Assembly (NCBI RefSeq): GCF_022565915.1
Contig: NZ_JAJOYX010000001.1
Span: forward strand, 310,001-374,000
DNA length: 64,000 bases
DNA from: Nesterenkonia sp. LB17
Lineage (GTDB): Bacteria; Actinomycetota; Actinomycetes; Actinomycetales; Micrococcaceae
Direction of reading: 5' to 3'
Positions 1 through 64,000 of this stretch are shown one piece after another. A program made the position numbers and the translations under genes. Each line of letters opens with the position of its first letter. Position 1 is the first letter of the stretch. The notes under the pieces are model-generated. The model ran no database searches, was not told the origin of the DNA, and was given only the letters and a program-made list of their open reading frames with translations.

Positions 1-1
1 G

Positions 2-754
2 CGGGCCCAGCGGGCCACCAAGACCACCAACACCCGGCGCCCCGACGGCGAGGGCAACCGGGTGGGCTTCGCCGGGCGCAGCTATGACACGGTCCGCCGC
101 GCGCTGGCCGAGTACGACGACTCCTTCACCGACTACTGGGAGTTCCTCGAGCCCCGGCTGCTCCACGCCTGGCGGCTGCTCGCCGATGAGGGCACGCTCT
201 ACCTGCACCTGGACTACCGCGAGGTCCACTACGCGAAGGTCCTCTGCGATGCGATCTTCGGGCGGGAGTCCTTCCTCAACGAGATCATCTGGGCCTATGA
301 CTACGGCGGGCGGACCAAGAAGCGCTGGCCCACCAAGCACGACACCATCTTGGTCTACGTGAAGAACCCCTCGGGCTACATCTTCAACGCCGAGGCCGTG
401 GACCGCGAGCCCTATATGGCCCCCGGGCTGGTCACCGCGGAGAAGGTCGCGCTGGGCAAGCTGCCCACCGACGTCTGGTGGCACACCATCGTCTCGCCCA
501 CCGGGAGGGAGAAGACCGGGTATCCCACGCAGAAGCCGGTCGGTCTCATCCGTCGGATGGTCCAGGCCTCCTCGAACCCGGGGGACTGGGTGCTCGACTT
601 CTTCGCCGGCTCTGGAACCCTGGGTGCGGTGGCCGTGGAGACCGGGCGCCGCTTCATCTGCATCGACTCCTCCCCGCAGGCCCTGGATGTGATGGAGAAT
701 CGTCTGGGTGAGCATGCGCAGGTCCACCGACAGGCATTGATGGAGGCGTCATGA
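2..754 (+). CDS. Site-specific DNA methyltransferase (N4/N6 amino-MTase), 5'-truncated
   Basis: The reading frame is open from base 2, so this is the C-terminal ~250 residues of a longer protein whose start lies outside the window. The visible AdoMet motif I is DFFAGSGTLG near the C-terminus, followed by a TGRRFICID strand. The preceding YPTQKPVGLIRRM segment is typical of the N6-adenine/N4-cytosine methylase family (PF01555, beta-type order, in which the catalytic DPPY precedes motif I). The DPPY motif is not in the visible part and should lie just upstream. The likely role is sequence-specific DNA methylation, either in a restriction-modification system or as an orphan enzyme; no restriction gene is visible downstream. 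It ends by overlapping the next ABC gene (ATGA at 751-754), so it may share a transcript with it. Confidence 0.9.
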   Translation, partial: RAQRATKTTNTRRPDGEGNRVGFAGRSYDTVRRALAEYDDSFTDYWEFLEPRLLHAWRLLADEGTLYLHLDYREVHYAKVLCDAIFGRESFLNEIIWAYDYGGRTKKRWPTKHDTILVYVKNPSGYIFNAEAVDREPYMAPGLVTAEKVALGKLPTDVWWHTIVSPTGREKTGYPTQKPVGLIRRMVQASSNPGDWVLDFFAGSGTLGAVAVETGRRFICIDSSPQALDVMENRLGEHAQVHRQALMEAS

Positions 755-1665
755 TCGAATTTCGGCAGGTCACCAAGACCTACCCGGACGGGACCCCCGC
801 GGTCCAGGACTTCAGCCTCATCGTGCCCTCGCACACCACCACCGTGCTGCTGGGCTCCTCCGGCTGCGGGAAGACCACGTTGCTGCGCATGGTCAACCGG
901 ATGGTGGACCCCAGCTCCGGGGCCGTGCTCATCGACGATGAAGATGTGTCCGACGCCGAGCCGGTCGCCCTGCGTCGCCGCATCGGCTACGTGATGCAGC
1001 ATTCCGGGCTGCTGCCGCACCGCCGGGTCATCGACAACATCGCGACCGTGCCGCGGCTCAACGGCGCCTCCCGGGCCGATTCTCGGGCACGCGGCTACGA
1101 GCTGATGGAGATCGTCGGTCTCGACGCCTCCCTGGGGACCCGCTACCCCGGCCAGCTCTCAGGCGGCCAGCAGCAGCGCGTCGGGGTGGCCCGCGGACTC
1201 GCCGCCGACCCCAACATCCTGCTCATGGACGAGCCCTTCGGCGCCGTGGACCCGCTGGTGCGCGTCGAGCTGCAGCGCGAGCTCTCCCGGGTCCAGGCGG
1301 ACCTGAAGAAGACCATCATCTTCGTCACCCACGACATCGACGAGGCGCTGACGCTCGGCGACCAGATCGTGGTGCTCAAGGCCGGCGGCGAGGTCGCCGC
1401 CGCAGGCACCCCAGCGGAGCTGGTGCAGAACCAGCAGGACGATTTCGTCTCGCGCTTCCTGGGCCTGGACTCGGGCCGGCGATCGCTGACCGCCGCCACG
1501 GCCGACGACGGCGGCTGGCTCATCTCCGACGCCCAGGGCCGACCCCTGGGTGTGGTGGACTCCCAGCCGGATGGTGTTCAGCCCGGGGGCGGCCAGCCCG
1601 GCGGGGCCCAGTTCAACGGCGCCAAGCCCGACAGTGTCCGAGCCGATCCCGTCCAGCACCCATGA
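751..1665 (+). CDS. Glycine betaine/choline/carnitine-type ABC transporter, ATP-binding subunit
   Basis: ATPase subunit of an OpuC/ProV-type importer. Visible motifs are Walker A GSSGCGKTT (about residues 35-43), Q-loop VMQHSG, signature LSGGQQQRVGVARGL, Walker B ILLMDEPFGAVDP and H-loop FVTHDIDEA. These match the osmoprotectant quaternary-amine importers closely. The family often carries C-terminal CBS domains. Here the ATPase core is followed only by a ~60-residue Gly/Pro/Gln-rich tail, so a CBS ionic-strength sensor is absent or severely reduced. The start overlaps the upstream stop and the end overlaps the first permease (ATGA), which indicates translational coupling in a four-gene operon. 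Confidence 0.93.
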   Translation: MIEFRQVTKTYPDGTPAVQDFSLIVPSHTTTVLLGSSGCGKTTLLRMVNRMVDPSSGAVLIDDEDVSDAEPVALRRRIGYVMQHSGLLPHRRVIDNIATVPRLNGASRADSRARGYELMEIVGLDASLGTRYPGQLSGGQQQRVGVARGLAADPNILLMDEPFGAVDPLVRVELQRELSRVQADLKKTIIFVTHDIDEALTLGDQIVVLKAGGEVAAAGTPAELVQNQQDDFVSRFLGLDSGRRSLTAATADDGGWLISDAQGRPLGVVDSQPDGVQPGGGQPGGAQFNGAKPDSVRADPVQHP

Positions 1666-2342
1666 CCTGGGTCCTGGACAACCTCCCCCGCATCGGGGAG
1701 CTCACGCTGGCGCATCTGGCGCTGAGCCTGCCCGCCGTGATCATCGCCTTCGTGCTCTCGATCCCACTGGCCTGGGGTGCGAACCGGGTGCGGGTGCTGC
1801 GCGAGCCGGTGCTCACCGGCACCGGACTGCTCTACGCGGTGCCCTCGCTGCCCTTGTTCATCCTGCTGCCCGCGCTGATCGGCACCTCGGTGCGTGACCC
1901 GCTCAACGTGGTCATCGCCCTGTCCATCTTCGGACTGGCCCTGATGGTGCGCTCCGCCGCGGAGGCGCTGGACGCGGTCACCGACGACGTGCGCACCTCC
2001 GCCACCGCCATCGGGTTCTCCGGAGTCGGACGATTCTTCACCGTGGAGCTCCCGCTCGCCGGCCCCGCCCTGCTCGCCGGGGTGCGTGTGGTCTGCGTGA
2101 GCTCGATCAGCCTGGTCTCGGTCAGCGCCGTGCTCGGGGTCAGCTCGCTGGGCTCGCTGTTCACCGACGGATTCGCCCGCAACATCATCGGTTCGATCGT
2201 GGCCGGGATCCTGATGACCGTGGTGCTCGCGCTGATCTGCGACCTGCTGCTGGTCCTGGCCGGGCGGATGCTGATGCCGTGGCAGCAGCCGAGCCGCCGT
2301 CGTCGTCCGCTGCCGGCCCGGGCCCGGGAGGTCTCCGCATGA
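1662..2342 (+). CDS. Osmoprotectant ABC transporter permease 1
   Basis: A 226-residue inner-membrane permease of the OpuCB/OpuCD (BPD_transp_1) family. It has about five to six hydrophobic segments and the EAA-type cytoplasmic loop around ATAIGFSGVGRFFTVELPLA, which contacts the ATPase. It is shorter and more compact than many permeases but within the OpuCB range. It begins within the stop of the ATPase gene and ends inside the start of the second permease. With two different permeases the importer is probably a heterodimeric channel. Confidence 0.92.
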   Translation: MTWVLDNLPRIGELTLAHLALSLPAVIIAFVLSIPLAWGANRVRVLREPVLTGTGLLYAVPSLPLFILLPALIGTSVRDPLNVVIALSIFGLALMVRSAAEALDAVTDDVRTSATAIGFSGVGRFFTVELPLAGPALLAGVRVVCVSSISLVSVSAVLGVSSLGSLFTDGFARNIIGSIVAGILMTVVLALICDLLLVLAGRMLMPWQQPSRRRRPLPARAREVSA

Positions 2343-3118
2343 CCAACATCCTCGAAGCCCTGGACTGGCTGCTCACCGCCGAGGCCTGGGCCGGGCCCGG
2401 CGGGCTCTGGGCGCGTTCCCTCGAGCACCTCGGCTACACCCTGCTTGCGCTGGGAATCTCCGCGGTGATCGCGCTGCCGCTGGGCCTGGCGATCGGACAC
2501 ACCCGCAAGGGTCGCGGACTCGCGATCGTGGCCACGGGGGCCGCCCGCGCGCTGCCCACGCTGGGCCTGCTCACCCTGGTGGCGCTGTTCACCGGGATCG
2601 GGCTGACCGCCCCCATGGTGGCGCTGGTGATCCTCGCCGCGCCCTCGGTGCTGGCCGGCGCCTACGCCGGGGTGGAATCGGTGAACCAGGCCACGGTGGA
2701 CGCCGCGCGCGCCCAGGGGATGAGCGGCTGGCAGATCCTCACCCGGGTGGAGATCCCGCTGGGCCTGCCGCTGATCCTGAGCGGGCTGCGGCTCGCCGCG
2801 CTGCAGATCATCGCCACCGCGACGCTCGCGGCCTATGTCGGGGCCGGCGGGCTCGGGCGTCAGCTGTTCCTGGGGCTGCAGACCTACGACTACTCCGTGA
2901 TGCTCGGCGCCTCCCTGGTGGTGATCCTGCTCGCCATCCTGGTGGACGCGGCCTTCGGTGTCACCCAGCGGCTGCTCCGCCAGGTCCCGGGGCTCGCCGG
3001 ACCGCAGCGCGTCTCCGGCCCCCGCCGAGACCCCCGGAATCGGCGCGCAAACGGGCGCCCGGAGGCCTCGAGTCCTGAAGCACCGCACCAGAATCGCGCG
3101 AATGTGACTGCGCACTGA
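2339..3118 (+). CDS. Osmoprotectant ABC transporter permease 2
   Basis: A 259-residue permease. The chosen ATG at 2339 overlaps the previous stop (ATGA) and gives MTNILEALDWLL. An open frame reaches further upstream but lies inside the preceding gene. The EAA-like loop DAARAQGMSGWQILTRVEIP is clear, and the TM pattern matches OpuCB/ProW-type subunits. The C-terminal ~40 residues (QRVSGPRRDPRNRRANG onward) are polar, Arg/Pro-rich and probably a cytoplasmic tail. It pairs with permease 1. Confidence 0.92.
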   Translation: MTNILEALDWLLTAEAWAGPGGLWARSLEHLGYTLLALGISAVIALPLGLAIGHTRKGRGLAIVATGAARALPTLGLLTLVALFTGIGLTAPMVALVILAAPSVLAGAYAGVESVNQATVDAARAQGMSGWQILTRVEIPLGLPLILSGLRLAALQIIATATLAAYVGAGGLGRQLFLGLQTYDYSVMLGASLVVILLAILVDAAFGVTQRLLRQVPGLAGPQRVSGPRRDPRNRRANGRPEASSPEAPHQNRANVTAH

Positions 3119-3212
3119 GCACCCTCTGCCGGTGAGCTGGTGTTTCTGCGAAGATTTCTCCTAGGACAAGTTGCCGCTGAAGTGGGAGCTGCCGAGAGAA
3201 AGAGGACGACAG

Positions 3213-4118
3213 ATGAGGACCACCGGATTTTGGGTCACAGGAACGATCGCCGCTCTGGCGCTGACCGGCTGCGGCGGCGGAGACCCGCTCGCCGAGGATG
3301 GTGAGGGCGAGGCCGAACAGGGCGAGGCCCTGGTGATCGGATCCCAGCAGTACTACTCCAACACCATCATCGCCGAGCTCTACGCGCAGGCGCTGGAAGC
3401 CGAGGGGATCGAGGTCGAGCGCGAGTTCGAGATCGGTCAGCGGGAGGTCTATGTCTCGGAGATCGAATCCGGCGCCATCGACGTCTTTCCCGAGTATGCG
3501 GGCAACTTCCTGCAGTACTACGACGAGGCCGCCGAAGCGGCGACCCTCGAGGAGATCACCGCCGCGCTCGGGGAGGCGCTGCCCGAGGGTCTGCGCGTGC
3601 TCGAGCCGGCCGAGGCCACCGACCAGGACAGCTTCGTGGTCACCTCCGAGTTCGCGCAGGAGAATGACCTCACCGAGGTGTCCGACCTGGCCGGGATCGA
3701 GGATCTGCGCATCGCGGCGAACTCCGAGTTCGAGACCAGGCCCTATGGGCCCGAGGGGCTCCAGGACGTCTACGGCGTGGAGATCAGCGTGGTCACGGTC
3801 CAGGACTCCGGCGGGCCGCTGACCGTGGACGCGCTGCTGAGCGGGGACGTGGAGGTCGCCGACATCTACAGCGCCGATCCGATCATCGAGTCGGAGAACC
3901 TCGTGGTGCTCGAGGATCCCGAGGAGCTGGTGCTGCCGCAGAACGTGATCCCGGTGGTCTCCGAACGGGTCGACGAGGCCGCCGCCGCGGTGCTCGACGA
4001 GGTCAACGCCGCGCTGACCAGCGAGGAGCTGATCTCACTGAACAGCCAGAGCGTCGATGACCAGGCCGATCCCGCCGATGTCGCCGCCGACTGGCTCAGC
4101 GAACAGGGCCTCGACTGA
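3213..4118 (+). CDS. Glycine betaine/quaternary amine substrate-binding lipoprotein
   Basis: Extracytoplasmic solute-binding protein of the OpuAC/OpuCC family (PF04069). The start ATG at 3213 is chosen over an upstream in-frame TTG because it gives a good lipoprotein signal (MRTTGFWVTGTIAALALTGC, lipobox LTGC) and is preceded by AGAGG at 3201. The VIGSQQYYSNTIIAELYAQ and EIGQREVYVSEIESGAIDV segments are characteristic of betaine/choline/carnitine binders. It follows permease 2 after ~95 bp rather than overlapping it, so it could also have its own promoter. The mature protein is very acidic. The exact substrate cannot be read from the sequence. Confidence 0.92.
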   Translation: MRTTGFWVTGTIAALALTGCGGGDPLAEDGEGEAEQGEALVIGSQQYYSNTIIAELYAQALEAEGIEVEREFEIGQREVYVSEIESGAIDVFPEYAGNFLQYYDEAAEAATLEEITAALGEALPEGLRVLEPAEATDQDSFVVTSEFAQENDLTEVSDLAGIEDLRIAANSEFETRPYGPEGLQDVYGVEISVVTVQDSGGPLTVDALLSGDVEVADIYSADPIIESENLVVLEDPEELVLPQNVIPVVSERVDEAAAAVLDEVNAALTSEELISLNSQSVDDQADPADVAADWLSEQGLD

Positions 4119-4145
4119 TCTGAACCATCGGGAAGCCCCTCCCTG

Positions 4146-4226
4146 GGGTGAAGAGATCGTAGACCTGTGGCGACCCGTGGGGCTGAAGCCCTGCGACAGA
4201 CCATCAGGTCTACGATCTCTTCTCCC
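4146..4226. terminator. Long imperfect inverted repeat between convergent genes
   Basis: GAAGAGATCGTAGACCTG at 4150-4167 is perfectly complementary to 4205-4222. Beyond one T:T mismatch the stem continues for three more G:C pairs (4146-4148 with 4224-4226). The 37-nt loop contains a smaller GGGC-TGAA-GCCC hairpin at 4180-4191. It sits between the convergent ABC operon and hemA. A bidirectional terminator is the simplest reading, but the stem is longer than usual and there is no T-tract. Confidence 0.6.
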
Positions 4227-4390
4227 GACCACCACGCGCATGCGACCTGCTGCATGGAGTGAGAACACTTCCACGTCAAGACCGTCTGCAGACTGGAGCG
4301 CCGCGACCGGGTCGACCTCCGCGGCGTGGACGAGCTGCTCTGCCCGCAGTTCCTCAGCGAGGTCAAGCTTCGCCTCGGGGGAGAGGCGGC

Positions 4391-5854
4391 TCAGCTGGCG
4401 CGGCGGATGTGGATGTGGCGCACGGCGTCGATGCGTTCGATCTCGAACTCGCCGGGGCGATGGTGCTGACAGAACCCGCCGACGGGGACCTTCGTGAGGT
4501 AGCTGGCCATCTGGGCGAGCTCCGCGGCGGAGAAGTCCTCGGCCCGGCGGCGCTTCGCCGGGGTGGCGCGCGTGGTCTCCTGGCGGACCGTGACCTCGAT
4601 GCCGTGCAGGTCCTGGAGCGCGCGCACATAGTCTTCGGTGCGCCCCTCGGCGGCCATCTCGCGGGCTCGCACGGTGGGTGCGTGCAGCATCTTGCGCACG
4701 ATCCGGCGCACCGCGAACTCCACCTCTTCGGTGGCTCCGGTGCAGCCGTGCTGCTTGCGGACTCTGTCCATCTCTTCGTCCAGCAGCGACTGGGTGTGCC
4801 GGCGCAGCGCCACGATGGCGTCGTCGGCGGTGCGTTCGCGACGCTCGGTGAGGTACTGGTTCACCGCCGAGCGCACGACGTCGCGCGCCTCCTGAACCGA
4901 GTCCTCGGTCTCCCCGGGGGCGGCCATCTTCACCGATTCCAGGGTGATCAGGTCCACTCCGTCGAGCTCGGCGACATCGGGATCGAAGTCATGGGACAGT
5001 GCGAGATCGATGACGGTCAGCGGCTTCTCCCGCCGGGTGTCTCCGGAGAGTCCGGCCAGGTTCTCGACCTCTTTGGCGGTGATCCGCCGGTTGCCGCCGG
5101 AGCAGCCGATGATCACATCGGCGTTGCGGAAGGCCCCGGGCAGTTCCTGCATCTGCAGCGCCCGGGCGCCGCCGACACGCTCGGCCACGAAGTCCTCGGC
5201 GCGGCCGGAGCCGGAGAAGACCCCGATGTCGGTGACCCCGCGCTCGACCAGCTGGGCCAGCGATGTCCCGGAGTAGGCGCCGGTGCCGATCAGCACGATC
5301 TTGGCGCCGGGGTAGAACGTGGAGCCGTCGCCGCGCATGTCCCCGGCGATGTCCAGGGCCACCGAGACGATGGAACGTCCGCGGGAGCCCAGCGCGGTGC
5401 GGGTGCCGACATCCTTGGCGGTCCGCGACGCGGTCTCGAAGAGCTTGGTGAGGCTTCCGGAGATGGTCCCGGCGTGCTGGGCGTCGGCCAGGGATTTGCG
5501 CACCTGGCCGGCGATCTCGCGCTCCCCGATCACGGCGGAGTCCAGACCGGCGCCGACCTCGAAGAGGTGAGAGACGGCGTCGTCCTCCACCAGGGTGCGG
5601 AACGAGCGGCCGACCAGCTCGCGGTCCAGGCCGGAGGTCTCTGCGACAGCGTCGAGCAGCTGTTCGCGGGTCGTCTGCACGTCATCATGGGAGCCGCCGG
5701 TGGACTCGGCGTAGATCTCCATGCGGTTGCACGTCGCCAGCGTCACGGCAGGCATGTGTACGGAACCGGCCAGTTCGGCCGCTCCTGAGCTGAGAGTGCC
5801 CACCGTCTCGAGGTCCAGCTCCGAGTGGGTGGCAACGAGTGAAATAAGTACCAC
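4391..5854 (-). CDS. hemA: Glutamyl-tRNA reductase
   Basis: First committed enzyme of C5 tetrapyrrole synthesis; it reduces glutamyl-tRNA to glutamate-1-semialdehyde with NADPH. The N-terminus has the catalytic-cysteine signature TCNRMEIYAE (Cys42). The Rossmann segment IVLIGTGAYSGTSLAQL and the C-terminal dimerisation helices are present. Length is 487 aa, slightly above the usual ~420-450, with an extra basic C-terminal stretch ending RHIHIRRAS. The start is GTG at 5854. It is divergent from hemE, and a TAGAAT -10-like element lies on its strand at 5870-5865. It works with hemL, at the far end of this cluster, to make 5-aminolevulinate. Confidence 0.96.
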   Translation of the reverse strand: MVLISLVATHSELDLETVGTLSSGAAELAGSVHMPAVTLATCNRMEIYAESTGGSHDDVQTTREQLLDAVAETSGLDRELVGRSFRTLVEDDAVSHLFEVGAGLDSAVIGEREIAGQVRKSLADAQHAGTISGSLTKLFETASRTAKDVGTRTALGSRGRSIVSVALDIAGDMRGDGSTFYPGAKIVLIGTGAYSGTSLAQLVERGVTDIGVFSGSGRAEDFVAERVGGARALQMQELPGAFRNADVIIGCSGGNRRITAKEVENLAGLSGDTRREKPLTVIDLALSHDFDPDVAELDGVDLITLESVKMAAPGETEDSVQEARDVVRSAVNQYLTERRERTADDAIVALRRHTQSLLDEEMDRVRKQHGCTGATEEVEFAVRRIVRKMLHAPTVRAREMAAEGRTEDYVRALQDLHGIEVTVRQETTRATPAKRRRAEDFSAAELAQMASYLTKVPVGGFCQHHRPGEFEIERIDAVRHIHIRRAS

Positions 5855-5913
5855 GACGTCATCGATTCTACAGCGGGTCGAAGTGTGGCGCGGAAAAGTG
5901 GAGAATGTGGCAT

Positions 5914-7134
5914 ATGACTTCTGGATCTTTCGCCGGCATGGCCGCGTCCTCCCCGGCCACCGGCTCCGTCACCGCGATCCCGCGGGCGGCCGTTCGTTCT
6001 CAGGGTTCCACCGCGCAGCTGCCGCAGGACCACCCGCTGCTCACCGGGCTCACCGCCGACTCCGCTCTGCTGAATCAGTATCGCGGCGGGCGTAACAGTG
6101 CGGGGGAGATCACACGTCCGCACCGCCGCCCGGTGTGGTTCATGCGGCAGGCCGGCCGTTCGCTGCCCGAATACCGGGCGCTGCGCGAGGGCACCACGAT
6201 GCTGGACAGCTGCCTGGACCCCGCGCTGGCCTCGGAGATCACGCTGCAGCCGGTGCGTCGGCACGACGTCGACGCCGCGATCTTCTTCTCCGACATCGTC
6301 ATCCCGCTGCGCCTGGCCGGGATCGACGTCGAGATCCAGCCCGGTGTGGGCCCGGTGCTGGGCTCCCCGGTGCGCACCCGCGCCGACGTCGAGGCGCTGC
6401 CCACGCTCGACGACGCCGCCTTCGCGCCGATCACCGAGGCCGTGAGGCGCACCGTGGCCGAGCTCGGCTCCACCCCGCTGATCGGCTTCGCCGGTGCCCC
6501 GTTCACCCTGGCCGCCTACATGGTGGAGGGCAAGCCCTCCCGGGACCACCTGGGACCGCGCACCATGATGCACGCTGACCCCGACACCTGGAACGCCCTC
6601 GCCGCCTGGGCCGCAGAGGTCTCCGGCCGGTTCATGCGCGCCCAGCTGATGGCCGGCGCCTCCGCCGCGCAGCTCTTCGACTCCTGGGCCGGATCACTGG
6701 GCCGCGAGGATTATGCCCGCCACGTGCTGAGCCACTCCGCCGAAGCCTTCACCCATGTCCAGGACCTCGGCGGCACCACGCCTGCGGGTCACCGGGTCAC
6801 CGCCCCGCTGATCCACTTCGGCACCGGCACCGGGGAGATCCTGGACCTGCTGCGCGTGGCCGGCGCCGACGTCGTCGGAGTCGACTACCGGCTGAACCTC
6901 GCCGAGGCCACCCGTCGGGTGGGTGCGGAGACGCCGCTGCAGGGCAACATCGACCCGGCGCTGCTGCCCGCCGACTGGCCCGTGCTGGAGAAGCACGTGC
7001 GCGCGATCATCGCGGCCGGCTCCGGCGCCGCCGGGCACGTGCTCAACCTGGGTCACGGGGTGCCCCCGGAGACCGACCCGGAGGTGCTCACCCGCGTGGT
7101 CAGCCTGATCCACGAGATCGGCTACGAGGACTGA
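5914..7134 (+). CDS. hemE: Uroporphyrinogen decarboxylase
   Basis: Decarboxylates the four acetate side chains of uroporphyrinogen III to give coproporphyrinogen III. The signature RPVWFMRQAGRSLPEYRALR is present, as are GFAGAPFTLAAYMVEG and the C-terminal GNIDPALLPADW and LNLGHGVPPETDP motifs. The ATG at 5914 is preferred to the ATG at 5905 because GGAG (5900-5903) lies 10 nt before it and only one base before 5905. About 60 residues of Ala/Ser-rich sequence precede the first conserved block, so the protein (~406 aa) is longer than the usual ~350. First gene of the hem operon; hemG follows after 11 bp. Confidence 0.96.
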   Translation: MTSGSFAGMAASSPATGSVTAIPRAAVRSQGSTAQLPQDHPLLTGLTADSALLNQYRGGRNSAGEITRPHRRPVWFMRQAGRSLPEYRALREGTTMLDSCLDPALASEITLQPVRRHDVDAAIFFSDIVIPLRLAGIDVEIQPGVGPVLGSPVRTRADVEALPTLDDAAFAPITEAVRRTVAELGSTPLIGFAGAPFTLAAYMVEGKPSRDHLGPRTMMHADPDTWNALAAWAAEVSGRFMRAQLMAGASAAQLFDSWAGSLGREDYARHVLSHSAEAFTHVQDLGGTTPAGHRVTAPLIHFGTGTGEILDLLRVAGADVVGVDYRLNLAEATRRVGAETPLQGNIDPALLPADWPVLEKHVRAIIAAGSGAAGHVLNLGHGVPPETDPEVLTRVVSLIHEIGYED

Positions 7135-7145
7135 GCTCCGCCTGA

Positions 7146-8735
7146 ATGAACGCCCAGATCAACGCTTCGTTGAGTGAACCCGTCAACGCACAGGTCAGCG
7201 CCCCGGTGAGCGAACGGTCGAGCGCCTCGGCCTCGCCGCCGCATGTCGCCGTGGTCGGCGGGGGCATCGCCGGGCTGATCGCCGCCTGGGATCTGGCCCG
7301 CGCCGGCGCCACGGTGGAGATCTTCGAGGCCGATGACCGGCTGGGCGGGGCGATCGGCGCCCACGTCATGGGGGGCGTCGCCTACGACGCCGGAGCTGAG
7401 GCCTTCGCGACCCGCTCACCCGTGGTGCCCCGGCTGCTCAAGGAGCTCGGCCTGGACGAGCAGGTGGTCGCCCCGCAGCATTCCGCGGCATGGCTGCAGC
7501 TGCCTGATCTTGCCGCTCCGCTGCCGGCCACCGGAATCCTCGGAATCCCGGCCGATCCGCTGTCCCCGGACGTGGTGGCCATCCTCGGAGAGGCCGAAGC
7601 TCGCCGCGCCGCCGAGGATCTCACTGCTTCCATGGAGAACTGGGCCGAGGCCCATGAGGCTCGGGCCGGGCAGATCACCCTCGGCGAGGTGGTCCGGGAC
7701 CGGATGGGCCAGGCCGCGCTGGATCGGCTGGTCACCCCGATCGTGTCGGGGGTGCATTCGGCTGACCCCGACGACCTGGACATGAACAACGCCGCCCCCG
7801 GACTCTTCGAGGCGATGCTGCGCGAGGGCTCGCTGGCCCGAGCGGTGGCGCTGGTGAAGTCCAAGGCCCCTCCCGGCTCGGCGGTGAACTCGCTGCACGG
7901 GGGACTCAACCGCCTCGTCGGCGCGCTCGAGGCGCAGCTGCTCCAGCTCGGCGCGGAGATCCGGCTCAACACGGAGGTCACCGACCTGGCCGCCCTGGCC
8001 GCCGGGACTGCAGCGAGTGGAGGGACACGACCGGACCACGTGATCCTCGCCCTGGACGCCCCTGCCGCTGTGCAGCTGATCTCTTCAGTGGTCGACCTGA
8101 GCGGACTGGACCTGACCGGACTGACCCCGGCAGGAGGTCCAGATGACGGCACTCAGGCCGCCGGCGCGCCGGACCCGGGCCGCGGCGTCGCCCTGGTCTC
8201 GATGATCCTCGACGCCCCCGAGCTCGACGACCACCCGCGCGGCACCGGGGTGCTGGTGGCGCCGCAGGTGAGGGACATCGCCGCCAAGGCGATGACGCAC
8301 ATCAGCTCCAAATGGGAATGGGCGGACACCGCCGTCACCCACGCCCACGGACCCGGTCACCACGTGGTGCGCCTCTCCTATGGACGGGTGGGGCAGACCC
8401 ACCAGGACGCGCTCGGCGCTGAGTCCAGCGACGAGGCGCTGCTGCAGGCCGCCGCCGTCGACGTCGGTGCGCTCTTCGGGCTGCCGATCGAACCCGAGCA
8501 GATACTCGAGGCCAGCGTGATCCGCTGGCGCAAGGCGCTTCCGCAGAGCTCCGCCGGGCACGCCGAACGGATCGCCGCGCTGCGCGAGCGGCTGGCTGAT
8601 GCCTCCGGCGGGGCGGCAGCGGGGGGGCAGCCGGGGCTCCATATGATCGGCGCCTGGTTCGCCGGCACCGGACTGGCCCGGGTGGTGCCCGACGCCCGCG
8701 CGGCGGCCGCAGCGATCCTCAGCGTCCGCTCCTGA
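7146..8735 (+). CDS. hemG: Coproporphyrinogen III / protoporphyrinogen oxidase (HemY/CgoX type)
   Basis: FAD-dependent oxygen-using oxidase. The dinucleotide-binding motif is HVAVVGGGIAGLIAAWDLA, followed by EAFATRSPVV and a C-terminal HMIGAWFAGTGLARVVPDA FAD segment. Because hemQ is the next gene, the enzyme most likely oxidises coproporphyrinogen III to coproporphyrin III (CgoX) in the coproporphyrin-dependent route of Gram-positive bacteria. The first ~30 residues are an Ala/Ser/Val-rich extension. A low-complexity insert (AGGPDDGTQAAGAPDPGRG) lies mid-protein. Length is 529 aa, longer than the typical ~470. It starts 11 bp after hemE, with the hemE 3' end supplying a GAGGA-type ribosome site. 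Confidence 0.94.
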   Translation: MNAQINASLSEPVNAQVSAPVSERSSASASPPHVAVVGGGIAGLIAAWDLARAGATVEIFEADDRLGGAIGAHVMGGVAYDAGAEAFATRSPVVPRLLKELGLDEQVVAPQHSAAWLQLPDLAAPLPATGILGIPADPLSPDVVAILGEAEARRAAEDLTASMENWAEAHEARAGQITLGEVVRDRMGQAALDRLVTPIVSGVHSADPDDLDMNNAAPGLFEAMLREGSLARAVALVKSKAPPGSAVNSLHGGLNRLVGALEAQLLQLGAEIRLNTEVTDLAALAAGTAASGGTRPDHVILALDAPAAVQLISSVVDLSGLDLTGLTPAGGPDDGTQAAGAPDPGRGVALVSMILDAPELDDHPRGTGVLVAPQVRDIAAKAMTHISSKWEWADTAVTHAHGPGHHVVRLSYGRVGQTHQDALGAESSDEALLQAAAVDVGALFGLPIEPEQILEASVIRWRKALPQSSAGHAERIAALRERLADASGGAAAGGQPGLHMIGAWFAGTGLARVVPDARAAAAAILSVRS

Positions 8736-8854
8736 GCCGTCCGTCACTTTTTTCGACGTCATGTAGAAAACCGTGGAAGTCCGGGCGATAAGCTGGATGC
8801 GGGACATCGTCACCTGAGGTCCCGCACGGACGATCAATGCTGATGGAGGCATCT

Positions 8855-9565
8855 GTGAGCTACGGCAGCAACGCCCAGCGCACGCCCGAAGAGGTCAACA
8901 CCTCGGGCAAAGACTGGTTCACCCTCTACACCGTCTTCGCGCGGACCGGACCCGCTCCGCAGGGCGCCGACGTGGAGGTCGAGTTCGACCAGCTTGCCGG
9001 AGCGTTCGCCGAGCAGGAGGTCAGCTTCCGCGGCACCTACGACGTCTCCGCCATGCGCGACGAGGCCGACATCCTCACCTGGGTCACCGGCCCCTCAGCC
9101 GAGGGCCTGCAGGCCGCGGTGCGCCGCATCCGCCGCACCGCGATGTTCTCGCAGACCCGGATCGCGTTCTCCGCCATGGGCGTGCACCGCACCGCCGAGT
9201 TCGCCCGCAGCCACGTCCCGGCCTATGCCCTCGGGGTGCCGCCGGAGGACTGGCTGGTCATCTATCCGTTCAACCGCTCCTATGACTGGTACCTGCTGGA
9301 CCCGGCCAAGCGCGGGAAGATGCTGCGCGAGCACGGAATGCTCGGCCAGGAGTTCCCCTCGGTGCTGGCCAACACCACCTCGGCCTTCGCGCTGAACGAC
9401 TGGGAGTGGCTGCTCGCGCTGGAGGCGCCGAAGCTCACCGATCTGGTCGACATGATGCGCAAGCTGCGCGAGTCCGAGACCCGCTATCACGTACGCGATG
9501 AGATTCCCTTCTACACCGGACGCCGCCTGAAGGCCGCGTCGGAGATCGCTGAGGTTCTGCTGTGA
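8855..9565 (+). CDS. hemQ: Coproheme decarboxylase (chlorite dismutase-like)
   Basis: Converts Fe-coproporphyrin III (coproheme) to heme b with peroxide; last step of the coproporphyrin-dependent pathway. The start is set at GTG 8855 because GGAGG at 8845-8849 is ideally spaced from it and overlaps the in-frame ATG at 8843; a further in-frame ATG at 8837 lies upstream of the GGAGG. The product (~236 aa) has the family block VIYPFNRSYDWYLLDPAKRG, whose Tyr corresponds to the catalytic tyrosine segment of actinobacterial/firmicute HemQ. It ends overlapping hemH (GTGA), so the two are translationally coupled, which fits successive steps. Confidence 0.95.
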   Translation: MSYGSNAQRTPEEVNTSGKDWFTLYTVFARTGPAPQGADVEVEFDQLAGAFAEQEVSFRGTYDVSAMRDEADILTWVTGPSAEGLQAAVRRIRRTAMFSQTRIAFSAMGVHRTAEFARSHVPAYALGVPPEDWLVIYPFNRSYDWYLLDPAKRGKMLREHGMLGQEFPSVLANTTSAFALNDWEWLLALEAPKLTDLVDMMRKLRESETRYHVRDEIPFYTGRRLKAASEIAEVLL

Positions 9566-10896
9566 CGATCACCCCCGACAACGCCGAATCGGCCGAGAAC
9601 ACCGGATCAGCCGGGAACGCCGGACCGGCGCACCCGACCGAGACCTCCGATCACCCCACCGAGGCGCAGGCCGCCTCGGCAGTGGCGGACTCCTCCCAGG
9701 CCACGCCCACCCCGGGCACCGAGACCAGCCCCGACGCCGCCGAGGCGCCGGCTCCGCTTCCGGTGGACTATGCCGAGGGTTCCACCAAGGACCAGCCGGG
9801 CAACTACGACGCGATCCTGCTCGCCTCCTTCGGCGGCCCCGAGGGTCAGGATGACGTGCTCCCATTCCTGCGCAACGTCACCCGAGGTCGCGGCATCCCG
9901 GATGAGCGGCTAGAAGAGGTCGCCACGCACTACCGCGCCAACGGCGGGATCAGCCCGATCAACCAGCAGAACCGGGACCTCAAGGGGGCGCTGGAGGCCG
10001 AGGTCGCCGCCCGGCAGCTGAACATCCCGATCTACTGGGGCAACCGCAACTGGAACCCCTTCTTCACCGAGACCTTCCGCGAGATGCACGCTGCCGGACA
10101 CCGTCGGATCCTGGCGCTGGTCACCTCCGCGTACAACGGCTACTCCTCCTGCGGGCAGTACCGCGAGGACTTCTCACTCACCCTGGATGAGACCGGGCTG
10201 CGCGAGGAGATGAGCGTGGTGAAGGTTCGTCAGTTCTTCATGGACAAGGCGTTCATCGACCCGTTCAAGGACGCCCTGGCCGCCGGCATCGCCGATGTCC
10301 GGGCGCAGCTCGAGCAGGCCGGAAAGGCCGAGGCGAAGCCGAAGATCGTCTTCGTCACCCACTCCATCCCCAGCCGCAACGCCGAGGCCATGGGCCCGGA
10401 CCGGGTGATCGAGGAATACGGCACCGACGTCTACTCGGCCGAGCACCTCGCCGTCGCGCGCCACCTGATGGCCAGCGTCGAAGAGGCCGAGGGCCTGGAG
10501 CACTCACTGACCTTCCAGTCCCGATCCGGCAGCCCGAAGACCCCGTGGCTGGAGCCCGACATCAACGACGCCATCACCGAAGACGCCGAGGCCGGCGTCG
10601 CCGGTGTGGTGGTGATGCCCATCGGCTTCGTCTCCGATCACATGGAGGTGCTCTGGGACCTCGACACCGAGGCCAAGGACACCGCCGCGGAGCTCGGCCT
10701 GGCCTACCACCGCGCCGCGACCCCTGGCATCCAGGAGAAGTTCGTCTCCGGACTTATCGACGTGCTCAGCGAGTACCTGCAGGGCGTCAACGGTGAGCCC
10801 GTCGGCTTCGGCGAGCAGGTCGTGCCCGGCAAGTGGTCCGGCATCTGTGGTCCCTGCAACTGCACCCGCTTCCGCAAAGATGTCGCAAGGAGCTAG
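9562..10896 (+). CDS. hemH: Coproporphyrin ferrochelatase (CpfC)
   Basis: Inserts Fe2+ into coproporphyrin III (given the hemQ context) rather than protoporphyrin IX. The catalytic His lies in FVTHSIPSRN (His267), with the acidic partner in GFVSDHMEVLWDLD. Four cysteines match the [2Fe-2S] ligands described for actinobacterial ferrochelatases: Cys197 in YSSCGQY and Cys429, Cys432 and Cys434 in GICGPCNC. An N-terminal extension of ~75 residues, rich in Thr/Ser/Ala/Pro/Glu, precedes the first conserved block (YDAILLASFGGPE). It looks disordered and explains the 444-aa length. The GTG start overlaps the hemQ stop. Confidence 0.95.
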   Translation: MTITPDNAESAENTGSAGNAGPAHPTETSDHPTEAQAASAVADSSQATPTPGTETSPDAAEAPAPLPVDYAEGSTKDQPGNYDAILLASFGGPEGQDDVLPFLRNVTRGRGIPDERLEEVATHYRANGGISPINQQNRDLKGALEAEVAARQLNIPIYWGNRNWNPFFTETFREMHAAGHRRILALVTSAYNGYSSCGQYREDFSLTLDETGLREEMSVVKVRQFFMDKAFIDPFKDALAAGIADVRAQLEQAGKAEAKPKIVFVTHSIPSRNAEAMGPDRVIEEYGTDVYSAEHLAVARHLMASVEEAEGLEHSLTFQSRSGSPKTPWLEPDINDAITEDAEAGVAGVVVMPIGFVSDHMEVLWDLDTEAKDTAAELGLAYHRAATPGIQEKFVSGLIDVLSEYLQGVNGEPVGFGEQVVPGKWSGICGPCNCTRFRKDVARS

Positions 10897-11916
10897 ATGC
10901 CCACCTTCACCGTAGGCACCCGCGGCAGCAAGCTCGCGCTGACCCAGACGACGACGGCGGCCGAGGCGCTCGCCTCCCACGCCGACGCCGGATATGAGCT
11001 CATCACGGTCAAGACCGAGGGTGACATCCTCACCGGGCCGCTCGCGCAGATGGGCGGCACCGGAGTGTTCGCCTCCGCGCTGCGCCAGGCGCTGTTCGAC
11101 AAGACCTGTGATGTGGCCGTGCACTCGCTCAAGGACCTGCCGGCCAAGGATCTCGAGGGGCTTGCGATCGCCTCGGTGCCTTCTCGCGAAGACGTGCGCG
11201 ATGCGCTGTGCTCCGCCGATGACGTCCCGCTGGCCCAGCTGCCGCAGGGCGCGAAGGTCGGCACCGGCTCCCCGCGCCGGGCCGCACAGCTGCGCGCCGC
11301 CCGACCTGATCTGGAGATCGTGGACATCCGCGGCAACGTCGGCACCCGGCTGGCCCGGGTCCGCGGCCATGGGTCTGCGGCCGAGGCCTCACCGCAGGCA
11401 CCGAATGCCGCCCGGGGTGACCTGGACGCCGTCGTGCTCGCCGGGGCGGGGCTGAAGCGGCTCGGCCTGGAGCACCACATCGCCGAGCTGATCCCCACCG
11501 AGGTCATGCTCCCCGCCCCCGGACAGGGAGCCCTGGCCGTGGAGGTCCGCGCCGAGGATGCCGAGCCCACGGCGCCGCTCGGCATGGCGCTGGCGCTCTA
11601 TGACGACATCCCGGCCCGGCTGGAGACCTCCGCCGAACGGGGACTGCTGGCGAAGCTCAACGCCGGCTGCTCGGCGCCGATCGGCGGGCTCGCCCGCTAT
11701 GACGACAATCCCGACGGCGGCGCCACCCTGCGGCTGGACTCGGTGATCTGCGCGCCCGACGGCACCAAGGTGCAGCGCGCCGGGGCCGAGATCTCGATCG
11801 AGGCCGGGGCTGATCGCCGGGTTTCGGTGGACCGGGCGATCCAGCTCGGCACTCATGTCGCCGAGCAGCTGCTCGCCGAGGACTTCGGGCTGTTGCAGCA
11901 CGTCGTGGATTCCTAG
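10897..11916 (+). CDS. hemC: Hydroxymethylbilane synthase (porphobilinogen deaminase)
   Basis: Polymerises four porphobilinogens to hydroxymethylbilane. The cofactor-attachment cysteine is Cys258 in LNAGCSAPIGG, which carries the dipyrromethane. N-terminal GTRGSKLALTQT, VHSLKDLPAK and TGSPRRAAQLRAARPDLE are diagnostic. AAGGAG at 10887-10892 precedes the ATG. A short Ala/Pro insert (SAAEASPQAPNAARG) interrupts the region between domains 1 and 2. Length is 339 aa. Confidence 0.96.
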   Translation: MPTFTVGTRGSKLALTQTTTAAEALASHADAGYELITVKTEGDILTGPLAQMGGTGVFASALRQALFDKTCDVAVHSLKDLPAKDLEGLAIASVPSREDVRDALCSADDVPLAQLPQGAKVGTGSPRRAAQLRAARPDLEIVDIRGNVGTRLARVRGHGSAAEASPQAPNAARGDLDAVVLAGAGLKRLGLEHHIAELIPTEVMLPAPGQGALAVEVRAEDAEPTAPLGMALALYDDIPARLETSAERGLLAKLNAGCSAPIGGLARYDDNPDGGATLRLDSVICAPDGTKVQRAGAEISIEAGADRRVSVDRAIQLGTHVAEQLLAEDFGLLQHVVDS

Positions 11917-11927
11917 AAGCTGGCACC

Positions 11928-12740
11928 ATGCGCATCGCCCTGACCCGAGACCCCGCACAGGCGGGCCCGCTGGAGGCAGGGCTGCGCGCCGCCGGACTGC
12001 AGGTCCAGTTCCTGCCGGTCACCGAACAGCGACTGCCCGCCGACACCACCGAGCTGACGACGGCGCTCGAGCGGCTCTCACACGGGGACTTCGCGTGGGT
12101 GCTGTTCACCAGCGCCAACACCGTCCGGGCCCTGGTCAAGCTGGGCTGGGACGGCACCGTTCCGGCACAGGGACGCGTCGGCGTCGTCGGCCCCGGCACT
12201 GCCCGGGTGCTGCGCACGCTGACCGGCATCACCTCCCCGTGGATGCCTGAGGCGGAGAAGAGTGCGGCCGGGATGATCCAGGAGATCCCCGAGCCGGCCC
12301 CGGGTGCGAACACGGAGCTGCTGCTGCCGCAGTCGGCCCAGGCCCGGTCCCAGCTGCGCGACGGTCTCAGCGCCATCGGCTGGCAGGTCACCCAGGTCAG
12401 CGCCTATGAGACCGACTGCCTGGTGGTCGACGGAGCGCTCGCGCCCGGCGACTCGGACCGGCGGCTGCTCCCGCAGCCCGCCCGCGAAGACCTCCTGGAC
12501 CTCGATCAGCTCGCCGCGGACCTGCGCCGCGACCGGCTGACCCACGTGGACCCCACGGTTCTGCTGGTCACCAGCTCCTCGGCCGCCGACGGACTCGCGG
12601 ACCTCGGGGTCCCGGAGCGGGTCCGGCTGCTGGCCATCGGCCGGCCCACCGCCAAGACCCTCTCTCGCCGCGGCATCCCCGCCGCCAGTGTTCTCTCTGA
12701 GCCGAGCGCCGACGCTGTGATGGCCGCCCTGGGTCGCTGA
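11928..12740 (+). CDS. hemD: Uroporphyrinogen-III synthase
   Basis: Cyclises hydroxymethylbilane with D-ring inversion. Sequence conservation in this family is low. The N-terminal MRIALTRDPAQAGPLEAGL, the WVLFTSANTVRAL block, the LLLPQSAQARSQLRDGL block and the C-terminal VLLVTSSSAADGL/AIGRPTAKTL segments fit HemD well. Position directly after hemC and before hemB supports the call. Length 270 aa is normal. Confidence 0.92.
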   Translation: MRIALTRDPAQAGPLEAGLRAAGLQVQFLPVTEQRLPADTTELTTALERLSHGDFAWVLFTSANTVRALVKLGWDGTVPAQGRVGVVGPGTARVLRTLTGITSPWMPEAEKSAAGMIQEIPEPAPGANTELLLPQSAQARSQLRDGLSAIGWQVTQVSAYETDCLVVDGALAPGDSDRRLLPQPAREDLLDLDQLAADLRRDRLTHVDPTVLLVTSSSAADGLADLGVPERVRLLAIGRPTAKTLSRRGIPAASVLSEPSADAVMAALGR

Positions 12741-12848
12741 GAACTAGACTGACCGGCGGCGACACGCTTGAGCTGGACCGGCTGCGCAGTGACGCGCCGC
12801 CAGCCCGAGCGCACCGACCGTCATCCCCCTGATCACCAGGAGTCGAAC

Positions 12849-13979
12849 GTGAGTTTCCCCGAACAGCGCCCCCGCCGGCTGCGCCGCAGCCCCGCCATGC
12901 GCCGGATGGTGGCCGAGACCCGGCTGCACCCGGCCGACCTGATCCTGCCGGTCTTCGTCCGCGAGGGCCTCACCGAACCGGTGCCGATCAGCTCCATGCC
13001 CGGAGTGGTGCAGCACACCGAAGCCTCCCTGCTCACCGCCGCCGAAGAGGCCCGCGACCTCGGCCTGGCCGGGATCATGCTCTTCGGCATCCCCACCACC
13101 CGCGACGCCCAGGGCAGCGCCGGCCTGGACCCGCAAGGCATCCTCAACCGCTCCATCCGCGCTGTGAAGGACCGGGTCGGCGAGGACCTGGTCGTGATGA
13201 GCGACCTGTGCCTGGACGAGTTCACCGATCACGGGCACTGCGGGCTCGTCGACGAGGCCGGCGAGGTGGACAACGACGCCACCCTGGAGGTCTACGCCGA
13301 GATGGGCGTGGCCCAGGCCGAGGCGGGCGCCGACGTCGTCGCACCCTCGGGCATGATGGACGGCCAGGTCGCGGTGATCCGCCAGGCCCTGGACGAGGCC
13401 GGACACCAGCACGTGCCGATCCTCGCCTACGCCGCGAAATACGCCTCCGGCTTCTACGGCCCGTTCCGCGAGGCCGTGGACTCCCAGCTGAAGGGTGACC
13501 GCAAGCAGTACCAGATGGACGCCCCGAACCGCACCGAGGCGCTGCGCGAGGTCGAGCTGGATCTCGCCGAAGGCGCGGACATGGTGATGGTCAAGCCCGC
13601 CAGCGCCTACCTCGACATCCTCTCCGACACCGCCGCGATCAGCGACGTCCCGGTCTCGGCCTACCAGGTCTCCGGGGAGTACGCGATGATCGAGGCCGCC
13701 GCCGCCAATGGCTGGATCAACCGGCGCACCGTGGTCACCGAATCGCTGATCGCGATCCGCCGCGCGGGCGCCACCAACGTGCTGACCTACTACGCCGCCG
13801 AGGTGGCCGGATGGCTGCGCGAGGAGCTGGCCGGGTCACGCGGGAGTGCCTCGGCGTCCGGTGCGCAGACGCCGCCGAGCGCGCCCGCGCACCCGCCGAT
13901 CGAGCCCCGTCGGCCCACAGCCTCGACCCGCCCTGCCGACCAACCCCGCACCGACGCCGGCTTCCCGCCGGTCAGCTGA
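12849..13979 (+). CDS. hemB: Delta-aminolevulinic acid dehydratase (porphobilinogen synthase)
   Basis: Condenses two 5-aminolevulinates to porphobilinogen. GTG at 12849 is the start because AGGAG (12838-12842) lies 6 nt upstream and the product begins [14 protein letters not shown] as in homologues; the open frame further upstream has no support. The metal segment reads [14 protein letters not shown], a Cys-Asp-Cys variant of the zinc triad. The catalytic lysines are in [13 protein letters not shown] and [10 protein letters not shown]. After the usual end (AGWLREEL) the protein continues ~50 residues of Pro/Ala/Arg/Ser-rich, probably disordered tail. Confidence 0.95.
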
Positions 13980-13996
13980 AAGGACCCTCCTCCGCG

Positions 13997-15304
13997 ATGA
14001 CCACGAACCAGGAACTCTTCGACACAGCCCGCGAGCTCATGCCCGGGGGAGTGAACTCCCCGGTCCGCGCCTTCGGCTCGGTGGGAGGGACCCCTGCGTT
14101 CATGGTCTCCGCCGACGGGCCCTACCTGCGCGACGCCGAGGGCACCGAGTACGTGGACCTCGTCGGGTCCTGGGGACCGGCGCTGCTGGGGCACAGGCAT
14201 CCTGCGGTGATCGCCGCCGTGCACGCCGCGGTGGACGCCGGACTCGGCTTCGGCACCTCCCACCCCTCCGAGGCGCGGCTCGCCGAACTGGTCCGCGGCC
14301 GGGTCCCCGGCGCGCAGATGATCCGGATGGTCTCCACCGGCACCGAAGCCACCATGACCGCGATCCGGCTGGCCCGCGGGGTCACCGGTCGCAACATCGT
14401 GGTGAAGTTCGCCGGCTGCTATCACGGGCACTCCGACGGGCTGCTCGCCGCCGCCGGCTCCGGGGTCGCCACGCTCGGGCTGCCCGGATCCGCGGGGGTC
14501 ACCGAGGCGCAGGCCTCAGAGACCATCGTGGTGGAGTACAACGACCGCGCCGGACTCGAGGCGGTCTTCGCCGAACATGGCGAGCGCATCGCCGCGGTGA
14601 TCACCGAGGCCACCCCCGCCAACATGGGCGTGGTGGTCCCTGAAGAGGGCTTCAACGCGTTCATCCGCGAGATCACCGAGCGCCACGGCGCGCTGATGAT
14701 CTTCGACGAGGTGATGACCGGATTCCGGATCACCGAGGCGGGCTACTGGGGAGCCTCCGGACGGGTCGAAGGCTGGGAGCCGGACCTGTTCACCTTCGGC
14801 AAGGTCATCGGCGGCGGGCTGCCCACCGCCGCGCTGGCCGGGCGCCGCGAGATCATGGAACACCTGGCGCCCACCGGACCGGTGTATCACGCCGGCACGC
14901 TGTCGGGGAACCCTGTCGCGATGGCCGCCGGGGTGGCCACCCTGGAGCACGCCACCGCCGGGGTCTACGCGCACGTGGATTCCAAGGCGCAGGTCGTGGC
15001 CGACGCACTCACGGCTTCGCTGCACGACGCCGGGGTGGACCATTCCCTGCAGAAGGTCGGCTCGCTGTTCTCGGTGGCCTTCGGCACCTCCGCCACCGGG
15101 GTGCACAACTACGCCCACGCCCAGGCCCAGGAGACCTTCCGCTACGGACCGTTCTTCCACGCGATGCTCGACGCCGGGGTCTACCTGCCGCCGAGCGTGT
15201 TCGAGGCGTGGTTCCTGTCCTCAGCCCACGACGACGCCGCCATCGGCCGCATCCTGGATGCGCTGCCTTCCGCCGCGAAGGCCGCCGCGCAGGCCAAGCC
15301 CTGA
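13997..15304 (+). CDS. hemL: Glutamate-1-semialdehyde 2,1-aminomutase
   Basis: PLP enzyme that isomerises glutamate-1-semialdehyde to 5-aminolevulinate, the step after HemA. The ATG at 13997 gives the normal N-terminus ([21 protein letters not shown]). The longer upstream frame is inside hemB. Lys269 in [18 protein letters not shown] is the Schiff-base lysine, and [10 protein letters not shown] holds the PLP-binding Asp. Length 435 aa is normal. Last gene of the hem operon; a hairpin follows. Confidence 0.96.
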
Positions 15305-15327
15305 GGGGTCAGCCTTAAGGTTCAAGG

Positions 15328-15367
15328 GCCGAGGGTCACGGGTGAGACGTCAGCCTTGACCCTCGGC
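15328..15367. terminator. Hairpin between convergent hemL and alcohol dehydrogenase
   Basis: GCCGAGGGTCA (15328-15338) pairs perfectly with 15357-15367 across an 18-nt loop. It lies between two convergent stops, so it may terminate both. There is no clear T-tract. GTCAGCCTT occurs twice around it (15308, 15350). Confidence 0.6.
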
Positions 15368-15379
15368 GGCCAGCGTTGA

Positions 15380-16420
15380 TCACGCGAGCCTGGGGTTGAT
15401 CATCGTCATCCCCGGGGTCGCGGACCGCTGCATCGCGGGCAGCAGGGTGGCCGCCTCCTCGAGCCCGACCACGCGTTCGATGAGGTCCTGCGGGCGCAGC
15501 GTGCCCTCAGCGATCAGGGCCAGCATCCCGGGGTAGTCGGTCGCGGCCATGCCGTGGCTTCCCAGCAGGTCGAGCTCCCAGGCGATGGCGCGGGCCATCG
15601 GGACCGCGGAGAGTCCGGTCTCGGTGGGCAGCAGACCGATCTGGACGTGGCGGCCGCGGCGGCGCAGGCTCAGGATCGCCGCCGCGCAGGTCTGTTCGCT
15701 GCCGACCGCGTCCACGGAGATATCGCTGCCCTCACCGGTGATCTCGCGAACCGCTGCCGGGACATCGCGCCCGTCGGCGAGGATCCCATGATCGGCGCCA
15801 AGGTCCCGGGCCGCCTGCAAGGCCTCGGGGCTGCGGTCCACCGCGATCACCTGGGCGCCGATCGCCTTGGCGATCATCACCGCGCTCAGCCCCACACCTC
15901 CGGCGCCCACCACGGTGACCCATTCCCCGGCGCGCACACCGGCTCGGGCGGTCAGCGCCCGGTAGGCGGTGGCGAACCGGCAGCCCAGCGCGGCCGCGGC
16001 CTCGAAGGAGACACCCTCGGGGATGGCCACCAGGTTCGTGTCGGCGGCGTGGAGAGCGACGTGTTCGGCAAAGGAGCCTGCGTGGGTGAAGCCGGGCTGC
16101 TGCTGATCGGGACACACCTGGGCGTTGCCGGAGCGGCACCAGTCGCAGGCCCCGCAGCCGCACACGAAGGGCACCGTCACGCGGTCGCCCACGTGCCAGT
16201 TCCGCACCCCAGGGTCCACCGCGGAGATGACCCCGGCGAGCTCATGACCGGGCACATGGGGGAGGGTGAGCTTCTCGTGTCCGGCCCAGGCATGCCAGTC
16301 GCTGCCACACAGGCCGGTCGCATGGACCTCCACGACGACCCCGCCTGCGGGCGGGGCGGGGTCGGGCACGTCCCGGACGTCCAGGGGCCCTGCGATCTCA
16401 TCCATCACCATTGCGCGCAT
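15380..16420 (-). CDS. Zinc-dependent medium-chain alcohol dehydrogenase
   Basis: MDR-superfamily dehydrogenase of 346 aa. The ATG at 16420 (MRAMVMDEIAGPLDV) is chosen because upstream residues lack family similarity. Catalytic zinc ligands are visible in GLCGSDWHAW and VPGHELAGVI. The structural zinc cluster is in CGCGACDWCRSGNAQVC, and the NAD(P)-binding GAGGVGLSAVMIAKA follows. Substrate is not evident. It lies 166 bp downstream of the exonuclease gene on the same strand, separated from it by a strong hairpin, so it is probably transcribed separately. Confidence 0.9.
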   Translation of the reverse strand: MRAMVMDEIAGPLDVRDVPDPAPPAGGVVVEVHATGLCGSDWHAWAGHEKLTLPHVPGHELAGVISAVDPGVRNWHVGDRVTVPFVCGCGACDWCRSGNAQVCPDQQQPGFTHAGSFAEHVALHAADTNLVAIPEGVSFEAAAALGCRFATAYRALTARAGVRAGEWVTVVGAGGVGLSAVMIAKAIGAQVIAVDRSPEALQAARDLGADHGILADGRDVPAAVREITGEGSDISVDAVGSEQTCAAAILSLRRRGRHVQIGLLPTETGLSAVPMARAIAWELDLLGSHGMAATDYPGMLALIAEGTLRPQDLIERVVGLEEAATLLPAMQRSATPGMTMINPRLA

Positions 16421-16481
16421 GAGGATGGATCTTACCTGTGCGCCCGGCACCGTCACGTGCCTGCACCGTTTGGGCACTGAC

Positions 16482-16519
16482 GGGTGGAACGCTACAGTCT
16501 TTCGCCGGTCGTTCCACCC
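16482..16519. terminator. Hairpin downstream of the DnaQ-like exonuclease
   Basis: GGGTGGAACG (16482-16491) and CGTTCCACCC (16510-16519) form a perfect 10-bp stem with an 18-nt loop. It is located ~70 bp past the exonuclease stop and ~60 bp before the alcohol dehydrogenase start. No T-tract was seen. Confidence 0.5.
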
Positions 16520-16586
16520 TTCGAGTCAGGAAGGTCCGCCCTCCACAACATCATCGGTGACGTCGGAGAGTGGGTCGCCTCGGCGT

Positions 16587-17372
16587 TCACACCGGCCATG
16601 CCGGACTGACCACGGCGTCGGGACGGGTGCGGCGCAGATACTCCTGCAGGTCCGCCGACTGCCCGACCTTCCATCCGGCCTGGAGCCGGTGCAGCTCGGG
16701 CGCCGGGATCTGCAGCTGCGGGAAGCGCTGCGCCTGCGCGCAGGCCACCTCTACCGCGGCCCAGGCGTCCGGGGTCGCCGAGTGGGCGGCGTCGAGCTCG
16801 ACCTCATAGTGCAGGCACATCTGGCTCAGCGTGCGTTTTCCGCGACGGTACTTGTCCACCTGCTTGTCGATCACCAGCGGGTCGATGACCCCGACCGGCT
16901 CGGTGAACTCCACCCCATGGCGCAGCGCCTCCTGCTGCAAGACAGTGAAGTCATAGGGAGCGTTCATCACCACCACGGCGCTGCCGGCGGCGAACTCCTG
17001 TGCCAGCGCGGTGGTGATCTGGGCGACCGCCTCAGCCGCCGGCTGACCGTTGGCCTGGGCGTATTCGGTGGAGATGCCGTGGATGGCGGTGGTCTCGGCG
17101 GGGATCTCCACCCCGGGATCCACCAGCCATTCCCGAGTGCGCACGCGCTGCGCGCCCGGACCGGCGGGCTCGACCGCACCGGCTTCAGCGCCGCTGCCGG
17201 CTGCCGTGTCGGCGCTGACCTCTGCGTCGTCGAAGATCACCAGCGCCGCGGAGACGATCCGCGCTACACGTGGATCCCGGGAGGTGGTCTCCAGGTCGAA
17301 GCCGACCCGGCGGCGGGTGTGCCAGGACTCGCTGCTGGGAGTGATCTCGAAGAGGGTGGGGGTCTCGGCCAT
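16587..17372 (-). CDS. DnaQ-like 3'-5' exonuclease (DEDDh)
   Basis: A 261-residue member of the DNA polymerase III epsilon/RNase T superfamily. Exo I is GFDLETTSRDP (Asp, Glu). Exo II includes AIHGISTEYAQ followed by VVMNAPYDFTVLQQE (Asp). Exo III is HSATPDAWAAVEVA (His...Asp), so all DEDDh residues are present. It is not fused to other domains, so it is likely a stand-alone exonuclease. Divergent from adnA across ~107 bp that carry a 9-bp inverted repeat. Confidence 0.9.
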   Translation of the reverse strand: MAETPTLFEITPSSESWHTRRRVGFDLETTSRDPRVARIVSAALVIFDDAEVSADTAAGSGAEAGAVEPAGPGAQRVRTREWLVDPGVEIPAETTAIHGISTEYAQANGQPAAEAVAQITTALAQEFAAGSAVVVMNAPYDFTVLQQEALRHGVEFTEPVGVIDPLVIDKQVDKYRRGKRTLSQMCLHYEVELDAAHSATPDAWAAVEVACAQAQRFPQLQIPAPELHRLQAGWKVGQSADLQEYLRRTRPDAVVSPAWPV

Positions 17373-17395
17373 GGCACTACGGTAGCGCGCCGGTG

Positions 17396-17464
17396 GGACA
17401 TGACCGCGGACATCACCCTGCGCCGCCGGTGCGTGGTCGCGCTGGGTTGCGCCGTGTCATGTCC
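17396..17464. promoter_or_regulatory. Inverted repeat in the exonuclease/adnA divergent region
   Basis: GGACATGAC at 17396-17404 and its exact complement GTCATGTCC at 17456-17464 bracket most of the intergenic space between the divergent starts at 17372 and 17480. It may be an operator pair; the regulator is unknown. The classical actinobacterial SOS box was not seen here. Confidence 0.35.
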
Positions 17465-17479
17465 GGGGGCTCTGATTGA

Positions 17480-20400
17480 ATGATCCCCATGGAGTTCGAT
17501 CAGTCCCAGCATCAGGTGCTCGCCGCCGCCGAACGCCCCGGACATGGGCCGATCCTGAGTTTCGGTGGTCCCGGCAGCGGCAAGTCGACGCTGGCGGCGG
17601 AGCTTGCGCTGCGTCATCTCGAATCCGGACAGGACTCCTCCCGGCTGCTGCTGCTCTCACCCACCCGCGCCACCTCTGCAGTGCTGCGCGACCAGGTCGA
17701 AGCTGCCTGGGCCGCCCGGGACGCCAGTTCCCGGGGTGGGTCGATCTCGGAGCAGCCCTCCCGATCCTTCGCGTCCTACGCCTTCTGGCTGCTCGGGGAG
17801 GCTCGGCGCCGGGAGATCCTCAGCTTCACCGCGCGTCGGCCCCGGCTGCTCTCCGGAGCCGAGCAGGACAGCATCATCCGTGAGCTGTTGGCCGTGGATC
17901 CCGCCAGCGGTCTGCCGCCGATCATCTGGCCGACCTCGTTGGAGGAGGCCGCCGGCACCGATGGTTTCCGTAAGGAGATCCGTGAGCTCTTCGACCGCGC
18001 CGCCGAGTACGGGGTGTCTCCCGATCAGCTTCGCGGCCTGGCCGAGCAGTGCCGGCGCCCGGAGTGGGCGGCCGCCGCGGAGCTCTACCAGCGCTACCGT
18101 GAGGATCTCGACGCCGGGGCCAACGCCGACGCGTTCGACCCCGCGGGATTGATCAACGAGGCCTGCAACCTGCTCGAGGAGAACCCCGAGTTCCTCGCGA
18201 CCGAACGAGAGCGACTGCGCCGCATCATCGTCGATGATCTGCAGGAGGCCACCCCCTCGGTGTATCGGCTGCTGCGTCTGATCGGCGCCGGCGCCGACGT
18301 GCTCGCCTTCGCCAGCCCCGAGACCGCGGTCCAGGGCTTTCGCGGCGCACGGCCGGACAAGCTGCGCAGCTGGACCGTGGCCCCGCGCCGGGTCACCGCG
18401 CAGAGCGTGTTGAGCCTGAATCCCGAGACCGACGCCGAGATCGAGGGCATCGTCCGGCGCAGCATCTCCGGGGCGATGACCCCAGATCCCCACGGCGGTC
18501 TGCCAGGGGTCGAGCCCAGCGTCATGGTGCTCGAGGGCAATCACCGGATCACCCCCGAGGTGGGCCGGGCCTACGCCCGCGCCCTGCGCCGGATCGCCCC
18601 GGCCGGACCCCAACAGCCTCGCCAGCGCTGGCTGCAGCTGCTCAGCGAGACCACCGCTGAACGGGCCGACGCGGCGCAGGGTGCTGCTGCACAGGCCTCC
18701 GCTGCGGAAACCTCCAATGGACAGCCGACGCTCGACCAGCCGCTGACGGAACAGCCCGCACCCGCGCCGGCGGACGCCGGATCCTGCGCGGTGGAGATCG
18801 TGCCCGGGGACTACCTGGCCGAGCAGTTCGTCCTGCAGGAGGTCCTGGACCGGCACCACCGACATGGGGTGCCCTTCGATCAGATCGCCGTCATCGCGCG
18901 CAACGGCGCGCTGCTGAAACGGCTGGTGCGGATGTTCCAGACCCAGGGCGTCCCGGTGCGCCAATCCATGAGCGATGTCATCCTCAACCAGGAGTCCGCG
19001 GTGGCCCCGCTGCTGCGGGTGCTGCGCCTGGTCACCGTCCAGTCCAGTCCTGCGCAAGATCCGGAGCAGGCTCCCGACCCGCTGCCCGTTCCGACGGACA
19101 CCGTCGCGCTGCCCGAGGTGCTCGCACTGCTGACCAGCCGCTATGGCGAGACCGATTCGATGACGCTGCGCAGCCTGCGCCAGGTGCTGCGCAGCCAGGA
19201 GCGCCGCCGGCTGCGTGCAGACGCAGACCCCGCCGAACCGCGCAGCTCCGACGAGCTGCTTGTCGCCGCCGCGAACAATGCGGCCGACCCGGTCTTTGAG
19301 GCGGTCCGCACTCAGTCGCGCTTCCAACACCTGACCCGCGGACTGGAGCGGGTGGCCGCCATGCTCGCCGCCGGGCACGCCGCCGCCGGGCCCTCCAGCG
19401 GACCCGAGGAGCTGCTCTGGGAGATCTGGAACGCCGCCGACGTCAGCCGCCACTGGGCCGGGCTGACCCGCTGGTCCAGCGCCGAGGGACGCCGCGCCGA
19501 CCATGATCTCGATGCGGTCATGGCGCTCTTCCAGGCTGCCGAACGTTTCTCCGACCAGAACCCCGGGGCCTCCGCGATCGCGTTCGTGGACCACATCGAA
19601 CGCCTCGAACTCCCCATGGACACCCTGGCCAAGACCTCCGCCGTCGATGCGGCGATCGAAGTCCTGACCCCGGCCAGCGCGGCAGGTCGGGAGTTTGACA
19701 CCGTCATCCTGACCGGGCTCCAGGAAGGGGCCTGGCCGAACCTCAACCCACGCGGACAGCTGCTGGGCAGCGGTCACCTGGTGGACGTCGTCGAAGGTCG
19801 CGCCGACGCCTCCGCCCAGTCGCTGCTGGTCAAACGGATGAACGTGCTCCAGGACGAGTACCGGCTCTTCGCCTCCGCGGTCTCCCGAGCCAAGAACCGT
19901 CTCTACGCGGTGGCCGTGCACGCCCAGGAGGAGAGCCCCTCAATGCTCCTGGACCTCGTGGTGCCTCCAGGGGAGCGCGAAGCCCGCAGCGGCGCCATCC
20001 CTCGCCCGATCACCGCCCACCGGCTGATCGCCGAGCTGCGCCGGCACCTGGAGATCAGCATCCAGGCCGAGCTCGACGACGACCCCGCGGATTCCCCCAA
20101 ACACAGTGACGATGCCGCCCTTCTCACCGAGCCCAGCATCGATGAGACCACTGAGACTCAGCGCCGGGCAGCGGCCCGGGCGCTCGCGGTCCTCGCTGAG
20201 GGCGGACTCATCGGCGCGGAGCCGAACACCTGGTGGGGGCTGCCCGAGCTCAGCACCACCGCACCGCTGCTCGAGGCTGAGGACACCGTGAGGGTCTCCC
20301 CGTCCTCGGTGCAGAGCGCCATCGATTCACCGCTGCAATGGTTCACCGGCGCCGCCGGAGGCGTCGAGGCCACCGATTTCAGCCGGATGCTCGGATCCCT

Positions 20401-21181
20401 GATCCACGAGATCGCCGAGCACCACCCGGCCGAGACCGACCGCGAGGTGCTCACGGCCGAGCTCGACGCACGCTGGGACAGCCTGGGACGCGAGGAGGGC
20501 TGGGAGACCGAGAAGGACCGCTCCCGTGCCCGGGTCATGCTCAAGAAGCTCGCGGGCTACTTCGGCCACGTCGAAGGCCAAGGCCGCCAGGTCATCGCCC
20601 GCGAGCTGCAGGTCGAAGCCAGCCTGGAGATCCCACTGCCGCCGGAAGAAACCGGTGGTCCGGTGCAGACTCGATCCGTGCTGATCCGCGGCGTGATCGA
20701 CCGCGTGGAACGCACCGAGGCCGGCGAGCTCTTCGTCATCGACCTCAAGACCGGCCGGCACAAACCCGCTCAGATCGAGATCCCCACCCACGGGCAGCTC
20801 GGTTCCTATCAGCTGCTGGTCGCGCTTGGGGCGGTGGACCGCGCCCTGCAGGACGCGGAGGAAGGGCCAACTCCAGAGACGGCCGACGAGAAGCGCCCCG
20901 ACCCCGATGCCGACGTGGAAGCCGTTCAGCCCAACCCCGCGCCGTCACCGGGCAGAGGTGCCGCGCTGCTGCATGTCGGGACCACCGTGTCGAAGACCGA
21001 CCTTCAAGAACAGCCCCCGCTCGGACCGGAGGACACCTGGCCGCTGGAACAGCTGACCCAGGCCGCCCAAGTGATGAGCGGCCGCGTGTTCTCCGCCTAC
21101 CACTCCCCGAATCAACAGCGCTGCCTGGTCGGATCGCTCTGCCCGCTCTGCGAGAACACGAAACAGGTGACCCAGCCATGA
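17480..21181 (+). CDS. adnA: AdnA-like UvrD-family helicase-nuclease subunit
   Basis: A 1233-residue protein with an N-terminal SF1 helicase module and a C-terminal RecB-type nuclease, as in the first subunit of mycobacterial AdnAB double-strand-break resection motors. Walker A is intact (GGPGSGKST, ~residue 29). The Walker B/DExx position reads VDDLQEAT (~250) instead of DExQD, suggesting a weak or non-hydrolysing motor. Nuclease motif LFVIDLKTGRHKP is near 1085. C-terminal Cys1215, Cys1221 and Cys1224 resemble the Fe-S ligands of AddB-like nucleases. The upstream ligand position is Ser950 in AIDSPLQWF. Two disordered inserts (about 395-435 and 1125-1160) are present. An alternative ATG lies at 17489. 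Overlaps adnB. Confidence 0.88.
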   Translation: MIPMEFDQSQHQVLAAAERPGHGPILSFGGPGSGKSTLAAELALRHLESGQDSSRLLLLSPTRATSAVLRDQVEAAWAARDASSRGGSISEQPSRSFASYAFWLLGEARRREILSFTARRPRLLSGAEQDSIIRELLAVDPASGLPPIIWPTSLEEAAGTDGFRKEIRELFDRAAEYGVSPDQLRGLAEQCRRPEWAAAAELYQRYREDLDAGANADAFDPAGLINEACNLLEENPEFLATERERLRRIIVDDLQEATPSVYRLLRLIGAGADVLAFASPETAVQGFRGARPDKLRSWTVAPRRVTAQSVLSLNPETDAEIEGIVRRSISGAMTPDPHGGLPGVEPSVMVLEGNHRITPEVGRAYARALRRIAPAGPQQPRQRWLQLLSETTAERADAAQGAAAQASAAETSNGQPTLDQPLTEQPAPAPADAGSCAVEIVPGDYLAEQFVLQEVLDRHHRHGVPFDQIAVIARNGALLKRLVRMFQTQGVPVRQSMSDVILNQESAVAPLLRVLRLVTVQSSPAQDPEQAPDPLPVPTDTVALPEVLALLTSRYGETDSMTLRSLRQVLRSQERRRLRADADPAEPRSSDELLVAAANNAADPVFEAVRTQSRFQHLTRGLERVAAMLAAGHAAAGPSSGPEELLWEIWNAADVSRHWAGLTRWSSAEGRRADHDLDAVMALFQAAERFSDQNPGASAIAFVDHIERLELPMDTLAKTSAVDAAIEVLTPASAAGREFDTVILTGLQEGAWPNLNPRGQLLGSGHLVDVVEGRADASAQSLLVKRMNVLQDEYRLFASAVSRAKNRLYAVAVHAQEESPSMLLDLVVPPGEREARSGAIPRPITAHRLIAELRRHLEISIQAELDDDPADSPKHSDDAALLTEPSIDETTETQRRAAARALAVLAEGGLIGAEPNTWWGLPELSTTAPLLEAEDTVRVSPSSVQSAIDSPLQWFTGAAGGVEATDFSRMLGSLIHEIAEHHPAETDREVLTAELDARWDSLGREEGWETEKDRSRARVMLKKLAGYFGHVEGQGRQVIARELQVEASLEIPLPPEETGGPVQTRSVLIRGVIDRVERTEAGELFVIDLKTGRHKPAQIEIPTHGQLGSYQLLVALGAVDRALQDAEEGPTPETADEKRPDPDADVEAVQPNPAPSPGRGAALLHVGTTVSKTDLQEQPPLGPEDTWPLEQLTQAAQVMSGRVFSAYHSPNQQRCLVGSLCPLCENTKQVTQP

Positions 21182-24100
21182 TGACCCTGGAGACCATGCG
21201 CTACAGCGCCCGAGACATCGCCGACGCGCTCCAGCGAGACACCCCCGCCCAGGACCGGCATTACCCCACCGCCGAACAGCAGGCCGTCATCGAATCCGGT
21301 TTGGACCCCATGCTCGTCGTCGCAGGCGCCGGCTCTGGCAAGACCGCCACCATGGCGGACCGGGTCGTCTGGCTGGTCGCCAACGGTATCGTGCGCCCCG
21401 ACCAGATCCTCGGCGTGACCTTCACCAAGAAGGCCGCCGGGGAGCTGCGCGAGCGGATCACACGGAAGCTCGAGCAGCTGCTCGAGGCGGAGCTGATCTC
21501 CCCGGCCGATGTGGTGCCCGTGGAGGTCTCCGACACCGTGGAACACGCGGACATCTCCGAGCTGCTCGCCCCGGCGGTCTCCACCTATCACTCCTATGCG
21601 AACACGCTGGTGACCGAATACGGTCTGCAGATCGGACTGGAACCGGAGACCCAGCTCATCGGGGAGGCCAAGGCCTGGCAGCTGGTGCACCGGCTGGTCA
21701 GCGCCTATGACCGCGCCGAGGTGCTGGTGGAGGCCGAACAGTCGGCCGGGAGCCTCGCCGGATATGTGATGCGTCTGGCGGGGGACTGCGCCGAGCATCT
21801 GCAGTCCCCGGACGCGGTGGAAGCGCACCTCGACGTCGAACTGGCCCGGGTGGACGCCTGGCAGGAAGCCGGCGCGGCCTTGAGCAAGGACCAGACCTCA
21901 TTGGTCCGCGCGCTGCGGGTGCGCCGCGAGATGGCCGAGCTGGTCCGCCGCTACCAGGAGAAGAAGCTCACCGAGGGGCTCATGGACTACGGGGACCTGC
22001 TGCGCTTCGCCGCGCAGATCGCCCAGGACGTCCCCAGTGCAGGGGAGTCCGAGCGGGAGAAGTACAAGGTGGTGCTCCTCGATGAGTTCCAGGACACCTC
22101 CTACGCGCAGCTCGCGCTCTTCAGCAGCCTCTACGGCGCCAGCGGCTCCGGCGGCGGGATGGGCCACGCGGTCACCGCCGTGGGAGACCCCAACCAGTCC
22201 ATCTACGGGTTCCGCGGCGCCTCCGCCGGTCAGCTCTTCGACTTCCCCCAGTCCTTCCCCGCGGTGGACCCTGCCTCAGGCCAGCGCCGGCCCGCAGCAC
22301 TGCTGCAGCTCACCATCGCCTGGCGCAACGGAGAGCGGATCCTCGATGTCGCCAACCGGCTGGTGACTCCCTTCGCCCCAGACGCTGCAGACTCCCTGGA
22401 CAAGCCGTGGCGCGCGCACAACGCGCACCTGCGCGGGCAGCTCAAACCGCTGAGCCCACCTGACGGCGCCCACACAGCCACCGTGCGCTACGGCTGGTAC
22501 ACCTCAGACATCGAGGAGTCCCAGGCGATCACCGAACAGCTCAGCGCCGCGCTTCAGCCCGACCCGCAGCGCGACCCGCATCGGGAGGCCCCGAGCTGTG
22601 CCGTGCTGGCCCGGACCCGGGCCCAGCTGGAGACCATCGCCGAACAGCTGCGCCTCGCAGGACTGGACTACGAGCTGGTCGGACTCTCCGGGCTGCTGAG
22701 CACCTCGGAGGTGGCCGAAGTACTCGCCTACCTGCGGGTCATCGCCGACCCCGGCCGCTCCGACGCGCTGATCCGGATCCTCGCCGGAGCCCGCTACCGG
22801 ATCGGGCCCCGCGACCTGCTGCAGCTGCAGCGCTCAGCCCGCGACCTCGAGGGGCTGCGGCTGCGCGCGCCGATCTCCGAGCGTCACGAGGGCAGCGCAC
22901 AGTCGGGGGAGGGGGTGACCGACGCCGAGGACCGGTACGAGTCCACCGAACTCGAGATGGACGAACGCGCCTCACTGGTCGAAGCGTTGGAACGGCTCAA
23001 GGACTCCCCGGACCATGCCGAGCAGCTCGGCCTGTCCGCCGAGGGGCACCGCCGGCTGCTGCTGGCCAAGGAACAGATCCGCCGGCTGCGCCAGTGGGCC
23101 ACCCTGGACCTGGGCGTGCTGATCCAGCGCATCGTCAGCGACACCGGCCTCGACATCGAAGTTGCGGCCCGGCCGTGGGAGGAGCAGCACTACGCCGCCC
23201 GCCAGCTCGACGCGCTGATCGACCAGGCCGAGAGCTACGCGGCCACCGAGACCACTCCGGACCTGCGCAGCTTCCTGGACTGGCTGGACGCCGCCGAGGA
23301 GAAGGAACGCGGCCTGGAACAGGCCGATGTCGAACCGACCCCCGGCGCGATCCAGCTGATGACCATCCATGCGTCCAAGGGACTCGAATGGGACGTGGTC
23401 GCCGTGGCCGGTCTGCGCGAGGACAAGTTCCCCAGCGCGAAGGCCGACCGCTGGACCGGCAGCAACGGCATGCTCCCGGCCCGACTGCGCGGAGATCGCC
23501 GCAGCATCCCGCAGTGGGAGTCCGAACAGCCTGATCTGCGCTCCTGGGCAGTGTCGGCCGGGGTGGGCGGCTGGAAGCAGTTCGCCGAAGACAACCGGGT
23601 CTTCACCGATGACGTGAAGGACTTCAGCCGAGAGGAAGAACGGCGGCTGGCGTACGTCGCGGTGACGCGGGCGAAGAAGCTGCTGCTGTGTACCGGCGCC
23701 TGCTTCTACGGCACCTCCGCCGGCAAGGAGCCCTCGGAGTTTCTCGAGGAGATCCGCGAGGTGGCCGATGGCTTCGGCGACGCCTCGGCTGCGTTGGAGT
23801 GGGCAGAGGTCATCGATATGAAGAACAACCCGGTGGGCAATGACCTCTTCGGCGCCCAGTGGCCCTATGACCCGCTGGCTCCGCTGCCGATGGGGCGCTA
23901 CCGGCGACAGGTCGCAGAGGGCGAGCAGACCACGCTGCCCCAGATCAACACGGTGGAGTCACCGAAGGTGCAGCCCGGTCGCCGGGCCGCGCTGACCCGG
24001 GCCGCCCAGCTGGTGGAACAAGCCATCACCGATCGTGATCAGCCCGATGCGACGTCCGCCCATGACGGTGCCGCGGCGCTGCCGCTGACTCCCTGGGAGC

Positions 24101-24849
24101 AGGAGGCAGAATGGGTTGTGGACCGGGCGCGTGAGCAGCAGCGCGGCACCGGGAAGCCGCATTTCCCGGCGCACATCAGCGTTTCCAGCGTGGTGGGCAT
24201 GGCCCGCAACGCCGAATCCATGGCCGAGTTCGCCCGGCGCCCCGTGCCGGTGAAACCCTCCCAGGCGGCACGCCGCGGCACCGTCATGCACGAATGGATC
24301 GAAGAGTTCTACGAGACCCGCAGCAGGCTGCCCGGGATCGAAGAGCCGCACCGCGGCGATGAGGACCTGGACGACACCTTCGACCTCTCCACGGTCAAGG
24401 AACGGTTCACCCAGACCGAATGGGCGCAGCGACGCCTATACGCAGCGGAGATCCCGGTGGAGACGACACTGGACGGTGTCGTCGTCCGTGGCCGGATCGA
24501 TGCCATCTTCGGCAAAGACGACGCCGGCCAGGACCTCACCGCAGCCGACTTCGAGCGCTGGGAGCTGAAGTCAGCGGAGGACCGGAATGCTCAGATGCAG
24601 CAGTGCAGCTGGGACCTGGTCGACTGGAAGACCGGCATGGTGCCCACCGGCAAAGACCTTCGCGAGAAGCAGATCCAGCTGGCGGTCTACCGGTTGGCCT
24701 TTCACCGGCTCTACGGGGTGCCGCTGCAGCAGATCGAAGCGTCGTTCTTCTATGTGGAGCACGGGGTCACCGTGCCAGGGACGGATCTCCCGGAGCAGGA
24801 AGCGCTGAGGCAGTACATCTACACGGCTCGGCAACACTTCGGGGGATGA
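21178..24849 (+). CDS. adnB: AdnB-like UvrD-family helicase-nuclease subunit
   Basis: The ATG at 21178 overlaps the adnA stop (ATGA); the frame is open far upstream but only as a shadow of adnA. The product is 1223 aa. Helicase motifs are complete: Walker A AGAGSGKTAT, DEFQDT (~300), GDPNQSIYGFRGAS, motif IV-VI blocks and VAVTRAKK. The C-terminal RecB-family nuclease has RGTVMHEWIEEF, GRIDAIFG and LVDWKTGMVP. In mycobacteria AdnB is the lead motor, which fits its intact motifs compared with AdnA. Role: ATP-driven end resection at DNA breaks, as a heterodimer with AdnA. Confidence 0.9.
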   Translation: MMTLETMRYSARDIADALQRDTPAQDRHYPTAEQQAVIESGLDPMLVVAGAGSGKTATMADRVVWLVANGIVRPDQILGVTFTKKAAGELRERITRKLEQLLEAELISPADVVPVEVSDTVEHADISELLAPAVSTYHSYANTLVTEYGLQIGLEPETQLIGEAKAWQLVHRLVSAYDRAEVLVEAEQSAGSLAGYVMRLAGDCAEHLQSPDAVEAHLDVELARVDAWQEAGAALSKDQTSLVRALRVRREMAELVRRYQEKKLTEGLMDYGDLLRFAAQIAQDVPSAGESEREKYKVVLLDEFQDTSYAQLALFSSLYGASGSGGGMGHAVTAVGDPNQSIYGFRGASAGQLFDFPQSFPAVDPASGQRRPAALLQLTIAWRNGERILDVANRLVTPFAPDAADSLDKPWRAHNAHLRGQLKPLSPPDGAHTATVRYGWYTSDIEESQAITEQLSAALQPDPQRDPHREAPSCAVLARTRAQLETIAEQLRLAGLDYELVGLSGLLSTSEVAEVLAYLRVIADPGRSDALIRILAGARYRIGPRDLLQLQRSARDLEGLRLRAPISERHEGSAQSGEGVTDAEDRYESTELEMDERASLVEALERLKDSPDHAEQLGLSAEGHRRLLLAKEQIRRLRQWATLDLGVLIQRIVSDTGLDIEVAARPWEEQHYAARQLDALIDQAESYAATETTPDLRSFLDWLDAAEEKERGLEQADVEPTPGAIQLMTIHASKGLEWDVVAVAGLREDKFPSAKADRWTGSNGMLPARLRGDRRSIPQWESEQPDLRSWAVSAGVGGWKQFAEDNRVFTDDVKDFSREEERRLAYVAVTRAKKLLLCTGACFYGTSAGKEPSEFLEEIREVADGFGDASAALEWAEVIDMKNNPVGNDLFGAQWPYDPLAPLPMGRYRRQVAEGEQTTLPQINTVESPKVQPGRRAALTRAAQLVEQAITDRDQPDATSAHDGAAALPLTPWEQEAEWVVDRAREQQRGTGKPHFPAHISVSSVVGMARNAESMAEFARRPVPVKPSQAARRGTVMHEWIEEFYETRSRLPGIEEPHRGDEDLDDTFDLSTVKERFTQTEWAQRRLYAAEIPVETTLDGVVVRGRIDAIFGKDDAGQDLTAADFERWELKSAEDRNAQMQQCSWDLVDWKTGMVPTGKDLREKQIQLAVYRLAFHRLYGVPLQQIEASFFYVEHGVTVPGTDLPEQEALRQYIYTARQHFGG

Positions 24850-24911
24850 ACCAAGAGACTTAAATAGGATGATCAGGAGACTGACTGTCTAGATGTTACT
24901 AAAGGGGGCGC

Positions 24912-25310
24912 GTGAAAAAGGAAATCAACGTTGTAGGCGCAGTGATCGTCGATGGCGGAAAAATACTCTGCGCTCAGCGAGGCCCCGAAGGCAGCTTGCC
25001 TGACATGTGGGAGTTCCCCGGCGGGAAGATCGAGCCGGGCGAAAGCCCACGCGGAGCCCTCCAGCGCGAGATTGCCGAAGAACTTGAGTGCACTGTTGAG
25101 GTGGGGGAGAAGGTCACCACGACAACATATGAGTACGACTTCGGAGTCGTCACCCTGACCACTTTCTTCTGCGAGCTCACGTCGGGCACGCCGCGGCTGA
25201 CAGAACACGCTGACGTGATTTGGCTCAGCCCGAGTGACCTCGGAGTCCTCAGGTGGGCGCCCGCTGACATCCCAGCGATCGAGATCATCCGAGGAGCCCT
25301 CACCTCATGA
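24912..25310 (+). CDS. Nudix hydrolase (MutT-like) of a helicase-linked module
   Basis: A 132-residue MutT-type pyrophosphohydrolase. The Nudix box starts at Gly38 (GGKIEPGESPRGALQREIAEEL) with the REIAEE metal-binding helix intact; the usual Gly after it is Glu59. The GTG start is preceded by AAAGGGGG (24901-24908). It overlaps the next gene by ATGA, so the two are co-translated. The sequence from here to 28258 is clearly richer in A/T than the genes on both sides, which suggests horizontal acquisition. Possible substrates are oxidised or modified nucleotides, but none can be assigned. Tight coupling to a PLD-helicase suggests a shared DNA-directed or anti-phage role (inference). Confidence 0.88.
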   Translation: MKKEINVVGAVIVDGGKILCAQRGPEGSLPDMWEFPGGKIEPGESPRGALQREIAEELECTVEVGEKVTTTTYEYDFGVVTLTTFFCELTSGTPRLTEHADVIWLSPSDLGVLRWAPADIPAIEIIRGALTS

Positions 25311-28258
25311 GCGCTCGCCCCGATCTGTTCTACGCGGAGAATCAACTAGCGCGCGACGTCAGTCGGGGGTTCATTTGCGCCGAGGGCACCGGACTGGGGA
25401 GATACTCACCTGAGTTGGTTCTGAATGACCGCAAAACGGGAAGCACCGTCCTGCGGACCATTCGCGAGCAGCTTCGCCTGAGCCGCTCATTCTTTTTCTC
25501 AGTCGCCTTCGTCACGCCCGGCGCGTTGGCGATGCTCAAACAAGACTTGCTCGATTTTGACGGGCAGGGGCGCATCGTCACCTCGAATTATCTTAACTTC
25601 AACGCACCCAGTACTTTCGAGGACCTCCTGCATCTGCGTGAGCTCGGAATCGATGTTGAAGTGGGACTTCACAGTTCTCGGGCCTTCCATCCCAAGGGTT
25701 ACGTCTTCGAGCACCACAAGAGCGTGACAGCCCTCGTGGGAAGCGCGAACCTTACGGAATCCGCCTTGACCCGCAATCACGAGTGGAACATGAAGGTCTC
25801 CGCAGGACCGGACAGTGAGCTGGCCGCCCAGCTTTCTGTCCTTGTAGCCAATGAGTTCGCTTCGACGAGACCCCTTAGTTCCGGGTGGATCGAGGCATAC
25901 CGTCAGAAATTCGACGCCCTTCAGGTGCAAGCTCGGTATACCTCCCGTATCGAATCGCTTGCAGACGAGGAACCGACAGATAGCGATCCCATCGAAGTTG
26001 GCCGAGCGAAAATCCAGCCGAACGCCATGCAATCCGAGGCGCTGGAGGCCATCGAAGCCATCCGTGTGGCGGGGCACCAACGAGCACTCGTCATTTCCGC
26101 CACCGGGACCGGAAAGACCATTCTGTCCGCACTTGATGCGCGTTCCGCTTCTCCCCGGCGCCTGCTATTTGTCGCGCACCGTGAGCAAATTCTGGACAAG
26201 GCGATGTCTGAATTCAAACGCGTACTGGGTGGACCTAGCGATGATTATGGAAAGCTCGCCGGGTCCGTTAAACAACTCGATCGACGCTACGTGTTCGCCA
26301 CCGTCCAGTCCCTCGCCAGACCAGACGTCCTGGGACAGCTCTCGCCCACCGACTTTGACTACCTGCTCATTGATGAAGTTCATCGCGCCGGGGCGGCGTC
26401 TTATCGACGCGTTCTCGACTACCTCAGTCCTGATTTTGCGTTGGGCATGACAGCGACACCGGAACGCAATGACGGGGCGGATATATATGAGCTCTTCAAT
26501 TACAAGGTTGCGTACGAGATTCGACTCCATGATGCGTTGGAGGCCGACATGCTCAGCCCGTTCCATTACTTCGGTGTGGCGGACGCGATCTTCGATGACG
26601 GCTCGACGATTTCTGAAGAGACGGGTCTCCACCGCCTGTCGGGAGCAGTGCGGACATCGCATATCGTCGACGCGATTAACAAGTACTCCCAGCAAGGCGT
26701 TCCGACCCGAGGCCTCATGTTCTGTAGTCGCAAGGATGAGGCACATGCACTAGCAGCTGAGTTGAACCAGCGATCCATCAATGGGCGTAATTTGCGAACA
26801 GCGGCATTGACCGGGGAAGACTCGGTCGAAGACCGCGAGAATACAGTGAAGCTGTTGGAACTCGGAGAGCTCGATTACGTGCTGTCGGTGGACATCTTCA
26901 ACGAAGGCGTCGATATCCCGTCAATCAACCAAGTCGTCATGTTGCGTCAAACGCAGTCGGCCATCATTTTCGTGCAGCAACTCGGGCGTGGGCTGCGCAA
27001 AGCGCCGGGAAAAGACCATCTCACGGTCATTGATTTCATTGGTAATTACGCGAACAACTACCTCATTCCCATCGCGCTTTTTGGGGACAAGTCGATGAAC
27101 AAGGAGTCATTGCGAAAGAACTTGAACGCCGCGGAGGAAGACGGCGTCTTGCCCGGAATGTCCAGTGTCCGGTTCGATGAGATCGCTCGGGAGCGAGTGC
27201 TTCGGGCAATCGCCGACGCGAAGATGGATCACCTGCGTCATTTGCGGGGGGAAATTGAGCTGCTCCAGCAGCGTCTAGGTCGCGTACCTAGACTTTGGGA
27301 CTTCGTCGAACACGACTCGGTGGATCCCCTGGTGTTAGCCACTCGTCTAGAGCACTTCCCGGCGCTCGTGGCCAAGACACTCAAGATGCCATCTGGACTT
27401 TCTTCAACTCAGTCGCGTGCACTAAGTCTCCTATCCCATGAGGTCTTGCCCGCTAAGCGGCCGCATGAGGCACTCTTGCTGCGCGAGCTCTTGTCGAGGA
27501 CTGATGTAACCGACACTGAACTGCGCGAGGTACTGGAAGGTCAGAAGCTCCCATCCGGGCCGGACGTGCTGCAGAGTGCCCAGGCAACCTTCATGCTAGA
27601 AGGTTACAACCAGGGGGATCGAGCACGCTACGAGGCGCCCGTCGCGGAGCGCACGCCGGCTGGAGCCCTGCGACTCGTTCCTGCGGTTGCCAAGGCATAC
27701 CAACGCGATTCCAACTTCGCGGACAAAGTGAACGACATTCTCAAGACTGCCGCTCACGTTAATCAGGCATATTTGCCGGATCGCCCATTCACGCCCGGAA
27801 TGCGGTACTCCCGCCGAGACGCGGCCAGACTGCTGGGCTGGGATCGCAGCAACGCATCAACGATGTACGGCTACCGCACCGATGTCACCTCAGGTCAGTG
27901 CCCGATCTTTGTGACATTACACAAGGGCCATGACGTCGAGGCGAGTGTCGCCTACGAGGACGAGTTGCTCGACCCAAGTGTCATGCGATGGTTCACCCGG
28001 AGCCGACGCTCATTGGCGAGTAGAGAAGTGCGTGCGATCGTGGAAAATTCCGTGGATCTCCACGTCTTCGTGAAGAGGGACGACGCCGATGGGACCGACT
28101 TCTTCTATCTTGGCCAAGCGCGGTCCGAGGATGCGGAGGAAACGACCATGGCCAACGAGGAAGGTGCGCCATTGCCGGTCGTACGAATGCTGTTGCGCTT
28201 CAACGAACCCGTACCGCACAGTCTCTACGACTACTTTCACCCCACACTGACCGCTTAG
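25307..28258 (+). CDS. PLD nuclease-DEAD/DEAH helicase-DUF3427 fusion
   Basis: A 983-residue multidomain protein. Residues ~40-190 form a phospholipase-D-like nuclease domain (COG3886 type) with a single HxK motif, FHPKGYVFE (His128, Lys130), then VGSANLTESAL. Residues ~235-600 are an SF2 helicase: Walker A ATGTGKT (265-271), LFVAHREQIL, DEVH (356-359), MTATPER and QQLGRGLRKAPGK. The remaining ~350 residues match the DUF3427 arrangement, with an LLGWDRSNASTMYGYR segment. It probably cuts or remodels DNA/RNA in an ATP-dependent way. Base composition is markedly lower in G+C than the neighbours (32 of 60 G/C at 25561-25620 versus 43 of 60 at 23461-23520). It ends 7 bp from convergent tenA. Confidence 0.9.
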   Translation: MSARPDLFYAENQLARDVSRGFICAEGTGLGRYSPELVLNDRKTGSTVLRTIREQLRLSRSFFFSVAFVTPGALAMLKQDLLDFDGQGRIVTSNYLNFNAPSTFEDLLHLRELGIDVEVGLHSSRAFHPKGYVFEHHKSVTALVGSANLTESALTRNHEWNMKVSAGPDSELAAQLSVLVANEFASTRPLSSGWIEAYRQKFDALQVQARYTSRIESLADEEPTDSDPIEVGRAKIQPNAMQSEALEAIEAIRVAGHQRALVISATGTGKTILSALDARSASPRRLLFVAHREQILDKAMSEFKRVLGGPSDDYGKLAGSVKQLDRRYVFATVQSLARPDVLGQLSPTDFDYLLIDEVHRAGAASYRRVLDYLSPDFALGMTATPERNDGADIYELFNYKVAYEIRLHDALEADMLSPFHYFGVADAIFDDGSTISEETGLHRLSGAVRTSHIVDAINKYSQQGVPTRGLMFCSRKDEAHALAAELNQRSINGRNLRTAALTGEDSVEDRENTVKLLELGELDYVLSVDIFNEGVDIPSINQVVMLRQTQSAIIFVQQLGRGLRKAPGKDHLTVIDFIGNYANNYLIPIALFGDKSMNKESLRKNLNAAEEDGVLPGMSSVRFDEIARERVLRAIADAKMDHLRHLRGEIELLQQRLGRVPRLWDFVEHDSVDPLVLATRLEHFPALVAKTLKMPSGLSSTQSRALSLLSHEVLPAKRPHEALLLRELLSRTDVTDTELREVLEGQKLPSGPDVLQSAQATFMLEGYNQGDRARYEAPVAERTPAGALRLVPAVAKAYQRDSNFADKVNDILKTAAHVNQAYLPDRPFTPGMRYSRRDAARLLGWDRSNASTMYGYRTDVTSGQCPIFVTLHKGHDVEASVAYEDELLDPSVMRWFTRSRRSLASREVRAIVENSVDLHVFVKRDDADGTDFFYLGQARSEDAEETTMANEEGAPLPVVRMLLRFNEPVPHSLYDYFHPTLTA

Positions 28259-28265
28259 ACCCCGC

Positions 28266-28955
28266 CTAGGAAGAGTACGCCGCATCGAAGAAAGCCCGTT
28301 CGATCGCCACGACCCGCTTCCACCGTGCGGCCAATCGCGCGCCGTCGTCGGACTCCAGCGGCGGAGCCACCCGGTTGAGCTCATCGATCAGGAATTGGGT
28401 CCACGCCCGGAAGTCCTCGCCGCGGTGCAGGTCGATCCAGCCCCGGTGCTTCGCCGACTCGGGCAGCGGCAGATCGCGCTGGCCCCAGTCCAGGTACAGC
28501 CACTCCGCGATCACCAGCACCACCAGCAGATCCGCATAGTCCCTCGACCGCGCCACCTCCCACATCTGCGCGATGAACTCCGCCGTGGGAGCGGCAAGCT
28601 CCGGACTCATCGTCTCTGACGCGGGCACTCCGAGCTCGGCGAAGCTCTGCTGGAAGTACCCGTCCTCATCGGCGGCGAGCATACCGAGCTGCGCGGCGAA
28701 GCGCAGACGGGCCGGCTTGGAATCAGTGGTGGCCACGCAGGCGCCCAGCATCGCGACGAAGGCGTCGAAGAACTGATAGTCCTGCACCAGGTATCGAGCC
28801 AACACCTCATCGCTGAGCGTCCCGGCGAACAGCTCGTCGATGAACCGATGATGCACCGAGGCATCCCAGTGCTCAGCCGTGGCCAGCCGCAGCTGTCCTG
28901 CGAAGCTGTCCGCGGCGACGTCGGCGGTCGTGGAGAACGTGGTGGGGGAGCTCAT
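28266..28955 (-). CDS. tenA: TenA family protein (thiaminase II / aminopyrimidine aminohydrolase-like)
   Basis: 229 residues, all-helical TenA/THI-4 fold: YLVQDYQFFDAFVAMLG, the central LVVLVIAEWLYLDWGQR and C-terminal FIDELNR...RAFFDAAY. The position that carries the catalytic Cys in classical thiaminase II is not Cys here. This points to the TenA_E subgroup, which uses acidic residues and acts in pyrimidine salvage. It follows the MFS gene by 48 bp on the same strand, so the transporter might import a thiamine breakdown product (inference). No TPP riboswitch was recognised upstream. Confidence 0.87.
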   Translation of the reverse strand: MSSPTTFSTTADVAADSFAGQLRLATAEHWDASVHHRFIDELFAGTLSDEVLARYLVQDYQFFDAFVAMLGACVATTDSKPARLRFAAQLGMLAADEDGYFQQSFAELGVPASETMSPELAAPTAEFIAQMWEVARSRDYADLLVVLVIAEWLYLDWGQRDLPLPESAKHRGWIDLHRGEDFRAWTQFLIDELNRVAPPLESDDGARLAARWKRVVAIERAFFDAAYSS

Positions 28956-29003
28956 GGACTCAGCCTACGGGTCTCACGCAGTGCGCTGAGGAGCAGCAAG
29001 CGC

Positions 29004-30251
29004 TCAGATCGCGACGCGCGGGGTCTTCATCTTCCGGGTCAGGTGGATCGCATAGAGCGCCACGCCCACACCCAGCACGGCGGCTCCGGCGCCGACATAG
29101 CTCGGGGCGCGGAAGCCCATCTCGGCGGCGATCACCTGGCCGCCCACCAGGGCGCCGAGCGCGTTGGCGGCGTTGAACGCGGAGTGGTGCAGCGAGGCTG
29201 CGAGCTGCGGTGCATCCGGGGCGGTGTCTATCAGGTGGGTCTGCATCGACGGGCCCAGCGCGCTGGCCGAGAGGCCGACCAGGAACAGGAAGATCAACAT
29301 CAGCACCGGGATGTGCGCGGTGTAGGCGAAGAGCACCATGAACACCGCCACCAGGGCCATTGCGACCACCACGGTGCCCAGCACGGACTTGTCCGCCGCC
29401 CAGCCGCCGACGAAGTTGCCGACCACCATGCCGGCACCGAAGAGCCCCACCACCCAGGGCAGCGCGCTCTCTGGGAAGCCGGTGACCTCGGTGCTGACCG
29501 GGGCGATGTAGGAATAGAGCGCGAACATCCCGGAGAAGCCGACCACGGCGAGCATGATGCCCACCCAGAGCCGCTTGTTCTTCAGGCCCTTGATCTCGGA
29601 ACGCATCGTGGCCTTCGCCGGGGGCATCTGCCGCGGCGCGTAGCGAGCGACCGCGACCATGGTGATCAGCGCGAGCACGATCACCGAGATGAACATCCAG
29701 CGCCAGCCGAACTGCTGACCCAGCGCGGTCACCACGGGTACGCCGAGCACGTTGGAGATCGCCAGACCACCCAGGACGACGGCGATCGCACGGCTGCGCT
29801 TGGCAGGGCCCGCCATTTCGGCCGCCATCAGCGCAGCCACGGCGAAGTACGCGCCGTGGGGGAGTCCGGAGAGGAACCGGGCGATCAACATGGTCTCGTA
29901 GTTCGGTGCGAAGAAGCTCAGCACATGGCCGAACACGAAGACGCCCAGCAGAAGCAGGGCATAGGCCTTCCGCTCCCGTTTGGCACCCAGGATTGAAAGT
30001 ATGGGCGCGCCGATGACCACACCTATGGCGTAGGCGCTGATCAGCATTCCGGCCTGCGGGATGGTGATGCCGAGATCGGCGACGGCCTCAAGCTGGAGCC
30101 CCATGATCGCGAACTCGGTGACACCCACGGCGAACCCGCCGATGGACAGTGCCACGATCGCCAGCGCCACCTGTCTGCGGGTGTACTTGGGCTTCGCGGG
30201 GGTCGCGCTCGGAGAGGTCGTGCCTGCTGAGGTCTGTTCCGCCGTGGTCAT
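29004..30251 (-). CDS. MFS transporter (AraJ/arabinose-efflux-like)
   Basis: A 415-residue, 12-TM major facilitator. GGFAVGVTEFAIMGLQLEAVADLG in TM1 and RFLSGLPHGAYFAVAALMAAEMAG in TM4-5 are typical of the AraJ/PbuE/YdhP sugar- or purine-efflux group. A ~30-residue polar N-terminus precedes TM1. Substrate is unknown; co-orientation with tenA 48 bp downstream suggests a shared transcript. Confidence 0.88.
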   Translation of the reverse strand: MTTAEQTSAGTTSPSATPAKPKYTRRQVALAIVALSIGGFAVGVTEFAIMGLQLEAVADLGITIPQAGMLISAYAIGVVIGAPILSILGAKRERKAYALLLLGVFVFGHVLSFFAPNYETMLIARFLSGLPHGAYFAVAALMAAEMAGPAKRSRAIAVVLGGLAISNVLGVPVVTALGQQFGWRWMFISVIVLALITMVAVARYAPRQMPPAKATMRSEIKGLKNKRLWVGIMLAVVGFSGMFALYSYIAPVSTEVTGFPESALPWVVGLFGAGMVVGNFVGGWAADKSVLGTVVVAMALVAVFMVLFAYTAHIPVLMLIFLFLVGLSASALGPSMQTHLIDTAPDAPQLAASLHHSAFNAANALGALVGGQVIAAEMGFRAPSYVGAGAAVLGVGVALYAIHLTRKMKTPRVAI

Positions 30252-30424
30252 ATCGTCATCCTGTGCTGCAGCCGGTCAATGGTGGGGTGCACCTGTCAGA
30301 GCGCGCGTCGAGCCTGCCAAATCCGAGAAGCCGGGAGAAGACACTCATCCGACAACTGCGCCACGGCGGGGATCATTCCCGGGGCGGCGCCGCACCTCGA
30401 CGTTGAGGGCCTGACGTGCAGGTG

Positions 30425-30468
30425 TCCTGGACAGGCCTCTCCTCGGCGGTGAGGAGGCCGAACCAGGA
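30425..30468 (-). terminator. Hairpin after the phosphotransferase stop
   Basis: TCCTGG (30425-30430) and CCAGGA (30463-30468) enclose a second stem, GGCCTC-TCCTC against GAGGAGGCC. The structure starts only a few bases after the minus-strand stop at 30472. No strong T-tract follows. Confidence 0.45.
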
Positions 30469-30471
30469 GAT

Positions 30472-32121
30472 TTAGGCGGTCGGTGGGCGCAGGCCCGGGT
30501 GCCGATGATAGATCGACTCGTTCCCGCCCTCGGATTCTTCCGGGGAAGGGGCGGAGTCGGCAGACTCTGGTGAGTCCGGGGACTCAGGTGAATCGGGAGA
30601 TTCGCCTTGCTCCGAGGAGTTTGCTGTTGCCGGCTGCACGGGGGGCACCGGCTGCGCAGCCGGCACAGACTGCGCGGAGGATGTCGACTGCGCCGAGGCG
30701 GCGGACTGGGCAGACTCGGCGGAACGTGCCGACTGGGCCGAAGATGCAGACCCCGTGGAGGCCGCCGAAGTCGCCGAGGCGACCGCGGGGAAGAAGTGCT
30801 TATCCTTCGCCCGACGCTCCGAGGCCTCATCGGGGTGGATCGGGAGGTCGCCCTCGTCCTCCTCATCGAAGATCACGTCGGGAATGGGCTCCTCGGCAGG
30901 GGGCTCGTTCGCGATGACCGGAATGGAGCCGGTGGGCTCATCCCCGGGCAGCGGGCGGGGCGCGAACGCCGGGACCTCGCCGGTGGCGCCGGCGTCCTCG
31001 GTGAGGTCTTGGTGGTGGCTGGTCTGGGAGGCACCGGCGTCGGTGATGACGGCGGGCTCGTCGTCGTCCTCACCGGAGTCCGCCCACTCGCCGGTGTCGG
31101 CCACGGTCGCCGCGGCACCAGCGCGGGCCACAGGACGGGAGTCCTGTTCCTCGGCGGGCGCGGCGGGTTCATCGCCCGCCACCGGGGTCAATGCGATCGG
31201 CTGTCCGCCGTAGGTCTCGATGTCTGTCTTGAGCTGTTCCAGGAGACCCCTCGCCTCCGCGATCATCTCCGGGTTCTCACTGGCGTGCCCGCGGACCAGC
31301 CACTGGGCCAGCGCGAACTCCGCGGTCAGGGCGGCGCGGCGCATCAGGTGCTCGTCGACCTCGCCGGTGCGGTGGCGGCGGTAGGCGGCGAGGACCTTCT
31401 CGGTGAACTCGGCATCCCCGGCAGCGGTGAGCCAGGCGAAGTCATCCGCCGGATCCCCGCTGTGCAGGTCGGTCCAACCGGTGACGGCCATGACGCGCTT
31501 GCCCTCGATCAGCAGTGAATCCTCGTGCAGGTCCCCGTGGGTGACGGCGGGGGTGAAGCCCCAGAGCTCGCGGTCCTCCATGGCGTGCTCCCAGCGGCGC
31601 AGCAGCAGGGCCGGGATCTCCCCGGTGGTGGCAGCCTGGTCCAGTTCGTTGAGTCGACGCTGGCGGTATCGCTCGGCGGAGTATCGGGGCAGGTCGGCGT
31701 TGTCCACCACGGCCTCGTCGAGGTCATGGATCGCGGCGATGGTGCGCCCGATGTCCTCGATGACGGCCTGCGGCTGCATGGAGAGCTCGCTGAGCTCCAG
31801 CGAGGTGCCGGGCAGGTGGTTGTAGACGAAGGTGCGCATCTCCCCGCGGCGCACGGCGCCGGCGACGGAGGGGACCCGGAAGGGCAGCTCGGCGCGGATG
31901 CCGGTGGAGAAGCCGCGCAGCACCTGCAGCTCGGTCTCCAGACGCATCGCCGCTTCCTGATGCTGCGGAGAGCGGATCCTCCAGCGGTGACCTTCAGAGT
32001 CGATGACGACGGCGGACGTGAAGTCGCGGGCGTCGTCGGCCGCCGCGGCCACGCCGGTCGGGGAAAGGCCCGGCACTGCCGCGGTCGCCAGGGCCGCAAG
32101 TTCCATCGATGTCCATCGCAC
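30472..32121 (-). CDS. APH/choline-kinase-fold phosphotransferase with degenerate active site
   Basis: 549 aa. Residues ~1-290 have the aminoglycoside/macrolide phosphotransferase fold: a FVYNHLPGTSLELSEL hinge, then the catalytic loop HGDLHEDSLL (~195-204) and VTGWTDLHSGDPADDFAWL. Compared with the family (HGDLHxxN and IDW), the metal-binding Asn is Ser and the Asp of the IDW motif is Gly, so catalysis is doubtful. Residues ~300-549 form a long acidic then Ser/Ala-rich low-complexity tail (SAQSARSAESAQSA-type repeats, SPDSPESPDS). A GTG start is used; an ATG lies five codons in. A perfect 25-nt palindrome lies 9 bp upstream of the start. Antibiotic inactivation should not be assumed. Confidence 0.8.
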   Translation of the reverse strand: MRWTSMELAALATAAVPGLSPTGVAAAADDARDFTSAVVIDSEGHRWRIRSPQHQEAAMRLETELQVLRGFSTGIRAELPFRVPSVAGAVRRGEMRTFVYNHLPGTSLELSELSMQPQAVIEDIGRTIAAIHDLDEAVVDNADLPRYSAERYRQRRLNELDQAATTGEIPALLLRRWEHAMEDRELWGFTPAVTHGDLHEDSLLIEGKRVMAVTGWTDLHSGDPADDFAWLTAAGDAEFTEKVLAAYRRHRTGEVDEHLMRRAALTAEFALAQWLVRGHASENPEMIAEARGLLEQLKTDIETYGGQPIALTPVAGDEPAAPAEEQDSRPVARAGAAATVADTGEWADSGEDDDEPAVITDAGASQTSHHQDLTEDAGATGEVPAFAPRPLPGDEPTGSIPVIANEPPAEEPIPDVIFDEEDEGDLPIHPDEASERRAKDKHFFPAVASATSAASTGSASSAQSARSAESAQSAASAQSTSSAQSVPAAQPVPPVQPATANSSEQGESPDSPESPDSPESADSAPSPEESEGGNESIYHRHPGLRPPTA

Positions 32122-32129
32122 GAGGACCA

Positions 32130-32154
32130 GCGTATGGGGTCAGACCCCATACGC
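32130..32154. promoter_or_regulatory. Perfect 25-nt palindrome upstream of the phosphotransferase gene
   Basis: GCGTATGGGGTC (32130-32141), one central A, then the exact complement GACCCCATACGC (32143-32154). It is 9 bp from the minus-strand GTG at 32121 and ~140 bp from the nudC start. It could be an operator overlapping the phosphotransferase promoter or leader, or a REP-like element: the TGGGGTCAGACCCCA core resembles palindromes associated with REP/RAYT families. Confidence 0.6.
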
Positions 32155-32295
32155 GCGGCCGGGCCACGCTGAATTGATGAAATCACACGGGATTGGCACT
32201 CATGCGGTCCTCTCGGTGCGGCGATCCTCGCTGTCCACACAGGTCCTGCGGGTGCTCCCCGCGGTCTCGGGCCCGGTACGGTGGAGGATATGCAT

Positions 32296-33372
32296 ATGCA
32301 CCTCCGGGACCCTGGTGAAGGCCTGCTCGTCCTGCCCCAGGACGGGGCCCGGATCGACCGCCTCGACGCCCAGCGCAAACGCCCCGAATGGCTCAGCGAA
32401 GTCTGGTCCACCCCCGGCACCCGGGTGCTGCGCCTATACGGCCGTCGCGCCCGGCTCAGTGGGAACCGGCTGGACTACGAAGAGGCGACCGGCCCGCTGC
32501 CCGAGGGTGCCGTGGCGCTCGGTGCCGTGGATCCCGCCGAGCTGCCCGACGGAGCTGCCAGCAACGGTGTCTCCGGCAGCCGCGGTGGCGCGGCCGCGCT
32601 CGTTCACGTGGTCACGGTGGCGCACCCCAAGCCCGCCGATGAGCACGTCGCCGCCGGGACCACCGGGACCACCTGGGCTGACCTTGCCTTCGCCGGATCT
32701 CAGCTGACCCCGCTCGACGCCGCCCTGCTCACCCAGGCGCTGGCGATCACCGCCTGGCATGTCGGCACCCGCTTCTGCGCCTCCTGCGGAACCGCCACCG
32801 AGGTGGAGGTCTCGGGCTGGCGCCGGGTGTGCCCCCACTGTGGCGCGCAGACCTTCCCGCGCACCGACCCCGCCGTGATCACCGCAGTGCTGGACTCTGA
32901 TGACCGGATCCTGCTGGGCTCGGCCCACCGCTGGGACACTTGCCGCTATTCGACCTTCGCCGGGTTCGTCGAGGCCGGGGAGTCGGTGGAAGCGGCACTG
33001 GCCCGTGAGATCGAGGAGGAGGCCGGCGTCGTCGTCTCCGATATCCGCTATATGGGGTCACAGTCCTGGCCCTTCCCACGCTCGCTGATGCTCGGGCATT
33101 TCGCCGTGGCCCGTGATCCCTCCGTGGCCCGGCCCGACGGCGACGAGATCCGTGACGTCCGCTGGTTCACCCGCGCAGAGCTCACCGAGGCGGCCGAGGC
33201 CGGGGAGGTCACCCTGCCGACCCGCTCCTCGATCTCCCGGGCGCTGATCGAACGCTGGCACGGAACATTGATCAACGCGGTCTCCGATGCCCAGCCGCGC
33301 CCGGCCCCCAGCCGCGCGAATACTGGCAGCACAAACGGCCGGCCCGGTCAGCGAGGACAGCAGCCCCGATGA
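32296..33372 (+). CDS. nudC: NAD+/NADH diphosphatase, Nudix, zinc-ribbon type
   Basis: Hydrolyses NAD(H), and in this family can remove NAD caps from RNA. ATG at 32296 is preferred because GGAGG at 32283-32287 is 8 nt upstream; ATG 32290 and GTG 32281 are too close to or overlap it. Zinc ribbon: FCASCG...VCPHCG. Nudix box: GFVEAGESVEAALAREIEEEAGV. The NudC signature SQPWPFPxS reads SQSWPFPRS here. Overlaps uvrD2 by ATGA, as in the mycobacterial nudC-uvrD2 pair. Confidence 0.92.
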   Translation: MHLRDPGEGLLVLPQDGARIDRLDAQRKRPEWLSEVWSTPGTRVLRLYGRRARLSGNRLDYEEATGPLPEGAVALGAVDPAELPDGAASNGVSGSRGGAAALVHVVTVAHPKPADEHVAAGTTGTTWADLAFAGSQLTPLDAALLTQALAITAWHVGTRFCASCGTATEVEVSGWRRVCPHCGAQTFPRTDPAVITAVLDSDDRILLGSAHRWDTCRYSTFAGFVEAGESVEAALAREIEEEAGVVVSDIRYMGSQSWPFPRSLMLGHFAVARDPSVARPDGDEIRDVRWFTRAELTEAAEAGEVTLPTRSSISRALIERWHGTLINAVSDAQPRPAPSRANTGSTNGRPGQRGQQPR

Positions 33373-35561
33373 GTCAGCCCGCCTTCTCCTCCAGCTCCTC
33401 CACCGGACACACGCTCTCCGCCACCCAGCTGGCCGCCGCCCCGCCCGAAGCGATCCTCGACGGACTCGACGAGGAACAGCGCCTGGCCGCCTCCACGCTG
33501 AAGGGTCCGCTGTGCATCCTCGCCGGGGCCGGCACCGGCAAGACCCGCGCGATCACGCACCGGATCGCCTACGGCGTCCGCGCCGGGGTCTATGACCCGC
33601 ACCGGCTGCTCGCCGTGACCTTCACCGCCCGCGCCGCCGCCGAGATGCGCTCGAGGCTCAGCGCGCTGGGCGCCCCCGGGGTCCAGGCGCGCACCTTCCA
33701 CGCCGCCGCGCTGCGCCAGCTGCAGTATTTCTGGCCGGTCGCCATCGGCGGGACCATGCCGCAGATCCTCGACCACAAGGTCCGGCTGCTCGCCGAGGCC
33801 GCGCGCCGGCTGCACGTGACCACCGACCGTGCCGCGCTGCGCGACCTCGCCAGCGAGATCGAATGGGCGAAGGTCTCCACGCTGACCCCGGAGTCCTACC
33901 TGGAGGTCGCCACCGCCGAGGGCGCTGGCCGGCCCGCGCCCGGGGGAGTGGACCACCGCACCTTCGCCAAGCTGTATCAGTCCTATGAGGACGTGAAGCT
34001 GGACAAGCACCTGATCGACTTCGAGGACGTGCTGCTGCTCAACGTCGGCATCCTGGAGGACGATGAGCGGGTGGCCGCCCAGGTGCGCCAGCAGTACCGC
34101 CACTTCGTGGTCGACGAGTACCAGGACGTCTCCCCGCTGCAGCAGCGGATGCTCGACCTCTGGCTCGGTGGACGCGACGAGATCTGCGTGGTCGGCGACG
34201 CCGCCCAGACGATCTACTCCTTCACCGGCGCCACCCCGGACTACCTGCTCGGCTTCAAGCGCCGCCACCCCGAGGCGAACCTGGTCAAGCTGGTCCGTGA
34301 CTACCGCTCCACCCCCGAGGTGGTGAAGCTGGCGAACTCGCTGCTGGCCGACCGCACCCGAGAGACGGTTCGCCTCACCGATCCGGCGCCCTGGCCCGAG
34401 CCGCTGCAGCTGATCTCGCAGCGCGAGCGCGGCCCGGTCCCGAAGCTGATCCAGCACGCCGATGACGACACCGAGGCCGGGTGGATCGCCTCCGAGATCA
34501 AGGCGCTGCAGGAACAAGGGGTGCCGCTCTCCGAGGTGGCCATCCTCTACCGCACCAACGGACAGTCCCAGGCCTTTGAGCAGAGCCTGGCCACTGCCGG
34601 GATCTCGTACCAGCTGCGCGGCTCCGAGCGGTTCTTCTCCCGCCGGGAGGTCCGCGAGGCGCTCGCCGCCCTGCGCACCTCCTCACTGGTCGACGACGCC
34701 GGGGACACGGTGTCCAAGAGTGTGCGCGACATCCTCTCCTCCCACGGCTACTCCGCGAAGGCCCCCGAGGCCACCGGCGCGGTCCGCGAACGCTGGGAGT
34801 CCATGGCGGCTCTGGTGGGGCTCGCGGACCAGCTCTCCACCGAGCGCGAAGACTTCACCATGCGCAGCTTCATCACCGAGCTCGAGGAGCGCTCCGCCGC
34901 GCAGCATGCTCCCACAGTGGAGGGCGTCACGCTGGCCTCGCTGCACTCGGCCAAGGGCCTGGAATGGGAGGCGGTGTTCCTCGCCGGACTCTCCGAAGGG
35001 CTGATGCCGATCACCTTCGCCAAGACCCAGAAGGAGGTCGACGAGGAGCGCCGGCTGTTCTACGTGGGCATCACCCGCGCACGGAAGTTCCTCTTCCTCT
35101 CCTCCGCGGCCTCCCGGCACACCGGCGGCCGCGGCCGCCGCACCCCCTCGCGCTTCCTGCGCCCGCTGCGCAAGGAGATGGGCATCGAGGAGCCGGGCCG
35201 GAAGATCATCCCCTCGGCGGGCGGGCTGAGCCCCAACGCCGCGGCGCGCAAGAAGAAGGCCTCCACCTGCTCGACCTGCGGGAAGATCCTCACGGTGGCC
35301 ACCGAGGTCAAGCGGCGCCGCTGCGAGAGCTGCCCCGCCCGCTACGACGAGGCGCTCTTCGAGAAGCTGCGCGCCTGGCGCAGCGACTACGCCAAGGAGC
35401 TCGAGGTGCCCGCCTTCGTGATCTTCACCGACGCCACCCTGGAGGTCATCGCCGAACTGAAGCCCACCTCGGACGCGGAGCTGCTGAAGGTCCCCGGCAT
35501 CGGCGAGCGCAAGCTCGAGAAGCACGGCGACCGGCTCCGTGAGATCCTCAAAGAGGTCTGA
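33369..35561 (+). CDS. uvrD2: ATP-dependent DNA helicase UvrD2
   Basis: SF1A helicase, 730 aa. Walker A AGAGTGKTRA (~52-61), DEYQDVSPLQ (~248), GDAAQTIYSFTGA, and C-terminal motor motifs ASLHSAKGLEWEAV and VGITRARKF. After the motor there is a tetracysteine module (CSTCG...CESC, ~633-655) and a C-terminal HRDC domain with GIGERKLEKHGDRL. This is the exact architecture of mycobacterial UvrD2. Translationally coupled to nudC. Confidence 0.94.
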   Translation: MSQPAFSSSSSTGHTLSATQLAAAPPEAILDGLDEEQRLAASTLKGPLCILAGAGTGKTRAITHRIAYGVRAGVYDPHRLLAVTFTARAAAEMRSRLSALGAPGVQARTFHAAALRQLQYFWPVAIGGTMPQILDHKVRLLAEAARRLHVTTDRAALRDLASEIEWAKVSTLTPESYLEVATAEGAGRPAPGGVDHRTFAKLYQSYEDVKLDKHLIDFEDVLLLNVGILEDDERVAAQVRQQYRHFVVDEYQDVSPLQQRMLDLWLGGRDEICVVGDAAQTIYSFTGATPDYLLGFKRRHPEANLVKLVRDYRSTPEVVKLANSLLADRTRETVRLTDPAPWPEPLQLISQRERGPVPKLIQHADDDTEAGWIASEIKALQEQGVPLSEVAILYRTNGQSQAFEQSLATAGISYQLRGSERFFSRREVREALAALRTSSLVDDAGDTVSKSVRDILSSHGYSAKAPEATGAVRERWESMAALVGLADQLSTEREDFTMRSFITELEERSAAQHAPTVEGVTLASLHSAKGLEWEAVFLAGLSEGLMPITFAKTQKEVDEERRLFYVGITRARKFLFLSSAASRHTGGRGRRTPSRFLRPLRKEMGIEEPGRKIIPSAGGLSPNAAARKKKASTCSTCGKILTVATEVKRRRCESCPARYDEALFEKLRAWRSDYAKELEVPAFVIFTDATLEVIAELKPTSDAELLKVPGIGERKLEKHGDRLREILKEV

Positions 35562-35568
35562 TCAGGGC

Positions 35569-36108
35569 TCAGTCGGCGTGGTGGTCGGCCCAGCTGACGC
35601 CGGCAAGGAACGCATCGGCCTCGCCGGTGCGCGGATACTTCGCGACCAGTGCCTTGAAGCTCGGCCCGTGCCCGGGCTCGATCAGATGCGCCAGCTCGTG
35701 GACCAGCACCGAGTCCTGCACCCAGACCGGCATCTCACGCAGCCGCGAGGAGAGTCGGATGGTCCCGGTGGTCGATGTCGTGGAGCCCCAGCGCTGGTGC
35801 TGCTGGGTGGACCAGCTCACCGCCTCCGGCTGCGGGACGCCGTCCAGATAGCGGGCCGAGAGCGCGGATGCCCGTGCCAGCAGCTCCTCATCGCTGCGCG
35901 GTCGCCGTGCCGCGCGGCGGCTGAGCTTCTTCTGAAAGGCTCGGGCGTGGTCTTCGATCTCGCGCTGACTCAGCCGCACGGGAACCCGGAGGCGCAGAGT
36001 CCCCGCCACCTGATCAGCCGAGATGGTTCGGGTGCGCCGAGTCGAGCGGACCACCAGCACCTGCTGGCCGTCCACCGTGATCTGCTGCTGAAGCTGCCTC
36101 GACGCCAT
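35569..36108 (-). CDS. YgjP/SprT-like zinc metallopeptidase (M48-related)
   Basis: 179 aa from the ATG at 36108 (MASRQLQQQITVDG). Zinc motif LVHELAHLIEPGHGPSFKALV gives HExxH plus a third His. The preceding RWGSTTSTTGTIRLSSRL is characteristic of the YgjP/WrpA group (DUF45). The upstream extension of the frame is antisense to the next gene and is rejected. It converges on uvrD2 with only 7 bp between stops. Confidence 0.88.
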   Translation of the reverse strand: MASRQLQQQITVDGQQVLVVRSTRRTRTISADQVAGTLRLRVPVRLSQREIEDHARAFQKKLSRRAARRPRSDEELLARASALSARYLDGVPQPEAVSWSTQQHQRWGSTTSTTGTIRLSSRLREMPVWVQDSVLVHELAHLIEPGHGPSFKALVAKYPRTGEADAFLAGVSWADHHAD

Positions 36109-36181
36109 GAGAAGGAGCCTAGCCCGGCCCAAGACTGTGGAAAACTCAGCCCGACCATCCCGGCCTTGGCACGATAGGGAG

Positions 36182-37222
36182 ATGGATCCTGGGACACTGC
36201 CCGCGGAATGGAAAGACGTCTTCGTGCTCGATGCGCGCACCATCCAGCTCGGCGCCGGTGACCGCGCCGTGCGGATCATCGGCCCTGCCCGGCAGACCCT
36301 GAAACGCCTGCAGGAACCGGTCAGCGTCACCCGCGGCGAAGAAGCTGCCGACGACGGAGACTCCTGTCCCGAGCAGGGCTGCCCGCGCCCTGCCGAGGGC
36401 TGCCCGCCCACCGCCGCAGCGGCGATCCGGGTGCAGGCGCGACGCCAGCTGGCGGCGGTGCTGATCGATGGGCTGCCCCGCCCGGCTGCGCTTCTCGCCG
36501 AGCAGCTGACCCGCCTGCCCCTGGGCCTGCTGCTGCTGCGCGACGATCATCTCGTCGACCGGGCCGACGTGGCGGCCGGGTATCCCGCGGCCGCGGTGGG
36601 CCTCACCCGCGCCGTCGCGGTGCGCCGGTCCTGCCTGCGGCAGGACCCCGAAGCAGCAGTCATCACCTGCTCGGCGCCCGCCCGGCAGACCTCGGCGTCC
36701 GCCGCGAACACCTCGCTCCCGATCCCGCACACCCCGCCCGCGCTGCCGCAGGAGCCGGTGGACATCCAGGTGATCTTCGCCCGGCGCGCCGTCGCCCCGG
36801 CGCGACTCTCCGCCGCAGCCGCCCGGGCCCAGCTGGTGCTGCCGGTGGTTCGGCACCCGCTGGGCGCGGGCCCCGACCAGTGGCAGATCGGTCCGCTGCT
36901 CAGCCGCGACCACGGCCCCTGCCCGCAGTGCCTGCAGCTGCACGGCGCCGCAGCAGACCCGCACTGGGACACCGTGCAGACCGCGCTCGCAGGACAGCAT
37001 CCGACCGCGAATCCTCCCCTGGATCAGGAGGACCCGCAGTCTGCGACGGTGGTGGCGAGCCTTCTCGCCCGCGAGGTCCAGCTCGCCATCGATGGCGAGG
37101 TCACGCCGCAGACCGCCTCGCGGATGATCGGCCTCTCCGCCTCGACCGGGAAGCTCAGCCTGGAGCAGGTGAGCCCACACCCGGAATGCGCCTGCCGGCT
37201 GAACACTCCCGTCTCCGGGTGA
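36182..37222 (+). CDS. Orphan TOMM/Ocin-ThiF-like protein
   Basis: 346 aa, Ala/Pro-rich. C-terminal half: VLPVVRHPLGAGPDQW, IGPLLSRDHGPCPQCLQLH and DPHW, then a terminal HPECACRL. The CxxC plus CxC cysteines and the GPLL-x5-GPCxxC block resemble the leader-peptide-binding/cyclodehydratase partner of thiazole/oxazole-modified microcin systems. No YcaO gene, precursor peptide or dehydrogenase is nearby. It lies where M. tuberculosis has hypothetical genes near Rv3195/Rv3196. The SD-like AGGGAG directly abuts the ATG, an unusual spacing. Function is unknown. Confidence 0.7.
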   Translation: MDPGTLPAEWKDVFVLDARTIQLGAGDRAVRIIGPARQTLKRLQEPVSVTRGEEAADDGDSCPEQGCPRPAEGCPPTAAAAIRVQARRQLAAVLIDGLPRPAALLAEQLTRLPLGLLLLRDDHLVDRADVAAGYPAAAVGLTRAVAVRRSCLRQDPEAAVITCSAPARQTSASAANTSLPIPHTPPALPQEPVDIQVIFARRAVAPARLSAAAARAQLVLPVVRHPLGAGPDQWQIGPLLSRDHGPCPQCLQLHGAAADPHWDTVQTALAGQHPTANPPLDQEDPQSATVVASLLAREVQLAIDGEVTPQTASRMIGLSASTGKLSLEQVSPHPECACRLNTPVSG

Positions 37223-37400
37223 TGAGGGCAGGGATCAGAACAGGCGAGCAGGACAGCTGAGAAGGGGCAGCCCCACCGTCAACATCACAGCCCGACTTCA
37301 TCCTGTGGCGAACTGACCGCGCCCATACAGACATCACCGAGCCGCGCTGGATACGCTGGAGTCTCTCAGGCCGAACCAGGATCACCACAGGGAGCGTCCG

Positions 37401-38945
37401 ATGAGCCAGAACAACTCCGGCAGCAACGACCAGGGCAACGGGGAAGACCCACGTGACCCCATGGAGGAGTTCTTCAAACAGCTCTTCGGCGGGCAGATGC
37501 CCGGGCAGACCCCCGGTGATGACGCCGACAAGGACGACGCCGCCAAGCGCGGCCCCAGCATCGGCTTCACCGGCACCCCCGGCGCAGGTGGCGGTGCAGG
37601 CGCCGGTGATCAGGGCGGAATCCCCGGCCTCCCTCCCGGATTCGACCCCTCGCAGATCCCCGGCATGGCCGATATGAACCCGCAGATGATGCAGCAGATC
37701 ATGGGACAGGTCCAGTCCATGTTCTCCGCCATGCAGAACCCTGCCGACGAGGACAAGGGCCCGGTCAACTGGTCCATGGCGCGGCAGGCCGCACGCCAGG
37801 CCGCCGCCGGCGATGACCCCAGCGTCTCGGCCGCCGAGCGCAAGGAGATCGACGACGCCCTGCGCCTGGCGGACATGTGGCTCGACGGGGCCACCACCTT
37901 CGAGACCGCCGGGCAGATCGGCCAGGCCTGGTCCCGCGCCCAGTGGGTCGAGGAGACCTTCGACTCTTGGAAGCGGCTGACCGAACCGGTCGCCGAATCG
38001 GTCTCCAAGGCCCTCGGCAGCGCCATCAAGGACCAGCTCGGCGAGGAAGGCTCAGGCCTTCCCCCGGAGCTCGAGTCCATGATGGGCGGAGCCGGCGCAC
38101 AGCAGATCACCGGCATGATCGAGTCCATGGGCGGCATGGCCTTCGGCATGCAGCTCGGCCAGGCCGTGGGCGCACTCGCCAAGGAGGTCGTCTCCTCGTC
38201 GGACACCGGACTGCCGCTGGCCGGCAACACCACCGCGCTGCTGCCCAAGAACGTCCGCGAGTTCAGCAAGGGCCTCAGTGTGGACAAGCGCGAGGTGCTG
38301 CTCTACCTGGCGCTGCGTGAAGCCGCCCGGATGCGCCTGTTCAACAACGCCCCCTGGCTCGAGCAGGACCTCTTCAACGCCGTCGGCCAGTATGCCGCCG
38401 GGATCCACATCGACATGGACCGGATCGAAGAGGCCGCCAGCCAGATGGACCCGAACAACCCCGAGGCGATGAACTCCATCCTCGGTGAGGGCCTCTTCCC
38501 GGAGGAGCGCACCCCCATGCAGGAGGCCGCGCTGAAGCGCATCGAGACCACCCTGGCGCTGGTCGAGGGCTGGGTGGACGACGTCGTCACCCAGGCCGCC
38601 GAGCACCTGGAATCGCTGTCCCGGCTGCGCGAGACGATGAACCGCCGTCGGGCCTCCGGGGGACCGGCCGAGGACACCTTCGCCGCACTGGTGGGACTGG
38701 AGCTGCGTCCCCGTCGGCTCCGCGACGCCGCCGCCCTCTGGGCGCACCTGCGCGAGACCGAGGGGATGTCCGGACGCGATGACGTCTGGGGCCACCCCGA
38801 TGTCCAGCCCGACGAGCAGGACCTCGACGATCCGACCGGATTCCAGCAGCGCCGCGCGGAACGTCAGGAAGAGACCGCCAAGATCGACGAGGAGCTGCAG
38901 AAGCTGCTCGACGGCGGATACGACGGCAAGTCGCCGGGGGCCTGA
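37401..38945 (+). CDS. DUF2342 family putative zinc-dependent hydrolase
   Basis: 514 aa. Gly/Pro/Gln/Asp-rich N-terminus (about 1-95, with DPSQIPGMADMNPQMM), then the helical DUF2342/TIGR03624 core with WSMARQAARQ, MGGMAFGMQLGQAVGALA and EVLLYLALREAARMRLFNNAPW (~296-317). Homologues are annotated as zinc metalloproteases partly from a REAAH motif; here the His is Arg (REAAR). C-terminal block LRPRRLRDAAALWAHL is typical. Position next to the PDZ/Lon protease and UPF0182 matches Rv3195-Rv3193c. Function unknown. Confidence 0.85.
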   Translation: MSQNNSGSNDQGNGEDPRDPMEEFFKQLFGGQMPGQTPGDDADKDDAAKRGPSIGFTGTPGAGGGAGAGDQGGIPGLPPGFDPSQIPGMADMNPQMMQQIMGQVQSMFSAMQNPADEDKGPVNWSMARQAARQAAAGDDPSVSAAERKEIDDALRLADMWLDGATTFETAGQIGQAWSRAQWVEETFDSWKRLTEPVAESVSKALGSAIKDQLGEEGSGLPPELESMMGGAGAQQITGMIESMGGMAFGMQLGQAVGALAKEVVSSSDTGLPLAGNTTALLPKNVREFSKGLSVDKREVLLYLALREAARMRLFNNAPWLEQDLFNAVGQYAAGIHIDMDRIEEAASQMDPNNPEAMNSILGEGLFPEERTPMQEAALKRIETTLALVEGWVDDVVTQAAEHLESLSRLRETMNRRRASGGPAEDTFAALVGLELRPRRLRDAAALWAHLRETEGMSGRDDVWGHPDVQPDEQDLDDPTGFQQRRAERQEETAKIDEELQKLLDGGYDGKSPGA

Positions 38946-38985
38946 CGTCATCTTCCGGTGCGGCTGGTCACAGATGAGATGATGA

Positions 38986-40089
38986 GTGACGATCATCATG
39001 ACTGAGCACACCCCGAAACCGAAGAGGCTGAGTCTGCGGAGAAGCCTGCAGGCGGCGGCCGGCACGTCAGCGCTCATCATTGGACTGCTCAGCCTGCTGC
39101 TTCCCAGCCCCTACCTGGTGGAGAGCCCTGGCCCGATGTTCAACACCATCGGCGAGATCGAGGACCAGGCCGTCATCTCCGTCAACGGAGAACCGACCTA
39201 CCCGACCGAGGGTTCGCTGAACCTGACCACCGTGTTCGTCGCCGGGGCACCCACCTCCACGGTGCGCGTCCCGGAGGCCGTCACCGGCTGGCTCAGCCCC
39301 GGAACCGACATCCAGCCGCACGAGCTGATCTACCCCTCCGGCACCACCGCCGAGCAGGTCCAGCAGCAGAACACCGCCGCGATGACCAGCTCCCAGGATC
39401 TTGCGGTGGCTGCGGCCCTGGAGGAGCTCGGCATCGGGTATGACCAGGAGCTCTCCGTCATCGACTTCACCGCCGAGGCGGTCCAGGTCGGCACCAACGA
39501 GCAGCTCCAGCCCGGGGACCGGGTCACCGCGGCGGCCGGGAGCTCCATCACCGGACTCGAGGGGCTGCGTGACGCAGTCAACACCGCCGCAGGTCAGCCG
39601 GTAGCATTGACAGTGCTTCGCGATGGTGAGGAGCTCGACTACGAGGTCCCCACCTACCAAGAAGCGGATGGCGACTACTACGTGGGAATCATGCTCGAGA
39701 ACGAGTTCGCGTTCCCGGTGGAGGTCGACATCCAGCTCGACGGTGTCGGCGGTCCCAGCGCGGGGCTGATGTTCACCCTCGGCCTCGTGGATTCCATGAC
39801 GGAAGAGTCCATGACCGGCGGGGAGAACTGGGCCGGCACGGGCACGGTGGACCCGGACGGCACGGTCGGGCCCATCGGCGGGATCGCTCAGAAGGTCGTC
39901 GGTGCACGCTCCCAGGGGATCGAGAACTTCCTCGTCCCGGCAGCGAACTGCGCCGAACTCGACGGGCGGGTGCCCGGCGGGCTGTCGACCTACGCGGTCG
40001 ATGACGTGTCCGAAGGTCGCGCGATCGTCGAGGCGGTCCGCGACGCAGACGAAGACTTCCTCGCGGGGCTCGAGCCCTGCGGAAGCTGA
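38986..40089 (+). CDS. Membrane-anchored PDZ-Lon-like serine protease (YlbL family)
   Basis: 367 aa. One N-terminal TM helix (SALIIGLLSLLLPSPYLVESPGP), a PDZ-like segment around GTNEQLQPGDRVTAAAGSSI, and a Lon-type (S16) protease domain. The catalytic dyad is Ser258 in VGGPSAGLMFTLGLVD and Lys303 in GGIAQKVVGAR. It should cleave proteins at the outer membrane face. GTG 38986 and ATG 38998 are both possible starts, with no decisive ribosome site. Orthologous in position to Rv3194c. Confidence 0.92.
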   Translation: MTIIMTEHTPKPKRLSLRRSLQAAAGTSALIIGLLSLLLPSPYLVESPGPMFNTIGEIEDQAVISVNGEPTYPTEGSLNLTTVFVAGAPTSTVRVPEAVTGWLSPGTDIQPHELIYPSGTTAEQVQQQNTAAMTSSQDLAVAAALEELGIGYDQELSVIDFTAEAVQVGTNEQLQPGDRVTAAAGSSITGLEGLRDAVNTAAGQPVALTVLRDGEELDYEVPTYQEADGDYYVGIMLENEFAFPVEVDIQLDGVGGPSAGLMFTLGLVDSMTEESMTGGENWAGTGTVDPDGTVGPIGGIAQKVVGARSQGIENFLVPAANCAELDGRVPGGLSTYAVDDVSEGRAIVEAVRDADEDFLAGLEPCGS

Positions 40090-40178
40090 ACCGGTGCGCC
40101 GGTCCAGCCGGGTCAGCTGCCTGACCCACCAGCAACACCGATGTATCCAAGCACATATATAGAGACGAGGGTTTATCC

Positions 40179-43100
40179 GTGAGTTTCTCTCAGGGATTCG
40201 GGTCCGCGAACCCGTTCGGCGGAGGCCTGTTCGGCTCCGGTTCGGGCGGGGACGACGGCGACAACTCCGGCGGGTCCGGTTCCGACCGGCCAGCTAGGAG
40301 TTCCGGGCCGCGGCGGCCGTCAGCACTGGTGCTGACGATCGTCATCATCGCCGCGCTGATCGGCATTTTCGTGGCATCTTCCGGCTTCTACGCCGAGATC
40401 CTCTGGTTCAACCAGCTGGGGTATGAGGATGTCTTCTGGACCGAGCGCATCGCGCGCGGTGTGATCTTCCTGATCGCGTTCCTGGTGATGGCAGGCCTGG
40501 TCTGGCTCAGCCTGTTCCTGGCCTTCCGCACCCGCCCCAGTTCGGTGCAGAGCCAGATGAACGAATCGGTGATCCGCTACCAGCGCACACTGAACTCGAT
40601 GCGTCGCCTGTTCATGATCGGCCTGCCCGTGCTGATGGGCCTCTTCGCAGGCACCGCGGCCCAGGGCAGCTGGGAAAACGTGATGCTGTTCCTCAACCAG
40701 CAGCCCTTCGGCATGACCGATCCCGAATTCGGGATGGACTTCGCCTTCTTCGTCTTCACCCTGCCGTTCCTCGGATTCATCAACGGCTTCCTGATCTCGG
40801 CCGTGCTGGTCGCCGGCATCGCCGGCATCCTGACCCACTACCTCTTCGGCGGCATCCGCATCGAGGCCAACGGCAAGTTCGTGGTCGAGAAGGCAGCCCG
40901 CTGGCACATCGCCGTGACCGCGGCTCTGTTCCTGCTGCTCCAAGGTGCCAACTGGTGGCTCGATCGCTACGCCACCCTGCAGAACCAGAGCGGAACCTGG
41001 GCCGGCGCGCTCTACACCGACGTCAACGCCGTCATCCCGGCGCAGGCGATCCTCGCCGTCGCCGCGGTGGTGGTGGCCGGCATCTTCATCATCACCGCCG
41101 TGACCGCCCGCTGGCGCTTCTCCATCATCGGTTCTGCGATGCTGCTGATCACCGCGATCATCGGTGGCGGCCTGGTCCCGTTCTTCGTCCAGGAGTACCA
41201 GGTCCAGCCCTCGGAGCGGACCCTGGAGACGCCTTATATCGAGCGCAACATGGAGCTGACCCGCTACGCCTACGGCCTTCATGAGATCGAGCAGGAGAGC
41301 TACGAGGCCGACGCCTCGGCCACCCCGGGCGCACTCGCGGAGGATGCGGCCAACACGCAGAACATCCGCCTGCTGGACCCGAACCTGGTCTCCGCCGCGT
41401 TCGGTCAGTTCCAGCAGTTCCGCCAGTACTACTCCTTCCCCGACACGCTGAGCTTCGACCGCTACGAGATCGACGGCGAACGCCGCGACACGGTGATCGC
41501 CGCCCGCGAGCTCAACGTGCCCACCGACGCCTCCTGGGTCAACCGTCACCTGATCTACACCCACGGCTACGGCCTGGTCGCGGCCAACGCCAACACCGTG
41601 ACCCCCGAAGGACGCCCCAGCTTCACGCTGCAGGGCATCCCCACCCGCGGCGAGCTGGCCTCGGATGAGGACTATGAGCCGCGCATCTACTTCGGTGAGA
41701 ACTCGCCGCAGTACTCGATCGTCGGTGCGCCCGAGGGTGCCGATCCGCTGGAGCTCGACCGTCCGGCGGCAGCAGACTCCGAGACCGAGACCGTCTACAC
41801 CTTCGAAGGTGAGGGTGGCCCCGCCGTCGGCGGCCTGTTCAACCGGCTCGTCTACGCCATCCAGTTCCAGTCCCCTGAGATCCTGCTCTCCGGGGATATG
41901 AACGAAGAGTCGCAGATCCTCTACGACCGCGAGCCGCGTGAACGTGTGCAGCAAGTCGCACCGTTCCTCGACGTCGATCAGAACATCTATCCGGCGATCG
42001 TCGACGGCCGGGTGAAGTGGATCGTGGAGGGCTACACCACCTCCAACGACTTCCCCTACTCGGCCCAGCAGCAGCTGGAGCAGGCCACCACGGATGCGCT
42101 GACCCAGGGAGCCCCCATGCTCACCGGACAGGTCAACTACATCCGCAACTCGGTGAAGGCCACCGTCGATGCCTATGACGGCTCGGTGGACCTCTACGCC
42201 TGGGACACCGAGGATCCGATCCTGCGCGCCTGGCAGGAGGTGTTCCCCGACGCGCTCCAGCCCTACGAGAACATGTCGGCGGAGCTGCTGGATCACGTCC
42301 GCTACCCCGAGGACATGTTCCGGGTCCAGCGCGAGCTGCTCGGTCGCTACCACGTGACCGATCCCGGCACGTTCTACGAGAACAACGACGCCTGGTCCGT
42401 TCCTGCGGATCCGACCGCCGACGACGAGAACTCCGTGGCGCAGCCGCCGTACTACATGACGCTGCAGATGCCCGACCAGGAGGAGCCTTCCTTCTCGCTG
42501 ACCGGTACGTTCATCCCACAGATCGCTGAAGGTGCACAGCAGCGCAACGTGCTCTACGGCTTCCTCGCCGCCGCCGGTGACGCCGGCACGGGTGAGGACG
42601 GGGTGAAGGCGGAGGACTACGGCCAGCTGAGGCTGCTGGAGCTTCCGCGTGACACCGCCGTGCCTGGCCCCGGCCAGACCCAGGCGAACTTCGACTCGAA
42701 CTCGCAGATCTCGCAGGAGCTGAACCTGCTGCGTCAGGGCGCTTCCGAAGTGATCAACGGCAACATGATCACCCTTCCCGCCGGTGGGGGCATCCTCTAT
42801 GTCCAGCCGGTCTACGTGCAGTCCACCGGTACTGCGGCCGCCTACCCGGCGCTGCGCAAGGTGCTGGTGGCCTACGGCGAGGAGGTCGGCTTCGCTGACA
42901 CCCTCGACGAGGCTCTCGACCAGGTCTTCGGCGGCGACTCCGGAGCCGCAGTGGCTGATGGTGCAGGCGTCACCGGCGACGCTGTGGACTCCGAGCTCGA
43001 TGTCCCCGAGGGTGACGTCCCCGCTGAGGACGATGCCACCACCGAGGATGAGGCGCCTGCTGAGGAAGAGGCCACCACCGAGGACGAGACCGACGCCGAT

Positions 43101-43298
43101 GAGACCGACGGTCCCACCGCGCCGTCCGGTCCCGCTCAGGAGCGTCTGAACGACGCCCTGGATCGCGCAGGCCAGGCGCTCCAGGATTCAGAGGCGGCAC
43201 TCGCCGAAGGTGACTTCGCCGCCTACGGCGAAGCCCAGGAGCAGCTGCAGCAGGCCATCGATGATGCCCTGCAGGCCGAGGCTGACCTGGACGAGTGA
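40179..43298 (+). CDS. UPF0182 family large membrane protein
   Basis: 1039 aa. A Gly/Ser-rich cytoplasmic N-terminus (MSFSQGFGSANPFGGG) is followed by about seven TM helices in residues ~45-340. A ~600-residue extracytoplasmic domain follows, with conserved VTPEGRPSF..., YFGE and PYYMTLQMPDQEEPSFSLTG. The C-terminal ~110 residues are an extremely acidic Asp/Glu/Thr tail, then a short coiled-coil-like segment (LNDALDRAGQALQDSEAAL). Corresponds to Rv3193c. Function unknown in the family. GTG start with GAGGG upstream. Confidence 0.93.
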   Translation: MSFSQGFGSANPFGGGLFGSGSGGDDGDNSGGSGSDRPARSSGPRRPSALVLTIVIIAALIGIFVASSGFYAEILWFNQLGYEDVFWTERIARGVIFLIAFLVMAGLVWLSLFLAFRTRPSSVQSQMNESVIRYQRTLNSMRRLFMIGLPVLMGLFAGTAAQGSWENVMLFLNQQPFGMTDPEFGMDFAFFVFTLPFLGFINGFLISAVLVAGIAGILTHYLFGGIRIEANGKFVVEKAARWHIAVTAALFLLLQGANWWLDRYATLQNQSGTWAGALYTDVNAVIPAQAILAVAAVVVAGIFIITAVTARWRFSIIGSAMLLITAIIGGGLVPFFVQEYQVQPSERTLETPYIERNMELTRYAYGLHEIEQESYEADASATPGALAEDAANTQNIRLLDPNLVSAAFGQFQQFRQYYSFPDTLSFDRYEIDGERRDTVIAARELNVPTDASWVNRHLIYTHGYGLVAANANTVTPEGRPSFTLQGIPTRGELASDEDYEPRIYFGENSPQYSIVGAPEGADPLELDRPAAADSETETVYTFEGEGGPAVGGLFNRLVYAIQFQSPEILLSGDMNEESQILYDREPRERVQQVAPFLDVDQNIYPAIVDGRVKWIVEGYTTSNDFPYSAQQQLEQATTDALTQGAPMLTGQVNYIRNSVKATVDAYDGSVDLYAWDTEDPILRAWQEVFPDALQPYENMSAELLDHVRYPEDMFRVQRELLGRYHVTDPGTFYENNDAWSVPADPTADDENSVAQPPYYMTLQMPDQEEPSFSLTGTFIPQIAEGAQQRNVLYGFLAAAGDAGTGEDGVKAEDYGQLRLLELPRDTAVPGPGQTQANFDSNSQISQELNLLRQGASEVINGNMITLPAGGGILYVQPVYVQSTGTAAAYPALRKVLVAYGEEVGFADTLDEALDQVFGGDSGAAVADGAGVTGDAVDSELDVPEGDVPAEDDATTEDEAPAEEEATTEDETDADETDGPTAPSGPAQERLNDALDRAGQALQDSEAALAEGDFAAYGEAQEQLQQAIDDALQAEADLDE

Positions 43299-43329
43299 TC
43301 ACTCGGAGCTGATCTGAGACCCCCAGAAT

Positions 43330-43364
43330 CTCCCCGTCCGGACCCTTGTGGCCCGGACGGGGAG
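43330..43364 (+). terminator. Terminator after the UPF0182 gene
   Basis: CTCCCCGTCCGG (43330-43341) pairs perfectly with CCGGACGGGGAG (43353-43364), loop 11 nt, 31 bp after the stop. No T-tract. Confidence 0.65.
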
Positions 43365-43405
43365 GCGGGTGTCGGAGATCACACTCCGAACAGTTCATTT
43401 CGATT

Positions 43406-43433
43406 TTGCACTCAGGAAATGTGTGCGTAGACT
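43406..43433 (+). promoter_or_regulatory. Promoter of the initiator tRNA
   Basis: TTGCAC (43406-43411), 16-bp spacer, TAGACT (43428-43433). The tRNA begins 13 bp after the -10, as expected for a stable-RNA promoter. Confidence 0.6.
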
Positions 43434-43446
43434 AAACAAGTCGCAA

Positions 43447-43520
43447 CGCGGGGTGGAGCAGTTCGGTAGCTCGCCGGGCTCATAACCCGGAGGTCGCAAG
43501 TTCAAATCTTGCCCCCGCAA
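43447..43520 (+). tRNA. Initiator tRNA-fMet (CAT)
   Basis: Cloverleaf readable by eye. Acceptor CGCGGGG pairs with CCCCGC except the first position, where C1 faces A72, the hallmark of bacterial initiators. Anticodon loop CTCATAA is closed by CCGGG/CCCGG with three G:C pairs. T-arm GCAAG-TTCAAAT-CTTGC. CCA is not encoded. Confidence 0.97.
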
Positions 43521-43528
43521 CGAGATAA

Positions 43529-43566
43529 GGCCCCGGACCTGGGGAACACCAGGTCCGGGGCCTTTT
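43529..43566 (+). terminator. Rho-independent terminator of tRNA-fMet
   Basis: A perfect 14-bp stem, GGCCCCGGACCTGG (43529-43542) with its complement at 43549-43562, 6-nt loop, followed by TTTT at 43563-43566. Confidence 0.92.
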
Positions 43567-44046
43567 GCTTGCCCTGGGGGAGTCTCAACTCCGCTCTGAC
43601 TTTGAGATTCCTTCGTTCTGGCCGAGTCGTTGGATGAGCCTGCCTGCCGTACCGCGGAGCCCCCGCTGAGAAAAAGCGGGACGCCGTCGACCTGGGGCAG
43701 TGCGGCAGGTTCGTCAGGGTGCCAGATTCCGCGGACCAGGCTCTCCTCGGCGGTCGAGCAACCCCATCGGATATCGCTGGACATCTGTGCCGGTCAAGAC
43801 CGCAGAAGCCAAGGTCCCGCGGAGGGCCGCCATGGGGTGCTCCCGGTCCGTGAGCGGATCGGACCCTCAGCTGCTGCTCGTAGGGCCGCAGACCCCGGAG
43901 GGCACTCGGTCACTGGAGTTCAGCCGAGGCTGGGCTCCGGTGACTCTCACGACGGCGGTTCTTCGCGCTTCGACGACGTTCGGCCCGCCCTCGAGCCTCA
44001 CCAGTGGGCGGGGCCTGAGCGAACGAGAGTCGACCAGGAACGCGCG
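43567..44046. other. 480-bp stretch without a supportable gene
   Basis: Open frames here look like chance frames in G+C-rich DNA and have no family motif. A small hairpin CCCGCT/AGCGGG with an A-rich loop is at 43662-43680. The stretch lies between the tRNA terminator and the 3' end of the AhpD-like gene, and may be degraded sequence at an insertion hot spot. Confidence 0.5.
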
Positions 44047-44388
44047 TCACTCACTGTTCGCCTCATCCTGGAAGAACTTCATTGCCATCCAACCATGCGT
44101 CACAGCGCCACCTGCCCGAAGTGCTGCGGAGACCATCACGGCTTCGGACACTTCCTCTTCGGACGCACCAGCCTTATACGCACCCCTGGAGTGAATCTCG
44201 ACGCAATGTGGGCACTGCGTTGTGGTCGCTACTGCGATCGCAATGAGTTCGCGGAGTTTCTTGGACAACACATGATCGTTTTCGGAGAATACGGCGCCAT
44301 CAAACGCCGCGAAAGCCTCGAATCCTTTCGGGGATCCCTCCTTTATAGTCTGCATGTGTTTTACGTCAGACGAGTCGTAATGCATCAT
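44047..44388 (-). CDS. AhpD-like / carboxymuconolactone decarboxylase family protein
   Basis: 113 aa. Core motif ELIAIAVATTTQCPHCVEIHSRGA has the CxxC pair Cys59/Cys62 and His66 typical of alkylhydroperoxidase-like members, which suggests a peroxidase or redox role. The start is an ATGATG with GGAAGAG upstream in a strikingly A/T-rich leader (44360-44430). It lies 107 bp downstream of adhP on the same strand, separated by a hairpin, so it may be in the same operon or have its own promoter in the A/T-rich leader. Confidence 0.88.
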   Translation of the reverse strand: MMHYDSSDVKHMQTIKEGSPKGFEAFAAFDGAVFSENDHVLSKKLRELIAIAVATTTQCPHCVEIHSRGAYKAGASEEEVSEAVMVSAALRAGGAVTHGWMAMKFFQDEANSE

Positions 44389-44495
44389 ATTATTGCTCTT
44401 CCACGTTTCTATTTTTGTATGCAGTGTTCATCCACGGGATCTTCGACTGGCGACGTGTGTGGCGTCTTCCGTTCCGCGCTTCGTGCGCGACTCGG

Positions 44496-45590
44496 TCAGC
44501 GCTGCGGGGCAGCGCTGTAGTCCACCACCACACGCCCCTCGATCTTGGCGTGCTGCATCTCGTCGAGGATCGCGTTGATGTCCTCGAGTGGACGGCGACT
44601 GTAGGTGGGACGGATCTTCCCCTGGGCGTAGAATTCCAGGGCTTCCACCATGTCCTGGCGGGTGCCAACGATCGATCCGCGGATGGTCAGCCCCTTCAGC
44701 ACGATGTCGAAGATCGGGGCGGGAAAGTCTCCCGGAGGCAGGCCGTTGAACACGATGGTGCCGCCGCGGCGGGTCATGGCGATGGCCTGACCGAAGGCCT
44801 TGGGGTGCACGGCGGTGACCAGGACGCCGTGGGTCCCGCCGGTCTTCTCCTGTATCTCGATGGCCGGATCCGTCATCATGGCGTTGACCACGATCTCGGC
44901 ACCGTGCTGCTTGGCCAGGGCCAGCTTGTCGTCGGCGACGTCAACCGCCACGACCCGCATGCCCATGGCCACTGCGTATTGGACAGCGATGTGGCCCAGC
45001 CCGCCGATGCCAGAGATGACCACCCACTGGCCCGGGCGGACCTCCGTCTGCTTCAGCCCCTTGTAGACGGTCACACCGGCGCAGAGCACCGGTCCGACCT
45101 CGTAGGGGTCTGAACCATCAGGGATGAGGGGGGCGTACTTGGCGTCCACGATCATGTATTCGCCGAACGATCCGTTCACGCTATAGCCACCGTTGTTCTG
45201 AGACTCGCACAGAGTTTCCCATCCGGTACGGCAGTATTCGCAGGTTCCGCAGGCACTCCACAGCCAGGCATTGCCCACCAGCTGGCCCACGGAAAGCTCG
45301 GTGACGCCTTCCCCCAGCTTCTCCACGGTCCCCACGCCTTCGTGGCCGGGGATGAACGGCGGACTGGGCTTGACCGGCCAGTCGCCCTCGGCGGCATGCA
45401 GGTCGGTGTGGCAGACGCCGGAGGAGATGAGCTTGACCAGGGCCTGGCCCGGCCCTGGCTCGGGAATGGCGACCTCTTTGATGACGAGGTCCTGCCCGAA
45501 GGCCTCTACGACTGCTGCCCTCATCGTGCCTTGGTGGGCCTGTTGGGTGTCCGAGTCCGTACTAGTGGAGGAAGCGGTGACATTGCTCAT
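44496..45590 (-). CDS. adhP: Zinc-dependent alcohol dehydrogenase (AdhP type)
   Basis: 364 aa from the ATG at 45590, which has AAGGAG 6 nt upstream; the longer frame lacks support. Catalytic zinc SSGVCHTDLHAAEGDW and GHEGVGTVEKLG; structural zinc CGTCEYCRTGWETLC; NAD site GIGGLGHIAVQYA. A ~20-residue Ser/Thr-rich N-terminus precedes the core. Likely interconverts ethanol and acetaldehyde, which fits fermentative or hypoxic metabolism beside the lactate genes. A DosR-like box and other repeats lie upstream. A 9-bp hairpin (44497-44517) covers its last codons. Confidence 0.92.
   Translation of the reverse strand: MSNVTASSTSTDSDTQQAHQGTMRAAVVEAFGQDLVIKEVAIPEPGPGQALVKLISSGVCHTDLHAAEGDWPVKPSPPFIPGHEGVGTVEKLGEGVTELSVGQLVGNAWLWSACGTCEYCRTGWETLCESQNNGGYSVNGSFGEYMIVDAKYAPLIPDGSDPYEVGPVLCAGVTVYKGLKQTEVRPGQWVVISGIGGLGHIAVQYAVAMGMRVVAVDVADDKLALAKQHGAEIVVNAMMTDPAIEIQEKTGGTHGVLVTAVHPKAFGQAIAMTRRGGTIVFNGLPPGDFPAPIFDIVLKGLTIRGSIVGTRQDMVEALEFYAQGKIRPTYSRRPLEDINAILDEMQHAKIEGRVVVDYSAAPQR
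44497..44517 (-). terminator. Hairpin overlapping the adhP stop codon
   Basis: CAGCGCTGC (44497-44505), GGG loop, GCAGCGCTG (44509-44517): a perfect 9-bp stem within the final codons of adhP. It may attenuate read-through into the AhpD-like gene. Confidence 0.5.
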
Positions 45591-45666
45591 GATGGCTCCT
45601 TGATCGTGGCGGGTCTTCTCTTTGAGGTCCGGGTCGAGACGGAGGCCGCCTGCTGACGCCTGTTCC

Positions 45667-45680
45667 CGGACCAACGTCCA
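45667..45680. promoter_or_regulatory. DosR-like box upstream of adhP
   Basis: CGGACCAACGTCCA, with the near-palindrome GGACcaacGTCC, resembles the better boxes at 45996 and 52908. It is 77 bp upstream of the adhP start. Confidence 0.45.
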
Positions 45681-45752
45681 AGTACCAGTCGGGTCTGCGT
45701 CTGGACCATGCCGACTCCACGGAGCGGGCTGTTGTTCACGCGGCCTCTTGGC

Positions 45753-45792
45753 GTGACTCTAGTCACATTCGAGTTGCATCCACGTTGCATCC
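45753..45792. promoter_or_regulatory. Inverted and direct repeats in the adhP/ldh intergenic region
   Basis: GTGACT-CT-AGTCAC (45753-45766) is followed by two copies of GTTGCATCC (45773-45781 and 45784-45792) at an 11-bp period, i.e. on one DNA face. Likely binding sites for a regulator of one or both divergent transcripts; the protein is unknown. Confidence 0.4.
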
Positions 45793-45964
45793 GCAGGGGC
45801 GCTCGCGTCTGCTCGGCCGTGGAGGGAGATCATCCTGATCGCGCTCCCACCTCTGTTCTTCCACGCGCCTGACGATGCAGCGGCTGTGATCAGAGGTCAC
45901 CAGGTCGACGGGACCGCAGGAGGCTTTCCTTGCGCCAGGGTTCAGATCAGCGGATCACATTGAC

Positions 45965-46010
45965 TTGACCAACGTCCCTGGTCAGTCCAGCTAGTGGGAC
46001 CAACGGCCCT
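45965..46010 (+). promoter_or_regulatory. Pair of DosR/DevR-like boxes upstream of ldh-lctP
   Basis: GGGACCAACGGCCCT (45996-46010) matches the GGGAC...GGCCCT form of the mycobacterial dormancy box. TTGACCAACGTCCCT (45965-45979), 31 bp upstream (about three helical turns), is a weaker second copy. The dehydrogenase starts at 46095. Confidence 0.65.
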
Positions 46011-46094
46011 ATCTGCCGTCGTTTCTGGACCACATAGTGGATTCGGGCTCGGGAGACCGGGGATGGGATCGGCGAAAACAGGCGGAGGCAGGGC

Positions 46095-47099
46095 ATGCGG
46101 GTGGCCGTTTACAGTGCAAAGCCGTATGACGAGCAGTTCCTGACGGACGCCAATGTCGCCCATGGGCATGAGCTCTCCTTCCTGGAGACCCGTTTGTCGC
46201 CTGAGACCCTTCCGCTGGCTGCAGGCGCTCAGGCGGTATGTGTCTTCGTCAACGACGACGTGGGCGGGCCCGTGCTCGATGGTCTCAGCCGGCTAGGTGT
46301 CCGCAACGTGATGCTGCGGTCTGCGGGTTTCAACAATGTGGATGTGAAGGCGGCAGCGAAGCTCGGAATCTCGGTCTCCCGCGTCCCGGGATACTCCCCG
46401 CACGCCGTGGCGGAGCACTGCGTGGCCCTGGTGATGTCATTGAATCGCCAGATCCACCGGGCCTACAACCGGGTCCGGGAAGGCAACTTCGCGTTGAACG
46501 GTCTGATGGGATTCGATCTCCACGGCAGGACGGTGGGAGTCGTGGGCGCTGGCCGGATCGGGACCTGTTTCGCGCGGATCATGCTCGGCTTCGGCTGCCG
46601 GGTGGTAGTGAGTGATCCCCACCCCAGCGAGGAGTGCCGGAGGATGGGAGTGGAGTACCTGCCTCTGGAAGAAGTGCTGGCAGACAGTGACATCGTCTCG
46701 CTGCACCTGCCGCTGACACCGCAGACCCACCATTTCATTCAGGCTGAACGTCTTGCCAGCATGCGTGACGGTGTAATGCTCATCAATACCAGCCGAGGTG
46801 CGCTGATCGACACGAGCGCGGTGATCGATGCCCTCAAACAGGGGAAGATCGGTTACCTGGGTCTGGACGTGTACGAAGAAGAGGAAGATCTGTTCTTCGA
46901 AGACCTTTCGGACGAGGTCCTGCACGATGACGAGTTCTCGCGACTGCTCACCTTCCCCAACGTGCTGATCACCGGCCATCAGGCGTTCTTCACCCGTGAC
47001 GCGATGACGCACATCGTGACCACCACGATGGAGAATCTCACGGCGGCGGCGCGCGGCGAAGTCCTGAACCAGATCACCGTTGACGACCTCGCAGAGTAG
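46095..47099 (+). CDS. D-2-hydroxyacid dehydrogenase (D-lactate dehydrogenase-like)
   Basis: 334 aa NAD-dependent dehydrogenase of the LdhA/Ddh group. RSAGFNNVDVKAAA, Rossmann motif GVVGAGRIGTCFARIM, NTSRGALIDT (catalytic Arg region), LDVYEEEEDLFFED and the catalytic His in ITGHQAFFTRDA match fermentative D-LDHs closely. GGAGG at 46082-46086 serves the ATG. Followed after 11 bp by a lactate permease, so the operon makes or uses D-lactate and moves it across the membrane. DosR-like boxes upstream suggest oxygen-limited expression (inference). Confidence 0.9.
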   Translation: MRVAVYSAKPYDEQFLTDANVAHGHELSFLETRLSPETLPLAAGAQAVCVFVNDDVGGPVLDGLSRLGVRNVMLRSAGFNNVDVKAAAKLGISVSRVPGYSPHAVAEHCVALVMSLNRQIHRAYNRVREGNFALNGLMGFDLHGRTVGVVGAGRIGTCFARIMLGFGCRVVVSDPHPSEECRRMGVEYLPLEEVLADSDIVSLHLPLTPQTHHFIQAERLASMRDGVMLINTSRGALIDTSAVIDALKQGKIGYLGLDVYEEEEDLFFEDLSDEVLHDDEFSRLLTFPNVLITGHQAFFTRDAMTHIVTTTMENLTAAARGEVLNQITVDDLAE

Positions 47100-47110
47100 C
47101 GGGGCAGGAG

Positions 47111-48628
47111 ATGCTGGCATTCCTGGCAGCTGTACCGGTCCTGTTGGTCCTGGTGCTCATGACTGTCGCCAACTGGTCGGCAGCCAGGGCAGGGCTGGTG
47201 ACGGCCGCGCTCACCCTGGTGCTGGCCGTGGCGGCCTTCGGCTTCGGGGGTCCGGCGGATCCGTTCAGCGTGGTCTCGGGCACGGCCGGCGTGGTGGCCG
47301 AGGCTTCATTCATCGCCGCGACGGTGGCGGGAATCATCGGTCCCGCGTTGGGGATCCACTACCTCCAGCAACGCACCGGCGCTGCCGAGCGGTTGCACGC
47401 CGGCTTGGCCCGCCTCCACCCGGACCCCCGGATGGGGGCGCTCCTGGTGGCTTGGTTCTTTGCGCTGTTCCTTGAGGGTGCCGCTGGGTTCGGTACGCCG
47501 GTGGCGCTGGCCGCACCCTTCCTGGTCGCCGCAGGTCTCCCGCCGGTGCGTGCCGTGGCGGCGGCCCTCATGGGCCACGCCGCCGGAGTCTCCTTCGGTG
47601 CCATCGGCACGCCGGTGCTGGCGCAGAGTGCGCTGGTGGATTTCTCAGGGACGGAGCTGGCAAGGGCCACGGCTCCTTACCACGTCATCCTCGGCGGGAT
47701 CCTGACAGCCGCAGTCGTCCTGACCATCGACCGCGCTATGCCCGGTACCAGGAGGTTATGGACCTGGGGTGTCCTGGCCGCCGTCTCCTTCCTTGTGCCC
47801 TATGGCCTGATCGCCGCTTTTGTCGGTCCTGAGCTGCCCACGCTAGGAGGTGCCATCGCCGGTGTCGCCATCTTCGCCGCACTCCTTGTCCGACGGCGGC
47901 GCCTGGAGAACGCCATCTCCGGCGGTGGACCTGCGGAGGCCGGTGACCCAGGAGGGCTGCTGCGCGCAGCCGCCCCGTACCTGGTCCTGGTGCTTCTCGT
48001 CCTCGCGACTCGCCTGATTCCTCCGGTCCGAGACCAGCTTGAGGGCGTCACGATCGAGTGGGTGACCGGTACCGGGTTCACCGGCAGCGTCCAGCCGCTG
48101 TTCCACCCGGCGGCATTGCTGACCGTGGCCTTTGTCTCCGGAGCGGTCCTCCAGCGGGCCTCGCGACGCGATGTCCGTGGGGCATTCATCACTGCGACCA
48201 GGCAGCTCGGCCCGGTGCTGGCGGCGCTGGTCGCGATGATCTCTATCGCCCGCACCATGTCCTATGCCGGGATGACCAACGAGCTGGCCTACGCGGCGGC
48301 CGGCATCGGGATAGCGTGGCCTCTGCTGTCCCCAGCCGTCGGAGCGTTCGGGACGTTCGTCACCGGCTCCGCCACCGCGTCCAACGTGCTCTTCACGGAA
48401 CTCCAGACCACTGCCGCCCACGCTGCAGACCTTCCGGCGCTGCCCCTCCTCGGGGCACAGGGATTCGGAGCCGCGGTAGGCAATATCGTCTGCCCGCACA
48501 ATATCGTGGCCGCCGTCGCCACCGTGGGCCTCACCGGGAAAGAGGGAAAGGTGCTGCGCTCCACGTTTCCCATCGCCATTCTCTATGTCGCGCTCGGAGG
48601 TCTCCTGGCCTTTGCCTTCACGCGCTGA
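47111..48628 (+). CDS. lctP: L-/D-lactate permease (LctP family)
   Basis: 505 aa, about 12-14 TM helices. Family blocks FALFLEGAAGFGTPVALAAPFL, GVSFGAIGTPVLAQSAL, TGSATASNVLFTELQ and VCPHNIVAAVATVGLTG are clear. Moves lactate (or glycolate) with protons. The GGAG of the leader directly abuts the ATG, so initiation may depend on coupling to the upstream gene, whose stop is 11 bp away. Confidence 0.93.
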   Translation: MLAFLAAVPVLLVLVLMTVANWSAARAGLVTAALTLVLAVAAFGFGGPADPFSVVSGTAGVVAEASFIAATVAGIIGPALGIHYLQQRTGAAERLHAGLARLHPDPRMGALLVAWFFALFLEGAAGFGTPVALAAPFLVAAGLPPVRAVAAALMGHAAGVSFGAIGTPVLAQSALVDFSGTELARATAPYHVILGGILTAAVVLTIDRAMPGTRRLWTWGVLAAVSFLVPYGLIAAFVGPELPTLGGAIAGVAIFAALLVRRRRLENAISGGGPAEAGDPGGLLRAAAPYLVLVLLVLATRLIPPVRDQLEGVTIEWVTGTGFTGSVQPLFHPAALLTVAFVSGAVLQRASRRDVRGAFITATRQLGPVLAALVAMISIARTMSYAGMTNELAYAAAGIGIAWPLLSPAVGAFGTFVTGSATASNVLFTELQTTAAHAADLPALPLLGAQGFGAAVGNIVCPHNIVAAVATVGLTGKEGKVLRSTFPIAILYVALGGLLAFAFTR

Positions 48629-48672
48629 CCTGAGGTCGAACCTCCCAGCACCTGGAAGAGGTCGAAGACGAG

Positions 48673-49611
48673 TCACACGGTGGGCAGTTCAGCTTCGAAC
48701 CGCGTGACGTCTTCGGCGCGGCAGAGCTCGGTTCCGGGCAACATCGCGGTCGCGCTTCCTGCCGCGACGGCCGTCCGTAAGGCCTCAGCGAGGGGTCTGC
48801 CCTCGGCCAGGCGCAGCACGAGACCGCCGAGGAAGGCATCACCGGCTCCGACCGGGCTCGCCACCTGCACCTTCGGCGTCGGCAGGCGCAGCGCCCCCGC
48901 CGCAGAGACGAGCAGGGCGCCCGCCGATCCCATGGTGAGCGCGATGACTTCCGCGCGACCGTGGTCGATGAGGTCGCGAACAGCGTCGAGCTGTTCTTCA
49001 GGACTCAATTCGTGGTCAGCCCCGACAAGTTCGGCGAGCTCGTCCCGACTCGGTTTGATCAGGAACACTCCTTCGGCCAGGGCCGCGTGGAGCGGGACCC
49101 CTGCCGCGTCGACCACGAGGTGAACGCCCTGTTCGGCCACGGAGCGGGCAAGTATGGCGTAGAAGTCTTCGGGCACCCCGGGTGGGAGACTTCCACTGGC
49201 AACAAGGTATCCACCGTGCGGGAGATGGGCGGTGACGGTTGAGAGGCAGTCGTGCCACTCCGCTTCGCTCAGGGCCGGCCCCGGCAGGACGAACCGGTAC
49301 TGATCGCCCGTCGACGTCTCGTCGACGGTGAAGCTCTCCCGAGTGTCACCCGCGATCGCGATCACCGTGCCGTCGATCCCTTCATCCGCGGCGAACCTCC
49401 GGTACTTCGCGCCAGTGGGACCGCCGAGTGGGTATATCGGCGTGGAGCTGCCGTTCAGGTTGCGTATCGCGCGGGACACATTCACCCCGCCGCCACCGGG
49501 ATCGACGCGAGCCGGTCCGCAGCGCAGCTTGTGCTCGGCGCGCACCCGATCCACCGAGCTCGACACGTCGAGGGCGGGATTCATCGTCAGCGTCACGATC
49601 GGTGAGTGCAT
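48673..49611 (-). CDS. pfkB: PfkB-type phosphofructokinase / hexose-phosphate kinase
   Basis: 312 aa from the ATG at 49611 (MHSPIVTLTMNPALDVS). The PfkB N-terminal motif is CGPARVDPGGGGVNVSRAI and the C-terminal signature with catalytic Asp is VASPVGAGDAFLGGLVLRLAEG. This is the 6-phosphofructokinase-2/1-phosphofructokinase/tagatose-6-phosphate kinase branch. In M. tuberculosis pfkB (Rv2029c) is a DosR target, and here two DosR-like boxes lie 154-189 bp upstream. A fragment of the same gene (GPARVDPGGG coding) is found at 52761 in the duplicated upstream region. Confidence 0.92.
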   Translation of the reverse strand: MHSPIVTLTMNPALDVSSSVDRVRAEHKLRCGPARVDPGGGGVNVSRAIRNLNGSSTPIYPLGGPTGAKYRRFAADEGIDGTVIAIAGDTRESFTVDETSTGDQYRFVLPGPALSEAEWHDCLSTVTAHLPHGGYLVASGSLPPGVPEDFYAILARSVAEQGVHLVVDAAGVPLHAALAEGVFLIKPSRDELAELVGADHELSPEEQLDAVRDLIDHGRAEVIALTMGSAGALLVSAAGALRLPTPKVQVASPVGAGDAFLGGLVLRLAEGRPLAEALRTAVAAGSATAMLPGTELCRAEDVTRFEAELPTV

Positions 49612-49694
49612 TGGTTCTCTGCCTTTCCTCGACCACACAAGCCCAAGAAGACGGGCAACGATTCGGTGCGCGGCACCGCCCGGAGACAAGCCCA

Positions 49695-49865
49695 ACATCG
49701 ATCGGCGGCGGACGTTCATCGCCCTCCGCTGCCTTCACCATCCAGTGGCGCGTGCGCCTCGAGTAGGGCCGGAAGTCCCCTCGGCAAGTCCATCGGCCCT
49801 GCTGGGATGAGTGTCCTGATGGACAGGGCAGGAGGGGAGCGCCGGAAGCCCTCAGGGGATGCCCG
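49695..49865. repeat. ~170-bp repeat, copy 1 (pfkB upstream)
   Basis: Aligns with 52817-52985 at a constant offset of 3122, then 3121, with scattered substitutions and a single one-base gap visible. Shared landmarks are GCGGACGTTCATCGCCCT, CTTCACCATCCAGTGG, AGGGCCGGAAGTCCC, CATCGGCCCT and ATGAGTGTCC. It contains the DosR-like boxes. Confidence 0.85.
49765..49800 (-). promoter_or_regulatory. DosR/DevR-like boxes upstream of pfkB
   Basis: AGGGCCGGAAGTCCC (49765-49779) is, on the other strand, GGGACTTCCGGCCCT, a full match to the hypoxic-response form GGGACTTNNGGCCCT. A weaker AAGTCCATCGGCCCT starts 21 bp later (49786-49800). Confidence 0.7.
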
Positions 49866-49939
49866 GGCGGACTGCCAAGCAGAGAGTCGCGTCAAGCGTG
49901 AAAGGCCGCAGGCGTCCCGTGTTTGTGTCGCTGCCCAGC

Positions 49940-49955
49940 AGTGATGTAAATCACA
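49940..49955 (+). promoter_or_regulatory. CRP/GlxR-type site upstream of the M14 peptidase
   Basis: AGTGATGTAAATCACA matches the GlxR/CRP consensus TGTGANNTANNTCACA at all but the first base. The inner GTGAT-GTAA-ATCAC also fits an FNR-like pattern. It is ~90 bp upstream of the ATG at 50047. Confidence 0.65.
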
Positions 49956-50046
49956 TATACCCTCATGGTTGGCCCCGGGCACCGACGGTCGGGGCTGCCG
50001 CCAGCTCGTATAGCGCGGTGGCATCAGCAGCACCTCTAGGAGACAC

Positions 50047-51222
50047 ATGCAGTCCACCAAGCCGACCAGTCGTCGTCGCCGCCTTGCGGCCGTCGTGACC
50101 GCCGCGTCACTCATGCTCGCCGCACCAGCCGGCGTCGCACCCGCAGTGGCGAGCGCCAACTTCCCCTCGCCCAACGGGCAGACCAACATCTCCAGCATCT
50201 TGACCTACGCGGATGTGCAGAAGGAGCTGCAGAAACTCGAGAAGACCTCCCGCTTCAACGTCGATGTCTTCACCCTGGCCGAGGCCGGCACCTCAGTGAA
50301 CACCTCCGAACAGGGCCGTGACCTCTATGTCGCCACCGTGGGGACGGGCCCGGAAGAGGTCTGGCTCCAGGGACGCATTCACGGGAATGAGCCCTACGGC
50401 ACCGAGTCCCTGCTGACTCTGCTCAAGGACCTGGGCACGAACGGCTCGGCGGATTACAACCTGCTGCGTGAGAAGTACACCTTCCACATCATCCCGATGT
50501 ACAACCCGGACGGTTCCGAGGCGAATATCCGTCAGACGATCCTCTGGAACGACTTGACCGGTTCCCCCGAACTCAATGAGAACGGCAGTGAACGGCGAGT
50601 AGACCTCAACCGTGACTGGACCGAAGCAGGGTTCGCGGCCAAAGAGTCCTTGGCGTTCTACGAATACTGGACCATGGTGAAACCTGACTTCGGTGTGGAC
50701 ATCCACCACCAAGGCTTGAAGCAGCAATGGGGAACAGGTGATGACGTCACGTTGTCCCTCGGAATTTCCCTGGCCCCGGGTGGACCTACTCTGCCGGGTC
50801 TTGCAGATGGTACCTACGACGTTCTGACCCGGCAGATGATGGTCCATGTCTTCGATGAACTCTCGAAGTACGGCTCCATCAATATCGATCGCTACCAGGT
50901 GGGCAACGGCCTGGAGATCGATATCAAGGGTGGCGTCGTCTCAGCGATGATGCTGGGCCTGGACTACCAGGGACTGAATCCGGAAGGTCACAGCAACCCG
51001 GTCGTCTTCCTTGAGACGAGTGGAAACACCTCCGATGGGAGCCTGGGCCAGAAAGCCCGTGGCAAGTCGGTCCGGCAGAATGTGCTGGCACTGGAGGAGC
51101 TTCTGATCGGAATGGCGACGGGAGAGATCCAGCAGGAGGATCCGGAGCGGTGGGATGAGATCCCTCATCAGCCGACGACTGGATACCTGACTGACTACGC
51201 AGGCACGATTCCGGCTCAGTAG
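50047..51222 (+). CDS. Secreted M14 family zinc carboxypeptidase
   Basis: 391 aa with a Sec signal peptide (Arg-rich n-region RRRRLAAVV, hydrophobic core, cleavage near AVAS-ANF). Zinc ligands: His112 and Glu115 in GRIHGNEPYG and the His in VDIHHQG (220/221). Catalytic Glu323 in VVFLETSGN, with MYNPDGSEAN and RVDLNRDW also typical. Probably exported and digests peptides or peptidoglycan stems. A GlxR/CRP-like site upstream suggests cAMP/carbon or oxygen-linked control. A 17-bp terminator follows. Confidence 0.93.
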   Translation: MQSTKPTSRRRRLAAVVTAASLMLAAPAGVAPAVASANFPSPNGQTNISSILTYADVQKELQKLEKTSRFNVDVFTLAEAGTSVNTSEQGRDLYVATVGTGPEEVWLQGRIHGNEPYGTESLLTLLKDLGTNGSADYNLLREKYTFHIIPMYNPDGSEANIRQTILWNDLTGSPELNENGSERRVDLNRDWTEAGFAAKESLAFYEYWTMVKPDFGVDIHHQGLKQQWGTGDDVTLSLGISLAPGGPTLPGLADGTYDVLTRQMMVHVFDELSKYGSINIDRYQVGNGLEIDIKGGVVSAMMLGLDYQGLNPEGHSNPVVFLETSGNTSDGSLGQKARGKSVRQNVLALEELLIGMATGEIQQEDPERWDEIPHQPTTGYLTDYAGTIPAQ

Positions 51223-51232
51223 GCGGAGCTGG

Positions 51233-51277
51233 ACACGGGGGATTCTCCCTGCCGGCTGGCGGGAGAATCCCCCGTGT
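51233..51277. terminator. Bidirectional terminator between M14 peptidase and membrane protein
   Basis: ACACGGGGGATTCTCCC (51233-51249) is perfectly complementary to 51261-51277, loop 11 nt. The two flanking genes converge on it, and the second gene's stop begins at 51278. Confidence 0.85.
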
Positions 51278-52654
51278 TCAAGGGATGGGGTTTCGCCGTG
51301 CTGCCTCAGGGACGGCCTCGCCGTCGACCTCAACGGAGGGTGGCCGTTGCAGCAGTTCGAGCAGCAGGATGGCGATGAGCGCGCCGATCGCGGTCCAGAG
51401 GGTCACCTCTGGCGTCAGCGGCCTCACGAGCAGCACGATCGCCGCGCCGATGACGGCGATCGCGATCCGGATGTACCGGCGGGCGCGGTAGAGGAACGCG
51501 CCGAACCGGCCGGTCGTCGCCCCGGCGCTCTCCGCCGCAGCACGTGTTCGCCTGGCCGTGTCGACGGTCAGGCGGCGGACCGCGATGGCGCCACGGAATG
51601 GCCCGGCGAGGTAGGCGACGACGGCGGTGGTCACGCCAGTCACCCCGACGGCGAGCACCGTCGAGCAGAGCAGGGGCACCAGGGCGTCGTAGACCGCCTC
51701 GGCGGCACTCGACGGCAGGTGCTGCGGCGAGATCGAGGCGACCGTGGCGATGCGTCCGACGGCCACGCCGAGCGCGAGGAACGCCATCGCGAACGTCAGA
51801 CCGACGCCGGCCCAGATCAACGCCCTCGCCTTCCTCCTCGCGACGAGGACTCCGCCCGCGAGCAGGCCGATGCTCACCCAGGGGAGCACGAAGCCGAGCA
51901 CGTCGAGCGCCTGGTAGGCCGTGCGTGCCTGGACGAGCTCATCGGACTGGGCGACGACGACCGTCCGGTCGACGTCGGGGATGCGGTCGGCCAGCGCGAA
52001 CCCCTGCGCGGTCAGCTGCTCCTTGACGGAGGCGATGATGGGTCCGATCTGGATGCCCACTTCGCCCGTGTCGCTGATCACGACGGCGCCGGAGGTGTCC
52101 CCGCTGAGGACGGCGGTCAGCCGGGCATGGCTGATCCGCAGCGACTGGTCCCACACCTGCTCGAACTCGTCCGAGGCGATGAGTCGCTCGGTCGTGGAGC
52201 GGATCTGCGACTGGGCGCCCTCCACCGCGGGCTGCTCGAGGAGCTGGAGCGCGGCGGCGGCCCTGGGCGGGAGGTCGAGGGTCGCGATTCCGTCGAAGAG
52301 GTCGGACGTGATCGTCTCGATGTCGATCTCCTCATTGATGGCCGCGGTGATCTCGTCGACCAGGAAGGCCTGGAAGGCCGGGTCCTCGAGGATCGGCGAC
52401 ACGGTGGCGACGAACTGGTCGGTGTTGGTGACTTCGGTCTTCGTCCATGCTGCGACGACGGCGAGCGGGGCGAGGAACACCCCGAGCGCGAGCAGCAGCG
52501 CGGCGAGGAACGCGCGTCCACGTCCGGTCCGGCGCGTGGGGGCGGGCGGTGGCGCCTCCATCGGCTCGGTCCGCAGCTTCGACTGCAGCCGGGCGACCTC
52601 CGCCGACAGCCTTGCAATCTCCTGGTCCCGGGTTTCAGCGACACCCATGTGCAC
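51278..52654 (-). CDS. Integral membrane protein of unknown function
   Basis: 458 aa. N-terminal ~45 residues include a short coiled-coil-like stretch (EIARLSAEVARLQSKL) and a Pro-rich basic linker. TM1 is at ~50-70 (AFLAALLLALGVFLAPLAVVAAW). A large soluble loop of ~160 residues follows, with repeated predicted amphipathic helices. Then come three to five TM helices between ~230 and 430 and a short polar tail. No family was recognised with certainty. The start is GTG 52654 or ATG 52648; AGAGG upstream favours GTG slightly. The duplicated DosR-box region lies ~235-270 bp upstream, so it may belong to the same regulon. Confidence 0.8.
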   Translation of the reverse strand: MHMGVAETRDQEIARLSAEVARLQSKLRTEPMEAPPPAPTRRTGRGRAFLAALLLALGVFLAPLAVVAAWTKTEVTNTDQFVATVSPILEDPAFQAFLVDEITAAINEEIDIETITSDLFDGIATLDLPPRAAAALQLLEQPAVEGAQSQIRSTTERLIASDEFEQVWDQSLRISHARLTAVLSGDTSGAVVISDTGEVGIQIGPIIASVKEQLTAQGFALADRIPDVDRTVVVAQSDELVQARTAYQALDVLGFVLPWVSIGLLAGGVLVARRKARALIWAGVGLTFAMAFLALGVAVGRIATVASISPQHLPSSAAEAVYDALVPLLCSTVLAVGVTGVTTAVVAYLAGPFRGAIAVRRLTVDTARRTRAAAESAGATTGRFGAFLYRARRYIRIAIAVIGAAIVLLVRPLTPEVTLWTAIGALIAILLLELLQRPPSVEVDGEAVPEAARRNPIP

Positions 52655-52760
52655 CGCGCCTCTCGATCTGGAGGGAGGCTTCGGAGAACGCCTCGGATTC
52701 GCACCAGCATGCTCCCGGACATGGGCGCGAACAAGGTACGTCGGCCCGCCATCGCCACCA

Positions 52761-52790
52761 CCGGGATCGACGCGAGCTGGTCCTCTGCGC
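52761..52790 (-). pseudogene. Relic of the pfkB 5' region
   Basis: The minus strand here encodes GPARVDPGGG in the pfkB frame, with nucleotide identity to 49497 onward (CCGGGATCGACGCGAGC). Spacing to the flanking repeat is ~56 bp instead of ~198 bp in copy 1, so ~142 bp including the start codon are missing. Confidence 0.6.
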
Positions 52791-52816
52791 GGCGGCGCCC
52801 CTCAGAGAAGAGCACC

Positions 52817-52985
52817 ACATCGCTCGGCCGCGGACGTTCATCGCCCTTCGCCGCCTTCACCATCCAGTGGGGCGCGCGCCTCGAGCAGGGCCGGAAGTCC
52901 CACAGGCAGGACCATCGGCCCTATTCGATGAGTGTCCCGCCCGGCACGGTAGGAGAGGAGCGCCGGGACGGCTCGGGAGACACTG
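52817..52985. repeat. ~170-bp repeat, copy 2 (P-type ATPase upstream)
   Basis: Second copy of 49695-49865 with the same box arrangement, placed between the divergent membrane-protein and ATPase genes. Confidence 0.85.
52887..52922 (+). promoter_or_regulatory. DosR/DevR-like boxes upstream of the P-type ATPase
   Basis: AGGGCCGGAAGTCCC (52887-52901) is identical to the pfkB box. AGGACCATCGGCCCT (52908-52922) is a better second box than in copy 1. Start-to-start spacing is again 21 bp. Confidence 0.7.
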
Positions 52986-53061
52986 GCGAGGGCCATCGAC
53001 GTCGCGATGCGAGTGGGTGCCCCCAGATCTCAACGATCGAGGGTAACGAGTGGAGGGCGCG

Positions 53062-55875
53062 ATGTCCGCTGTGAATCTGGGGGAGTCGCACCCGCGAGGT
53101 GAGCGACGGCAACGTTCGCCGGCCGACCTCACCCACCACCCGGCCGCCGCTTCGGGTTCACCGAACAAGCCTCACGCCCATTCCGCCGCTCACGTGCTCG
53201 AGGGCCTCGCCACCACTCGCTCTGGACTTGAGTCGGACGAGGTGCACCGGCGCCATACGCACTTCGGGCCGAACAGTCTCCCCGAGCCTTCGCGCACCCA
53301 CCCGGTCCTGCGCTTCCTGGCGCAGTTCAACAACGCCATCATCTACGTCCTCCTCGTGGCAGCGGTGATCAAGCTCGTTTCGCGCGACTACATCGACGCG
53401 TCCGTGATCTTCGCGGTCGCCCTGATCAACGCCATGATCGGATTCATCCAGGAGGGACAGGCCGAAAAGGCGCTGCGTGGGATCCGCCGAATGCTCTCTC
53501 CGCGCGCGACGGTGAGACGCGATGGCGGATGGCACGACATCCAAGCAACCACGCTTGTACCAGGGGACATCATTCGCGTCCATGCCGGTGACCGCGCCGC
53601 GGTCGACGCGAGGCTGGTCGAAGTACGTGACGTCAGGGCCGATGAGGCGGCGCTGACGGGTGAGGCGGTGCCCGCAGCGAAGCACACCAGGCCAGTCGAA
53701 CATGAAGCGCTCCTCGGTGACCGGCACAACATGCTCCACGCCGGGTCGGTCGTAGTAGCGGGACGTGCCGAGGCGGTCGTCACCGCCACGGGAACCCGCA
53801 CAGAACTTGGGCGCATTCAGAAGCTGGTGCGCGACGTGGAGCGCACCGACACCCCACTGATCCGTTCGATCAACCGGCTCGGGCGCCAGATCACTGCCAC
53901 CGCGCTCGTGCTGATGTCCGTCATGGTGGCCCTCGGGTTCGTGTTGCACGGTGACTCGTTCGAAGAGCTGGTGCCCTCGGCCATCGCTTTCGCGGTAGCT
54001 GCGGTGCCGGAAGGTCTGCCCGCCGTCGTGACGATCACCCTCGCACTGGGCGTGCAGCAGATGGCCGCACAGCGAGCGATCATCCGTCGACTCGCCGCAG
54101 TAGAGACCCTCGGGTCGGTCACCGTCATCTGCTCGGACAAGACCGGAACCCTGACCAAGAACGAGATGACCGTGCGCGCTGCCGCGACAGCTGTTTCCCA
54201 GTACACGGTCACGGGCGAGGGATACAACCCTGATGGGTCGGTGCTGCGAGATGGTGCGGTGGTTGATTCGTCCTGTGCTGACCTTCTTGAACTGGCGCTC
54301 GTCATGGCGCTGTGCAACGACGCGCGCCTCGATCACACGGCTGCCGGCGAGTGGCGAGTCGTGGGCGATCCCACCGAAGGTGCGCTGATGAGTTTCGGCC
54401 GCAAAGCGGGCGTCGACCTGGCTGGATACGGGCGCCGAGATGAGCTCCCGTTCGACGCCGAGGTGAAGTACATGGCCACCCTTGATCAGTCCGAATCGGG
54501 AGAACAGTTCGTCTCAGTGAAGGGCGCACCCGACCGTCTTCTCACCTTCTGCGAGTTTCAGCGTCGGGCCGACGGAGGGCAGGATCCGATAGAGCCCGCT
54601 CGGTGGCATGCACTGATCGATGCATACACCGCCCAAGGCATGAGGGTCCTCGCAGCCGCGCGCCGTGATATGCCATCGGATGCGGTGACCGTCGAACATG
54701 CTGAGCTTCGAGGCCTGGTGATGCTGGGAATCGTCGCCATCGCCGACCCGCCGCGGCCAGAAGCGACAGCCGCGATCGGCGAGTGCCAGGACGCAGGCGT
54801 CCGGGTGAAGATGATCACCGGTGACCACGCACTCACCGCCCACGCGATCGCCACGGAGATGGGACTCGCCGATACCGCCGCGACCACGCTGACCGGGGCG
54901 GACATCGACCACATGGACGACGAACAGCTGCGGGCCAGGGTCGGCGACGTCGATGTGTTCGCGCGAACCAGTCCTGAACACAAGATGCGCATCATTGCGG
55001 CTCTGCAGTCCCTCGGCGGGGTGGTCGCGATGACGGGCGACGGAGTCAACGACGCTCCCGCGCTGACCCGCGCCGACGTCGGCGTCGCCATGGGCATGAA
55101 GGGCACAGAGGCCGCGAAGGATGCTTCCGACGTCGTCCTTGCCGACGACAACTTCGCTACCATCGAGCGAGCCGTGCGTGAGGGTCGGCGCGTGTACGAC
55201 AACCTGCAGAAGTCGGTGGTGTTCATCCTGGCGACGACCCTCGGACAGGCGCTCGTCGTCTTCACCGCAGTCGCGGTCGGCTATCCGGATCCGCTGCAGC
55301 CCACCCAGATTCTCTGGGTGAACCTCGTCACCGCCGTCACTCTGTCGCTCGCATTCGCCTACGAGCCCGTCGAACCTGGAACGATGACGCGACCACCGCG
55401 ACCGCCCGAAGACTCGATCCTCGCAGGCAGCCTCTTGGCGTTGGCGGGAACGGGTATCGTGGTGGCCGCCGTGACGACCACAGCGTTCTTCGCCGCACTC
55501 GCTTCCGGCGCCGACCTGGATGCCGCACGCGCTGCCGCGGTGGCGGTGCTGGTGGTCTCTCAGATCGCCGTTCTGTTCAATGTGCGCCTGCTGCGTCGCT
55601 CGAGCATCACCCGCCGTGTCCTCACGGGGAATCGCGCAGTGTGGATCTCCATCGCCGTACTTGCCGTGCTGCAGACTGCGTATACCTATCTGCCACCCCT
55701 CCAGGTATGGTTCGGATCCGTCCCACTTTCCCCAGCTCAATGGGTGACCGCGTTCGGTTACGCCCTCGCAAGCTTCCTGTTGGTCGAGGTGGTCAAAGCA
55801 ACGGGGCGGTACCGTGCGAATCGCACGTCACCGCCGAGGCGCTCACGCCGCTCGCGGCTTGGGCGGGGTGAGTAG
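53062..55875 (+). CDS. P2-type cation-transporting ATPase (CtpF/SERCA-like)
   Basis: 937 aa. ATG 53062 is chosen because GGAGG (53052-53056) precedes it. Order: N-terminal actuator ([10 protein letters not shown]), TM4 [15 protein letters not shown], phosphorylation site [12 protein letters not shown] (Asp359), nucleotide-binding KGAPDR, hinge [22 protein letters not shown], then C-terminal TM helices. PEGLP with the long C-terminal membrane domain fits Ca2+/Mn2+-type P2A/P2B pumps. M. tuberculosis CtpF (Rv1997) is the close functional analogue and a DosR target; the boxes upstream support the same control here. Transported ion not proven. Confidence 0.93.
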
Positions 55876-55930
55876 ATCGCGGTCACGGACCTGTGACAGG
55901 AATTGGTCGAGGAATCTGCAGGAGGTGCCC

Positions 55931-56923
55931 GTGAGGCGAGAGACCCTGGAACGCCACCAGGTGTGGTTCTACCTCGCCGCCGTGACGTGCGGCCTCGGCC
56001 TCGGCACGCTCGCCCCACAGCTGGGCGTCACCGCCGATGTGCTGATCTGGCCGACGCTGGGTCTGCTGCTCTACGCGACGTTCACCCAGGTGCCGATGGC
56101 AGCGGTGCCTGCGGCCTTCACCGAGGGGCGATTCATGGCGGCCGCGCTTCTCGGAAACTTCGTGCTGCTGCCGGCGGTGGTCTGGGTGCTGATCCAGTTC
56201 GTGCCCGAGAACCAGGCGCTGCAGCTGGGACTGCTGCTGGTGCTGCTGGTGCCATGCACCGATTGGTTCATCACCTTCAGTCAGCTCGGGCGAGGCGACG
56301 CCACCCGGGCCACTGCGTTGACCCCGGTGCTGCTGGTGCTCCAGCTGCTGCTTCTGCCGCTCTACCTGTGGCTGATGTCAGATGCTGACCTACGCGTGGT
56401 GCTTGCGCCCGCGGAGATCTGGCCCGCCTTCCTGGTGGTGCTGCTGCCACTGGGGCTGGCCGCATTGACCGAGGTCTGGGCTGGAGGCAGTCCGGCGGGA
56501 GCGGCCGTGGTCGTTCGTCTCGGGTGGTGGCCGGTGCCGCTGCTGGCGGTGGTGGTGCTGCTCATCGCCGTCGCGAACGTCGGCTCCGTCGTCCACGATG
56601 CTCACCTGCTGCCCGTGGTGCTGATGGTGGTGAGCCTGTTCCTGGCCATCAGTCTGGTGTTGTCCAGGGTCTTGGCGAGTGTCGCCCGGCTCAACGTCGC
56701 CCAGGGGCGCACCCTTGCATTCTCGATGGGCACCCGGAACTCCTTCATCGTGCTGCCCTTCGCGCTTGCCCTCCCCGCGGGCTGGGAGACCGCCGCGATC
56801 GTGGTGGTCATGCAGTCCCTCGTCGAACTCTTCGGCATGATCTTCTGCCTCTGGTTCGTTCCCCGCGTGCTCTTTCCCGACGTCCGACCGTCAGCGCCGT
56901 GGGAACCACGAAGCATCGGGTGA
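55931..56923 (+). CDS. ACR3/bile-acid-sodium-symporter family transporter
   Basis: 330 aa from GTG 55931, with GGAGG (55921-55925) upstream. Ten hydrophobic segments. VPCTDWFITFSQLGRGD resembles the TM4 cysteine block of ACR3 arsenite exporters (APCTAMV), and FSMGTRNSFIVLPFALAL occupies the TM9 position. Arsenite efflux is one possibility, but no arsR, arsC or other ars gene is adjacent, so the substrate is open. Lies 55 bp after the P-type ATPase, possibly co-transcribed. Confidence 0.82.
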   Translation: MRRETLERHQVWFYLAAVTCGLGLGTLAPQLGVTADVLIWPTLGLLLYATFTQVPMAAVPAAFTEGRFMAAALLGNFVLLPAVVWVLIQFVPENQALQLGLLLVLLVPCTDWFITFSQLGRGDATRATALTPVLLVLQLLLLPLYLWLMSDADLRVVLAPAEIWPAFLVVLLPLGLAALTEVWAGGSPAGAAVVVRLGWWPVPLLAVVVLLIAVANVGSVVHDAHLLPVVLMVVSLFLAISLVLSRVLASVARLNVAQGRTLAFSMGTRNSFIVLPFALALPAGWETAAIVVVMQSLVELFGMIFCLWFVPRVLFPDVRPSAPWEPRSIG

Positions 56924-56954
56924 GGCGTCCCGCACCGCCCGGTAGGCTCAGGTC

Positions 56955-57380
56955 ATGGAACCGGTCACAGACAGCGTCGAGGACTACCTCAAGGCCGCAG
57001 GGCGCTCTGCAGAGATGACCGTGTTGGACGGCTGGATCACCGCCGAGCTGCCGGGAATCAGCCGGGTGCTCTGGCGCGGACGCATGTGGGGCGGCACGGA
57101 GCAGACGATCATCGGATACGGCAGGCTGCGTCAGCCCAAGCCGCGCGGCGCCGCTGTGGACTGGTTCCTGATCGGGCTCGCGGAGCAGACCAAGCACCTC
57201 TCCGTCTACGTCAACGCGGCCGAGGACGGCAATCACCTGATCCAAGAGCGAGCCGATCGGCTCGGCCGGGTGAAGGTCGGCGCCGCTGCGCTGACTTTCA
57301 CGACGCTGGAGCATCTGGATCATGCAGAGTTCCGCAGCCTCATCGCGCGCGCTCGGGCGCTCAACCCCGAGGTTGTCTGA
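56955..57380 (+). CDS. DUF1801 family protein
   Basis: 141 aa. MEPVTDSVEDYLKAAG, the central VLWRGRMWGG and the LSVYVNAAEDG/KVGAAALTFTTLEHLD segments match the small alpha-beta DUF1801 (YdhG-like) fold. Function unknown in the family. It ends 6 bp before the IclR gene and may be co-transcribed with it. Confidence 0.8.
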   Translation: MEPVTDSVEDYLKAAGRSAEMTVLDGWITAELPGISRVLWRGRMWGGTEQTIIGYGRLRQPKPRGAAVDWFLIGLAEQTKHLSVYVNAAEDGNHLIQERADRLGRVKVGAAALTFTTLEHLDHAEFRSLIARARALNPEVV

Positions 57381-57386
57381 CCCGTC

Positions 57387-58199
57387 ATGGCAGGGGGCAA
57401 TCGGACTTCTGGGCGCAGCGTGACCTCGAAGGTCCTGGCCATCCTGGAGGTCTTCGAGACCTCGCGCAGATCCATGCCGCTGAGCGAGCTGGCCGCCCAG
57501 GCGGACCTCCCGGTGTCCACTACCCACCGTCTGGTCGGCGAACTCGTCGAATGGGGACTCCTCAGCCGTGGCGCCAACGGCAACATCCAGCTGGGAATCC
57601 GGTTGTGGGCGATCGCACAGAACGCGGGAAGGCAGCTGCGCGAGACCGCGCGACCGTTCATCCAGGACCTCTACTCACTCACCGGGGAGACCAGTCAGCT
57701 GGCAGTGCGGGATGGGACTTCAGCGCTGTACATCGAACGGATCTATGGGACCAGGCGCATTCCACGCGCCTCCCGAGTGGGGGGACGGCTTCCGCTCCAC
57801 GCGACAGCCGTGGGGAAGGTGATCCTTGCTCACGATGAATCCTGGGTGCGCTCCGGGTATCTGGAACGCCCACTTGAGCGGCTCACGCCGGCGACCCAGG
57901 TGGACCCCGAGCGGCTCTCCGCGGAGCTGGCAAAGGTCAAGGAGCAGGGATACGCGGTCACCATGGAAGAGGTGCGCATCGGTTCCTGTTCGATCGCAGT
58001 TCCCGTGTTTCACAGCGGTCGCATCGGTTGCGGTATAGGACTCGTGGTCCCCTCCAGTCATGGACGCACCATGACGCGGCACCTGCCGGTGCTGCGCGGG
58101 GTGGCTAAGAAGATCGAGGAACACACGGCTCACATCCCACTGGAGTCCCTGTTCGGCTCACTGGTGGAGCCGCTGCCGGACGAGCCGCGGGAGCACTGA
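57387..58199 (+). CDS. IclR family transcriptional regulator
   Basis: 270 aa. N-terminal winged helix (VTSKVLAILEVF, LSELAAQADLPVSTTHRLVGELVEWGLLSR with recognition helix ~38-55) and C-terminal ligand-binding domain (RLPLHATAVGKVILAHDE, SCSIAVPVFHSGRIGCGIGLV). IclR proteins commonly control aromatic catabolism. It converges on the cre-like operon, so it is the likely local regulator (inference). Confidence 0.92.
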   Translation: MAGGNRTSGRSVTSKVLAILEVFETSRRSMPLSELAAQADLPVSTTHRLVGELVEWGLLSRGANGNIQLGIRLWAIAQNAGRQLRETARPFIQDLYSLTGETSQLAVRDGTSALYIERIYGTRRIPRASRVGGRLPLHATAVGKVILAHDESWVRSGYLERPLERLTPATQVDPERLSAELAKVKEQGYAVTMEEVRIGSCSIAVPVFHSGRIGCGIGLVVPSSHGRTMTRHLPVLRGVAKKIEEHTAHIPLESLFGSLVEPLPDEPREH

Positions 58200-58207
58200 C
58201 ACTGACC

Positions 58208-58230
58208 TGAGCGCGGCTTCGCCGCGCTCA
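58208..58230. terminator. Hairpin between iclR and the cre-like operon
   Basis: TGAGCGCGGC (58208-58217), TTC loop, GCCGCGCTCA (58221-58230): perfect 10-bp stem between convergent genes. The right arm contains the aldehyde dehydrogenase stop codon. Confidence 0.75.
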
Positions 58231-59754
58231 TCTGCGTGTGGCGCTTCGGTGGACTGACTGGTAGCTCAGGTACGCCGCCAGTCCCTCGGGACCATATTCG
58301 GTCCCGAGACCTGAATCGTGACGCCCCCCGAAGGGCGCCGCATGGTTGGAGGCGAAGAAGTTGATGCCCACGCTGCCGGTGTCCATGCGTCTTGCCACCT
58401 GCTGGGCGTGCTCCTCATCTTCACCGAAGACGATGCCTCCGAGCCCGAAGCTGGTGTTGTTGGCAACCTCGAGCGCATTGTCGAGATCGTCATAACGCAG
58501 CACCGTGAGCACCGGGCCGAAGATCTCCTCCCGAGCGATGCGCATCTCCGGGGTGACTTCGGAGAATACGGTCGGTTCCATGAAGTAGCCCCGTTCCAGC
58601 GCGCCGCTCATGGTGCTCGGCCGACCGCCAGTGATGGCGATGGCACCTTCGGCCAGTCCCGACTCGGCATAGCCGCGCACCGTGTTGAACTGAGATGCCG
58701 TCGCGCAGGGTCCGAAGACCGTCTCGGGGTTCAGCGGGTCGCCCTGCGGCTGGCTGCGCACCGTCTCGGCGACCATGTCGACGATCTCGGCATAACGATG
58801 GCTCGGGGCAAGGATCCGCGTGGAGATGTAACAGGTCTGGCCGGTGTTGCGCAGGCAGGACTTGATGAGCCGGGACGCCATCAGATCCAGATCCGCGTCG
58901 GGCAGCACCAGCGCGCTGGACTTCCCTCCGAGCTCCAGAGTGACCGGACGCAGCAGCTCTCCCGCGGCGGCCGCGATGCTGCGTCCCACCGGCGTGGATC
59001 CGGTGAAGGCGACCTTGTCCACGTCTCGATGCCGCACTAGGGCATCGCCGAGACGGCCGCTTCCCGTCACCAGGTTCACGACCCCTTCGGGGACCCCGGC
59101 GGCGCGGCAGGCGTCGAGGATGTATCGGAAGGACAGCGGGGTGGGGGAGGCGGGCTTCATGACCACCGAGCACCCTGTGAGCAGCGCCGGGGCCAGCTTG
59201 ATGACCATCAGGTTGATCGGGAAATTCCAGGGTGCGATCAGGGCGCATACACCGATCGGATCCCTGTGGACCAGGGTGCTGCGGGTCGGGTCGGTGGGGA
59301 AGGCTCGCTCATCGGGATCATCGAGCAGCGTTGCCAGGCCCGCGAAGTACCGCAGGATGCCCGCGGCGTTCGCGGCCGCCCCGGAGGACTCCGCGATCGG
59401 GGTGCCGTTCTCCCGGGACACCGTCGCCGCGATCTCAATGGAACGGCGCTCCACCTCCTCCGCGATGCGCAGCAGGTGCGTGGCGCGGATCGCGGCCGGG
59501 AGTCGCCGCCAGGGTCCGTGGTCGAAGGACTCCCGGGCGCTGGCCACCGCCGCATCCACATCCTCGGCCGAGCCATCCGGGACGGACCCCCAGACCTCAC
59601 CGGTGGCGGGATCCGTGACGTCGTTGCGGCGCTGCGAGCTGGTGGCGCGCCAGGATCCGCCGATGAAGTGATCATGGACCGCGGTGTACGGCAGGTCCAG
59701 GTGAGCTCGGCGCTCGGCGGCCGTCGGGGGTGTCGTGGGCCCAGGCTGGCTCAT
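58228..59754 (-). CDS. creC: Aldehyde dehydrogenase (CreC-like, 4-hydroxybenzaldehyde oxidation)
   Basis: 508 aa NAD(P)-dependent ALDH. APWNFPINLMVIKLAPAL, catalytic Glu in LELGGKSSALV, catalytic Cys in NTGQTCYIS (near 300) and EEIFGPVLTVLRY are all intact. Last gene of the operon; its ATG overlaps the HD-protein stop. By gene order it corresponds to creC of C. glutamicum, whose product oxidises 4-hydroxybenzaldehyde to 4-hydroxybenzoate. The substrate here is inferred from context only. Confidence 0.88.
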   Translation of the reverse strand: MSQPGPTTPPTAAERRAHLDLPYTAVHDHFIGGSWRATSSQRRNDVTDPATGEVWGSVPDGSAEDVDAAVASARESFDHGPWRRLPAAIRATHLLRIAEEVERRSIEIAATVSRENGTPIAESSGAAANAAGILRYFAGLATLLDDPDERAFPTDPTRSTLVHRDPIGVCALIAPWNFPINLMVIKLAPALLTGCSVVMKPASPTPLSFRYILDACRAAGVPEGVVNLVTGSGRLGDALVRHRDVDKVAFTGSTPVGRSIAAAAGELLRPVTLELGGKSSALVLPDADLDLMASRLIKSCLRNTGQTCYISTRILAPSHRYAEIVDMVAETVRSQPQGDPLNPETVFGPCATASQFNTVRGYAESGLAEGAIAITGGRPSTMSGALERGYFMEPTVFSEVTPEMRIAREEIFGPVLTVLRYDDLDNALEVANNTSFGLGGIVFGEDEEHAQQVARRMDTGSVGINFFASNHAAPFGGRHDSGLGTEYGPEGLAAYLSYQSVHRSATRR

Positions 59755-60491
59755 CGCAGGGCCTCCGTGCGCAGCAGGGAGGAGGACCGGGAGAAGTCGG
59801 CGCGGGCCATCTGAACGCCTGCCTCGGTGAGCAGCTCGGGGATGATCTCTCGCTCGAGTCGATCACAGTAGGTGGAGGTGTCCATCGCGAACCAGGAGCT
59901 GGCCAGCGCGATGCCAGCGGTGTCGAAGCGCCACAGCCGGTCGGCGTCGCGGACCAGCGCGTCCTCCAGCGAATAGGCCACGGCCCGGGTGTCATGGCCG
60001 TCGATGATCTGACAGACCTGCTCGACGAAATCGGCGCCATAACCCAGCGGCGGCAGCACCCGACGTGCGACCACGCACCCCTGTTCCTCATGCTCATACC
60101 GGATCGCGGCCTTGCGCCAGTCGCCCCCGAATCCCTCGCTGAGGATCCTGGACTCGTCGACGTGGGCCCACCCGGTGTCGTGGAGCAGGATGCTGACCAG
60201 TACCAGCTCTCGGTCCGCCTCGGGATAGGCGTCGCAGAGGCGCTCGGCGTAGGCAACCGAAAGAGGCAGGTGGATCGAGTTGCCGCGCACTCGGGTCTCC
60301 GGCGCCACGGAGTTCCACAGCTGGGTGAAACCGCGGCTGGGAGTCATCGCGATCGGGGCGGTCTCCACGTCTTGGCCGGTAGGGATGGGCAGGATGGGGT
60401 GGCTGCGGGCGAACTCTTCGGCGCGAGGGTCCCGCGTGTGGGTGTCCGGCTCGCTGGGTGCCCACTGTGGGTAGTTCTGGTTGATGCTCAT
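59751..60491 (-). CDS. creD: HD-domain phosphohydrolase (CreD-like)
   Basis: 246 aa. HD-superfamily metal site: RVRGNSIHLPLSVAYAERL (first His), LVSILLHDTGWAHVDE (HD), the downstream EHEEQG and IIDGHDTRAVAYS, then DALVRDADRLWRF (Asp). In the C. glutamicum pathway CreD removes the phosphate from the oxidised aryl phosphate, and this gene occupies the same position between creC- and creE-like genes. Start ATG 60491 with AGAGAGG upstream. Without the context it would be an HD hydrolase of unknown substrate. Confidence 0.82.
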   Translation of the reverse strand: MSINQNYPQWAPSEPDTHTRDPRAEEFARSHPILPIPTGQDVETAPIAMTPSRGFTQLWNSVAPETRVRGNSIHLPLSVAYAERLCDAYPEADRELVLVSILLHDTGWAHVDESRILSEGFGGDWRKAAIRYEHEEQGCVVARRVLPPLGYGADFVEQVCQIIDGHDTRAVAYSLEDALVRDADRLWRFDTAGIALASSWFAMDTSTYCDRLEREIIPELLTEAGVQMARADFSRSSSLLRTEALR

Positions 60492-60503
60492 GCTCAGCCT
60501 CTC

Positions 60504-61871
60504 TCAAACGTCGCGGATGATGGACTTCAATGCGACGGACGGGTTCGATGCCTCTTCGGCAGGGATGTTCTTTCCGTTGGACAGGGCGCTCTTCACGGCC
60601 ATGAAGTCCAGAGGGTTGTTCACGCAGTCTGCGGCGATGATCTGTTCACCGCGGTAGTAGAGCACGGCGAACCGGCCCTTCTCCTCATCACGGCGGACGA
60701 GGGTGCGATCGTGCCCGAGCGAGAGTCCGGCGATCTGAAGTTTCAGGTCGGCCTGATTCGACCAGAACCAGGGGGTCCCGGTGTATTCCTCACGCCGGCC
60801 CATGAGCGCGTATGCGGCCACCTTGGCGTGCTCCACGGCGTTGTTTACACTTTCCAGACGGATCCGTTCACCCACGGGTGCCCCGGGCATCGGGTTCGGC
60901 AGGTTCGCCACATCTCCCACCGCCACGGTGGTGCCGTCGGACGCAAGGGCGTGCCGATCCACGCGGATGCCGTTGTCGACCGCCAGGCCCAGCGACTCTG
61001 CGAGCTCGGTGTTGGGCACCACGCCGATGCCGATCAGCACGATGTCGGCCTTGACCACCGTGCCGTCCTGGAGCTGCACCCCGGTGACGGAGCCGTCGTC
61101 GCCGGTGATCTGGGTGAAGCGGGCTTCGAGACGGACGTCGATTCCGCGCTCGCGGTGAGCCTGGAGGAAGAACTCGCTCGTCGCTTCGCCCACCGCGCGT
61201 CCGATCAGACGCTGCCCGTACTCCAGCACCGTGACGCGCTTGCCCATGGCATGCATCGAGGCCGCCGCCTCCAGACCGATGAAGCCACCACCGATCACGA
61301 CGACGTCGCGGGCACCGCCGGCGAGCTCCTTCAGCTTCAACGCGTCGTCGGCATTGCGAAGATATACCACCCCGTCCAGCTCGACGCCGGGCACATCAAG
61401 GCGACGCGCACGTGCCCCCACGGTCAGGGCGAGCCTGCGGAAACGGATTCGATCGCCGGTGGCAGAGACGGCTGTCCCACCGCCGTCGTGGCACCGTTCG
61501 ACCTCCGTGATGCGCACGTCCTGGGCCAGGGCTATCCGATGGTCCTCCCAGTACTCGGCAGTGCGGAAGATGAGCTTCTCCTTGTCCATCGTCCCCTGCA
61601 GGAACTCCTTGGACAGCGCCGGACGCTGGTAGGGCCGGTGGGCCTCATCTCCGAGCAGGGTGATGTGGTCCGTGCAGCCCAGCGCCCGCAGGGAGGCCGC
61701 CAGCTGGACCCCGGACTGTGAGGCCCCGACGATCAGCAGATCGGTGAGCTCAGGTGCGATTCCTGCGGGCAGGACCCCCACCGGAGAGGCCTGCGCCGGG
61801 CTGGATCCGGCGCGACTGGCTTCGACGGACCGGCCCGTCCCAGCTGTGGTGTCTGCGGTGGCGTGTGACAT
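60504..61871 (-). CDS. creE: FAD/NAD(P)H ferredoxin reductase (CreE-like)
   Basis: 455 aa, putidaredoxin-reductase type. FAD motif DLLIVGASQSGVQLAASLR begins only at ~residue 43; the first ~42 residues (SHATADTTAGTGRS...) are a Ser/Ala/Gly-rich extension. NAD(P) motif VVIGGGFIGLEAAASM and the second FAD motif TVAVGDVANLPNP are present. It passes electrons to the ferredoxin next to it, for a P450 expected outside the window. 14 bp separate it from the ferredoxin gene. Confidence 0.9.
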   Translation of the reverse strand: MSHATADTTAGTGRSVEASRAGSSPAQASPVGVLPAGIAPELTDLLIVGASQSGVQLAASLRALGCTDHITLLGDEAHRPYQRPALSKEFLQGTMDKEKLIFRTAEYWEDHRIALAQDVRITEVERCHDGGGTAVSATGDRIRFRRLALTVGARARRLDVPGVELDGVVYLRNADDALKLKELAGGARDVVVIGGGFIGLEAAASMHAMGKRVTVLEYGQRLIGRAVGEATSEFFLQAHRERGIDVRLEARFTQITGDDGSVTGVQLQDGTVVKADIVLIGIGVVPNTELAESLGLAVDNGIRVDRHALASDGTTVAVGDVANLPNPMPGAPVGERIRLESVNNAVEHAKVAAYALMGRREEYTGTPWFWSNQADLKLQIAGLSLGHDRTLVRRDEEKGRFAVLYYRGEQIIAADCVNNPLDFMAVKSALSNGKNIPAEEASNPSVALKSIIRDV

Positions 61872-61885
61872 GGCGTTACCTGGTC

Positions 61886-62206
61886 CTATACCTGGGTCTC
61901 TGGGGTCTGCACGTGGAGGGTCTGGTCCTCACGCAGCGGAAGCTGGCAGGACAGCCGCGAGTTCATCTGGCGGTCCACTGCGGTGCCATAGAGCATCTCG
62001 TCCTCCATGTCCTCCATGGGTGCGAGATCTGCGAGGTCCTGCTCGGCGACGAACACATGGCAGGTCGCGCAGGAGAGGGAGCCGCCGCATTCGGCGACGA
62101 TTCCGGGGACCCCGTTGCGCACGGCGGTCTCCATCACGGAGTCTCCGGCCGTGGCCTTTACTTCGCGGACCGCGCCCTCGGCGTCGGTGTAGTGCACGGT
62201 AGGCAT
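61886..62206 (-). CDS. creF: [2Fe-2S] ferredoxin, putidaredoxin/adrenodoxin type (CreF-like)
   Basis: 106 aa. Cluster ligands Cys40, Cys46, Cys49 (ECGGSLSCATC) and Cys87 (RLSCQLPL) have the C-x5-C-x2-C...C spacing of P450-linked ferredoxins, and CHVFVAEQD follows. ATG with AAGGAG upstream. Electron carrier between the reductase and a P450. Confidence 0.93.
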   Translation of the reverse strand: MPTVHYTDAEGAVREVKATAGDSVMETAVRNGVPGIVAECGGSLSCATCHVFVAEQDLADLAPMEDMEDEMLYGTAVDRQMNSRLSCQLPLREDQTLHVQTPETQV

Positions 62207-62237
62207 TGCGTCTCCTTCGATTCTCAGCTGGAAGTTC

Positions 62238-62993
62238 TCAGATGAACTGGCGGCCGCCGTCGACCACCATGGTCTGACCGGTCATATAACGGCTGTGCGG
62301 GCCAGCCAGGAACAGCGCGGTTCCGACGATGTCCTCGGGTTCGCTGGCCCGCTTCAGGGATCCGCGTTCCACCCCGTAGGTCTCAGCGTCCTCCATCAGG
62401 GAGCGGCTGGATTCGGTGAGCGTGAACCCTGGGGCGATGGCGTTGACCGTGATGTCGCGCCGCCCCAGCTCCCGGGCCATGACCCGGGTCAGCGCGACCA
62501 CCCCACCTTTGGAGGCGACATAGTGCATCCACTGCTCGGATCCGGAGTAGACGGTGGCCGAGGAGATGTTCACGATCGCCCCGCCCCGGTCGAGGTGGGG
62601 ACTCGCTGCCCGTGACATGAGCCAGGGCCCTTTGAGGTTGACGCCCATGACAAGGTCCCACTCCGCAGGGTCGATGTCCTCGAAGGGAGACCGGGTCACA
62701 GCGCCGTAGATCGCGGCATTGTTGACCAGCACGTCGATGCTTCCGCCGCCAAAGGCAGCCGCCTCCTGCGCCGCAGCCTGGGTCGAGGCAGGATCGGTGA
62801 CATCCACCTGCAGAGCCAGCGCCTCGCCGCCGGTGTCTTCAATGCCGCGGGCGGTCTGCTGCGCACCTTCGAGGTTGATGTCGGCGACCACCAGGCGGTC
62901 TCCGTCCGCGGCGAACCCGTTCGCGAAGGCCCGTCCAAGCCCTCCGGCTGCACCGGTGACCAGCACCGTCCGCGCGGCCGGGTCCGGGCTCAT
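62238..62993 (-). CDS. creG: Short-chain dehydrogenase/reductase (CreG-like)
   Basis: 251 aa. The ATG at 62993 overlaps the upstream stop; the longer frame is only a shadow of the upstream gene. Cofactor motif TGAAGGLGRAFA, NNAAIYG, catalytic Ser in NISSATVYSG and Tyr-x3-Lys in HYVASKGG are intact. In the cre pathway CreG oxidises the benzylic alcohol to the aldehyde. Substrate inferred from context. Confidence 0.9.
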   Translation of the reverse strand: MSPDPAARTVLVTGAAGGLGRAFANGFAADGDRLVVADINLEGAQQTARGIEDTGGEALALQVDVTDPASTQAAAQEAAAFGGGSIDVLVNNAAIYGAVTRSPFEDIDPAEWDLVMGVNLKGPWLMSRAASPHLDRGGAIVNISSATVYSGSEQWMHYVASKGGVVALTRVMARELGRRDITVNAIAPGFTLTESSRSLMEDAETYGVERGSLKRASEPEDIVGTALFLAGPHSRYMTGQTMVVDGGRQFI

Positions 62994-64000
62994 GCCGGAG
63001 CCTCGACGTGCTGGTGAGAGTGAGCTCCGGGGCCCTGCACCGGGGGTGTCAGAATCTCGACCTCGCCGGTGGCGCCGTTCACGCGCAGGTACTGTCCGGT
63101 CTTGATCGTGGTCGAGGCGTTGCCGGTGCCGGTGACCGCCGGCAGCCCGTATTCGCGGCAGACGATGGCCGCGTGGCTCATCATGCCTCCGATATCGGTG
63201 ACCGTGGCGCTGATCTTGCCGAAGACCGGTCCCCAGCTGGGGGCGGTGATGGTGGCGACCAGGATCTCGTCCTGCTGGATCTCGGAGAGCTGGTCGGCGT
63301 CGTGAATGACTCGGGCGTAGCCCTCCACTGTGCCTGCCGAGGCCGCCATCCCGCGGATCCCATCCCCGGTGCTCTCGTCGTTGCCCAACCACTGCTGGAC
63401 CTGTTCGGTGGTGATGCCCCACAGCATCCGGGTGAAGGGTTCGGTGATCGACTCCGGGGGAGTGTTCAACGCCGGGGCCGGCCGTGCCGTCTTGAGCGCG
63501 CTGACGATCTTGCGCCGACGCTCGATGATCGCGGGCCAGTGGTAGGGCCCGATCGGGCCCTGCGGGGCGCCCACGCCCCAGCCGGTGACGAGATCGAACA
63601 GCGCGTCGCGCACCTCGTTGCGGTTCAGGTAGAGCAGATCGTCCGGCTCTGGCCAGAACCCCTCGGCGTACATCATCCGGGACAGCTCACGGACCTTGCG
63701 CCAGAATACGCCCATGGTCCAGTGCTCGATGTAGAAGTTGTGGTTCTCCACGTAGGGGTAGGCGGTCGCGGCGAGGCCCCGCTTGGCGTCGAACATCGCA
63801 GCCGACTCCGTGTCCAGGAAGTCACGGTACTCACCGATGACCCGCTCCTTCTCCTCGATCAGCGCCTCCTTGGGGCGCATGATCGACTCTCCGGCGTCCA
63901 GGCGGCGGATGTAGTCGGCGATATACCCCAGCGGGATGTCCTGGTGGTCCTTCCAGTATTTGTCGTGGCCATAGAACCCGTTGCCCACGGTGAAGTTGAA
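62990..64000 (-). CDS. PEP-utilising aryl phosphotransferase, C-terminal part (CreH/CreI-like), 5'-truncated
   Basis: The frame stays open to the end of the window, so the N-terminus is missing. The visible ~337 residues end in the swivelling phosphohistidine domain of PEP synthase/PPDK proteins: DIGGMMSHAAIVCREYGLPAV with the phospho-accepting His, and IKTGQYLRVNGATGEVEIL. The preceding ~200 residues lack recognisable PPDK domains. Split PEP-synthase-like proteins of this kind (CreH/CreI) phosphorylate 4-cresol in C. glutamicum, comparable with phenylphosphate synthase. Overlaps the SDR gene by ATGA. Confidence 0.85.
   Translation of the reverse strand, partial: FNFTVGNGFYGHDKYWKDHQDIPLGYIADYIRRLDAGESIMRPKEALIEEKERVIGEYRDFLDTESAAMFDAKRGLAATAYPYVENHNFYIEHWTMGVFWRKVRELSRMMYAEGFWPEPDDLLYLNRNEVRDALFDLVTGWGVGAPQGPIGPYHWPAIIERRRKIVSALKTARPAPALNTPPESITEPFTRMLWGITTEQVQQWLGNDESTGDGIRGMAASAGTVEGYARVIHDADQLSEIQQDEILVATITAPSWGPVFGKISATVTDIGGMMSHAAIVCREYGLPAVTGTGNASTTIKTGQYLRVNGATGEVEILTPPVQGPGAHSHQHVEAPA

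Follow-up and report, generated by a model that had tools for sequence, protein, structure and literature searches.

Predicted DosR-type promoters upstream of ldh, pfkB and a P-type ATPase gene in Nesterenkonia

The DosR-type regulatory switch is best known from dormant mycobacteria. In Mycobacterium tuberculosis, the DosR (DevR) regulator is phosphorylated on Asp54 and contacts bases through Lys179, Lys182 and Asn183, while the GAF-A domain of the DosS kinase has a proximal His 149 and a distal Tyr 171 (PMC4082495). Both pfkB and ctpF are present in the DosR target table of that paper, in agreement with the initial annotation of the DNA analyzed here, which had named them as DosR targets. A DevR-type regulator is also found outside the mycobacteria, in the OsdR-OsdK system of Streptomyces coelicolor, which resembles the one described here in having genes for universal stress proteins (USP), alcohol dehydrogenase, pyridoxamine-phosphate oxidase and pyruvate phosphate dikinase in the same neighborhoods (PMC5069765). 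No treatment of DosR in Nesterenkonia or its family was found among the titles and abstract openings of the open-access papers listed. The switch itself is already known, and its use in Nesterenkonia looks new.

The window, a stretch of 64,000 nucleotides from Nesterenkonia sp. LB17, contains intergenic DNA before ldh, pfkB and a P-type ATPase gene that probably represents promoters of a DosR/DevR/OsdR-type regulon. In this bacterium, a DosR-type switch seems to control lactate fermentation together with a sugar kinase and an ion pump. The ldh gene (46095 to 47099, forward strand) encodes a D-lactate dehydrogenase (Pfam 2-Hacid_dh), for which the best match among solved structures was a fermentative D-LDH (E 4.6e-120), and is followed after 11 bp by the lactate permease gene lctP (47111 to 48628, forward; Pfam Lactate_perm, with NCBIfam LctP under the cut-off). 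Divergent from ldh is a gene for the alcohol dehydrogenase AdhP (44496 to 45590, reverse; NCBIfam AdhP over the cut-off). A PfkB-family sugar kinase is encoded at 48673 to 49611 on the reverse strand (Pfam PfkB, with an NCBIfam hexose kinase subfamily over the cut-off) and a P-type cation ATPase at 53062 to 55875 on the forward strand (Pfam E1-E2_ATPase and Cation_ATPase; the best NCBIfam match, a PMR1-type Ca pump, was under the cut-off). The label "CtpF-like" for this ATPase is that of the initial annotation.

Boxes were scored in 0.80 Mb of the host genome with a matrix trained solely on 33 boxes from other genomes and a floor of 8 bits. The ldh promoter contained a weaker DosR-type box, TTGACCAACGTCCCT, at 45965 to 45979 on the forward strand (two mismatches to the pattern GGGACYNNNGKCCCT; 13.3 bits, about rank 22 to 24) and a strong, exact box, GGGACCAACGGCCCT, at 45996 to 46010 on the same strand (20.3 bits, rank 7). 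A strong, exact box, GGGACTTCCGGCCCT, faced pfkB at 49765 to 49779 on the reverse strand (17.4 bits, rank 14) and had a degenerate partner, AAGTCCATCGGCCCT, at 49786 to 49800 on the forward strand (three mismatches; 12.6 bits, about rank 25 to 26). Before the ATPase gene, an exact, strong GGGACTTCCGGCCCT box faced away from the gene at 52887 to 52901 on the reverse strand (20.1 bits, rank 9), while AGGACCATCGGCCCT at 52908 to 52922 on the forward strand faced it (one mismatch; 18.8 bits, rank 12). The pairs proposed for these three promoters were real and correctly placed, but each held just one exact box; paired strong and weak boxes are also a feature of the M. tuberculosis system. Of the fermentation genes said to carry boxes, ldh retained its exact box, while the separate single box upstream of adhP at 45667, CGGACCAACGTCCAA, had three mismatches and a score of 3.7 bits, below the floor of the scan, and was rejected as unsupported. 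The adhP gene could share the ldh boxes.

A search of the host genome for a DevR/DosR-DosS pair detected two DevR homologs, each adjoining a GAF-GAF kinase; these two complete dosS-dosR loci distinguish this genome from M. tuberculosis, with which the families of regulator and kinase are shared. Both regulators had Response_reg and GerE domains, and the closest solved relative of each was DevR (E 9e-59 and 4e-60 against the PDB), followed by VraR at about 1e-34. In a tree, both grouped with M. tuberculosis DevR and apart from two other LuxR-type regulators of the same genome (support 84/87, below the starred level). Alignment with DevR indicated that D54 and the KTVKN stretch, including the Lys and Asn of the recognition helix, were invariant in both. 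Another LuxR-type regulator encoded in the genome shared 36% identity with DosR2. Both kinases exhibited a GAF-GAF-HisKA_3-HATPase architecture, and alignments detected the proximal His and distal Tyr of the DosS/DosT heme pocket in each.

Oxygen is the presumed signal because these heme-pocket residues are kept and because of the published work. The boxes could instead be DosR sites under kinases that report redox, nitric oxide or some other stress, with ldh, pfkB and the pump belonging to a general USP-type stress response. This explanation, which we consider rather unlikely, would fit the core targets: boxes were found at universal stress genes, where the initial annotation had advised looking, and at BON-domain genes, whose position among the best Nesterenkonia targets is a difference from M. 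tuberculosis. The published work on OsdR also mentions nitric oxide, carbon monoxide and redox state as inputs to DevR/DosS (PMC5069765). Against it stand the conserved His and Tyr of both kinases and the presence of a fermentative D-LDH among the likely targets. The D-LDH and lactate permease genes, in contrast to pfkB and ctpF, are absent from the examined part of the M. tuberculosis target table (PMC4082495), and the fermentation genes are likely recruits to the DosR/OsdR regulon.

The pfkB and ATPase promoters were copies of one module, with the pfkB copy (49670 to 49845) being 82% identical over 176 bp to the ATPase copy (52792 to 52966). A 41-bp relic of pfkB coding sequence was detected beside the ATPase promoter at 52753 to 52793 on the reverse strand (88% identical to pfkB 49488 to 49528). 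As the promoters are copies, pfkB and ctpF lose the standing of independent witnesses that they had been given, and the window provides two independent instances rather than three. The sampled sequence yielded no intact pfkB-module-ATPase ancestor; apart from a 47-bp segment in L053 (E 6e-4), the module matched only its own pfkB locus there.

With a matrix from other genomes, a −10-like element of the form CANAGT was detected at a fixed distance after boxes. A putative −10, CATAGT, was located 22 nt after the ldh box (46033 to 46038, forward), this being the best of 55 offsets. At the same distance, weak −10-like elements were present for pfkB (GATGGT, 49737 to 49742, reverse; rank 4 of 55 offsets) and the ATPase gene (CACGGT, 52945 to 52950, forward; rank 3 of 55 offsets). 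No offset stood out for a TANNNT form of the −10, the highest count in 57 rows being 2. The weakness of the pfkB and ATPase elements raises the question of whether the functional promoters are those of the core USP, BON and alcohol dehydrogenase genes and of ldh only, the pfkB/ATPase module being a decaying copy in which DosR-like boxes no longer matter. The degenerate partner box at 49786 and the pfkB relic are in keeping with such decay, as is the absence, within 400 bp of 14/14 other pfkB genes of the family, of any box with zero or one mismatch; this last result differs from the situation in M. tuberculosis and leaves a conserved place for pfkB among the targets of the family unsupported. 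Decay nevertheless appears fairly improbable, as the 15-mer GGGACTTCCGGCCCT was unchanged in both copies of a module that had diverged by 18% and recurred before adhP beside dosRS in another genome of the family, G095. In that genome, adhP-like, ATPase, flavodoxin, BON and USP genes surrounded dosRS, and the box pair upstream of adhP differed from the ATPase pair of the window by a single base. Another box, in G004 (L211:4524), was near a 95% identical adhP but was given no weight, as the genes on its two sides converge.

For regulation by DosR, the following sequence of events can be proposed. The heme-binding, DosS-like GAF kinases would be activated as oxygen falls and would phosphorylate their partner DosR, either of the two DosR proteins being a candidate for the one that acts. 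A DosR dimer would bind GGGACYNNNGKCCCT, which is centered near −43 and so overlaps the −35 position, and would recruit RNA polymerase to the CANAGT-form −10 located 22 nt downstream. Cooperative binding may come from a second, weaker box at a distance of about 20 or 31 bp. The regulon would have a core of USP, BON, pyridoxamine-phosphate oxidase and alcohol dehydrogenase genes. Its presumed gains would be the fermentative D-lactate dehydrogenase and lactate permease, the PfkB kinase and the cation pump, the latter two by way of a single bidirectional promoter module that was duplicated.

Exact matches to GGGACYNNNGKCCCT numbered 11 genome-wide as compared to 9 for a mirrored control, the pattern read backwards, and box number alone is therefore no evidence. 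All 11 sites were within the sampled stretches, and 10/11 were outside called genes (non-coding DNA being 14.3% of sampled bases); for 8/11, a called start lay no more than 450 bp downstream. A comparison set beforehand, of boxes upstream of genes with those inside them, indicated that strong boxes lay outside genes far above expectation: in the matrix scan of 0.80 Mb, 16/18 sites of at least 15 bits were non-coding, as compared to 2.6 expected. The Streptomyces consensus, AGGGCCGATCGGCCCT, differs, and a matrix built from 26 OsdR sites (PMC5069765) produced weak enrichment in Nesterenkonia (4/10 non-coding at 12 bits, with 1.4 expected, and 0/3 at 14 bits) and was replaced by the matrix from relatives.

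Co-occurrence of box and regulator was analyzed in 245 genomes of the family. A strict box, of a WW form picked after a looser pattern had been listed in genomes of the genus, was present in 54/93 genomes with DosR and 13/152 without, or 49/86 and 13/143 when the own genus was left out. The observed association was reached in 0/5,000 within-genus permutations, and 39/101 boxes were within 20 kb of dosR, where a rough estimate gave about 1.3 expected. The strict box was absent from 39/93 DosR-positive genomes, and the looser pattern was present in 28/30 genomes of the genus irrespective of DosR. Members of the genus found to carry dosR include N. aurantiaca and N. sandarakina. The ldh box has the WW form, while the pfkB/ATPase box has TCC in the middle, so that, of the boxes in the window, the one directly addressed by the family test is that of ldh. 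The 15-mer GGGACTTCCGGCCCT also occurred once in G013, a genome without DosR. With respect to membership of a DosR regulon, the box lay upstream of genes, was enriched there and, in its WW form, was tied to dosR presence, while its bare number was not enriched. Use of the boxes by another LuxR-type regulator would draw on the additional regulator of this genome and on the 13 genomes with a strict box and no DosR match, five of which were in one genus, but is very improbable given that the box tracks DosR within genera and clusters near dosR. Chance occurrence of GC-rich palindromic words without function, with which the near equality to the mirrored control would agree, is scarcely credible in the face of the non-coding placement, ranks and co-occurrence.

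Through a co-occurrence test, these results add the family to which Nesterenkonia belongs to the range of the DosR/OsdR regulon, and offer non-mycobacterial relatives for studying how the dormancy switch of mycobacteria senses its signal and how its promoters are organized. A further suggestion, made tentatively, is that DosR in this lineage may be a switch for fermentation rather than dormancy, directly driving the production of D-lactate and the transport of lactate when oxygen is low, with targets gained via the copied two-way promoter (pfkB-boxes-ATPase) and boxes placed 22 nt from a CANAGT −10. By E-value, ldh was detected in 2/30 genomes of the genus and 2/245 of the family, and pfkB in 1/30 of the genus, frequencies too low for footprinting. 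The gain and loss of targets is testable through the duplicated pfkB/ATPase promoter and the variable occurrence of DosR in a single genus, in which 10/30 genomes had a DosR match of at least 64% identity.

Paired DosR-type palindromic 15-mers (boxes) had been placed by the initial annotation before ldh-lctP, pfkB and a CtpF-like P-type cation ATPase gene, as part of a candidate hypoxia regulon, and these positions were confirmed in the sequence of the window (contig C1, 310001 to 374000). Each pair comprised a single exact box (45996, 49765 and 52887); the partners differed from GGGACYNNNGKCCCT by two (ldh), three (pfkB) or one (ATPase) mismatches. A single box proposed before adhP, at 45667, had three mismatches and a score of 3.7 bits, below the 8-bit floor of the scan, and was left out of the count. 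The scan utilized a matrix trained on 33 non-coding boxes, which came from 17 loci in other genomes (L209 to L225) and had themselves been selected by allowing no more than one mismatch to the pattern, and covered 0.80 of the 2.82 Mb of this genome (10 contigs, 99.7% complete). The boxes at 45996, 52887, 52908 and 49765 ranked 7th, 9th, 12th and 14th in this sample and the weaker partners approximately 22nd to 26th.

Across the whole genome, the exact pattern was no commoner than its mirror, the pattern read backwards (11 versus 9 matches). Ten of the 11 exact matches, all located within fetched stretches, lay outside genes as called by a simple caller, and 8 of the 11 preceded a called start by no more than 450 bp, a placement that differs from chance. 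The matrix detected 18 sites of at least 15 bits in the 0.80-Mb sample, of which 14.3% was non-coding; 16 of these sites were non-coding compared to an expected 2.6, and as many stretches had been picked around box matches the counts, but not the coding/non-coding split, were biased. Among 54 of the 79 loci from the DosR1 search (L062 to L115), 21 contained the exact pattern, with 27 matches in total, and none contained the mirror. All 19 exact matches in 20 fetched loci, mostly chosen for boxes or dosR, were non-coding, and 10 of the 30 one-mismatch matches in these loci were coding.

A DevR/DosR-DosS pair was sought in the genome, and two dosS-dosR pairs were found, on contigs C4 (locus L023, kinase 11338 to 13032 and regulator 13029 to 13691) and C7 (L025, kinase 8031 to 9725 and regulator 9722 to 10369). 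The top match of both regulators, DosR1 and DosR2, was Mycobacterium tuberculosis DevR (E values of 4e-60 and 9e-59), followed by VraR (2e-35 and 7e-34). They shared 70% identity, retained D54 and KTVKN, and clustered with DevR in a 30-row tree, separately from two other LuxR-type regulators of this genome, with moderate support (84/87). The closest named relatives of DosR1 were from five Nesterenkonia genomes (71 to 83% identity); DosR2 had no NCBIfam model above cut-off, the top model being MadR (155.6 bits versus a cut-off of 300). Both kinases had a GAF-GAF-HisKA_3-HATPase domain order, with His and Tyr residues aligning with His149 and Tyr171, named as DosS residues in PMC4082495. On contig C8 (L026, 478 to 2181), a third DosS-like kinase gene matched that of C7 at 98.8% identity across 1708 bp and was followed by a 49-bp dosR relic; this is a duplicated dosRS locus whose regulator has since been lost. 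The first 12 kb of C8 contained no box of 0 to 1 mismatch outside genes.

A DosR match of at least 64% identity was present in 10 of 30 genus genomes, and the loose pattern, found in 28 of the 30, failed to separate DosR-positive from DosR-negative genomes. A strict form with a WW centre, GGGACYWWNGKCCCT, was chosen from the genus list of loose matches and then tested in 245 family genomes, 93 of which were DosR positive by profile (E ≤ 1e-50, with a two-row profile and at most 12 candidates scored per genome). The strict box was detected in 54 of the 93 DosR-positive versus 13 of the 152 DosR-negative genomes (Fisher, 5e-17), being absent from 39 of the former, and in 49 of 86 versus 13 of 143 when the genus was omitted. 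The mirror occurred in 58 of the 93 DosR-positive and 65 of the 152 DosR-negative genomes. Totals were 103 boxes and 112 mirrors in DosR-positive genomes and 14 boxes and 88 mirrors in DosR-negative genomes. None of 5000 within-genus label shuffles attained the observed total, and 39 of 101 box places in DosR-positive genomes were within 20 kb of a DosR match, compared to a rough expectation of ~1.3. The ldh box has the strict form and the pfkB/ATPase 15-mer does not, so the family test covers the ldh form only; the latter 15-mer was found once in a DosR-negative genome (G013). In one genus (g32), 5 of 16 genomes had the strict box and no DosR match; the box may there serve a DosR that has diverged, or some other regulator.

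The ldh gene encodes a D-lactate dehydrogenase, the best match of which among solved structures is annotated as fermentative, and the lactate permease gene lies 11 bp downstream. DevR is described in PMC3029386 as using neighbouring strong and weak boxes, with the proximal one over the −35 element. In a 42-row matrix of post-box regions from other genomes, an A-x-A-x-T element had its A, A and T 32, 34 and 36 nt away from the axis of the box. Among 55 offsets, the −10-like CATAGT of ldh was the best, while CACGGT of the ATPase gene and GATGGT of pfkB ranked third and fourth; of 10 other rows from this genome, 5 were best at the expected offset and 5 ranked 10th to 28th. Relatives of ldh in G003 and G087, both genomes without a DosR match, also had no box of 0 to 1 mismatch, which would be consistent with a DosR link but amounts to two cases.

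Both pfkB and ctpF appear in the M. tuberculosis target table of PMC4082495. The pfkB and ATPase promoters have 176 bp in common (82% identity), and next to the ATPase promoter copy lies a 41-bp piece of the pfkB coding region (88%). The simplest history would be duplication of a divergent pfkB-boxes-ATPase unit with retention of one gene per copy, the ATPase-facing box having presumably decayed in the pfkB copy. The region at 52753 to 52966, a pfkB coding relic beside the copied promoter module, is a small case of promoter duplication plus gene loss. A 456-residue protein with no Pfam match is encoded at 51278 to 52648, between this relic and an M14 peptidase gene. Of the 245 family genomes, 15 carried pfkB, 13 being DosR positive, and the gene adjoined a DosS-like kinase gene in G046. 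As evidence against pfkB being a conserved target, none of the 14 other pfkB genes of the family had a box of 0 to 1 mismatch within 400 bp.

Similar associations were observed in other genomes. In G095, from another genus, the genes flanking dosRS were an AdhP-like gene (47%), an ATPase gene (38%) and flavodoxin, BON and universal stress protein (USP) genes, and the boxes before adhP, GGGACTTCCGGCCCT and GGGACCATCGGCCCT, equalled the ATPase pair of the window save one base, with a spacing of 58 versus 21 bp. Pieces of a lactate permease gene (76 to 79%) followed a USP gene in a DosRS locus of G015 (62% complete), AdhP-like genes (49 to 51%) were near dosR in eight Microbacterium loci, and pfkB (44 to 45%) was near dosR in four mycobacterial loci. 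The nearest described extension beyond mycobacteria is OsdR (PMC5069765). The double dosRS set, BON genes as steady targets, the family, the fixed −10 distance in the group and the likely recruitment of lactate fermentation to the predicted DosR regulon all look new. From sequence, we infer that DosR binding, induction and an oxygen signal would apply to the boxes of this genome.

USP genes carrying the box, which the initial annotation had proposed to look for, were present: strong sites preceded a USP gene, an alcohol dehydrogenase gene followed by a USP gene, a flavodoxin gene and four BON-domain genes (L022, L023, L024 and L025). A USP-BON-PNPOx-dehydrogenase island recurred in four genus genomes (L210, L214, L217 and L219); a box preceded the first BON gene in 4 of 4 and adjoined the USP gene in 3 of 4. 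A boxed BON gene followed dosR in L212, L215, L216 and L223. Locus L222 has a BON gene after dosR too, with no box of 0 to 1 mismatch. Flavodoxin and DUF805 genes on contig C3 (L031, 6791 to 8386) had DosR-type boxes of 15.0 and 14.5 bits, and the −10-like element of the DUF805 gene ranked first among 55 offsets. Locus L022 encodes, at 10806 to 12026, a protein whose start resembles a signal sequence and for which no Pfam family passed (Bactofilin scored under cut-off). Its homologues in three further genomes of the genus (L209, 4269 to 5423; L212, 7862 to 9037; L218, 10930 to 12084) are 64 to 68% identical and are encoded next to dosRS or USP genes; it is a steady neighbour of the DosR core.
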